From a virus, in the IMG/VR virus record IMGVR_UViG_3300005510_000009, positions 1 through 36,954 of that record: a stretch of DNA of 36,954 nucleotides. One strand, 5' to 3'. How positions within the stretch are numbered: position 1 is the stretch's first letter; every line of letters begins with the position of its first letter. A program made the translations under genes and the position numbers. Below are positions 1 through 36,954 of the stretch, one piece after another. The notes beneath the pieces are model-generated. The model had not been told where the DNA came from, did not search any database, and was given only the letters and a program-made list of their open reading frames with translations.

Positions 1-3000
1 GTTTCTTCGTCAATAGCTATCTGCCATTCAGGCCAACCACCCATAAGTGCTAATCGTTCCCAAAGCTCTTTGTCAGCTTCTGTAGCGGCTATAACGTTTT
101 CAACTTTTCTTATAGCTCTATCTAATGGTACATTTGTAGTTGCCGATATTACATTTGCACCTGCTAAATACGCTGGATTGTCAAAGCTAAAACCTTCACT
201 CATCATTTTATCTTTATCCCATTGATAAGCTCTAGCAGCTTGATTTATTTTAGAAAGTTTAGAAGAAATTGGTGGAGATATTTTAGTTAGTTCATAACCA
301 ACTTTTTCTAGTTTAGGTTGTTTCTTTTCTTGCTCACGTATAATACGTATTATAGCGTTTTTAGTAACTGATATAGCAGCACCACCAACACCGGCTCCTC
401 GCAACATAGAATCTGCCATACCATTTGCTGTGTCTATATATTTATTTTCATATTTTTCATCATCAGCATCTGCTTCGCCAAAAGCTATAGCAAACAAACC
501 TTGTTGTAGTGAATTAAATATTAAGTTTTGTACAGTAGTATAATATATAATTTTACTAATGTTTGTTTTAGCATCTCCTCTACCCGCTCTTAAATCTTTA
601 ATAGCTTTATCAGTTAGCCTTAAATATTGAGAAGGAGTATTACCAAACGCAAGTATAGGTCTACCTAATGGACCAGCTTGCTGCATTGATATTCTATCAG
701 GTCTTGAAGACTGTTGTGACTCTTCTGCTGTTTCTCTAAAATCTTCAAACGCTTTAGCCTCCGCTTCAGCTCTACTTAATCCTTGCTTTTCATAAGTTTT
801 AATTCTATTTCGATAAAACGTAGCACCACCAGATGCGATTGCAAAACTATCTGCTAATTGTGTAGGTGTAAAACCAAATTGTAATAATCTATTAACAACA
901 CCCCGTGGCCCATTTTTATTAGCAGCTTCTGCAATGTCAGCTTCATTAACGTTCATTTGTAAACCTCCACGACGTTCTTTTAAAAAGTCGGAGTTCATTA
1001 AGTATTTAAAGTCTTTCCAATATTGTTTTTGATTACCAAAAGCTTTTGCAGCTGCTATCGGATTGTTATCCGTAAAGTTTACAAAGTTAACAGAAGATAT
1101 AGTTTGCAATAAAGATGATCTTGTATTGAAGAACATTGTTACACCAATACTACCATTAAGCCAGTCTGTAAATCTAGCTGTTAAACCATCATCTGAGAAA
1201 GATCTATTACGACCAGTCTTCATGCGTTGTAAACTATTCTCTATAGCTTTACGGTATTTTTTACCATACGCAGCTTCAAGTTTGTTTAAGTTTGCTTCGC
1301 TAAATATCTGATCCACATTTGTCTGCCACTGCTCTAAGTACTTAGCACGTTTAGTAGTATTAAGACCTTCAAGCAAGTCTGTTGTAATACTACCTGTAAG
1401 CCACGTTTCTTTTGGTTTAGCATAACCATCACCTTTGTTAATAGCTACTAGCTGTTCTGCAAATACTTTTAATTCAGGATTATTATTAACAAATTCATTT
1501 AACGTTTTTAAATCCGCCTTGCTAACGCCTGGCACTTCCATACCTTGCAGTGTATTCCAAGTATACACTCTTACAGCTTGCTCTCTTGTGTAAGGTTCGC
1601 CTGGTAATTTTTTACGTAAGTCTTTAGGTATAACTCCAAGTTGTTTTTTCAAAGATTTATAATCATTAAACATAGCAACTCTATCTTTTGATATGTCATT
1701 TATACCGCGGGAAAATGGATCAATAAGATTGTATTTATACCATGCCATTTGTTGATCACCAAGTTTACCTTTACTTAACGTTTCGTAAAGCAAACCTGTA
1801 AAGTCTTGAGCTGAATAAGGTATACCTTTAAATATACTTCCTTTACTAGCACCAACAACTTGAGCTTTAGCTCTGCTATAAACTTTTTCAGAACCAATAC
1901 CAGTTTTAGCCTCTATAATATCATTGAAGTCTTTACTAAGATCTACAGTTTCACTAAATCTAACTTTAGCTTGCTGTGTTTTAGACTTGACGTCAAATAC
2001 TTCTAAAGCATTGCGTACAGCTTTAACGTTTTTATAAGCGTCGTCTACAAAGAAAAAGTCATTGTAACCTTCAGCAGCTTTACCCGTTATCCATCGTGCT
2101 TTCGCTTGAGCTTTACCATCGCCTAAACCAATAATGTTTTCAATAGGTATTTTAACACCAAGCGCATCCATAAATTCTTTAATAGGACCAGCAGCGTCAG
2201 CTGGACGAGCTGTAAGTATGAATACATCTTCAGCACCACGTTTAGCTACAATGTTTTCTACAGCTTTAAATACAGGGCCTTTTTTACCATCAACAACTTT
2301 ACTAAACTCTGCAAAATCAAATGTAGCGCCTTTAGCTTCTAGCTCTCCAGCTCTTTCAGCAAACTGTGTAGCGTTTAGTTTACCAGTTGTACCGTCAGGC
2401 ATTTCGTATATAACTTTACTATTTGATCTAGCTAGAGTATCATCGAAATCAAACACACGTATTTTTTTAACTGGAGCTTTAGGATCAGCCGCTACTTTTA
2501 AGGCTTTGTCTAATGTACCTAGTTCTTCTAGTACTTTTTCATTACTTTGTTTTTCTGTAAAAGAAAGTAAAGGTGGTAGTTCACCATTGTTTTTTGTTTC
2601 AGCTTTTGCCTTACCAGGTTCTAACTTAATGTAATTTTCAGCTAAGCCTTTACCTTCTTTTCTAGACTCCGCTAATGTAATTTTACCACTTAAATAATCT
2701 CTAGTTAATCTAGCTTGCTCTTTTAAAGGCAAACCATTAGATCCAAATAAATACTCGCTAAAAGTTTTATTTGCTGGAAAATACTTGTAGTTATCCATGT
2801 TAACGCCGGATTCTGTCATTCTAATAACAGCGGCAACACCTGGATCTAATTTTACTTTACCACTTAATATAGCCGGTACTATTTCTTTGTAAAAGAACTC
2901 AGGCATTGTGGATTTAAATTTTATATTAACTAAACCATCATCAACTCTAGTTAAACCACCTTGCATATACATAGCTTTTATAAGTGGTCTTACTTTTTCA

Positions 3001-6000
3001 ACGTTACCGTCTATAGCTGCTTGTTCTAATATAGTGCCAATATTATTCTGCGGTGTAGAGTGTTCTTCTCTTAGTTGAACATCTAAAGGTATTTTACCTT
3101 TTTTATTAACGTGCATAAACAAGTTTGGCGCACCAAATCTAAGTATAGAGTTTTGATTGTCTTGCGCGTCTTTAACTATCGCATCGAATACCCAAGCGTC
3201 TTCTGGTTTTTTTGCTAAATGAGATTCTATTGCTTTAAAATAATCAACAAGATTATCAACCTGTTGTTCTTGATTTTTTACAAAATCTTTTTCTTTAGTA
3301 GATTCTACAAATTTTGGTTGAGCAAATCCACCTGCTTTAGTGTATGGAAATCTTTTACCTTTTTGATCTACTTTTAAATTTCTTTTTCCTATAAGCTCTT
3401 CAAATACTTTTCTTGTAGATACAAAACCTCTTTCAGTTCCAGCGGTTACTGAAGACATAGTAGCTTCATATAACTCAGGGTTATCATTTAAAAATTCTTT
3501 TAAAACTCTTTTAGTACCTTCTAAAACTGTTTCACCTTCAAAGCTAGCTATGTCATTAGGTAGTTTTTGAGTTAAGTCTCTTGTAGTGTATTTCTTACCA
3601 GTTTCTTTTGGATTGACAACACCAACGCCCCATTGGTCAAGTTTTTCTGTTCTTGTTATTTTTACATTACTAGGTCTAAAAACTTCTTTTCCTTTTTTAT
3701 CTTTACCTACAGTAAGCCCTGCGGCTTGTTCTATAGACTTAGGTGTTACTTCTTTTTTAGTCTCGCTAAACTTAGCACTTACTTCAGTCTTTGGTTTTTT
3801 ATTTGTAACAATAAAAGTATCATTTTCAAAACCAAATTTCCCGCCAATTTTATCAGCCATTGCCTCTGACAACCTCTTGTACAATCTAATTCTGCTAGGT
3901 TCTTTGGCTGTAAATATAACACCTTCTACATTTGGGTTTTCTTTTAAATAATCTACAACTCCGTTTACATTAACTGAAAATACTTCAGCTGCATTACCAG
4001 CTCCTGTTATACCTATATCTCCCTTCTTATCTGCAAATTGTAAGTGATAAAACTTTTCAGAGCTCGATATATCATCACCTTGTGAGTCTTTTTTTATGTT
4101 TAGTTTTTTAGCTATCTTGTCAATGTCGTCATAAGTTTTACCTTTTTCAAACTCCATGAAAGCAGTTTCTTCTAGTCTAGTAGTATATTTTTTTCCTTTA
4201 ATTTTAAATGAAGTTTGAATATCTTCATCAGTTTCTTTCCACTTTAAATCCTGTCTAGTACTAAGGCTAAACTTAGCACCAGCTGCAGCACGGGCGCCTG
4301 GCTCTGTTATAAGATCTTCAAGCATACGATTACGTATGTGTATAGCTATACCTCCTTTAAGGTTTTGACTAGTAACATCTCTATATATAGGTTTTTCAGC
4401 TTCTCTTTTAATAAAATCTATATAATCTTTTCTAGTTATAGCAAGCTTACCGTCTTTATAAAACTCATTAAGTATATTACGAGGAATAAAAGTACCACCT
4501 TTAATTTTGTCTCTAGTCTCAGGTAGCCTAGCGTAATCAGCAGAAGCGTTATCAATTAAAAACTGTTTAATCCTTGTTAAACCTTCTGAGTCTGTTTTTT
4601 GAAAGTTTCGTCGTTTATCATATATAGCTTCTGGATTAATACCAAACATTTCTCCATATATTTCAGCTACAGATTCAGGTATGTTTCTAGTCTCTCCAAA
4701 TCTAGTTATTTCTTTATCAGCAAAAGCTTGTTTAGTTGCTTCTGTAATTTTAGCCTCAAGCTTCTGCTTGTTTTCTACACCTGCATTTTTAAGTAAAACG
4801 TTTGAATACGACGTGGTTTCAGTAGGTTTTCTAGGGCCTCTTACTTCTTTAGTTACAGTTGGTTCAGCAACTTCTTCAGCAGCTACACCTTTTGCTTCTG
4901 TGACATCTGCAGTAAACTCTTTGCCAACCACTTTTTCAGCAGCATCTATATATCTTTTGAAACCTGTTTTAGTAGAAAAGCTATTGTTTAAAAAACCAGA
5001 AAGTGGTGGAACTTGTTCTCCAGCTTCAACTTTTCTATTATAATCCATTATAACATCAAGCATACCACGTTCCCCGGTTAAAATAGCATCTGTAACTAAC
5101 TCTCTATCATATTGAGGTCTGTTTTCAAACCGCTTAGCAAGCGACGTAGCTGTTGGTTTAAGTAGGTCTAATATCTGCTCGTAACCAGCTATACCTTGCT
5201 CTGCATATATATCATTTACTTTAGCAGAGTCTTCTGCAGTTAAAGATAGTTTAGCAGCTTGATCTGCTACTTCAACTCCTTCAGCTGCTCTTGATATTTC
5301 TTTAGCAGCTTCAATACCCGCTTGTTCACCTTTAGAATAACTTTTAATAAGCTCAAATAAGTTTTTACCAGTCTCAGCATTTAACTGTAGGTTTTCTACA
5401 CCTTTTTTACGTAGAAAAGGAACAAGATTTTCAAGACTATTACCTATGTTTTCTTTAAATACTATTTGTTTACTTCTAATAGCGTCAGACAACGTTGTTA
5501 AATATTCTTCGTAATAATCTTTTTTAGCTCTTTCATTTCCATTAGCATCAAATCTATAGTTAGCATCTATTCTTTCTTGAACAACATCACGCTGCTTAGG
5601 TGTAAGCTCCGCTAATACTTCATCTATAATTCTAATACCGTCTTCAGTTACTTCACCACGCTCGTTTTTTAAAGCATCTCTTAAAATAAAGTGACCAGTT
5701 TCATGTGTGTCAACCGTAAAGTTTCTAATGTTTTTAACTTGTGTTTCATTAACATAGTACTTTTTAGAAACAGGATCGTAAAAACCATCAGCACTACTAA
5801 CGTTTCTAGGTTCATTTGGAAAAGCTTCGTCATATATTTTTTGTAACTCTTCAACACTTTCAACAGAAACTCTTTCACCTTCTTTGGTAGCTTCTAGTAT
5901 TTTTTCAGCTTGAGCAATGTCTGCTGCTCTTAGGTTTTTATAGTAGTCACCTAATGTTTTTTGTATTTTATTATACCTGTAACCACCAGGTTGATACGTC

Positions 6001-8819
6001 TCGTATTTTTCTTCTAAAAATTCTAACTCAACTTTTTCTTCATCGTTAAGTTTCTCTCTTCTTTGAAGCTGTCTCATTCTTTGACCAACTTCAAAAGCAT
6101 CTCTTGAAAAATTATACGACTCCTCTCTTTCTCTAGTGCCTATAGCTGCTTTGAATAAAGGGTTTGAGTTAAGTATTTCGTTTAATATAGTTTCTTTGTT
6201 CCACGCTGATTCTATAGCTTTAGCTTGCTCGCTAGTAGAGTCTATACCGTATCTATCAAATATAATAGGCAATGGCGTGTTAACCATTGTTCTGTTGTCA
6301 AGCTCAGTTAGTTTTTCTCCACGTTGTAATCTATTCACAAGCGTTCTTATATTAGCATCAGTTGGTTTTAAAGCGCTTTTATCTTCTGCTTTTATAGATT
6401 CTTTAGCAATATTTAATTCAGCTTGTGATTGAAGTATGTTATAATCTTCGTTTATTTTTTGAGATCTTGTTAAAAATCCTTGCTGATCTATTACACCGTC
6501 TTGTAATGATTTGCCAAGTTCTGTTATAGCAGCTTCTTTAGAATTTACTATATCTTGAACCGTATTGTCATTTGGTTTTTTAATAGACTCTTCACTATAC
6601 CCAGTATTTTTAGCTGCTCTAGAAACATTTAATGGATTATGCCCTTGCATCGCGCGGATGTCATTTGCGAAAGCAGTTACTAAACCATTTTTTTGAAATA
6701 TAGATTTAGCGCCTAACAATCTCATTTTATAGTACTCGCCTAAAAAATGTTCTATAAAATCAGATGTAGATTTTGGTGTTAAGTTACCATCTCTATCTCT
6801 GTTATAAGCATATCCTTCAAAATCTGTAGCCGCGCTAGCGAACTCAAAAGAAGCTGCACCAACACCTGCACCCGTAACGCTACGAACCCAGTTTCTAGTA
6901 GTTTTAGGTTTACTTAAAGCAGCAAGCATAGGAGTAAATACAGTTTTAGCTGGAAACTTATTTAAAAGAACGTTAGCCGCTCCTTGTCCAGCTCCTAAAA
7001 ACCAAGCAAATTCACCTGTGGCTAAATTTTCTTCAGCTGTTGGAGTGTCTTTTAAACCAACGCTAGCCGCTGCTTGTTCTGAAGCAACAAAAACTGCAGC
7101 TTCATCAACTCCTTTAGCAGTTATATTGATAGCGTTTTTATAGATACCACTTGCTCTACCTAAATTTGTTTTTTTAAACAACTCAGCAGTTTTATTTATA
7201 CCATTAGTTATTTGTTTGACTCCCGGTATTTTTCTTGTAGCATAAACTTGACCAGCAAACAGAGCTAAATCTACAGTTCCACCTCCAATTGCGTTAGCCG
7301 TGATCGGTTTTAAAGCTTCGTTTATATCTTGCTTGTTAATACCTTCGAAGCCAGAGCTTTCCATTACATTTACAAAAGCTTCTACTTCTTCTTGTTGCGT
7401 TTGTTGAGAAGGATTAACATCTCCAAATGGTGTTTTGCTAACTAAACTATCCCAAGCTCCTTGCCAAAAACCGGCTTTGTCTTGTTTAGTAGGATCTAAA
7501 TTTAATTGATAAGCTTTATTTATAGTAATGTAATCTGTAAGAGCAGTATTAAAAGCTTTAGCGAAAGGATGGTCGCTTTTTAATTTAGTTATATCTTCTG
7601 GTATTTCACCTGTGCTTGCTATTTCTTGAATAAGATTTAAACCAGTTTCATATTTAGTATCACCTAAAAATAAATTAACTGGTAGGTCACCTCTTTGAAA
7701 GTGGCTGGCGCCTTTATCAAAGTTTTCTGGATCCGATTGTCTGTAATTATTTAATTTTTTAGCAAGTGCTACGACTTTGTAGTATTGTTTTGTTAACGCG
7801 TTATTAAGCTCTTGTACTTCTGTAGTTTCAGCTTTTTGTCTTGCGTCTTCATTTATTTTTATAATATCATCAGGAGCTTTATCAAAACTATATATTTTAC
7901 CTGTAAAAGGATCATAAAGTTTTTCACCATCTACTTCTTCATCTCTAACAAATCGTCTGCCTTTAGCTCTTACTTTAAAGTTTAAGTTATCTTGATCAGT
8001 TTCTTTTAATTGATTAGATAACTCTTGGTTAGTTACGTTTTCAATAAATATTTGTCTAGCTTTAGGTATATCTATAGATCTTAAATTAGATTCTTCATTT
8101 GGTTTTTTTCCTGTGTAACTAAAAACAACACCGGTTCTATCTGAGTTTTTATAATCTCTTTCTATTTTACTTTTACCAAATAAACCTAAAGGTTTTCCTT
8201 TTTCAAAAGTATTTTCATCTATAGTAAAATCAAATTCATCTGTAACAATTCCCATTCCAGGAACTGTTCCAACAGGCGCTGGGCCTGTGGTTTCATAATA
8301 GCTTAATTCAGGTACATCAAATTCGCCATTTCTTTTTTCTTGAATATATTGTTGTAATTTTTGATGCTGTCTAAGTCTTTCAGTTGGAGTACCACCGGCA
8401 AAAATATCAGATCCTATATATTCTAAAGCTTCACGTTCTAAAGGTTGAACACCTGTAACTACAACTTCTTCGAGTTCTATAGGTTTAGCAGCTTCAATAA
8501 TAGCGTCTTTCTTAGCGTTTTCTTTTCTACGTTTTTTTATTGCTTTTTCGCTATTGTCTATTTTGGGTAAATCCAAAGAAGTATCTTCCGAATCTAATAC
8601 CAAAATCTCGGGTGCTGGCCCGGTTGTCGGTGTTGCAGTCGCACCCTTTGCCGCAGCACCGTTTGTCTTTCCCTCAGTTGGGATTGTTTGTATTTCGTCT
8701 GTAACTTCTACAGTTTCAAGTCCATGCTTGTTAACATACTCATCTACAGATAGCTGCTCATTGTTTGCAGCTTGAGTAACTTCGTCTAGTGTGTATTCAA
8801 ATCCTTGATACTTAAACAT
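1..8819 (-). CDS. giant polyvalent virion protein, 3' end missing at window edge
   Basis: One open frame runs from the ATG at 8819 to base 1 with no stop, giving at least 2939 residues; the C terminus lies outside the window. I checked the frame at several points by hand. Visible parts in order: an N terminus starting MFKYQGFEYTLDEV; Ala/Gly-rich helical stretches; a zincin motif HETGH at about 1039-1043; a domain near 1550-1640 with an 'AKEPSR..LY..L' signature; a HAD-type phosphatase core with DFDDT at 2124-2128, ILTARP at 2201-2206 and paired Asp at 2259-2260; then a long helical tail region. KFS/RFS tripeptides at about 1516, 1683 and 2287 sit at apparent domain borders. This matches large polyvalent proteins of phages, thought to be packaged and injected. 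The role of each domain is inference. It lies 11 bases downstream of the 530-aa gene, last of the structural run. Confidence 0.85.
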   Translation of the reverse strand, partial: MFKYQGFEYTLDEVTQAANNEQLSVDEYVNKHGLETVEVTDEIQTIPTEGKTNGAAAKGATATPTTGPAPEILVLDSEDTSLDLPKIDNSEKAIKKRRKENAKKDAIIEAAKPIELEEVVVTGVQPLEREALEYIGSDIFAGGTPTERLRQHQKLQQYIQEKRNGEFDVPELSYYETTGPAPVGTVPGMGIVTDEFDFTIDENTFEKGKPLGLFGKSKIERDYKNSDRTGVVFSYTGKKPNEESNLRSIDIPKARQIFIENVTNQELSNQLKETDQDNLNFKVRAKGRRFVRDEEVDGEKLYDPFTGKIYSFDKAPDDIIKINEDARQKAETTEVQELNNALTKQYYKVVALAKKLNNYRQSDPENFDKGASHFQRGDLPVNLFLGDTKYETGLNLIQEIASTGEIPEDITKLKSDHPFAKAFNTALTDYITINKAYQLNLDPTKQDKAGFWQGAWDSLVSKTPFGDVNPSQQTQQEEVEAFVNVMESSGFEGINKQDINEALKPITANAIGGGTVDLALFAGQVYATRKIPGVKQITNGINKTAELFKKTNLGRASGIYKNAINITAKGVDEAAVFVASEQAAASVGLKDTPTAEENLATGEFAWFLGAGQGAANVLLNKFPAKTVFTPMLAALSKPKTTRNWVRSVTGAGVGAASFEFASAATDFEGYAYNRDRDGNLTPKSTSDFIEHFLGEYYKMRLLGAKSIFQKNGLVTAFANDIRAMQGHNPLNVSRAAKNTGYSEESIKKPNDNTVQDIVNSKEAAITELGKSLQDGVIDQQGFLTRSQKINEDYNILQSQAELNIAKESIKAEDKSALKPTDANIRTLVNRLQRGEKLTELDNRTMVNTPLPIIFDRYGIDSTSEQAKAIESAWNKETILNEILNSNPLFKAAIGTREREESYNFSRDAFEVGQRMRQLQRREKLNDEEKVELEFLEEKYETYQPGGYRYNKIQKTLGDYYKNLRAADIAQAEKILEATKEGERVSVESVEELQKIYDEAFPNEPRNVSSADGFYDPVSKKYYVNETQVKNIRNFTVDTHETGHFILRDALKNERGEVTEDGIRIIDEVLAELTPKQRDVVQERIDANYRFDANGNERAKKDYYEEYLTTLSDAIRSKQIVFKENIGNSLENLVPFLRKKGVENLQLNAETGKNLFELIKSYSKGEQAGIEAAKEISRAAEGVEVADQAAKLSLTAEDSAKVNDIYAEQGIAGYEQILDLLKPTATSLAKRFENRPQYDRELVTDAILTGERGMLDVIMDYNRKVEAGEQVPPLSGFLNNSFSTKTGFKRYIDAAEKVVGKEFTADVTEAKGVAAEEVAEPTVTKEVRGPRKPTETTSYSNVLLKNAGVENKQKLEAKITEATKQAFADKEITRFGETRNIPESVAEIYGEMFGINPEAIYDKRRNFQKTDSEGLTRIKQFLIDNASADYARLPETRDKIKGGTFIPRNILNEFYKDGKLAITRKDYIDFIKREAEKPIYRDVTSQNLKGGIAIHIRNRMLEDLITEPGARAAAGAKFSLSTRQDLKWKETDEDIQTSFKIKGKKYTTRLEETAFMEFEKGKTYDDIDKIAKKLNIKKDSQGDDISSSEKFYHLQFADKKGDIGITGAGNAAEVFSVNVNGVVDYLKENPNVEGVIFTAKEPSRIRLYKRLSEAMADKIGGKFGFENDTFIVTNKKPKTEVSAKFSETKKEVTPKSIEQAAGLTVGKDKKGKEVFRPSNVKITRTEKLDQWGVGVVNPKETGKKYTTRDLTQKLPNDIASFEGETVLEGTKRVLKEFLNDNPELYEATMSSVTAGTERGFVSTRKVFEELIGKRNLKVDQKGKRFPYTKAGGFAQPKFVESTKEKDFVKNQEQQVDNLVDYFKAIESHLAKKPEDAWVFDAIVKDAQDNQNSILRFGAPNLFMHVNKKGKIPLDVQLREEHSTPQNNIGTILEQAAIDGNVEKVRPLIKAMYMQGGLTRVDDGLVNIKFKSTMPEFFYKEIVPAILSGKVKLDPGVAAVIRMTESGVNMDNYKYFPANKTFSEYLFGSNGLPLKEQARLTRDYLSGKITLAESRKEGKGLAENYIKLEPGKAKAETKNNGELPPLLSFTEKQSNEKVLEELGTLDKALKVAADPKAPVKKIRVFDFDDTLARSNSKVIYEMPDGTTGKLNATQFAERAGELEAKGATFDFAEFSKVVDGKKGPVFKAVENIVAKRGAEDVFILTARPADAAGPIKEFMDALGVKIPIENIIGLGDGKAQAKARWITGKAAEGYNDFFFVDDAYKNVKAVRNALEVFDVKSKTQQAKVRFSETVDLSKDFNDIIEAKTGIGSEKVYSRAKAQVVGASKGSIFKGIPYSAQDFTGLLYETLSKGKLGDQQMAWYKYNLIDPFSRGINDISKDRVAMFNDYKSLKKQLGVIPKDLRKKLPGEPYTREQAVRVYTWNTLQGMEVPGVSKADLKTLNEFVNNNPELKVFAEQLVAINKGDGYAKPKETWLTGSITTDLLEGLNTTKRAKYLEQWQTNVDQIFSEANLNKLEAAYGKKYRKAIENSLQRMKTGRNRSFSDDGLTARFTDWLNGSIGVTMFFNTRSSLLQTISSVNFVNFTDNNPIAAAKAFGNQKQYWKDFKYLMNSDFLKERRGGLQMNVNEADIAEAANKNGPRGVVNRLLQFGFTPTQLADSFAIASGGATFYRNRIKTYEKQGLSRAEAEAKAFEDFRETAEESQQSSRPDRISMQQAGPLGRPILAFGNTPSQYLRLTDKAIKDLRAGRGDAKTNISKIIYYTTVQNLIFNSLQQGLFAIAFGEADADDEKYENKYIDTANGMADSMLRGAGVGGAAISVTKNAIIRIIREQEKKQPKLEKVGYELTKISPPISSKLSKINQAARAYQWDKDKMMSEGFSFDNPAYLAGANVISATTNVPLDRAIRKVENVIAATEADKELWERLALMGGWPEWQIAIDEE

Positions 8820-8830
8820 AATTTGATTGT

Positions 8831-10423
8831 TTAATTAGTTGATAATCCAGGTAGTATAGGTCTTTGTTCAAACGTTTCTATAGACACGCCTTCTATAGGA
8901 TTATCACCTATTAATTTTATTAATTCTTTTTTCATGGCCTCATTTTCTGGAAGCATATTTATTAAAGCTCTAACTCTAGCTGGATCACTTAGATCAAAAG
9001 ACATATCAGTTGTGAATATAGTTTGTTCTTCTCCAGCTACTTTACTACCAGACTTATAGCCTAATTCTATAACAGGCGCAACTTTACCTCCATCAGCAGG
9101 TACAGATCCAGGTAAAACATTAACTTTTAAAATATCTTTACCGCCTACTTTTTTGTTAGTAAAATAAGATTCAGTATTTTGAAAAATATCTGTATAAACC
9201 TGTGGCGCTGCGGCAGCTATTTCTTTAGCTGTTTTAGCAGCTTTTCTTTCTGCAGCTGTAGGTTCTTCAGGCTCAATTTTATTATAGTTACTTGCGTTAC
9301 CACCTTTTTCTTCTAAATCGCTCAAGAACCAATCTGCATAAGCTTTACCAAAAATTTCAGAAGACTCTTCATCAAAAGCTGTACCAACTTGCCCATTAGC
9401 ATATTTTAGCTCAGCGCCTTCAGGGGCGTGTTTATTAAGAACATGCGACCAAATATTTTTAGCTTTTTCAGGAAACTTAAGAAAACTATTTATTTGAGCT
9501 CTAATAAAAGGAGTTGCTGCGGCTTCTATATCTGCAAACTTGATAGGTCTAAACGTGTATTCAAACTGTCCGTTTTCAGTTTTTCTTAATTCTGGTTCTC
9601 CAACAAAGGGATCTTCAAATTTACCATTTTTAAATATACGAGACTCTTCTAAGAATTTATTTCTATCAGCAGTTATGTTTGGTATTTTACCACCATCAAA
9701 AGCAAATAAAACTTTAGGATCAGCTACAACATAGTTGTTTTTAATCTTACCGTCTTTATAAGCCTGTGTTATTTGCTCGCTAGAATATGCTGTTTTAATT
9801 TTCCAATTATCATTTTCATCAAAAAACCATTGTTCTTCTGGATTACGAGTAGCACCTACTCTAACCGGCATAGCAAGTTGGTACTGCTTGGACAAACCTA
9901 CATTTGCATTAACTGTAGATATACCACCTTCTGTGTTTGCTTTAGAATAACCGTCTACATAGTCAGCATAATAGCTTTCATTAGCGTCTTTACCAGCTTG
10001 AATTAATTGAGTTAACTCGTTTATTTTACCGTCCCATAAAGCGTATTCTTGTGCAGCAGCCATTTGAGCTTCTTTAGATGAAGCACTTTTCATCGCCATA
10101 TAAGCTTTAGCTTTTTTATCTATAGCAAAAAGACCAGCTTTGTTAAGGCTGGGATTATTAACCCCAACCTTTTCCATGTTAGCACTAAACTCATCGTAGT
10201 TTTCTAAAACAAATTTAGCGTTATGATCTAAATACTTTTGGGTTTCTTTTACAGCAGTAGAATTTCTGTTTGTTTTTTGCTGTATAACCTTTGCAACAGA
10301 ATTACCTATATTAGTTATAGCTCTAGCGTATTCTCTACCTGAAGAATCTATAACTGTTACTGGGCTTTCATAAGCACCGCCTCTGCTACCGTAGTTTCTT
10401 GAAAATTGTGGTAATTCTGCCAT
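8831..10423 (-). CDS. putative internal virion / structural protein (530 aa)
   Basis: I do not recognise a named family. The protein starts MAELPQFSRNYGSRGG, then residues about 30-170 are predominantly helical, Ala/Lys/Gln-rich and could form long helices. The middle and C-terminal parts are mixed, with an Ala/Glu/Lys-rich helix near 390-410. No signal peptide or membrane span is evident. It is one base from the upstream S74-type gene and 11 bases from the giant polyvalent gene. In podoviruses that position after the tail genes is usually occupied by internal (ejected) virion proteins, so that role is the best guess from context. The ATG follows an A/T-rich leader without a Shine-Dalgarno site. 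Confidence 0.6.
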   Translation of the reverse strand: MAELPQFSRNYGSRGGAYESPVTVIDSSGREYARAITNIGNSVAKVIQQKTNRNSTAVKETQKYLDHNAKFVLENYDEFSANMEKVGVNNPSLNKAGLFAIDKKAKAYMAMKSASSKEAQMAAAQEYALWDGKINELTQLIQAGKDANESYYADYVDGYSKANTEGGISTVNANVGLSKQYQLAMPVRVGATRNPEEQWFFDENDNWKIKTAYSSEQITQAYKDGKIKNNYVVADPKVLFAFDGGKIPNITADRNKFLEESRIFKNGKFEDPFVGEPELRKTENGQFEYTFRPIKFADIEAAATPFIRAQINSFLKFPEKAKNIWSHVLNKHAPEGAELKYANGQVGTAFDEESSEIFGKAYADWFLSDLEEKGGNASNYNKIEPEEPTAAERKAAKTAKEIAAAAPQVYTDIFQNTESYFTNKKVGGKDILKVNVLPGSVPADGGKVAPVIELGYKSGSKVAGEEQTIFTTDMSFDLSDPARVRALINMLPENEAMKKELIKLIGDNPIEGVSIETFEQRPILPGLSTN

Positions 10424-10424
10424 G

Positions 10425-11354
10425 TTAATTTATTTGTTTAAACTCTACATCGATCTTAGAATAATCTACACCATCAAATATACCAGTAAAGTTTTTAACA
10501 ACAGCGCTGTTAGGGACTTCATCAGACATAACGCCTTGCCATTTACCTTTACCAAATATTTTATTTATATATTCAAAAGCATATATATTTAAACCGCTGT
10601 TAGATTTACCTATTAACTTAATATTCTTTTTAAGACGTCTATCAGATATAGCAGCACCAGCTATATTACCTAAAGCTCCAATACCACTACCGATAGCCTG
10701 TGCTTTAGATTGTCTTGCTGCTACTTCTTGTTGAGCTGCACCTGTTATTTGAGCTTGCTTTCTATTTAGCTGTTGCGTTTCTCTACGCTCTTTCTCACCG
10801 TAAACAAACTCTTTACCAAGTACCTCTGCTTGTTGCATTCGTTGCGCTTCTGACATTTTAGCGTTTTGAACACGCTGTGCCTCTGTCATTTGTTGATCCT
10901 GTAGTCTTTGTTCGCCAGCAGCTATAAGCTCTTGATTTCTAGCCTCTTGTTGTTCTAAAGATTGCGCTATACCTCTTTTACTTTGCAGTGCGGCTTGTGC
11001 AAGAGCAGTTGCACCACCAGCACTAGCACCAGTAGATGCTAATAAATCTAACGTATTAGCTAAAGAAATATCAGCTTCTTCAGCTTGAAACTCAGCAGCT
11101 TTAGTAGCAACCCCAACATTTTTGTAAGGATTAGATAGCATACCAGCATTATCAACAATCATATCTTCCAAAGAAGATACGTTTTCATAGGGATTTATAA
11201 TCTCTTGTCTTGAGTTTTCAAGTTCTTCAAGCTCGTCCATCAAACGGTTTTTATCGCTTCTAGCCCTACGCTCTGCTTTTTTAGCTGAGTTAGCACCTAT
11301 AACTGTAGAGGCTACTGTGCCCACCGCTGCTCCGATTGCTGCTACTACTGCCAT
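10425..11354 (-). CDS. coiled-coil virion protein with C-terminal S74-type (intramolecular chaperone) domain
   Basis: The 309-aa protein begins with a hydrophobic Ala/Val/Gly segment (about 2-21), followed by charged and Gln-rich helices (about 24-215). These include a near-repeat MTEAQRVQ / MSEAQRMQ at 156-163 and 167-174. A second Gly/Ala-rich segment spans 217-236. The C terminus carries SDRRLKKNI at 237-245, then a GVMSDEVP segment and VDYSKID near the end. SDxRLKKNI is the hallmark of the peptidase S74 / ICA domain, in which Ser and the Lys five residues later form the self-cleavage dyad (here S237 and K242). At about 70 residues the domain is short, so cleavage is uncertain. S74 domains usually end fibres or spikes; here it ends a helical, partly hydrophobic protein among probable internal virion genes. 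Confidence 0.75.
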   Translation of the reverse strand: MAVVAAIGAAVGTVASTVIGANSAKKAERRARSDKNRLMDELEELENSRQEIINPYENVSSLEDMIVDNAGMLSNPYKNVGVATKAAEFQAEEADISLANTLDLLASTGASAGGATALAQAALQSKRGIAQSLEQQEARNQELIAAGEQRLQDQQMTEAQRVQNAKMSEAQRMQQAEVLGKEFVYGEKERRETQQLNRKQAQITGAAQQEVAARQSKAQAIGSGIGALGNIAGAAISDRRLKKNIKLIGKSNSGLNIYAFEYINKIFGKGKWQGVMSDEVPNSAVVKNFTGIFDGVDYSKIDVEFKQIN

Positions 11355-11357
11355 AAT

Positions 11358-11768
11358 TTATAAATTTTTAATTATTTCGTGTGATGGATCTTCGTCAACT
11401 ATCCACCCTAGTTTTTTATGCGTGTTTATCAAATGTTTATTTCTACCTATAGTAAACATATGTATTTTTCCTAACTTCTTACATAGTTCTTCCGCAGAAG
11501 TTATAAGTAACTCTATCGCTTGTTTGCGATCTTTTTCTCTATACTCTGGATCTGAAACTATCCACTCAAGTAAAACAGCATCTGAGTTTGTCATGTATAA
11601 AAACCCAGCACATATTGGTCTACCATTTTTCTCTACCATCAATCCTCCTTTACCGTTGTCGGGTAAAAAAGTTCTTGGCGGACTAACAAGCCATTTAGGC
11701 CAAGACTTCCACCACTCGCATAGAGTTTCATAATCCTCGTCTTTTAATAGACGTGTTTTTAATTCCAT
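11358..11768 (-). CDS. GNAT-like acetyltransferase-fold protein
   Basis: The 136-aa length and the pattern fit a minimal GNAT fold: a strand-helix start (MELKTRLLKDEDYETLCEWW), a central strand with NGRPICAGFLYM, then LLEWIVSDPEYREKD and a helix, then a strand with a late 'INTHKKLGW' helix-strand typical of the GNAT C terminus. The acetyl-CoA pyrophosphate loop, normally Q/RxxGxG/A, reads about REKDRKQA (78-85) and lacks its glycine, so binding may be weak or lost. Small GNAT-like proteins beside internal virion genes are known from podoviruses (T7 gp13 relatives are often annotated this way). A virion assembly role is possible, as is a real acetyltransferase. It sits between the 472-aa tail protein and the S74-type gene with gaps of 5 and 3 bases. 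Confidence 0.7.
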   Translation of the reverse strand: MELKTRLLKDEDYETLCEWWKSWPKWLVSPPRTFLPDNGKGGLMVEKNGRPICAGFLYMTNSDAVLLEWIVSDPEYREKDRKQAIELLITSAEELCKKLGKIHMFTIGRNKHLINTHKKLGWIVDEDPSHEIIKNL

Positions 11769-11773
11769 ATAAT

Positions 11774-13192
11774 TTAATAACTTGATTCTACGTATTCAGA
11801 TGATACAGCAAATAGCTCTCGGGTTTTACCACCGTTACCCGCTACTTGTGTACTATCATCTGTTCTTATAGTTACAGTTGCATAGTAACCTTTTACACCT
11901 GAAATACTTGCGCCATATATAACTTCTTTAGCCGTCTCTTGACTATTGTTTATAAGGTTAGCTAAATACTTACCTTCTTTTTTGTAGAAACCAGCGTAGT
12001 ACTGTATACCGTTTTGTGTGTAACTACCTTCGTCATAGCTGTAAACTAAATTAGCCGTATCATTTAATTCAAAACCTCTAGCAGCTTCAAACGAAGGAAC
12101 TTCCCAACCGGTAGATCCTTCATAGTTTACTGTTTTAAATACTTTAGATGCGCTGACATTTGGATTAAATATAAATGTTATACTTGAATCGCTGTAAGTA
12201 TCATAGAATATAGATCTATTATCATTAGCATTGCTAAAATAGTTATGCTCCCAAACTTTACCATCATACACACTGTAATATTTATTTTTAACACTAAATA
12301 TTTGTTCTGGTTTATACGTGTATCTACTTGTCCAACCAAGTACAGACTCGTCAAATGACAATGTTTGATAGCTGTTATCACCTGTAGTAGGTATGTTTTG
12401 CCCTTGTAAGCTAACTACATATTGTTTTGTGTATATATCCCAAGCACCTAAAGCTTTTTCCGTAGAACTTAAATTACCTAATTGATCTCTAAAATAATCA
12501 TACATGCCATAGTTAGATATTTCAGTAATACCGTCTTGCGATAATCTAAGCACAGCGTTTCTATTCTTATCTACAAAGTATTTTCTATAACCATACACAG
12601 CAAAGCTTTCTGGATTTTTACTAATACCAAAATTACCAGCGTAAGGAACAATTTGGCCTATAACTAAATTAAGCGTACTTACAGCTGAGCCTTGACCTTC
12701 GGCAGAGTATATAGCGTCTTTGTCTATAAGCGCTCTACTCACTTTGTTCTCTTGGAAGATAACAAGATTAGTATCTTCAGCATATAGCTTTTGTATACTG
12801 CCATTTGCTGGGTCTGCAGATTTAGTTATATCTTCACCTACGCTAAATACGTTAGTATCGTTTATACCTGTTCTAGAGTTAAATATACCAGAATATATTA
12901 ACGAATTAAATCTAATACTTGAATTAGGTTCTTCGTCTACTAAGTAAGCTCTTACACCATAATCAACATTAGTATTATTATAACCACCACGTATTCTAGC
13001 TTCTTCCACAAGCCAACTATCTTGCGCTTCCATGTTTGCTAAACTAACAACAGGATAACCGCCGTTTAAACTATTAGGTACACCTGTACTACCAAGCCAC
13101 GTAGGTAATTGGTCAACACCAACTTGTCTTTCGTTTAACGCCTTCTTTAATATAAAAGAGTTAAAATACTTTACTTCTATTACTGCTCCCAT
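11774..13192 (-). CDS. putative tail structural protein (472 aa, muzzle/hub type)
   Basis: This is a beta-rich, Tyr/Asn/Ser-rich protein. Patterns such as GYRKYFVDKNRNAVLRLSQDG and YDGKVWEHN look like beta-propeller or tail-tube blades, in which the phage protein repeatedly reads out 'value, strand, turn'. No enzyme motif or membrane span is visible. It lies 3 bases after the 1328-aa nozzle-like gene and was probably made together with it. In crAss-like and related podoviruses the genes after the ring proteins encode the tail hub, nozzle and muzzle, which fits. The exact tail component cannot be fixed from sequence alone. The start is the only good ATG near the upstream stop. Confidence 0.65.
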   Translation of the reverse strand: MGAVIEVKYFNSFILKKALNERQVGVDQLPTWLGSTGVPNSLNGGYPVVSLANMEAQDSWLVEEARIRGGYNNTNVDYGVRAYLVDEEPNSSIRFNSLIYSGIFNSRTGINDTNVFSVGEDITKSADPANGSIQKLYAEDTNLVIFQENKVSRALIDKDAIYSAEGQGSAVSTLNLVIGQIVPYAGNFGISKNPESFAVYGYRKYFVDKNRNAVLRLSQDGITEISNYGMYDYFRDQLGNLSSTEKALGAWDIYTKQYVVSLQGQNIPTTGDNSYQTLSFDESVLGWTSRYTYKPEQIFSVKNKYYSVYDGKVWEHNYFSNANDNRSIFYDTYSDSSITFIFNPNVSASKVFKTVNYEGSTGWEVPSFEAARGFELNDTANLVYSYDEGSYTQNGIQYYAGFYKKEGKYLANLINNSQETAKEVIYGASISGVKGYYATVTIRTDDSTQVAGNGGKTRELFAVSSEYVESSY

Positions 13193-13195
13193 ATT

Positions 13196-16100
13196 TTAAT
13201 ATAAACAAGGTTGTGGTGTTGAGTTTACTAATCCATTGCTAAGTATAAAAGCCGTGTAAGCACCTTCTTTAACGTGCTCAGGATTATATATACTATTACC
13301 GTCAGCTGAGTCTACTCTATCCATTCTTCTAAATTTAAAAGAAGATGACGTAGTAGGATTGTATGGCTGTAAAAAATCTGTATCATTATAAAACCTTGTA
13401 ACATATTTTGCAAAAGGTTCTTTAGCATATTTATAAACCCCATTAAAAGTTGAAGAACAACTGGCACTAGGACCTACTATTTCATATCTATAAGTACTTC
13501 CATATGTTTGTTGGTCATTAGGATTTTGAACTTCAATGGGTGGGTTATAAAAATCACCTATTATAAGCTCAGCACCACAAGGGGCTTGGGCTGGTGTACT
13601 ACAATCTACACTATTATCATAAGCACCATAGCTACTCTGCAAGTTGCCTAGTATTATTCTGTAATCACCAATAGTGTTAAATGCGAAAACTAATGCTCCA
13701 AGCGGATCATCATTGATTTGAGCTTGGATGTTAGACACAAACAAACCTCCATTTGATCCATATTGACTATTTGTATTAGTAGTAGCTGTCATACCCGTCG
13801 GGGGTTGGAAGGGCGCGTATTCCCATGTACCACTAGGAACTCCACCGCTTTGGGTTACTGTAGACACGCCATTTAAATCGTTTAAAGATTGCCACCCGAT
13901 GTTTGCACTTGGCCTCTGTTGTATGCTGTATCTTAAATTAACAAAAGTTGAGGGAGGACCAGTAGGATTTGGTTCTCTGTTATAAGGTTGTAAAATAACA
14001 AAAAATGTTCCTTGTGTAAGCGAGCCACTAACTCTTTCATTATAAAATTCAGGGTGGGCACCACCTCCACATATAAAATTACTCACAGGATTGTTTTGAC
14101 TGCTTGCAGGCGCTTGATACCCATTTAACCACCCTTGAAAAGGAGGTTGACTACCTAGAATAGATACTTCGTTACCTGTTAAACTTGAAAAACCACTAGT
14201 TCCAGTAAACCAAAAAGCAGCACCGTCTCCATCGGCAATAGTGTGTATTCCAAAATTACTAAACGCACTATCAGCTGCTGGCTCTCCAAAATTAATATTA
14301 AACGTTTTTGATACCGTAGCACCTCCTGCATCTGTAACTTGCAGGGTAAAACTTTCAATACCAACAGCTGTATTGTCTGAATTTAATACCTCATCGCCGC
14401 TTATAGAAAAAATATTTCTAGATTGACTTGTAATAGCAAAACTTAAATCATCAGTCTCTTTACCACCTAAAGGATTAGAACCGTTTACAGCATCTATTGT
14501 TAATATTAACGATTGTCCTCTTGCAACGTTTATTATACTAGCGTTTGAATTGTTTATTATTGGTGGATTATTTGTTAAAGAACCTGTCTCTGTTGGTGTT
14601 GTGAATACTGGATCACCATTATTGTCTAAAGTTTCTACTGTAAAAGTAAATGTATAAGACTCAAGCTGTGCCGCGTTTATACCATAATAAAAATAAGCAT
14701 TAGTTTGTAGTTTATAAGTACCATTAAGAGCACTAACTTCAACCAAAGTAAACTCACTAGCCCTATTATCTGTAGGATCTAAATCGTCATATACCGATGT
14801 TAATACAGGAGTACTATTAGGTACTATAACTTGACCTTGAACATCAGTAAAAGAAAAATCACCTGTAATATCTACTTGTAATCCATCAGCTTCTTCATGG
14901 TCATAATTAAAATTAATTATTCCAAAAGCTCCATTAGTATCTTGCTGAATAGCTGTATTTAAATCTTCAAGCAAGCCTGCTGTTGTAGATTCCCAAAATA
15001 TGTCTATTCTAGATGTTACAGGTTTTGTTTCAAAAATTGATAAATTTTCAAACTTTTCGTATACTCTAGTGTTTGTATATTCTAAATTGTTTGTACCAAA
15101 TTGATCTGAAGCTGTTTGAGAGGTGATAAATTCTGCTATAAAAGGATTTGATTCAGACCTGTAAAAGGCATAGTAAGGACTATTAGTACTTGTAACTGGT
15201 ATAACGGCTGATCCACCTGCATCAAACTGCGCGGTATCATATAGATCAAACAAGTCTTCTATAGTGTTTGTAGTAAAAGATTTTCTACCTGGAAAATATT
15301 GTCTATTACCTCTTACATTATATGAAATAAAAAAATTATTTTCTACTATACCAAACAACTCGACAGAGCTTCTGAATTGTTTATCTTGAGGACCTACTTC
15401 GGATAAATCTCTAGGTACTTTATTTATATTATCATTTAGCAAAGTTATAAACGACGCGTTTTCATCGGTCAAAGGAATAGAAGGGTTTGCTTGTGTATCA
15501 TAATAAGCTATTCCTTTCATAGCGCCTGGCGCATATACGTTATAATACTCTTGCTCTAACTGTTTAACTACAATTTTATAACTATACCAACCTAAAGGTT
15601 TGTATGCTGGATCTGTAGGATCACCATTATATAGACCAGGTTCTCCAGTCGTGCTAGACTTAGTAGACTGTATAAAGTCATTAAATAATATTTTTAAAGA
15701 ATTACCAATAAAAGCATTTGAATCATAACCCGTAGAAGTAGAATAAGGTAAATAAACAGTATCAGCGCCGTAATCACCAGCTGTTTGAGATGTGTTGTTT
15801 GACAATATAACAGTAGATTGTCTACCGTACTTATCAGCAAGTACAACTCCAACTTGATAATTTCTATTTTGTTTTACAGTGTGGTTGGGATATTCTATAT
15901 TTGTTTTTGCCCAACCAACATCTCCTTCTTCGTTTTTACGTGTAGCAGCTACTTGATAGTCAATACCTGTAGGAGGCGTGTGCTTGTCTTGAAAATTAGC
16001 ATATACAACTCTATTAGATGTAACTTCTTGACCTAAAGCTTTTACTGGTACTTTGTCATAAACCCTAGTTATTTGATTTTCTGGAAGTGTTTTATACGGT

Positions 16101-17182
16101 TTTGTAGAATTATACACATATTCAAACACACTGCTTGTCCCTGTTATTTGAGAAACTGGTATTGTTTCTACAACCTGCAAAGCTAAACCATCTGATTCTT
16201 TATATATAATATCTAATTCAGTTATTTTAAAATCAGAGTTAATATCATCCGCAGCAGAAGGTAGTGGTATTTGTAAAGCTATTTCATTAACTTTGTTTTC
16301 CATAAACTCAACAATAGTACTAGCTACTGTTTGCTGTTCATCACCTGGTAAAAAATAACCATCTTGTTTTGGTATAAAACAAACCTGAGTAAACGGAGCT
16401 ATAAGTGAATACTCGCCATCATCGAATTTAAATCTATAACTAAATCTTACAAACTTATCTTCTAAATATTGTGGATCACCTGGAAAATTAGGATTACCAC
16501 CAGCATCATTACCTGCCCAATAAGGGTTTGTAATATATGAAGAATCATCTAAAGGTATGTATTGACTAAATACATCCTTCATTGTTGTTTCAAAATCTCC
16601 AGGAGATAAAGTAGATTCTTTTATAACTTCTATAGGTTCGTAAGGAAAATATTTAGATACAGATATTTGATCTTCGTTGGTGTAATAATTTGCTTGACCA
16701 AACTGATTAGCTAAATCAACGTTTATTTTTCTAGGTTGGTTTCGATTATCTGTAAAAAATAATAAGTTTTCTAAAATATTAACACCGGTTATAGGAAAAG
16801 CTTTTGAAAAGTTTAAAAAAGCTCCTTCAACTAATTTTGTTAAAGAGTTACCTATAGCATTATATCTATATATAAAATGATTAGAACCAACACCGGTAGG
16901 TGTATAGTTAAAACTCGTATCTGGGTTATCTGTAAAAAATAAATATACAGTAGAATTAGTTTCATCTACTTCTTTACCTATACAACTTAAGTTTGGTATC
17001 CCTAATTCTAAATCAGCAATAGATATATTACCAACCACGTTCTCTAAAGCGCCAACGTCATCACCTTCTGACTTGCTAACCTGTATGTTAACAGCGTCGC
17101 GATATTCACCTTGTGGTATAAGTCTAGCATCAAGGTCTTTGTTCATCTTTGATTTGATGAACGCGTTTTTAACTTCAGCCAT
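13196..17182 (-). CDS. large tail nozzle-like protein with Ig/cadherin-like insertion (1328 aa)
   Basis: The N terminus (KNAFIKSKMNKDLDARLIP, then EYRDAVNIQVS and GALENVVGN) has the 'assign values, build a network' pattern of T7 gp12-like nozzle proteins as found in marine and crAss-like podoviruses. Residues to about 750 are beta-rich and contain blade-like repeats. About 870-965 read as an Ig/cadherin-type module: PPIINNSNASIINVARGQ, then LSFAITS and ending FTLQVTDAGGATVSKTF. Two more beta-rich parts follow, and the C terminus is Ser/Asn/Tyr-rich. The protein is long for this class, and the extra length is mostly the C-terminal third. The Ig-like part could bind surface glycans or other virion parts. 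It is 6 bases after the B2 ring gene, so tail assembly is the likely job. Confidence 0.75.
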   Translation of the reverse strand: MAEVKNAFIKSKMNKDLDARLIPQGEYRDAVNIQVSKSEGDDVGALENVVGNISIADLELGIPNLSCIGKEVDETNSTVYLFFTDNPDTSFNYTPTGVGSNHFIYRYNAIGNSLTKLVEGAFLNFSKAFPITGVNILENLLFFTDNRNQPRKINVDLANQFGQANYYTNEDQISVSKYFPYEPIEVIKESTLSPGDFETTMKDVFSQYIPLDDSSYITNPYWAGNDAGGNPNFPGDPQYLEDKFVRFSYRFKFDDGEYSLIAPFTQVCFIPKQDGYFLPGDEQQTVASTIVEFMENKVNEIALQIPLPSAADDINSDFKITELDIIYKESDGLALQVVETIPVSQITGTSSVFEYVYNSTKPYKTLPENQITRVYDKVPVKALGQEVTSNRVVYANFQDKHTPPTGIDYQVAATRKNEEGDVGWAKTNIEYPNHTVKQNRNYQVGVVLADKYGRQSTVILSNNTSQTAGDYGADTVYLPYSTSTGYDSNAFIGNSLKILFNDFIQSTKSSTTGEPGLYNGDPTDPAYKPLGWYSYKIVVKQLEQEYYNVYAPGAMKGIAYYDTQANPSIPLTDENASFITLLNDNINKVPRDLSEVGPQDKQFRSSVELFGIVENNFFISYNVRGNRQYFPGRKSFTTNTIEDLFDLYDTAQFDAGGSAVIPVTSTNSPYYAFYRSESNPFIAEFITSQTASDQFGTNNLEYTNTRVYEKFENLSIFETKPVTSRIDIFWESTTAGLLEDLNTAIQQDTNGAFGIINFNYDHEEADGLQVDITGDFSFTDVQGQVIVPNSTPVLTSVYDDLDPTDNRASEFTLVEVSALNGTYKLQTNAYFYYGINAAQLESYTFTFTVETLDNNGDPVFTTPTETGSLTNNPPIINNSNASIINVARGQSLILTIDAVNGSNPLGGKETDDLSFAITSQSRNIFSISGDEVLNSDNTAVGIESFTLQVTDAGGATVSKTFNINFGEPAADSAFSNFGIHTIADGDGAAFWFTGTSGFSSLTGNEVSILGSQPPFQGWLNGYQAPASSQNNPVSNFICGGGAHPEFYNERVSGSLTQGTFFVILQPYNREPNPTGPPSTFVNLRYSIQQRPSANIGWQSLNDLNGVSTVTQSGGVPSGTWEYAPFQPPTGMTATTNTNSQYGSNGGLFVSNIQAQINDDPLGALVFAFNTIGDYRIILGNLQSSYGAYDNSVDCSTPAQAPCGAELIIGDFYNPPIEVQNPNDQQTYGSTYRYEIVGPSASCSSTFNGVYKYAKEPFAKYVTRFYNDTDFLQPYNPTTSSSFKFRRMDRVDSADGNSIYNPEHVKEGAYTAFILSNGLVNSTPQPCLY

Positions 17183-17188
17183 TTAATT

Positions 17189-18403
17189 TTAGTGTTTAAT
17201 CCATTTAGATTTACCACGCATAACTTGTACTATTTCGTTAAGCTTTATATTTGATAAACGTATTTTAGCATTTCTAAGTTTAGCGCTACGCTCTTTTTTA
17301 AGTCTTTGAACTACATATTCGTTTATATTAACTCTAGAAGCTAATATAGCATGCGATATATGAGCATAGATAGCTTCTTCTGCCATCTTAGGTATCTTCG
17401 TATCTTCATCAGTAGAAAGCCCATCAGAGATGTACTCTAGCACAACTATTCTATCTACTAAATTAGCAGAAAAAGAAAACTTATTGTATCTTTCGTCTAT
17501 AGTAAAATAACCGTTAGCATTAGCAAACTGTGGATCAAGTCCAAACAGTTGGCCATAGCCAAACTCTGGATAGCCGTAGTAATATTCCCAGCCTAATATA
17601 GTATCGTTAAGTAAATCTTGATTGTTTGCGTTTTTAAGAGAGTTGTTTTTCCAGCGATAGTCTGTTATAGAAGTTGTATCAATATTGTTACCAAACTCAT
17701 CTTGAATTGGCACGCTTTTGTTATCATCTAAAAAAACATCTGTTGGATTTGTAGTGAGACCATCACCTGGCATTATAACATGCTTAACACCAGAGTTATC
17801 TATCCAATATAAGTTAACGTAGTTAACATAATCTTGAGGTATTGGTATACTCAAGTTATGAGGTACAGTAACCTCTAGTTTGTTTACGCTTTTTAAAGTA
17901 TCGTAACTAAATTCTTGTAAACCTCGTTTAGCGTGGAATACAACATCAGTTCTTTTTACGCTTGGTATAAGCTTGCCATCACCTACATATGCTACTAAAA
18001 AGTTATTTACAACGTCATCTAAAGATATATAAGCGTATGATCCGTAGTTTTTCTCTACAGTATTACCGTATGCTTTTTCTTGCGGTGTGCTCGCATAGTT
18101 ACCACCATCTAATTTTTTAAGCTGAACTACAATGTATAATAGATCTGCTGGAGCTACGTCAAAAATAATAGTGTTACCACTCACGGTGTATCCAGAAACA
18201 ACTTCAGACCAACTAGAAGGCTGTGCGTTTGTGCTAGTGTATATTTTAAAATTATTTAAAGCATAGTTTACATTAGTATTACTAGCCGCACCAAAAACTA
18301 AATCAGTGTTAAACGTAGTTATAAATTCTGTAGATGTACCATCGCCTCTAAAACCCTGAGCACCTTCGTAATATTGTCTATTGTTTTCAGTAAGTAGGCT
18401 CAT
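17189..18403 (-). CDS. ring/connector protein B2, fused to an N-terminal beta domain
   Basis: Residues about 125-404 are homologous to the neighbouring 194-aa protein B1. Both share ISLxDVxNNFLxxYxGxGKLIP, then RTxVVFHAxRxLQEFxYxTLKS, and both end with a helix carrying IPKxAEEAxY and an RLxxExxxKLxxAKxRL run. This family is known to me from ring and head-tail connector proteins of crAss-like phages. B2 adds an N-terminal piece of about 110 residues starting MSLLTENNRQYYEGAQGFRG, beta-rich, with SGYTVSGNTIIFDV and VVQLKKLDGG. The addition makes it twice the size of B1. Fourth gene of a duplicated A-B-A-B cassette, 3 bases after A2. Confidence 0.75.
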   Translation of the reverse strand: MSLLTENNRQYYEGAQGFRGDGTSTEFITTFNTDLVFGAASNTNVNYALNNFKIYTSTNAQPSSWSEVVSGYTVSGNTIIFDVAPADLLYIVVQLKKLDGGNYASTPQEKAYGNTVEKNYGSYAYISLDDVVNNFLVAYVGDGKLIPSVKRTDVVFHAKRGLQEFSYDTLKSVNKLEVTVPHNLSIPIPQDYVNYVNLYWIDNSGVKHVIMPGDGLTTNPTDVFLDDNKSVPIQDEFGNNIDTTSITDYRWKNNSLKNANNQDLLNDTILGWEYYYGYPEFGYGQLFGLDPQFANANGYFTIDERYNKFSFSANLVDRIVVLEYISDGLSTDEDTKIPKMAEEAIYAHISHAILASRVNINEYVVQRLKKERSAKLRNAKIRLSNIKLNEIVQVMRGKSKWIKH

Positions 18404-18406
18404 GCG

Positions 18407-19171
18407 TTAACTTTTTTTATTTATTTCATTTTGTTGTATTTCAGAAGCAGCAGCTTGAACAATTTGAGGATCTCTAATTATAATACCAGAATATTGTAAT
18501 ATTCTAAGTATAACATTAACTTGTTCACTAGATTCTAATTCAAAATCTTGTGATGTCGTTGCGTCATAAACATATTGACCTAAATTACCTGGAAAATAAG
18601 CCCATTCTACATTCAAAGGTTTTCTTATAAATGTGGTTTTAACATCGCTTTGGATAGAGCTTGGTAAAACTCTAATTTGTTTATTTTCGTATAAGTATAC
18701 TGGAAAATTTAAACTTGGGGCTGTTAATTCAGATTTTTGTATTTCATAAAAATCATCTCTTTGTAATCTTTCTATTTCAGCAGGATATGCTGCGCTACTA
18801 GGTTCATAAGTTAAAGTACCTATTCTATAAAAAGCAAATTCATTACCAACAGGAACGTCATTATAAACTATCGCGTTACCTGTAAAATCATCTACAGTTG
18901 GTAGTGAAAATCTTCCAGCCGAATAATTAAGATTACCTAAACATTTAAACGTAGATATTTGATCATCTAAATTTACCTGCCTGTCAGTATAATCATAATC
19001 AGCCTGTGGTACTCTTAACTGTTGATTTAGATCATCAAAGTATTGTTCGAATATATCTAATTGTACTTGTGTAGCTGTTTTATTAAACTCATCAGGCGTC
19101 ATGTAACCACGTTGCTCCTTGTTTAATATAAGCAACACGGTTTGATATACGTTGTTTACGTTAATCGCCAT
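18407..19171 (-). CDS. ring/connector protein A2 (254 aa)
   Basis: This is a clear paralogue of A1 (19773-20471). Both begin MAINVNxVYxxVLxIL and share EQRG/EKRG, a TPxEFNKxATQxQ helix, IFxxYFDxLNQxLRxPQ and a DR...LDxxIS segment. After about residue 75 the two diverge, but both keep a VEW/VKW strand and end in a helical, Gln-rich tail. The family recurs beside the B-type ring proteins in crAss-like and related phages, which points to a head-tail connector or ring role. No enzyme motif is present. A2 is followed after 3 bases by B2, and lies 11 bases after B1. Confidence 0.7.
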   Translation of the reverse strand: MAINVNNVYQTVLLILNKEQRGYMTPDEFNKTATQVQLDIFEQYFDDLNQQLRVPQADYDYTDRQVNLDDQISTFKCLGNLNYSAGRFSLPTVDDFTGNAIVYNDVPVGNEFAFYRIGTLTYEPSSAAYPAEIERLQRDDFYEIQKSELTAPSLNFPVYLYENKQIRVLPSSIQSDVKTTFIRKPLNVEWAYFPGNLGQYVYDATTSQDFELESSEQVNVILRILQYSGIIIRDPQIVQAAASEIQQNEINKKS

Positions 19172-19182
19172 GCTATTTTATT

Positions 19183-19767
19183 TTAGTCAAAGTTAGTAAA
19201 GACTAATCTTGATTTAGCTCTTTCTAACTTATCTGTTTTTTCTATAAGTAGTCTTTGTAAAACGTCTGGTCTAGTGTCTCCTCTGTTCGCTAGTATAGCA
19301 TATACCATACAAGAGTACAGCGCTTCTTCTGCTAGTTTAGGTATAGCGGCTGATTCGTCTGTGGTAAGTGCGTTTGACAAATACTTTAAAACTAAATCTC
19401 CTTTAGCTACATCTGTAGCGTTAAAAATTATCTGTTTGTTTGCGTAGCTCACGTAGTACTCACCAGCCGACGGTGGGTCTGTTGGTGATTCTACTAATGT
19501 TTCAGCTGGATCATCTACCGTTATAGATATAATAGCAACCATTGAAGATGGAAAATCAAATGGGCTAGTAAAAGTAGCCTCTTCTTCTATAAATTGACTT
19601 TTTAAAGTTTCATAAGCAAACTCTTGCAGACAACGTCTAGCATGAAATACTACTTCAGTTCTTACAGCATCTGGTATTAATTTTCCAGGACCTGTATAAG
19701 ATATTAAAAAGTTGTTTATAACATCATTTAATGATATAAAAGCGTTTGATAAAGTTGTGTCTGCCAT
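19183..19767 (-). CDS. ring/connector protein B1 (194 aa)
   Basis: This is the short form of the B family. It starts MADTTLSNAFISLNDVINNF and carries LISYTGPGKLIP, then RTEVVFHARRCLQEFAYETL. The middle is beta-rich (about 60-140). It closes with IPKLAEEALYSCMVYAILAN and RLLIEKTDKLERAKSRL. Compared with B2 it lacks the extra N-terminal beta domain and has a shorter middle. Ring/connector proteins of crAss-like phages carry this same pattern, as I recall it. The gene sits between A1 and A2, with gaps of 5 and 11 bases, as part of the duplicated cassette. The likely role is to build one of the stacked rings between portal and tail. Confidence 0.7.
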   Translation of the reverse strand: MADTTLSNAFISLNDVINNFLISYTGPGKLIPDAVRTEVVFHARRCLQEFAYETLKSQFIEEEATFTSPFDFPSSMVAIISITVDDPAETLVESPTDPPSAGEYYVSYANKQIIFNATDVAKGDLVLKYLSNALTTDESAAIPKLAEEALYSCMVYAILANRGDTRPDVLQRLLIEKTDKLERAKSRLVFTNFD

Positions 19768-19772
19768 GTCTA

Positions 19773-20471
19773 TTATTTTTGTCCGTCAATATCTATTTGT
19801 TGCTCTTTACTAGCTGACAGTTGCAACGCTAACTGATCTCTGCTCATTACACCAGCGTAACCTAATATTTTATCTATTAATAAAGGTTGATCTGATTGAT
19901 GTAGTTCGAAATCTACAGAATCATTAGGGTTGTAAATGTAATTACCTAATTCAGTATCTATTGTAAAGCCCCATTTAACATCTGATGGGTATTTCAAAAA
20001 GTTTAAAGTAACCCCAGTACCTGTTAAAGTATCAGGATATAAAGTTAATTTTTGATTTTCGTATTTATATACGGGATAAAACTCCGTAGGTTGTGTAAGT
20101 GGAGATTGATTTGTAGTGTATACTTCATACTCTTGTATTCTTTGAACTTCTCTATTGTTATATATAACAGTACCAAGTTCTTGCACGTCCGCTGGAACAT
20201 TGACAACTGTTGTAAGTGGATTGAAGTTTACATTTTCATTTCTTTTAAACAAAGATATTTTTTCGTCTAATAACGCATATCTGTCGGCATATGCTAGACT
20301 AGTTTGAGGTTGTCTCAACAATTGGTTAAGCTCATCAAAGTACTCTGTAAATATTTCTTGCTGTGCTTGTGTAGCAACTTTATTAAATTCAGTAGGTGTA
20401 AGTACACCTCTTTTTTCTTGCTGCAATATTACGAGTACAGATTTATATACCTGATTTACGTTTATAGCCAT
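19773..20471 (-). CDS. ring/connector protein A1 (232 aa)
   Basis: The N-terminal 75 residues are helical (MAINVNQVYKSVLVILQQEK, TPTEFNKVATQAQQEIF, YFDELNQLLRQPQ) and match A2. The middle is beta-rich and ends LNFLKYPSDVKWGF, then a C-terminal helix with Ser/Lys/Gln-rich end. A-type proteins occur paired with B-type ring proteins in several marine and crAss-like phages. A1 is the first gene of the A1-B1-A2-B2 run and is preceded by a 67-base spacer carrying a GC-rich hairpin. A connector role is inferred from neighbours and from the pairing. Confidence 0.7.
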   Translation of the reverse strand: MAINVNQVYKSVLVILQQEKRGVLTPTEFNKVATQAQQEIFTEYFDELNQLLRQPQTSLAYADRYALLDEKISLFKRNENVNFNPLTTVVNVPADVQELGTVIYNNREVQRIQEYEVYTTNQSPLTQPTEFYPVYKYENQKLTLYPDTLTGTGVTLNFLKYPSDVKWGFTIDTELGNYIYNPNDSVDFELHQSDQPLLIDKILGYAGVMSRDQLALQLSASKEQQIDIDGQK

Positions 20472-20500
20472 TTTTAATTATTTATTTTTGTTGGGCGTAT

Positions 20501-20523
20501 TAGGCCCGAGTGAACGGGCCCTA
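20501..20523 (-). terminator. GC-rich hairpin after the 256-aa gene
   Basis: GGCCCG and CGGGCC form a perfect 6-bp stem around a 6-base loop (20503-20520), with two more A-T pairs possible across a bulge. It lies in the 67-base gap between the 256-aa gene and A1, and stands out because the surrounding DNA is AT-rich. No U-tract follows on the minus-strand transcript, so it may be a processing or stability hairpin rather than an intrinsic terminator. Confidence 0.45.
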
Positions 20524-20538
20524 TACTATTGTTACATG

Positions 20539-21309
20539 TTATTTTAACTTTTTCTCGATAGATTTGAAAACTTCCACGCCTTCATCTGTCTTAAAGAAAG
20601 CTGCCATAGCGGAGTAAGGATTTTCATCAAATGGTACTGTCATAAGCTTCTTACCGTTTGACGCCCAAGAGAACGATCGCTGATCATCTGACAACTTAAT
20701 GATTTTAGCTTCAGCAGCTTTAACCGCAAAGTTTCTTAGTTGAACATTATCGTCTTTTGCTAGCTCTATAAATAAAACTGGGTTTTGTCTAGCAAATATA
20801 AGTGCATCACGTTTTAATTCTTTTGATGACATTGTATTTACTTTACTTCCAACCTCAACTCTCATTATAGCTTCTAGTTGATCTACATCCATACTTCTAG
20901 CAGCATTTAATGCGTCTATTTGAAGTTCCATCATATCAAGTTCGTCAGTTGCTTCTACAACAGAATCAAACTCTTTATAACGTTTTCCCTTCATTGGGTG
21001 ATACAAAGATAATAGTTTTTGTAACGCTTGCTTTTCTTTTGGTACAACTAAAGCACCGTCTTTAAATAATATAGTGCCTAATGTAGCCTCACCTTTTTGA
21101 TCGTCTACAAATGGTGAGTTTTGATTTGTAGCGTAACGTAATTCTCTTTGTGTGTTTGTTTCACTGTCATACCAAAGCAGTGGCACTTTTGCGCTATGCT
21201 TTGATGGTATTCTAAGTGTCAAGGGTTTGTACCTTCCTGTTACTAGGTACGTTCTATCTTTTATTTCCCAACCTTGTTCTACGGCTGGAATTTCTTTTGT
21301 TTTTGCCAT
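20539..21309 (-). CDS. conserved head-associated protein of unknown role (256 aa)
   Basis: I do not recognise a named domain. The N-terminal third is beta-rich with YLVTGRYKPLTLRIPSKHS. A basic stretch with HPMKGKRYKEFD is followed by helices (about 115-200) containing ELDMMELQIDALNAARSMD and RDALIFARQNPVLFIELA. The C-terminal part has a beta strand pair (SFSWASNGKKLMTVPFDENP) and a final helix. It comes directly after the MCP gene, and is bracketed by hairpins on both sides, the only gene in the head module with such spacers. A head completion, decoration or connector role is plausible from position only. The ATG is preceded by an A/T-only leader. Confidence 0.6.
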   Translation of the reverse strand: MAKTKEIPAVEQGWEIKDRTYLVTGRYKPLTLRIPSKHSAKVPLLWYDSETNTQRELRYATNQNSPFVDDQKGEATLGTILFKDGALVVPKEKQALQKLLSLYHPMKGKRYKEFDSVVEATDELDMMELQIDALNAARSMDVDQLEAIMRVEVGSKVNTMSSKELKRDALIFARQNPVLFIELAKDDNVQLRNFAVKAAEAKIIKLSDDQRSFSWASNGKKLMTVPFDENPYSAMAAFFKTDEGVEVFKSIEKKLK

Positions 21310-21345
21310 GATATAATATAATAAAAATGTTAATAAGTGTAATAG

Positions 21346-21372
21346 TTACCCCCGTCGTTTAGACGAGGGTAA
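21346..21372 (-). terminator. hairpin downstream of the MCP gene
   Basis: On the transcribed (minus) strand TTACCCTCGTC and GACGGGGGTAA form an 11-bp stem with one G-U wobble and a 5-base loop. It begins 17 bases after the MCP stop. There is no immediate U-tract, although a T-rich stretch follows about 15 bases later. It may attenuate transcription or protect the 3' end of the capsid message. The G-U pair appears as a C-A mismatch on the plus strand, which suggests that the minus-strand RNA is the selected form. Confidence 0.5.
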
Positions 21373-21389
21373 ATACTACATAGGTAATC

Positions 21390-22853
21390 TTACTTAGTAA
21401 ACAATACAAAGTTGTTAGCACCTTGCACACATAGACATCTTTCAGATAGGAAGTTTACTTCCATAGCGTCAAGATCAGATGTGTAAGCACCACCAACAGA
21501 ACCAGTCAACCAAGTCTTCATACGACGATCGTCAGTTTGTGACGCTCTATATCGTACGTGCAAGAATGGACGACGAATGTTTGAACCAAGAATTTGATCA
21601 TATACAGTTGATGTACCTGCAGGAATCAATACTCCGTCAATAGCACTTGTGCCATATCCTGGAGGAATTAATCCGTCTTCGATAGCACCTCTTGTAGAAG
21701 CATCGTTTAGATATTTCCAGTCAGTTTTGTAGAAGTCATAAGAACCTCTGCGGAAACCGCTGAATCCTAAATTCAATGCCATATCTTCTGAATTTTCGAA
21801 GATACCATAAGAAGTACCGCCAGAGTAAGCAGCGTTTACAGCAGCTAGCATATCGTCAAAACCTAGAGAAGTCTCACGGTTCAAGAAAAGCATGTTTTCT
21901 TCAATAGCACCTTGAGTATCTAAGTTACGTAAGATATTATCAAACTCTCCTAGTTGTGAAGCAGCAGCGTTAAAGCCAGACTCTACATTACCACGAGATT
22001 GAATAGCAGCAAATAAACCTTCTGTACCTTTAAATCCAGCATCAAAAGCAGAACCAGCACCTAAAGTTGTATCAGCTTTTTCTCCTTCAACTACACTCAT
22101 TTCAAGATAATCTTCGAAACGTAGACGAGTTTCAGACTCAGCTTTCAAATACCAAAGGTATCCTCCAGTTCCATCTTCAGTTGCAACTTCTACCCAACCA
22201 ATCTGAGCTGTGTCAGAACCAGAAACAACATATTTGTTACGGATAATAACTGGTGAGTTAGAAAATTGAGTGAAAGAAGGATCTACACTTACATAACCGT
22301 CAGCAGCAGTAGCTGAAGTATTGTTAGGTGTAGAAGAACCTTTTGCGTACTCAGAGCCATAAACAAAGATTTTAACTCCAGTAGTGGCAAGCGATGCAGT
22401 TGTAGTAGCATCATAAGGAGCTACAGTAAGTGCACCAGTAGTAAGGTTAGAAGCAGTTACAACAGCTTTAAGCTCGTTACCAGCACCGTCAAGCGCTACA
22501 ATTGTAGACTGTGGAGATACAACGTTTTTAACGTCTGCAGCTACAGGAATAGTAATTGTGTTAACTTGATCGTTGGTACAACCATCATAAGAGATGTGTA
22601 AACGGTTTTGCTCAGACCAGATAACTTGGTCAGAAGTCATAGGCATTTCAGCTCCTACCATACGTAAGAATCCAGAAAGCGTACGGTTTCCGTAGCGCTC
22701 TACTTCTGCTTCATAAATTTCAGGTAGATACTGTTGTGCAAATGTATCAGAATCGCCAGTGCCAGAACCTCCGTTAAAAGACAAGAAGTTTGTGTCTAGC
22801 AATTGTTGTTGTTGACTTGGGACTATACTCCCAAATAATGGATCTAATGCCAT
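21390..22853 (-). CDS. major capsid protein (487 aa)
   Basis: Position (after portal and scaffold-like genes), size and pattern fit a HK97-fold major capsid protein. The N terminus MALDPLFGSIVPSQQQQ precedes an N-arm; then YLPEIYEAEVERYGNRTL, GFLRMVGAEMPMTSDQVIW, and a Gly/Ala/Thr-rich beta part (about 130-220), probably an insertion or E-loop area. The C-terminal half carries NRETSLGFDDMLAAVNAAY and a stretch with GFRRGSYDFYKTDWKYLND, and ends in a beta strand. The YLPEIYEAEVERYGNRT pattern is, to my memory, that of crAss-like and related marine phage capsid proteins. Codon use is richer in G and C than its neighbours, as expected for a highly expressed gene. It is followed by a stable hairpin. 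Confidence 0.88.
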   Translation of the reverse strand: MALDPLFGSIVPSQQQQLLDTNFLSFNGGSGTGDSDTFAQQYLPEIYEAEVERYGNRTLSGFLRMVGAEMPMTSDQVIWSEQNRLHISYDGCTNDQVNTITIPVAADVKNVVSPQSTIVALDGAGNELKAVVTASNLTTGALTVAPYDATTTASLATTGVKIFVYGSEYAKGSSTPNNTSATAADGYVSVDPSFTQFSNSPVIIRNKYVVSGSDTAQIGWVEVATEDGTGGYLWYLKAESETRLRFEDYLEMSVVEGEKADTTLGAGSAFDAGFKGTEGLFAAIQSRGNVESGFNAAASQLGEFDNILRNLDTQGAIEENMLFLNRETSLGFDDMLAAVNAAYSGGTSYGIFENSEDMALNLGFSGFRRGSYDFYKTDWKYLNDASTRGAIEDGLIPPGYGTSAIDGVLIPAGTSTVYDQILGSNIRRPFLHVRYRASQTDDRRMKTWLTGSVGGAYTSDLDAMEVNFLSERCLCVQGANNFVLFTK

Positions 22854-22864
22854 AATAAATTATT

Positions 22865-24064
22865 TTAATTTTTTAATGTTACTTTTTTGATTTTCAATTT
22901 TGAAGAATCAACTCCACTTATCGCTTTAACTTTTAATCCATTTACAAATACTTCACCAGAAGTTGTTTGACGTGGTTCAGTCGAAATGTTTTTCGATTTA
23001 GCCATTACATCTTTAACAGCGTCAGCTTTTCCTTGTTCATAAAAGTGTTGGGCAATAGTATCAGCGTTTCTAGCAGCGTACAAAGCTTTGTGGTAGTCTT
23101 TAACTTTAACGACTTCGCCTTTATCATTCAAGAACGTCTTGACAAAATTAGCTATATCTTTTTGAGCTTCAGCTACATTTTCAGGATTTTTAATACCATA
23201 TCTAAATTTCTTTTCCCCTACATTGAAATCAAAACCTTTGAAATCATTAGAAAAAAGATTAGAAGTTTGGTTAACAAAAACCTGTTTGTTTTGTTCTACT
23301 ACTTGTTGTTCTTCATTGTATCGGTTGAAAAAGTCTAATGCTTTTTGTTGCTCTTGGGTTACGCCCGGTCTCAACTTGATCTCGTCGTAGTATTTACCTT
23401 TTAAGCCTTCAAGAAAGTCTTTAGCTTTTGCAGCCTCTTCTTTGAACGCAATTTTCTTTTTGCGTATGTCTTTTGGTTCGTCTATATCTTCGTCATAATC
23501 AAAGTCTTCTAATAAAAGACTTACATCTTCAGAATCTAAGTGTGGTTTAGTTTGTTTATAGTATTCTCTAATTAAGGTTTTACTATCAACGTTGGTATAA
23601 TCTGCATTAAGCCTAACATAGTCTTCTACAGTTCCACCAGTTTCTTCCATAAAAGTAACTAGCTTGTCAATATTTTCTGGTAGTTGTTTTTGTTCTACAA
23701 CTGTTTGTTGCGGCTGTTCTTGTACAACCTCTTTAGTTTCCTCTTCTATTTCTTCAATTGGAATTAAAGGAGGGTTTACTGTTTCTTCGGCGGTCCGTAC
23801 TTCTTCAACCACTCCTCCGCTGTCGCCACTGTCTTTGGGCTCTTCGATAACAGCATCGCTATCATTTGTCTCTTGTGTTTGAACGGCATCGTCTTGTTCT
23901 TTTTTTATTTCTACTTTTGTAACCTCAGGTGTTACTTCACCTTGAGTTTCTTTAGCAGTAGTAGGTATTTCTACTTTAGTTACCTCATTTGATTTACCTA
24001 AATTTTTAGGTTTAGAAGGTGTTTTCATTTTAAACTCTCCTTCTTGTTTTACTTCTTCTGACAT
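22865..24064 (-). CDS. scaffold-like protein (399 aa)
   Basis: It lies between portal and MCP, the usual site of the capsid scaffold. The N-terminal about 125 residues are low-complexity and rich in Glu, Lys, Thr and Val (for example VTKVEIPTT and VTPEVTKVEIKK, a repeated VTKVEI), and look disordered. The middle and C-terminal parts are helical and charged, with DSEDVSLLLEDFDYDEDID and a coil around 205-265. The last 40 residues are basic (SKLKIKKVTLKN), a possible capsid-binding end like the basic C terminus of P22-type scaffolds. No protease motif is visible. It is 11 bases upstream of MCP and 33 bases after portal. Confidence 0.75.
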   Translation of the reverse strand: MSEEVKQEGEFKMKTPSKPKNLGKSNEVTKVEIPTTAKETQGEVTPEVTKVEIKKEQDDAVQTQETNDSDAVIEEPKDSGDSGGVVEEVRTAEETVNPPLIPIEEIEEETKEVVQEQPQQTVVEQKQLPENIDKLVTFMEETGGTVEDYVRLNADYTNVDSKTLIREYYKQTKPHLDSEDVSLLLEDFDYDEDIDEPKDIRKKKIAFKEEAAKAKDFLEGLKGKYYDEIKLRPGVTQEQQKALDFFNRYNEEQQVVEQNKQVFVNQTSNLFSNDFKGFDFNVGEKKFRYGIKNPENVAEAQKDIANFVKTFLNDKGEVVKVKDYHKALYAARNADTIAQHFYEQGKADAVKDVMAKSKNISTEPRQTTSGEVFVNGLKVKAISGVDSSKLKIKKVTLKN

Positions 24065-24097
24065 AATATAATAATATAAAATTAAAGGATTTTAGTT

Positions 24098-26518
24098 TTA
24101 TCTAGGTTCGAACTGTTCTAATCCAAACCCTCCTAGCGAGTCAAATCCTGATGACTCAAAATTTTTAGGTAGCTCATCGTTTTGACGCTGTGAAATCATT
24201 TCTGATTGCTGCGTACCAATTATTCTAGCGCGCTCGTCTTTACGATCTTCTATTTCTTTTTCTCTTTGCGTTTGAGCGTCAACTTCTAATTTAGCAAGCT
24301 GCATATCATATTGGAATTTTTCAGCCATTAATTGTTTTTTAATTTGAGCTTCTAATTCCATTCTTTGTATTTCAAACTGAGACTTTCCCTGTTCAAGTTG
24401 AAGTTTAGTTTCTGTAAGCGCTTGTTGTTTTTGTACTTCAGCTAAAGCAGCTTGCTCTGAAGCCTGTGCGTTTGCTTGAGCTTGCATTTGAATATTTTGT
24501 TGTTGAGCTAGCGCTGCTGCTTCAGCTCTTTCAGCTTGTTTTTGTTTTAGATATTGGTTAGCTAATTTTATGTTTTTAATTTGCCTAATATCTATAGCAT
24601 CTTCTAGATTTATACCTCCAGCCTGCAAAGCAACTTGTATGTTTTGCTCTAACATTTGTTGCTCCTCTTGGTCTGGTTCTAATTCTAAAAATATACCAAA
24701 CTCATGCATATTTAATTTTTCTATTTCTTCTAGAGAACCAACATTATATTGATTTATACAACTAATTAATGCGTTTTTGGTTAAAGGAAAGCTAAGCATG
24801 TCACTAGCTTTTAAACTTACATTCTCACAAGCTCTTATTGTTAAGTACATAAGTGATTGTAATATATGTTTTGTAGCTGTATTAGATGCTGCAGCTGCAA
24901 GCTTTTGTAAACCTACCAACGCGTTTTTATCTGGCTGACTACCATCTCTTGCTTCGTTTAATCCCGTCACGTCGCGTATCATTTGTAAATAATATTGATA
25001 CGTTTGAACGAGAGATTGTATTTTACCCATAGCCGAAGAAGTCTGCAACTCTTGAATAGGTACTTTTCCAGAGTTTAAATCTCCATCTTGTGTTAAACTC
25101 CTACCAACAATACTACCTGTTTGGAAGTACATATTTAAAGCCTCTTGCGGATTATAACTTGTACCATTACCAAGATCAACCTCTGCTAAACCATCAACAT
25201 CTACAAACACGCCATCTGGTACCATACGAGCTAGCACCTGTTGTATTTTTAAATGTGTTAACTGAATCATATCAGCGAAACCAATACACTTACTAACAAG
25301 ACTATCAATGCGACCTTTGTACATACGAGGCGCTGATATAGCGTAGTTCATTTGAACTTTAGTTTGATCGCTATAAGGTCTTGTCATATTTTCAGCAAGT
25401 TCCCATTTTAGCATTTTTTCTTGACCTAGTATTTTAGCACCACTATATAAAACCTCTATAGCTCTATGCGCTCTTTCAAAGTTATCACTTTCTGGAGCTT
25501 CTAAAAAAGTATCTGGTTTTTCCAACGCCTTTTCTAAACCTTGATCAGTTTGTTTTATTTTAAAAACCTGATTATTATAGGTTTTATACTCAAAAAATAA
25601 AACTTGTACTTGATTGTATTGATCATCTTGGCCGTAATAATTACGTGTATAATTAGCGTCACCAGGATATTTTTCTATTTCTTTTAAATCTTCTTGCGTT
25701 AAATAAGGAAATAATTTTTTAACTTCTTGCAAGCTCATAGACTTTAACTCACCAACATAATATATATCTTCAAAGTTTGGATCTTCTGTGTATGAGTAAA
25801 CTAAATTTGCTGGATCAACATAATCAAGCGTTATACCATTTGCTAAATTAAAATTTGTTTTAACAGCTGATATACCTAATACAACCAAATCATAAGCAAG
25901 ACGCTTTTTTATTTCGTCATACTTATTATAACTTAAAACGTTTTCAATAAGTTCTTCTTCTGCTATCTCTATAGACTGCTTGTAACTTAACTGCATGTAC
26001 AGCTCCAACTCTTCTTCATTTTGCGGAAGCGCGTCGGGATTTACACTTGAGAAAAAGTTTTGTCCAGTAGCTTCGTTTAATGCTTCTATTTGTTTTCGGC
26101 TTTGCATATCTTTAATAGCATCAAAAACAAATTGAGTTCTTTGTTTAATGGCAAATGGATCTGTAGCAAAAGACTTTATCTCATAACCTTTATCGGTCAT
26201 ACCGTTTACAACAATATCTACAAACTTAGATAATACCGCAACTGGTTTCCAGTCTAAGTTTAAATAAGATAAATCACCATTAATAGAAAGTTCATCTTTA
26301 TACTTAGCTACAGACTGTTCGCCTCTAGCGTAAAGTCTAAGTCTATGAAAGTCTTGCCAGTTGTTTCCGAAACGACCACCAGCACCTAAGCCTTTGTCAC
26401 CTCTAAACCATTCGTTTTCAATAGCTCTACCTACTTGATAACCGTAGTCGTAGGTGTTTTTCTCTGCGTCTGGTACTACCTGACTTGGAAAAGAACTATT
26501 AACATTAGTATAAACCAT
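24098..26518 (-). CDS. portal protein (806 aa)
   Basis: Size, place after TerL and layout fit the portal of crAss-like and P22-like phages. The N terminus has GRFGNNWQDFHRLRLYARGE, then LDWKPVAVLSKFVDIVVNG. The central part has beta and helical stretches with YNKYDEIKKRLAYDLVVLG and LDYVDPANLVYSYTEDPNFE. A helix around 540-560 (RDVTGLNEARDGSQPDKNAL) fits the tunnel-loop region. Residues about 635-770 form a very long Gln/Ala/Glu-rich coiled coil, as in portals with a C-terminal barrel. The ATG directly abuts the TerL stop (TAG then ATG), so translation is probably coupled. It forms the dodecameric ring through which DNA is packaged and released. Confidence 0.88.
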   Translation of the reverse strand: MVYTNVNSSFPSQVVPDAEKNTYDYGYQVGRAIENEWFRGDKGLGAGGRFGNNWQDFHRLRLYARGEQSVAKYKDELSINGDLSYLNLDWKPVAVLSKFVDIVVNGMTDKGYEIKSFATDPFAIKQRTQFVFDAIKDMQSRKQIEALNEATGQNFFSSVNPDALPQNEEELELYMQLSYKQSIEIAEEELIENVLSYNKYDEIKKRLAYDLVVLGISAVKTNFNLANGITLDYVDPANLVYSYTEDPNFEDIYYVGELKSMSLQEVKKLFPYLTQEDLKEIEKYPGDANYTRNYYGQDDQYNQVQVLFFEYKTYNNQVFKIKQTDQGLEKALEKPDTFLEAPESDNFERAHRAIEVLYSGAKILGQEKMLKWELAENMTRPYSDQTKVQMNYAISAPRMYKGRIDSLVSKCIGFADMIQLTHLKIQQVLARMVPDGVFVDVDGLAEVDLGNGTSYNPQEALNMYFQTGSIVGRSLTQDGDLNSGKVPIQELQTSSAMGKIQSLVQTYQYYLQMIRDVTGLNEARDGSQPDKNALVGLQKLAAAASNTATKHILQSLMYLTIRACENVSLKASDMLSFPLTKNALISCINQYNVGSLEEIEKLNMHEFGIFLELEPDQEEQQMLEQNIQVALQAGGINLEDAIDIRQIKNIKLANQYLKQKQAERAEAAALAQQQNIQMQAQANAQASEQAALAEVQKQQALTETKLQLEQGKSQFEIQRMELEAQIKKQLMAEKFQYDMQLAKLEVDAQTQREKEIEDRKDERARIIGTQQSEMISQRQNDELPKNFESSGFDSLGGFGLEQFEPR

Positions 26519-28744
26519 CTATTTTATTATTTTTGAAGTATAACCTGTGTTATCATATTTTTTAAAACTTATATTCACTGGTTCTTTTTTAACCTCAGCT
26601 ACTGGTGAATATTTATTTTTGTTGCAAGCCATAATAGCTAAACCAGAACTTATCGTAGCATCAAACTTTGTTCTGTTATTTATATTAAACTTAGCCCAGT
26701 CTTCAAGCGTACGTTGAAAATACATTTGTCCGTACTCTACTTCTTTCAAACCAACGTGATCTTCAATATAAGATTCTATAGCTGCAGCATGCGCTTGCTT
26801 AATATCTTCAGATGAGTTTGGTATTCCACCTATCTCTCTTTCTGCAACCGAAAGTTTATTATACACTTTGTCAGGTCTGTTAATAGAAAACTGTCTATAA
26901 CCTCTTCGCTTCAAGTAATACAATAACCTTGGTTTGTTATTCTCTGCTAATATTGGCATACCATAAAAGTGTAATGCCATAAGCACATCTTCGAAAAATA
27001 TTTCAGCAGTTGGAGGTCTTGATATGTATTCCAAAAAAAACATATTAAAAGGAGCTTCTTCCATACTAAACTTTGTAAGCCCGTGTAAAGAACCTTTAGA
27101 ACCTTTCTTATCAACTGTACCTGATATATCGTAAGAGTCACATCCAAAAGCACCAACGTGATCGTTGCCTGGATATTTAACCCCATTCTTTATTATTACA
27201 CGATTTTGTAATCTTGCAGGTGGAATCCATGAAATTAAAAACCTACCGTTATTATCAGGTATGAAATTAACAGTAGTATCTTTTATCCCTCCTGCCCATT
27301 GGAAATTACCCTGTGTTACTAGGGTTTTATTTCTCATATCCTCATTATAATCTATCTGCTCGTATATTTTAGTTAGATTAAATAAAGACAATTTAGCTTC
27401 ATCTCTGAACGCGTGTTTCTCTGTACGTGGAAACTGTCTATAATATTCATTCAAGCTATCCTGGTCGTTCTTAAGGCCATCTACCTCGTTCTCCCAGTGT
27501 TCTATAACACCTGTTGTAATTAAATCCCCGTGAGGGTCTTTAACTGCGTCTTTTGGTTTTTCGAATACAGGTACGCCATAAGCATCGATGAATCCTTCGT
27601 AATTCCATTCCATAGGTATGAACAAAGAATATAATCCTGAGCTAGTCTGTCCATTACGGTTTCTTTGTGTGACGTCTGAAGCATAGTATAGTTTTTTAAA
27701 GTTTTCACCACCTTTGTCAAGAGCATTGCTCGTTGATCCCATCATACACTTACCAACGATCTTACTACCTAACCGCATTGTGGTTTTTGTAACACGCCAG
27801 TTGTTTAATATGTTATCTGGCTTTTCCCATTTACCACTTTCATCGTGTACTAACAGCTTCAGCTTCTCACCGTCATAACTGTTATCACCTGTATTTTTCC
27901 AGTCAATAGTTGTATCAAGTCCTTCTATTTCTTCTGACGTAATACCTTCGTCTAGTTTTCTTCTAGTTAGTTTCGATGCTGGTACTCTGTATGCTAACTC
28001 TGTTTTAGGACGATCCATACCGTCTTGTATAGGACGGAAAAAGAAAGGGTAGTTAATCGATATTGGTACTACCTTGTCAGTAAACATTTTTTTAGCATCA
28101 GCTCCTGATTTTGATAATATACCGAATCTTGAGTCTGAGCTAATTGTAGCTTGGTTAACTGTGTCTGCTGACGCCATAAAGGAGAAACCAGACCGTCTAT
28201 TTTTGAGGTAGCACATACCATAGCATCTCTGGTCTGCTTTACAAGCTTCCCAGAAAATGTAGAATAATCTATTTGATTCCCTATAGTCTGCTGCCCCAAC
28301 GTCAATCTTAGACCACTGCAAGAACATATAGTGAGAACCAGTGATGTAAGTAGCCAAGCCTCTATTATAGAACCAATATCCTTCTTCACGTCTTTTAAAT
28401 TCTTCATCAATATAATCGTACCATTCTTCTTTGAAACTATTAGGATACCGCTGCCAATCAAAAACACTTTTTATTTTAGATAGAGTTTTTGGGTATTCTG
28501 CTTTAACCCACATCTGCTCTTCTACTTTTTTAGAGTTACTAAAAACATTTTCAGGTTCTTTTGGTAAAGCTATTTTAAGGTTTTGTATTTCAATAACCTC
28601 TCCTATAGTTCCGTCTTTACTAATGATAACAACGTCGTGTTCAACGTCGTAACCATACTCCCACTTTTTATACCTATTATTTCTTTTTAAAATCTTAGGC
28701 TTTATGTGGTCTTCTACTGTTTTAACTAAAGACTGCTCGTACAT
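26519..28744 (-). CDS. terminase large subunit (741 aa)
   Basis: ATPase and nuclease motifs can be seen. A Walker-A-like loop is KNRRSGFS at about 181-188 (deviant, arginine-rich rather than GxxxxGKT). Walker B is LKLLVHDE at 295-302, with the catalytic Glu. A coupling motif MGSTSN is at 335-340. The RNase H-like nuclease begins with FGCDSYD (D536), with later acidic residues near 585, 601 and DATISSG around 690. TerL packages genome DNA into the prohead through the portal. The start codon overlaps the stop of the 91-aa gene (TAATG), and portal follows immediately. The size is typical for crAss-like and related TerLs. Confidence 0.92.
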   Translation of the reverse strand: MYEQSLVKTVEDHIKPKILKRNNRYKKWEYGYDVEHDVVIISKDGTIGEVIEIQNLKIALPKEPENVFSNSKKVEEQMWVKAEYPKTLSKIKSVFDWQRYPNSFKEEWYDYIDEEFKRREEGYWFYNRGLATYITGSHYMFLQWSKIDVGAADYRESNRLFYIFWEACKADQRCYGMCYLKNRRSGFSFMASADTVNQATISSDSRFGILSKSGADAKKMFTDKVVPISINYPFFFRPIQDGMDRPKTELAYRVPASKLTRRKLDEGITSEEIEGLDTTIDWKNTGDNSYDGEKLKLLVHDESGKWEKPDNILNNWRVTKTTMRLGSKIVGKCMMGSTSNALDKGGENFKKLYYASDVTQRNRNGQTSSGLYSLFIPMEWNYEGFIDAYGVPVFEKPKDAVKDPHGDLITTGVIEHWENEVDGLKNDQDSLNEYYRQFPRTEKHAFRDEAKLSLFNLTKIYEQIDYNEDMRNKTLVTQGNFQWAGGIKDTTVNFIPDNNGRFLISWIPPARLQNRVIIKNGVKYPGNDHVGAFGCDSYDISGTVDKKGSKGSLHGLTKFSMEEAPFNMFFLEYISRPPTAEIFFEDVLMALHFYGMPILAENNKPRLLYYLKRRGYRQFSINRPDKVYNKLSVAEREIGGIPNSSEDIKQAHAAAIESYIEDHVGLKEVEYGQMYFQRTLEDWAKFNINNRTKFDATISSGLAIMACNKNKYSPVAEVKKEPVNISFKKYDNTGYTSKIIK

Positions 28745-29019
28745 TATCTTGATCTGCCCTCTGCAAAACCTTTAAAACTTTTTTCTTTAGTTTCTCCAGG
28801 TTTATCTTCAAGCATACTTTTTTCTTCTTCTATTCTAGCTAGTATTTCAAACGCATCGAATATAGCAAGCTTTTTAGTAGCGGCAGCATTTTTAAGCCTG
28901 TCTGCAGAAACATCATCTTCAGTATTGGTGATGATTTTTTCTTCAGCAACTTTAATTAACTCGTCAACTGCTTTTTGCCCAGCTCGGATTATATTCCTCC
29001 TCGTTTCCTTTGAACTCAT
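28744..29019 (-). CDS. candidate small terminase subunit (91 aa)
   Basis: The 91-aa protein is largely helical and charged, starting MSSKETRRNIIRAGQKAVDE and including SADRLKNAAATKKLAIFDAF at about 39-58. It has no clear helix-turn-helix signature. Position directly before TerL, with a TAATG coupling, is the basis for the TerS proposal, and small helical proteins with the LKNAAATKKLAIFDAFEIL pattern recur before TerL in phages of this kind, as I recall. The ATG lies 56 bases inside the upstream gene, in another frame. The next in-frame ATG would leave only about 23 residues, so this start is likely right. It might instead be another head assembly factor. Confidence 0.65.
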   Translation of the reverse strand: MSSKETRRNIIRAGQKAVDELIKVAEEKIITNTEDDVSADRLKNAAATKKLAIFDAFEILARIEEEKSMLEDKPGETKEKSFKGFAEGRSR

Positions 29020-29569
29020 ACTTAACTAAAATATCATTTGATTGCATACAATAAAGTCTTTGTTTATTTATAATAAACTCAAACTCTCTATTTGATTTAA
29101 AACCTACTAGATCACCTTCGTTTATACCTAAAGTTTTTAAGGTTTTATTTCCTATCTTTACTATACCTTTATTTTTCTCTTCTGGCTCTTGTGACCATTG
29201 ATCAGTATTTTTTATTGGTATAATGAAACAGTGTTCACCAACTGGCTTCCACTGATATATATTTCTGTAAAGATATATTTGATCTAATTGGCAAAGATAT
29301 TTATTGTCATCTAAGGTTTTACTACTATCAACTTCTTTACCTTGATGATTATAATATCTTCTAAATACATTATGGTGTATGATAACCTCATCACCTTTTT
29401 GTATTGGTGTTGAATAAGCAGAAGGTGTTGATAATACTATAGCTCTTCTACTTATTAGCTTAAAGTTTTCTATACTAGAATTAACTACAAGCTTATCACC
29501 GTTTATGTTAATTTCATTGTCATACCTACTGTCTACAGGTGTGACTATAAAATCAAAAACACTTCTCAT
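28964..29569 (-). CDS. protein with two tandem GroES-like folds (201 aa)
   Basis: Two segments have the GroES pattern. Copy 1 (about 5-103): FDFIVTPV start, then KGDEVIIHHNVFRRYY and CQLDQIYLYR. Copy 2 (about 111-186): GEHCFIIPI, GIVKIG, INEGDLVGFKSN and YCMQSNDILVKYE. The last two match the E. coli GroES VKVGDIVIFND and EEVLIMSESDILAIVE closely in order and spacing. No GG-hydrophobic mobile loop is obvious in either copy; GDKLVVNSS at 24-32 could be one. Tandem GroES proteins are known from plastids (Cpn20). Whether this one acts with the phage GroEL is inference. The gene is 6 kb from groEL, its ATG overlaps the upstream stop, and its 3' end overlaps the TerS candidate by 56 bases. Confidence 0.65.
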   Translation of the reverse strand: MRSVFDFIVTPVDSRYDNEININGDKLVVNSSIENFKLISRRAIVLSTPSAYSTPIQKGDEVIIHHNVFRRYYNHQGKEVDSSKTLDDNKYLCQLDQIYLYRNIYQWKPVGEHCFIIPIKNTDQWSQEPEEKNKGIVKIGNKTLKTLGINEGDLVGFKSNREFEFIINKQRLYCMQSNDILVKYEFKGNEEEYNPSWAKSS

Positions 29570-29796
29570 TAATATTCTAAATCATATTCAACGGATATAG
29601 CCATGTTAGAGTTAAACTTCTTCCATGGCAATACCTCGTTGTTTTTCTTTATAAATATGTTATAAGAAGCATCTACATCTTCAAAAAGAATATGCGATAT
29701 TTCGTGACCACCATAAACCTGTTGGCCTATAGCATAATGCATCGCATCGTTCTTATAATCAGAACCAATACTGATTTTCCTTATAACAGTACTCAT
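29569..29796 (-). CDS. small conserved protein of unknown function (75 aa)
   Basis: It starts MSTVIRKISIGSDYKNDAMH, has GQQVYGGHEISHILFEDVD, and ends NMAISVEYDLEY. Short beta strands dominate; there is no membrane span or known catalytic motif. Proteins with RKISIGxDYKNDAMHY occur in several phages of Bacteroidota, from memory and without a function. It is coupled on both sides through TAATG overlaps with the coiled-coil gene upstream and the tandem GroES-fold gene downstream, so it is probably made in similar amounts. Confidence 0.6.
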   Translation of the reverse strand: MSTVIRKISIGSDYKNDAMHYAIGQQVYGGHEISHILFEDVDASYNIFIKKNNEVLPWKKFNSNMAISVEYDLEY

Positions 29797-30065
29797 TAGT
29801 CCTCTGATTTAACAACAGCTAGTTCACTATCATCTTCTTTTTCGATTTCAGTGTAAGTACCGTCTTCTAAATTAATATTAATAGACCCGTACTTTTCTTC
29901 TAGTTGCTTTTTAGTTTTTTCGATACCTTCATTAATACCAGCGATCTTATGTAGCAAAGAGTGTTTATTTGCTTCTAATTGACCGATCTGATTAACAACA
30001 GTACCTAGTTCTGATTGTTGTTCTTTAACCTGTTTAAGCTCTTCAGCTGTAATTGATTTTGACAT
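29796..30065 (-). CDS. small coiled-coil protein (89 aa)
   Basis: Residues about 5-60 form a single long heptad-like helix (EELKQVKEQQSELGTVVNQI, then NEGIEKTKKQLEEKYG), followed by an acidic tail with LEDGTYTEIEKEDDSE. It is soluble with no signal peptide. The gene's stop overlaps the start of the 75-aa gene. A structural or adaptor role is possible; I do not recognise a family. Its leader is an A/T-only stretch of TTTAA-like units. Confidence 0.6.
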   Translation of the reverse strand: MSKSITAEELKQVKEQQSELGTVVNQIGQLEANKHSLLHKIAGINEGIEKTKKQLEEKYGSININLEDGTYTEIEKEDDSELAVVKSED

Positions 30066-30099
30066 TTAATTAAATTTAATTGATTATTAATAACTTATA

Positions 30100-30498
30100 C
30101 TACTTATTGTTACTTGATTTTTTGTTTTTTTCCCACGTACGCCCTACAAAATACGCGCCATAAACAGTTATAAGTAGTGATTGAAAAATAGGTATATAAG
30201 CTTCATCTACTTGAAAGCCACCAATATTACCGTCAAAAAACGCTAATACAGAAAATACAAATGTAAGGTATATAAGAACCATTGGCCTTATATTTTTAGA
30301 CAAGAAGGAATCAGACTTCATATCTGACTCCCATCTCGCTGTTACTTGATCTTGAGCATCTTTATCAGCTTGCTCTAGCAACTCTTCAATTTTTAATTTA
30401 GCTGCAAGTCTTTCTTCATCTGTAGTTGTTAAGTTATCTATAACTTTACCAACATCTTTAATGAGACCTCCAGTTATTAATTGAATAAGTTTTTTCAT
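30100..30498 (-). CDS. holin-like three-helix membrane protein (132 aa)
   Basis: The N-terminal helix carries a basic/acidic pattern (VGKVIDNLTTTDEERLAAKL and EELLEQADKDAQD), then SDSFLSKNIRPMVLIYLTFV starts the first membrane span and a second follows at about 101-117 (IPIFQSLLITVYGAYFVG). The layout of an amphipathic helix, the SFxSKxxRP motif and two spans fits the GTA-type three-helix holin family (PF11351). It ends in a basic, polar tail. Holins open the inner membrane for the endolysin; here the M15 peptidase gene lies 1.8 kb upstream. It could also be a membrane-bound virion component. Confidence 0.65.
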   Translation of the reverse strand: MKKLIQLITGGLIKDVGKVIDNLTTTDEERLAAKLKIEELLEQADKDAQDQVTARWESDMKSDSFLSKNIRPMVLIYLTFVFSVLAFFDGNIGGFQVDEAYIPIFQSLLITVYGAYFVGRTWEKNKKSSNNK

Positions 30499-30515
30499 TT
30501 ATTAATTTTTTGGCA

Positions 30516-31268
30516 TTATTTACGAAAATCATTTATTCTTTGATTAACCCTTGAATAACCCGTGCCTTCTGGAAGATTTATTTTTTCGCCTTTTGCAAAT
30601 CTAGAGTGTTGTTCGAATAAATCTGTAACGTTAGCGCCTTTCTTTTTTCTTTTATTATATTCTTTCTCGTCTATAGGAACTCTGTTTCTGTCCATAAGAT
30701 TTTTAAAATTACTTGATTTTCTTAAATCAGTTTGGCGCCGGCTGCCTTTTTGTGTTAAGCTTGTTTCGTCGTGCATCCAGCCTCTTTTATTGTACTCATC
30801 GTATCTAGCTTTAGATCCAATAGGTAAATCTTTCATTTGTGTTTTATTGCCGTCTTTTGGATCGTTTTGATTTAAAGGTCCACGCATATAGTTTGTAGAA
30901 GTGTCTTGCGCATCGCTAGGAATTTGGCCTCTCCTTTTCTTCATAGCTTGCTCTGCTCTTTGACGCTTAGCTGCTATTGCTGCCTTCTTTTCTTCTAGCT
31001 TAAACTTAAATTCTTCTCTTTTGTTTTCTTTAGCTATCTTTCTTCTCATTAAAGCATCTTCTCGCTCCTGTTTTGATTTAGCCAAGCGCTCAGCGCGGGC
31101 CTGTTCGGCAGATTTTGATTTATCTTTTCCGGTAACAACAACCCCATCTTTTGGATCTACTTGGTGTAGAGCTGACATGTATGCTGTAGAACCTTCAGCC
31201 ATATATCCTACTGCTTTGTTTCCAGTGGACGCCTTCATGTGGCCTACTGGTCCTTTTTTATATCCCAT
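30516..31268 (-). CDS. charged, repeat-bearing protein of unknown function (250 aa)
   Basis: A polar N terminus with MGYKKGPVGHMKAS leads to a long basic helix, about residues 50-115 (SAEQARAERLAKSKQERED then KRQRAEQAMKKRRG). The motif DPKDG appears twice, at 38-42 and 136-140, each time after a YM-containing segment, which suggests an internal repeat. The C-terminal half is basic and polar (RRQTDLRKSSNFKNLMDRN). No enzyme motif or membrane span is seen. A TQMKD motif is shared with the 423-aa protein upstream. DNA binding or packaging with the genome is a possibility from its charge only. Confidence 0.55.
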   Translation of the reverse strand: MGYKKGPVGHMKASTGNKAVGYMAEGSTAYMSALHQVDPKDGVVVTGKDKSKSAEQARAERLAKSKQEREDALMRRKIAKENKREEFKFKLEEKKAAIAAKRQRAEQAMKKRRGQIPSDAQDTSTNYMRGPLNQNDPKDGNKTQMKDLPIGSKARYDEYNKRGWMHDETSLTQKGSRRQTDLRKSSNFKNLMDRNRVPIDEKEYNKRKKKGANVTDLFEQHSRFAKGEKINLPEGTGYSRVNQRINDFRK

Positions 31269-31286
31269 TTTTATTGTTTTAATTGT

Positions 31287-31300
31287 TTATTTGCAAATAA
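31287..31300. promoter_or_regulatory. 14-bp perfect palindrome upstream of the 250-aa gene
   Basis: TTATTTGCAAATAA lies 19 bases upstream of the ATG at 31268, in the 86-base gap after the 68-aa gene. It could be an operator or part of a promoter. I found no good Bacteroidota-type promoter (TAnnTTTG) match around it, and short AT-rich palindromes also arise by chance. Confidence 0.2.
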
Positions 31301-31334
31301 TCTTTTATATACTAACGTTGTATTAATATCACCT

Positions 31335-31353
31335 TATTTAATTTAATTTAATT
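31335..31353. repeat. TTTAA short tandem repeat (3 units)
   Basis: The motif TTTAATTTAATTTAATTA starts just after the 68-aa gene's stop, in the 86-base gap. The same unit occurs in the leader of groEL (about 36541-36560) and in shorter form before the 89-aa coiled-coil gene. It is likely part of A/T-rich leaders rather than a mobile repeat. Confidence 0.4.
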
Positions 31354-31354
31354 A

Positions 31355-31561
31355 CTATTTTATAGGTTTTTCTATAACGTATTTAGCTCCTGGAAATACA
31401 TAATCATATCCTGGGTACATTACTTTAGCATAACCTCTATCGTCTATACCTAAAACTTTAAACTCAACTCCTTTCATTGTTATGTCGCCGCCTTGTATTA
31501 CGTTGTAAGGCTTGTTAACATCAGGGCTATTTTTTAAATATCCTTTTTTAGAAGTTTTCAT
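31355..31561 (-). CDS. small conserved protein of unknown function (68 aa)
   Basis: It reads MKTSKKGYLKNSPDVNKPYN, then ITMKGVEFKVLGIDDRGYAK and MYPGYDYVFPGAKYVIEKP. The pattern of short strands and turns suggests a small beta-barrel. Similar short proteins with NSPDVNxPYNVI and LGIDxxGxxxxMxPGxxYxFPG are common in flavobacterial phages to my knowledge, without known function. Its start overlaps the upstream zincin stop (TAATG), so the two are probably coupled. Confidence 0.65.
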   Translation of the reverse strand: MKTSKKGYLKNSPDVNKPYNVIQGGDITMKGVEFKVLGIDDRGYAKVMYPGYDYVFPGAKYVIEKPIK

Positions 31562-31866
31562 TATGCGTTTCTATAAGCTTCTTTTTCCCAAGGTAAGTTT
31601 TTAGCTCCTTCTTTAATACTTGAGCGAGGTATTACCTTACCTTTCCAGTATACATTTTTATTATCGTAATCAAGATCACCTCTGCGCATTTGATCTATAT
31701 GAACCATTTCGTGGTCAATTACTTCTTGCATTTTATTAGGCGATACATCTTTATTTATAATAATAGTACCGTTGTTATTAGCTTTACCAAGCACACCGTC
31801 TTCCATTGTTACATGGTATATAGGTGTGTTATCTAAGCTGTATGGAGGTTTAATTTTAAAAGCCAT
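31561..31866 (-). CDS. small zincin-like metallopeptidase (101 aa)
   Basis: The zinc motif HEMVH is at 52-56 (VIDHEMVHIDQM), with a downstream Glu in PWEKEAY (about 93-98) that would be the third ligand, as in gluzincins. The N terminus has MAFKIKPPYS, then MEDGVLGKANNNGTIIIN. I chose the ATG at 31866: an upstream in-frame extension would overlap the small CxC gene that ends at 31868, and the ATG follows two bases after that stop. Its substrate is unknown; possible roles are capsid maturation, self-processing, or cleavage of a host protein. Similar short zincins with DHEMVHIDQM occur in phages of Bacteroidota. Confidence 0.75.
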   Translation of the reverse strand: MAFKIKPPYSLDNTPIYHVTMEDGVLGKANNNGTIIINKDVSPNKMQEVIDHEMVHIDQMRRGDLDYDNKNVYWKGKVIPRSSIKEGAKNLPWEKEAYRNA

Positions 31867-31867
31867 A

Positions 31868-32023
31868 TTAGTTATTATAAGGTACTTTATCGTTAAACCA
31901 CGCTTGTCTAGCAGAGCAACCACAAGGAATATTCAAACCTTCTGAAACTTTATCTACAATAGTTTTTATACCTGTAGCTTTAGTAAATTTCGCTATGTCG
32001 TCTCCTAATCCTTTTGATTTCAT
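31868..32023 (-). CDS. small CxC protein, 51 aa
   Basis: ATG at 32023 to TAA at 31868. It starts MKSKGLGDDIAKFTKATGIK, continues as an amphipathic helix, and ends with IPCGCSARQAWFNDKVPYNN. The CGC (CxC) motif near residues 34-36 could bind a metal or form part of a zinc ribbon with a partner. The ATG overlaps the upstream stop (TAATG), and the zincin ATG follows directly, which supports it as a real gene. Similar short proteins (KGLGD..KxTKATGIK then CGC) recur in Bacteroidota phages, as I recall; no function is known. Confidence 0.65.
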   Translation of the reverse strand: MKSKGLGDDIAKFTKATGIKTIVDKVSEGLNIPCGCSARQAWFNDKVPYNN

Positions 32024-32292
32024 TACCACTTAACTTTATCAGCCCAGTAAGCTGCAGACATTTTTCCTTTCTTAATATTTTTAGCGTGGCGCGCTTTAAA
32101 ACTAGCGCGTTTCTTTTTCATACGCTCAGACTCACCTGCTTTAGGTTTACCTGCTGTTTTAGCACCTTGTTCACCGAATCTAATAATTTTTTCTCTGCCC
32201 GCTTCACAAGCTTTTACAATATGTGATTTGGTTTTATGATCTGGCGTTCGCTGAGGTTTGTTACACTTAAGTGTTTTTTTATCAGTTGCCAT
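32023..32292 (-). CDS. small basic conserved protein (89 aa, DUF5872-like)
   Basis: Features: a Cys near the start (KTLKCNKPQRTP), then SHIVKACEAGREKIIRFGEQ, then a basic run (ESERMKKKRASFKARHAKNI) and the end KGKMSAAYWADKVKW. This SFKARHAxNIxKGxxSAAYWADKVKW pattern is the one I connect with DUF5872-type small proteins of phages and giant viruses (medium certainty). It is strongly basic, so nucleic acid binding is possible. It overlaps the M15 gene upstream by 11 bases, and its stop overlaps the start of the CxC gene. Confidence 0.65.
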   Translation of the reverse strand: MATDKKTLKCNKPQRTPDHKTKSHIVKACEAGREKIIRFGEQGAKTAGKPKAGESERMKKKRASFKARHAKNIKKGKMSAAYWADKVKW

Positions 32293-32644
32293 ATGTCCAA
32301 ATTACATCAGGTGATTTATCATTGTCAATATCTATATGAATAAAAGTATCACCAATACCTATACGGTCTATGCCGTGTTCCATTAATTCTCGTAGAAGTT
32401 TAAATCTATATCTACTGTCTTCGCAAGCTATATCAGCTGCTAGACCTTTTAAATGAGATGAGTTAGGTTTACCACCTACTTTTTCATTATGCGCAGGAGT
32501 GCGATAACCTGAGGTTATAACAACAGGTTCACCTAGTTGTTCTCTAACGCTTTCAAGTATAAGTATAAAGTCTTTACTCATCATTTGTCCACTGCCTTGT
32601 ATATCAGGCGAATCGAACTCTTCGTAAGTAAAATACTTAAACAT
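32282..32644 (-). CDS. M15-family peptidase, likely endolysin (120 aa)
   Basis: The zinc motif SSHLKGLAADI (H64, D71) and a later FIHID (H103) match the peptidase M15 (subfamily PF08291-like) D-Ala-D-Ala carboxypeptidase/endopeptidase fold. The preceding ITSGYRTPAHNEKVGG is also typical. The protein is short, with just the catalytic domain and no signal peptide, so it would need a holin. It would cut peptide cross-links in peptidoglycan during lysis, or help with tail penetration. It sits next to a single-span membrane protein gene (TAATG coupling). Endolysin is the best call. Confidence 0.88.
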   Translation of the reverse strand: MFKYFTYEEFDSPDIQGSGQMMSKDFILILESVREQLGEPVVITSGYRTPAHNEKVGGKPNSSHLKGLAADIACEDSRYRFKLLRELMEHGIDRIGIGDTFIHIDIDNDKSPDVIWTYGN

Positions 32645-32799
32645 TATTTTTTATTTTTAAGCTGCACCCATTTGTTTATAGTGTAACCAATAGTTACCAC
32701 TAACAATAACAATTTCAAACTCATCTCTATCTCTGCAAATGTTGTAACTCCTAGTGTGGTTGTGTTTATAGCGTAAAGTTTAAAATCGTTAATACTCAT
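32644..32799 (-). CDS. small single-span membrane protein, holin or spanin candidate (51 aa)
   Basis: I chose the ATG at 32799, not the longer upstream GTG frame, since it gives a clean 5-base gap to the gene before and avoids overlapping it. The sequence MSINDFKLYAINTTTLGVTT then a hydrophobic stretch with MSLKLLLLVVTIGYTINKW and a basic end (LKNKK) fits an N-out single membrane span. Adjacent to the M15 peptidase, to which it is coupled by TAATG, it may be a holin-like lysis protein. The holin-like 132-aa protein at 30.1-30.5 kb is the other candidate. Confidence 0.6.
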   Translation of the reverse strand: MSINDFKLYAINTTTLGVTTFAEIEMSLKLLLLVVTIGYTINKWVQLKNKK

Positions 32800-32803
32800 T
32801 TTA

Positions 32804-33010
32804 TTATCCTTTTGCTCTAGACGTAATAGGACCTTGTAGGTCGTAAGATTTGCAAGGGTATTTTTTAATTTGCATACCTTTAGCACCTGAACTACTACCT
32901 TTTCCCATTGGGAAACCAGTGGTATCTAGTGGCCCGTCCCAAATATGAGACTCTCCGATCTGTCCTTCTAATACAGGCTTTTTAAGAATTTTATCTATTG
33001 CGTGTTCCAT
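32804..33010 (-). CDS. small conserved protein of unknown function (68 aa)
   Basis: The ATG at 33010 (MEHAIDKILKKPVLEGQIGE) is preferred: the longer frame would overlap the upstream gene. It contains SHIWDGPLDTTGFPMGKGSS and ends with KGMQIKKYPCKSYDLQGPIT. A single Cys is present. No domain is recognised. It lies between the 423-aa gene and the small membrane protein. Its Gly/Ser/Lys-rich middle and short size suggest a flexible structural or accessory protein; this is a guess. Confidence 0.55.
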   Translation of the reverse strand: MEHAIDKILKKPVLEGQIGESHIWDGPLDTTGFPMGKGSSSGAKGMQIKKYPCKSYDLQGPITSRAKG

Positions 33011-33020
33011 AGTTTTTTTA

Positions 33021-34292
33021 TTATTCGTTTTCGTCTTGATCTCCTTTTTTCTTTTCAATAAGTTTTTCAGCTATTTGACCAAAAGCTTCAGCTGCTTTAC
33101 TGGCTACATAACCATGAGAATCGTCTATAACCGTTTTAGGATTTTCATAACTAGCAGCTGGTGAATTATCTTCAGCTTTTAAACCTTCGTATATAGCCGT
33201 ATTACCACCTTCATATACTTCACTACCAGGTCCAAAAGCTTTTTCTTGTTTAGCAGTCATACGCGTTACTGCTCCGGATTTTGGCATAGACATTTGTCTT
33301 TCTAAACCAGAACCAAAAGCTGCTTGTGCCATACCTTGGGTTTTTTCGCTAAATACAGGTTTAGCGTTACCCATCATATTGGCTGGAGTAATTTGAAATG
33401 TTTTACCTTCAAAAGGATTTGTTGGGTCTATAGTCCCACCCGCTGCTTTACCAGCTCCTATTAATCCACTACTAGCTGCTTGACCAGCAGCTACAAGTCC
33501 ACCAGTCATAGGGACTATAGGTGCAGCACCCATTGTTCCTCCCGCTGGTAAACTAGCACTAGCAGCCGCAGCTTGTTGAGCTTGAGTAGTTGTATCTGCA
33601 ACAGGGTTTTGAGCTAATATTTGTTGTCCTATTTTACCGAACGCACCACTCATTTGAGCTAGTCTTTCATATTTAGCTCTATCAAAATTACCGCTAGCAG
33701 CAGCTTTTCTTCCAAGCGCAGCACCTATACCAGCTATACCTCCTAAAAATTTATTTGGTGAACCATCTTTCATTTGTGTAGCAGAACCATCTACACTGGT
33801 GTCTAATGATTTTTTAGTCATTTTTTCTTGTCTTTCTTTTACTTTGGCCGTTCTTTTAGCCTGTCTAGCTTTGACTCTTTCAGCTCCTTCTGTTTGTCTT
33901 TCAACGCGTCTTTCTTGTCTACCTTCAAGTCTAGCAGCTCTTTTTAAATTACCTCTAGACTTAGCTGTTTGTATTTTAGTATCTAAATCTGGGCTAGCAC
34001 CTTCTTTTAAAGTTCTTGGTTTTGGAGTTTCTATTTTATTGCTAAAATCAGGACGGTCTCTAGAGGTTGTCATTGCCTTTTTTCTATTAGCAATAGCGTC
34101 AGCAATAGCTTCACCAGCAGAAGCGATACCTTCTCCAAGTCCTTTAGGGGCGTAAGTTTGCGGGTCAAGTGAAGGGTTTGAATATGTTCCATATTTTCCA
34201 GCTGAAAATCCTTCTTTCATTGAATCTGTGAAAAAACTACTATCACTAACCTTCTTAAAAGGTGTTGATGATTTTGGTAATTTAAAAGCCAT
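33021..34292 (-). CDS. basic, Ala-rich protein of unknown role (423 aa)
   Basis: It starts MAFKLPKSSTPFKKVSDSS. A very basic helical part spans about 95-165 (KRAARLEGRQERRVERQTEG, KAKERQEKMTKK-like), followed by TQMKDGSPNKFLGG, then an Ala/Gly-rich part with GAALGRKAAASGNFDRAKY and MSGAFGKIGQQ. The C terminus is Lys/Asp/Glu-rich. The arginine/lysine-rich arm suggests DNA or RNA contact; Ala/Gly/Gln-rich parts fit a virion protein. It shares the TQMKD motif with the 250-aa protein. There is no enzyme signature. The start is next to the winged-helix gene (2-base gap). Confidence 0.55.
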   Translation of the reverse strand: MAFKLPKSSTPFKKVSDSSFFTDSMKEGFSAGKYGTYSNPSLDPQTYAPKGLGEGIASAGEAIADAIANRKKAMTTSRDRPDFSNKIETPKPRTLKEGASPDLDTKIQTAKSRGNLKRAARLEGRQERRVERQTEGAERVKARQAKRTAKVKERQEKMTKKSLDTSVDGSATQMKDGSPNKFLGGIAGIGAALGRKAAASGNFDRAKYERLAQMSGAFGKIGQQILAQNPVADTTTQAQQAAAASASLPAGGTMGAAPIVPMTGGLVAAGQAASSGLIGAGKAAGGTIDPTNPFEGKTFQITPANMMGNAKPVFSEKTQGMAQAAFGSGLERQMSMPKSGAVTRMTAKQEKAFGPGSEVYEGGNTAIYEGLKAEDNSPAASYENPKTVIDDSHGYVASKAAEAFGQIAEKLIEKKKGDQDENE

Positions 34293-34294
34293 AA

Positions 34295-34738
34295 TTATCT
34301 TTCTTTATCTTTATTGACATTGTTGATAGCAAACGAGTAAACTTTATCGCTGTAGCTTTTGCCTTTCATTATACTATTTCTTCTAGTGCTAGTAGGTATA
34401 TCTTCTTCACCTAGCATTATCTTGTATACTCTTGATATTAATTGTTTACCTTTAAATGAAACCTTATATATACTATACTTTTGTGTAGTCCTATTGTGTT
34501 TTCTCCAAAGTGTAATCCAATCATTTTGTAAAAGCTTGTTCCACCTACGGTTATCCCAACTAAAAGAATATGTACCGTCTTGAAAATCTTTTCTAGTAAA
34601 CATGCCCATGCAGTCTAAATAAATTAAAAGCTCTAGCTCTGCATCGTTCAAACCATTGTTTTTACAAGCCCACTTACGTATTATACGATAGTGTTTAAGA
34701 AGATTTAAATCCCTAATGTCACTAGCATCTATTCTCAT
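34295..34738 (-). CDS. winged-helix-like DNA-binding protein (147 aa)
   Basis: A helix-turn-helix pattern is visible: LNLLKHYRIIRKWACKNNGL, ELELLIYLDCMGMFTRKDF, then NRRWNKLLQNDWITLWRKH and the wing KYSIYKVSFKGKQLISRVYK. This is typical of MarR-like winged helices found in phages of Bacteroidota. It likely regulates phage or host transcription, or may be an accessory virion protein. Its start overlaps the GroES stop (ATGA), so it is the third gene of the groEL-groES-wHTH run. Confidence 0.7.
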   Translation of the reverse strand: MRIDASDIRDLNLLKHYRIIRKWACKNNGLNDAELELLIYLDCMGMFTRKDFQDGTYSFSWDNRRWNKLLQNDWITLWRKHNRTTQKYSIYKVSFKGKQLISRVYKIMLGEEDIPTSTRRNSIMKGKSYSDKVYSFAINNVNKDKER

Positions 34739-34998
34739 AGTACAACTACAACATCAATATCTCGTATAACGTAAAAAACTTCTTTGTCTACTTCAAGTCT
34801 GTGGCTAGCGTTTTTATCGTAGAATATCGTTTGACCTTCTTTTATACCTTTAACGTCGTCACCACAATGAAGTACAGTTGCTTCTTTATAACGAATATCA
34901 ACTCTTTGTTTGCCAGTTAACATAAGACCACCATCTGTTTTCTTGATAGTGTCTTCTTTTTTCTTTTTTATTACTATATTTCTACCTATTGCTTTCAT
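34735..34998 (-). CDS. groES: GroES-like co-chaperonin (87 aa)
   Basis: The ATG at 34998 is used, since upstream options are TTG and GTG; it starts MKAIGRNIVIKKKK, aligned with GroES MNIRPLHDRVIV. A mobile loop with GGLMLTG at 23-29 matches E. coli GGIVLTG, with the key hydrophobic tripeptide as LML. Later motifs: RYKEATVLHCG (39-47 region), IKEGQTIFYDKN and a final strand FYVIRDIDVVVVL. GroES caps the GroEL cage during folding. It is shorter than bacterial GroES (about 97), mainly in the roof loop. It overlaps groEL's 3' end by 17 bases, and its stop overlaps the next gene's ATG. Confidence 0.88.
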   Translation of the reverse strand: MKAIGRNIVIKKKKEDTIKKTDGGLMLTGKQRVDIRYKEATVLHCGDDVKGIKEGQTIFYDKNASHRLEVDKEVFYVIRDIDVVVVL

Positions 34999-36538
34999 CA
35001 CCAACTCTTAAATTATTGATTACACAATCTGTAGAAAGTATAGTGGTAGCCACTGAAGCCGCGTGTTTGAGTGCGCTTTTAGTCACAAGTAGCGGATCGA
35101 TAATCCCTGTATCAACCATATGAACAGTTTCACCTGTAACCACATTAACACCCATGCTTTCTTCGGGCGTACCAACCTCTTCCAGTCCAGCGTTATTTAG
35201 TATAGTTTTAAACGGAGCTTTAATAGCTTCTAGCAATATTTTTTCACCAATGCCTTTCGCTTTGGTTTTGTTTGATGCATCACGCAAGGCTATACCGCCT
35301 CCAGATACTATACCTTCTTTTACCGCGGCTTTAGTAGCACAGATAGCATCTTCAACTCTATCTGATTTTTCTTTTAATTCTATTTCAGAATTAGCCCCTA
35401 CTTTTACCACAGCAACTTTAGCTGATAATCTAGCTAAGCGCTTTTCAAGTCTTATAACTTCACCAGGGGCTTTTGCCTTAGCTATTAACTCTTTAACTGA
35501 ACTAGTTAATTCTTTTATTTCATTGGTAGATACATCTACCTGTAGTATTGTCTCTGTATCGTTTGTCGTGCTTTTAAAACACGATCCTAAAAAGTCTGGG
35601 TTGATAACATCTAAATCATCACCAAGATCTTCGTTAATAACAGTAGCGCCAGTGAGAGCAGCTAAATCTGAAAGTGTATCTTTCTTGTTTATACCGTACG
35701 TGGGCGCGTTTACTACATTTACTTTTATATTACCTTTTACTTTGTTCATTGCAAGTGTTGCTAACACCTCTGTTTCCAGATCACCTATGATAAGTAAAGG
35801 CTTTTTGTTTTTAATAACATATTCGAGCACTGACTGAATCTTACGTATTGATTCTACTGGTGACTCGACTAGCAGCACAAGAGGATTATCAAGTTCTGCT
35901 ACACGCTTTTCTTTACTAGTTATAAAATGAGAGTTTGTTAAACCTTTTTCGTATTGAACACCATCGACAAGCTCGAACTCTGTCTTGTCTTCAGTTGTTG
36001 GTTCCATTACTACAACTCCATTTTCTCCAGCAGCTTTAAAAGCATCGCCAATAATTTTACCTAGTTCACTGTCGTTGTTACAACTAATAGCAGCTACATC
36101 ATCAAGCATACTGCCTTCTACTGCTATAGCTTTTTTCTCTAAGTACTTAACTACTTTATCAACAGCTGTAGTAATACCATTTTTGATATTACGCACGTTG
36201 TCTTTTTCTAGGTTTTTATAAGCCTCAGTTAATATTGAGTGCGCTAGTACTGTAGCCGTTGTTGTTCCATCGCCAGCTTCTTGAACAGTTTTTCTAGCTG
36301 CTTCTTTTAAAAGCGTCGCACCCATATTTTCTACCGGGTCTAATAATGTAATAGCATTAGCAACTGTTACACCGTCTTTTGTAATGACAGGTTTACCCTG
36401 ATCATCTTCGAGTATTACACATTGGCCGCTAGCCCCAAGTGTGGAGCTAACAGCCTTTGTTAATTTATCTATACCTTTAAACACCTTATCCTTGGCGTCT
36501 TGACCAAAGTTAAGATTTTTGACAATTTTGTCAGTCAT
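34982..36538 (-). CDS. groEL: phage GroEL-type chaperonin (518 aa)
   Basis: This is a full-length group I chaperonin (E. coli GroEL is 548 aa). Nucleotide-site motifs are intact: KDGVTVA at 54-60 (Asp equivalent to D52), GDGTTT at 89-94, VEDAI with D397 (equivalent to D398) and SGGGIAL near 412-418. The apical domain (about 190-375) is divergent, with KGLTNSHFIT in the binding groove. The C terminus ends INNLRVGDESNR and lacks the GGM-repeat tail. With the co-encoded GroES it should form a phage folding cage for capsid or other proteins. Whether it mixes with host subunits is unknown. The ATG follows a TTTAA-repeat leader without a Shine-Dalgarno site. Confidence 0.95.
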   Translation of the reverse strand: MTDKIVKNLNFGQDAKDKVFKGIDKLTKAVSSTLGASGQCVILEDDQGKPVITKDGVTVANAITLLDPVENMGATLLKEAARKTVQEAGDGTTTATVLAHSILTEAYKNLEKDNVRNIKNGITTAVDKVVKYLEKKAIAVEGSMLDDVAAISCNNDSELGKIIGDAFKAAGENGVVVMEPTTEDKTEFELVDGVQYEKGLTNSHFITSKEKRVAELDNPLVLLVESPVESIRKIQSVLEYVIKNKKPLLIIGDLETEVLATLAMNKVKGNIKVNVVNAPTYGINKKDTLSDLAALTGATVINEDLGDDLDVINPDFLGSCFKSTTNDTETILQVDVSTNEIKELTSSVKELIAKAKAPGEVIRLEKRLARLSAKVAVVKVGANSEIELKEKSDRVEDAICATKAAVKEGIVSGGGIALRDASNKTKAKGIGEKILLEAIKAPFKTILNNAGLEEVGTPEESMGVNVVTGETVHMVDTGIIDPLLVTKSALKHAASVATTILSTDCVINNLRVGDESNR

Positions 36539-36540
36539 GA

Positions 36541-36560
36541 TTTAATTTAATTTAATTTTA
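36541..36560. repeat. TTTAA tandem repeat in the groEL leader
   Basis: TTTAA-type units run directly upstream of the groEL ATG (36538). On the coding strand the leader is AATTAAATTAAATTAAATC before ATG. It lacks any Shine-Dalgarno site and resembles the A-rich leaders of Bacteroidota genes. Confidence 0.4.
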
Positions 36561-36570
36561 TTGTAAAGTA

Positions 36571-36861
36571 TTATTCAAAGGTCTTAACGACTTGTGGTCC
36601 GCGTAAGTAACCAAGCTTTTTTTCATAATGCGCTATAGATGCGTCTATTGCTTGCTCAGCTCCTTCCATGGTTTCGCGTCTCGTTACATCGATCCAAGAA
36701 TCTTCTTTATTAGGATCTAGGTATTCTGTTTGGTAAAAACCATTTGGTAGTTGTACTATGCGCCAGTGTTTCTTTTCTGTTACGTGTTTCCAAAGGCTAA
36801 TGGTTTTTTCACTTACTTGTGGTTGACTACTCCACGTACTAGTCGAATAAAATAGTGTCAT
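36571..36861 (-). CDS. small conserved protein of unknown function (96 aa)
   Basis: The middle has KKHWRIVQLPNGFYQTEYLD, and the C-terminal part DVTRRETMEGAEQAIDASI forms a helix, ending LRGPQVVKTFE. The pattern WRIVQLPNGxYQTEY...WxDVTRRET..GAEQAID is familiar from phages of marine bacteria, again without function. It may be a small beta-alpha domain. It is the first gene of the window (in transcription order) and lies 32 bases before groEL. Confidence 0.6.
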   Translation of the reverse strand: MTLFYSTSTWSSQPQVSEKTISLWKHVTEKKHWRIVQLPNGFYQTEYLDPNKEDSWIDVTRRETMEGAEQAIDASIAHYEKKLGYLRGPQVVKTFE

Positions 36862-36954
36862 TGGTTTTGGTTTTTAATTATTACTATTTGGTTTGCTCTA
36901 CCCCGAGCCGGTATGATTTATATATTACGGGTTTTTAATGATTTTTACCTTAAT
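36862..36954 (-). other. gene-free right end, possible leader or promoter region
   Basis: These 93 bases before the first gene hold no open frame I can support. The direct repeat GGTTTTTAAT occurs at 36869-36878 and 36930-36939, and a 4-bp stem hairpin (GCTC/GAGC) lies at 36895-36908. No clear Bacteroidota-type promoter is seen. The region may be cut by the window edge. Confidence 0.3.

What the first reader, a model, noticed from the sequence alone, without database searches (positions are those of the whole stretch)
1..8819. Giant polyvalent protein (at least 2939 aa) mixing zincin, HAD phosphatase and other domains
One frame covers a quarter of the window and is still open at the edge. It joins a HETGH zincin motif (about 1039), a HAD core (about 2124-2260) and at least one other compact domain. 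Polyvalent proteins of phages and conjugative elements are thought to be injected to act in the new host cell. The combination here, in a podovirus with probable crAss-like structural genes but without the RNA polymerase motif of crAss phages in this part, may be an undescribed effector set.
Basis: partly seen in the sequence, partly recalled or inferred. Interest (0 to 1): 0.66.

Follow-up and report, generated by a model that had tools for sequence, protein, structure and literature searches.

The report
Giant phage protein with sigma-factor piece
A marine bacterial virus encodes one giant protein, probably carried in the virus particle and injected into the host, that joins a protein-cutting domain, a phosphatase and a piece resembling the bacterial sigma factor that steers RNA polymerase; if that piece works, the virus may bring its own switch for taking over host transcription.

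Summary
One frame (8819..3, minus strand) encodes at least 2939 aa, and relatives show only about 15-25 aa are missing. It is a polyvalent-type protein encoded at the end of a crAss-like structural module. Sixty-eight full-length relatives from viral contigs were analysed; 67 share a C-terminal domain of about 700 aa, and the middle is exchanged.

Both enzyme motifs sit in matching folds. HETGH belongs to a zincin whose only invariant residues in 53 diverse sequences are H, E, H and a downstream E. The HAD has its catalytic motifs, and its best structural match is T4 polynucleotide 3'-phosphatase.

The main new result is a sigma-70 region-2-like domain (residues about 1192-1306) directly after the zincin, supported by Pfam hits, a profile search in which the 17 best PDB matches are all sigma factors, profile comparison with shuffled controls, and predicted-structure matches. 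It occurs in 49 of 68 relatives; nine of ten relative genomes also encode a separate sigma factor.

Most likely the protein is virion cargo, cut by its zincin after ejection, with the sigma-like piece recruiting host RNA polymerase. Homology and architecture are shown here; injection, cleavage and polymerase binding are inferred. An N-terminal linear motif specific to these giants may be a packaging or processing signal.

The parts
3..8819 (-). Giant polyvalent-type protein, 2939 aa in the window, about 15-25 aa missing at the C terminus
   Evidence: Open frame; full-length relatives
8568..8819 (-). N-terminal head (about 35 aa, exchangeable type) plus linear motif APEILVLDSEDTSLDL at residues 69-84
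   Evidence: Motif found by EM in 63 non-redundant giants (log-likelihood 589 versus about 293 in shuffles); apart from one 81-aa antisense frame, all scores over 17 bits in 655,535 aa of frames lie 44-89 residues after the first Met in giant frames or their fragments
5271..5807 (-). Zincin-like metallopeptidase domain, residues 1005-1183; HETGH at 1039-1043, third-ligand Glu 1105
   Evidence: Family alignments A4 and A5, Peptidase_M78 in 12 of 52 members, AlphaFold2 and VIA-align to lethal factor catalytic domain
4902..5246 (-). Sigma-70 region-2-like domain, residues 1192-1306
   Evidence: Sigma70_r2 in 3 of 23 members; PDB profile search, top 17 hits all sigma factors; hhalign with controls; VIA-align
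4260..4622 (-). Conserved module 'mid2', residues 1400-1520, function unknown
   Evidence: Local HMM, 19 sequences including the query
3834..4109 (-). DUF6934 domain, residues 1571-1662
   Evidence: PF22028 E 8.3e-5, below the curated cut-off; L069 member E 2.2e-6, above it
2634..3524 (-). 'EEH' domain, residues 1766-2062; invariant His 1920 and Arg 2000; function unknown
   Evidence: Local HMM in 38 of 68 giants; alignment A7
2001..2474 (-). HAD phosphatase domain, residues 2116-2273 (DFDDT 2124, LTAR 2202-2205, AKARW 2239-2243)
   Evidence: phrog_415 E 4e-6; motifs; T4 Pnkp phosphatase 5uj0_B Z 11.1
3..1997 (-). Constant C-terminal helical domain, residues 2275-2939, candidate packaging or ejection anchor
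   Evidence: In 67 of 68 full-length giants; shared with Gundel_1 gp74, HMM E 1.5e-11
8831..10423 (-). 530-aa gene upstream of the giant, matched by a similar-sized gene in the relatives
   Evidence: Position; no family hit below E 0.01
11774..28744 (-). Structural module: muzzle-like proteins, ring and tail proteins, major capsid candidate, portal, large terminase
   Evidence: PF25729 and PHROG hits

Best explanation
The protein is an internal virion cargo protein of a short-tailed Bacteroidota phage, of the polyvalent kind. Its constant C-terminal domain and its N-terminal head plus linear motif serve packaging and ejection, and the middle carries exchangeable activities. After ejection the zincin cuts the chain (or a host target) and frees the neighbouring sigma-region-2-like domain. 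That domain binds the host RNA polymerase and helps direct it to early phage promoters, doing by recruitment what N4 and crAss phages do with a carried polymerase. The HAD domain is a polynucleotide 3'-phosphatase-like enzyme that repairs nucleic-acid ends or removes a phosphorylated defence signal. Shown here: domain identities, complete zincin and HAD catalytic residues, sequence and fold similarity to sigma region 2, modular exchange, and genome position. Inferred: packaging, injection, self-cleavage, RNA polymerase binding, and the HAD substrate.
For: Zincin: only H, E, H and a downstream E are invariant in 53 sequences; Peptidase_M78 in 12 of 52 members, best 8.8e-5; lethal factor zincin domain Z 6.0. 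Sigma-like domain: Pfam Sigma70_r2 in 3 of 23 members, best 6e-4; family profile against PDB sequences, top 17 of 42 hits all sigma factors, best E 0.0015; hhalign to E. coli sigma region 2 P 73.5, E 3e-5, against at most P 0.16 in 60 column shuffles and at most 0.17 for the zincin, HAD and EEH profiles; fold match to SigmaS, SigA and the isolated RpoS region 1.2-2 (Z 6.7-7.2, 91 of 96 residues of 5h6x), next unrelated match for that part Z 4.4; present in 49 of 68 giants, 16-131 aa after the zincin where both occur. Nine of ten relative genomes also encode a separate sigma factor of about 250 aa. HAD: T4 Pnkp 3'-phosphatase Z 11.1, phrog_415 polynucleotide kinase E 4e-6. Virion role: position at the end of the structural module in the relatives; positional counterparts annotated as structural proteins in elemoA, Gundel_1, phi38:1 and phi13:2; zincin shared with elemoA (E 6e-10) and C-terminal domain with Gundel_1.
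Against: There is no virion proteomics for this phage. The window member alone does not reach Sigma70_r2. The aromatic residues of sigma region 2.3 that melt the -10 element are not obviously conserved, and no region 4 was found. Z of about 7 for a small helical domain is not decisive alone. The sigma-like domain and the separate sigma gene were not detected in six related named phages (the A9 search had no positive control). RNA ligase was found in one of ten genomes (G006), which lacks a detected HAD, so a classical RNA repair pair is not supported.
Confidence: 0.5

Rival explanations
1. The sigma-like segment is a structural helical module descended from, or resembling, sigma region 2 but without a transcription role. 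The giant is mainly an ejection-channel or internal scaffold protein with a maturation zincin.
For: Most of the protein is helical; some relatives have hydrophobic segments before the zincin; weak conservation of promoter-contacting aromatic residues; domain not detected in about a quarter of giants.
Against: Similarity to sigma factors is specific (17 of the 17 best PDB hits) and retained in highly divergent members, and the clade uses a sigma gene of its own.
Confidence: 0.3
2. The zincin and HAD are effectors aimed at host targets (a host protein; phosphorylated nucleic-acid ends or signalling nucleotides), and the sigma-like domain is a decoy that titrates host RNA polymerase or anti-sigma factors to shut down host transcription rather than to start phage genes.
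For: Zincins and nucleotide-targeting enzymes are proposed effectors in polyvalent proteins (PMC5512222); no region 4 for promoter recognition was found.
Against: The close spacing of zincin and sigma-like domain (median 32 aa) fits release of the neighbour.
Confidence: 0.15
3. Helical filler with chance HExxH and DxDxT motifs.
For: None beyond the helical character of much of the chain.
Against: Invariant catalytic sets across very diverse relatives, independent family hits and fold matches.
Confidence: 0.01

Closest known systems
Phage-type polyvalent proteins (Iyer et al. 2017, PMC5512222)
   Same: Very long multidomain chain in a portal-terminase phage, zincin hub domain, disparate enzymatic domains, gene in the structural region
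   Different: Carries a sigma-70 region-2-like domain and a Pnkp-like HAD; neither 'sigma' nor 'phosphatase' occurs in the paper's main text; no N4-type RNA polymerase found
Phage N4 virion RNA polymerase
   Same: Giant virion-carried protein linked to a zincin-like domain and to early transcription
   Different: No polymerase module detected here; recruitment of host polymerase is proposed instead
Crassvirus cargo proteins gp45-gp50 (PMC10172136)
   Same: Large cargo behind a related tail with a muzzle protein; ejection through the tail by partial unfolding is the model there
   Different: Crassviruses carry RNA polymerase-associated proteins; here one giant with zincin, sigma-like and HAD domains
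elemoA gp21, ctfjg026 giant, Gundel_1 gp74, phi38:1 gp101, phi13:2 gp127
   Same: Positional counterparts in related phages; zincin shared with elemoA and ctfjg026, C-terminal domain with Gundel_1
   Different: No sigma-like domain, no convincing HAD match and no separate sigma gene detected
T4 Pnkp 3'-phosphatase
   Same: HAD fold, DxDxT, (S/T)xR, Lys and DD motifs
   Different: No linked kinase found; RNA ligase in only one of ten relative genomes

Membership tests
Phage-type polyvalent proteins | Two or more domains of disparate activity in one chain | tested here: met
   Zincin, sigma-like and HAD domains
Phage-type polyvalent proteins | Encoded by a portal-terminase phage next to virion genes | tested here: met
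   Terminase, portal and muzzle genes in the same window
Phage-type polyvalent proteins | Packaged in the virion and injected | not testable with these tools
   Only indirect: position and 'structural protein' annotation of counterparts
Phage-type polyvalent proteins | Known LPD domain such as LPD38 | tested here: inconclusive
   No LPD model hit in the Pfam scan at E 0.1; a remote relation of the C-terminal domain is not excluded
Zincin-like metallopeptidase | HExxH plus a downstream zinc-ligand Glu in the expected fold | tested here: met
HAD phosphatase, Pnkp 3'-phosphatase type | DxDxT, (S/T)xR, Lys, DD motifs in a Rossmann-like core | tested here: met
   activity and substrate untested
Sigma-70 family | Region 2 fold and sequence | tested here: met
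   at family level, the window member alone is sub-threshold
Sigma-70 family | Region 4 helix-turn-helix for -35 recognition | tested here: inconclusive
   No sigma region 4 hit in whole-protein Pfam scans; long stretches have no confident fold
Sigma-70 family | Binds core RNA polymerase | not testable with these tools
   Needs a binding assay
Crassvirales | Related virion genes | tested here: met
   Muzzle C-terminal domain E 4e-11; the nearest named phages are Elemovirus, Pachyviridae and Pervagoviridae, so membership of the order is not claimed
Crassvirales | Virion multi-subunit-like RNA polymerase | not tested
   Only the T7-type family was searched, and its control was silent

The most novel reading that the evidence does not exclude
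The phage carries a sigma-factor domain in its particle inside a self-processing giant protein and injects it so that host RNA polymerase is pointed at early phage genes from the first moment of infection: virion-delivered sigma in place of virion-delivered polymerase.
Probability: 0.38. Interest if true: 0.8.

Novelty: new variant of a known kind. Interest (0 to 1): 0.6.

Why it matters
How related short-tailed Bacteroidota phages start transcription without a detected carried polymerase is open. A sigma-like piece carried in a giant ejected protein would be a new solution, testable with one binding assay and one virion mass spectrum. The family is also a catalogue of exchangeable, probably injected domains with a constant C-terminal domain, and its N-terminal linear motif is a candidate packaging or processing signal.

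Tried and rejected
phmmer of the whole protein against PDB sequences gave nothing. Foldseek on both multidomain models gave no match under E 0.001; VIA-align was needed. Profile searches of PDB sequences with the zincin, HAD and EEH alignments gave only weak unrelated hits. An HNH nuclease was considered for the EEH domain because of the E-H-x-x-P motif: no Pfam support, the predicted element order (strand, strand, helix with the His at the end of the second strand) does not match the classical loop, and the VIA-align rows barely covered that part; left as unknown. A programmed frameshift at the HAD motif in L002 was considered; the run is six A where the window has seven, and only that member is split, so a sequencing error or a broken copy is more likely. 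An RNA-repair operon was considered: RNA ligase in one of ten genomes only. Known LPD domains for the C-terminal part: no hit. The T7-type RNA polymerase search cannot be used as absence because its control did not ring. Papers: nothing on a virion-carried sigma factor in the held library (the matches listed for the exact phrases are nearly all reovirus papers and none concerns a phage sigma factor).

Full report
OBSERVATION. The window is a linear viral contig of 36,954 bases. One frame on the minus strand, 8819..3, is open for 2939 aa and runs off the edge. Close relatives show how it ends: the 2913-aa protein of L003 has 19 residues after the position matching 2939, and others have similar Lys-rich tails, so about 15-25 aa are missing. 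HETGH lies at 1039-1043 and DFDDT at 2124-2128.

SETTING. Upstream on the same strand is a structural module: terminase (PHROG 6681, E 1e-169), portal (PHROG 6547, E 8e-142), a major capsid candidate, ring-type proteins and a muzzle protein with the crassvirus muzzle C-terminal domain (PF25729, E 4e-11), plus GroES- and GroEL-like genes. By terminase the nearest annotated records are ctfjg026 (63%), Flavobacterium elemo phages (46%), Maribacter phage Panino (44%), Cellulophaga phi13:2 and phi38:1 (38-39%) and Tenacibaculum phage Gundel_1 (31%). In elemoA and ctfjg026 the last gene of the module is likewise a giant (3694 and 3859 aa); Gundel_1 has one of 2482 aa, phi38:1 one of 1691 aa and phi13:2 one of 1990 aa. 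Most of these are annotated as structural proteins, but how that was established was not checked; a search of the Gundel paper's main text finds no mass spectrometry.

FAMILY. Two scans of viral contigs gave more than 80 relative loci. Sixty-eight long giants (about 1850-3330 aa; a few cut by contig ends) were analysed with HMMs built from the window protein. The C-terminal domain is in 67, the zincin in 56, the sigma-like domain in 49, the HAD in 42 and the EEH domain in 38. Outside the C-terminal domain the protein is a mosaic: residues 226-900 have detectable homologues in only two relatives, whereas most of the last 700 residues are found in about 70. L006 aligns before and after the HAD but lacks the HAD motif. 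DUF6934 behaves as an insertable module: L069 has two copies inside the C-terminal domain and L030 has one inside the HAD.

ZINCIN. In 53 sequences with a mean column identity of 13% the only invariant columns are H, E and H of HExxH and a Glu 62 residues after the last His (repeated on domain-only sequences). Twelve of 52 members match Peptidase_M78, best 8.8e-5. The AlphaFold2 model is confident around the motif and has the expected order of strands and helices, and VIA-align matches it to the anthrax lethal factor zincin domain, residues 572-776, Z 6.0. The same zincin HMM finds elemoA gp21 (5.7e-10) and ctfjg026 (4.7e-8).

HAD. Motifs I (DFDDT), II (LTAR) and III (AKAxW) are invariant or nearly so, and the DD motif follows. 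Members match HAD, DUF2608 and PNK3P models weakly, and the window protein matches PHROG 415, polynucleotide kinase, at 4e-6. The best fold matches are T4 Pnkp 3'-phosphatase (5uj0_B, Z 11.1, 119 residues, 2.6 A), Pnkp1 of the Pnkp1/Rnl/Hen1 complex (4xru_D, 10.7) and T4 Pnkp (2ia5_D, 9.8). In ten relative genomes the only PHROG 415 matches are in the giants, in five of ten; RNA ligase occurs in one other genome. The substrate is therefore open.

SIGMA-LIKE DOMAIN. The segment just after the zincin reads, as a family, '..FKPI......R...PGF...LL.DEIETG.RGILDLI..Y.P....PLAAYIN..LP.R.IEAS.R'. (a) Single members reach Sigma70_r2 in Pfam, 3 of 23, best 6e-4. (b) A profile of 42 members against 177,635 PDB sequences returns sigma factors as its 17 best hits (best E 0.0015; RpoS, WhiG, SigA, FliA), aligned to region 2. 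The wider set of members was gathered by iterated HMM searches in a small database, so drift is possible, but all members were accepted before any comparison with sigma factors and sit in the same slot. (c) hhalign to a small E. coli region-2 alignment (rpoD, rpoS, rpoH, fliA, rpoE) gives P 73.5, E 3e-5; sixty column shuffles give at most P 0.16, the reversed profile 0.06, and the zincin, EEH and HAD profiles at most 0.17. These E-values are pairwise; the significance is better judged from (b). (d) In the AlphaFold2 model this part is mostly confident (pLDDT mostly 84-96) and its top structural matches are SigmaS, SigA and RpoS region 1.2-2 at Z 6.7-7.2, while the next unrelated match for that part has Z 4.4. 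(e) Where both domains were found (41 giants), it starts 16-131 aa (median 32) after the zincin. (f) Nine of ten relative genomes also encode a separate sigma factor of about 250 aa, whereas six related named phages have neither a detected sigma gene nor the domain. This association may reflect common descent. One giant (L085) was itself picked up by Sigma70_r2 in a six-frame genome search (E 9.6e-4).

N TERMINUS. The first 30-60 residues are short exchangeable heads of several types, followed in about 40 of 63 non-redundant giants by a linear motif, consensus APEDTESESVDTSLEL; the window has APEILVLDSEDTSLDL at 69-84. In 655,535 aa of frames from all loci, all but one of the scores above 17 bits lie in the N-terminal part of a giant frame or a fragment of one; the exception is an 81-aa antisense frame of low complexity. 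The matrix was trained on these sequences, so the sensitivity figure is not independent; the specificity figure is. A packaging or processing signal is the simplest guess.

MECHANISM. Polyvalent proteins are thought to be delivered with the DNA, and their zincins to free the other domains (PMC5512222). Crassviruses are proposed to eject large cargo by partial unfolding through a tail closed by a muzzle protein (PMC10172136). By analogy the giant would be packed in the capsid through its constant C-terminal domain and N-terminal signal, ejected, cut by its zincin, and the sigma-like piece would recruit host RNA polymerase. N4 and crassviruses carry polymerases instead. Each of these steps is inference.

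NOVELTY. The kind is known (polyvalent protein). New here, as far as the held library shows, are the sigma-region-2-like domain next to the zincin, the Pnkp-like HAD, the insertable DUF6934 and the N-terminal motif. The main text of the founding paper contains neither 'sigma' nor 'phosphatase' (its supplementary tables were not read), and phrase searches found no virion-carried sigma factor.

LIMITS. No experiment supports virion location. Models are multidomain and were not refolded by domain. Residues 1-950 have no assigned fold. The window member alone is below the Pfam threshold for Sigma70_r2, and its identification rests on its family.

Noticed in passing
window 11358-11768 (-): A stand-alone GNAT acetyltransferase gene (PF00583 E 4e-4, above its cut-off) sits inside the structural module and has a counterpart in ctfjg026. 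Solo GNATs among late genes were proposed to be capsid-delivered (PMC5512222).
   Followed up: partly
window 34982-36538 and 28964-29569 (-): GroEL-like chaperonin gene (PHROG 5725 E 2e-132) and a GroES-like gene beside the terminase.
   Followed up: no
L002:15880-15920: The giant is split by a one-base loss in a poly-A run exactly at the HAD motif (6 A versus 7 A in the window).
   Followed up: partly
L069 residues 2277-2576, L030 residues 1372-1456: DUF6934 copies inserted inside other domains (C-terminal domain, HAD), as if it were an independently inserted module.
   Followed up: partly
L106, L107 and seven other relative genomes: Separate sigma factor of about 250 aa with region 2 and probably region 4 (motif DLIQEGSIGLIKAVDKW).
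   Followed up: partly
L114 (Panino) N terminus of CDS0069: VEENGSLDSSDQKVEDGSLESAESQ resembles the N-terminal motif in an otherwise unrelated giant of a cultured Maribacter phage.
   Followed up: no
L089-L104: Relatives in genome assemblies labelled Aliivibrio, Woesearchaeota and Maricaulis as well as Bacteroidota; probably viral contigs binned into metagenome assemblies.
   Followed up: no
window 30100-30498 and 32282-32644 (-): Holin-like (PF11351) and M15 peptidase (PF08291 E 3e-20) genes, a likely lysis cassette.
   Followed up: no
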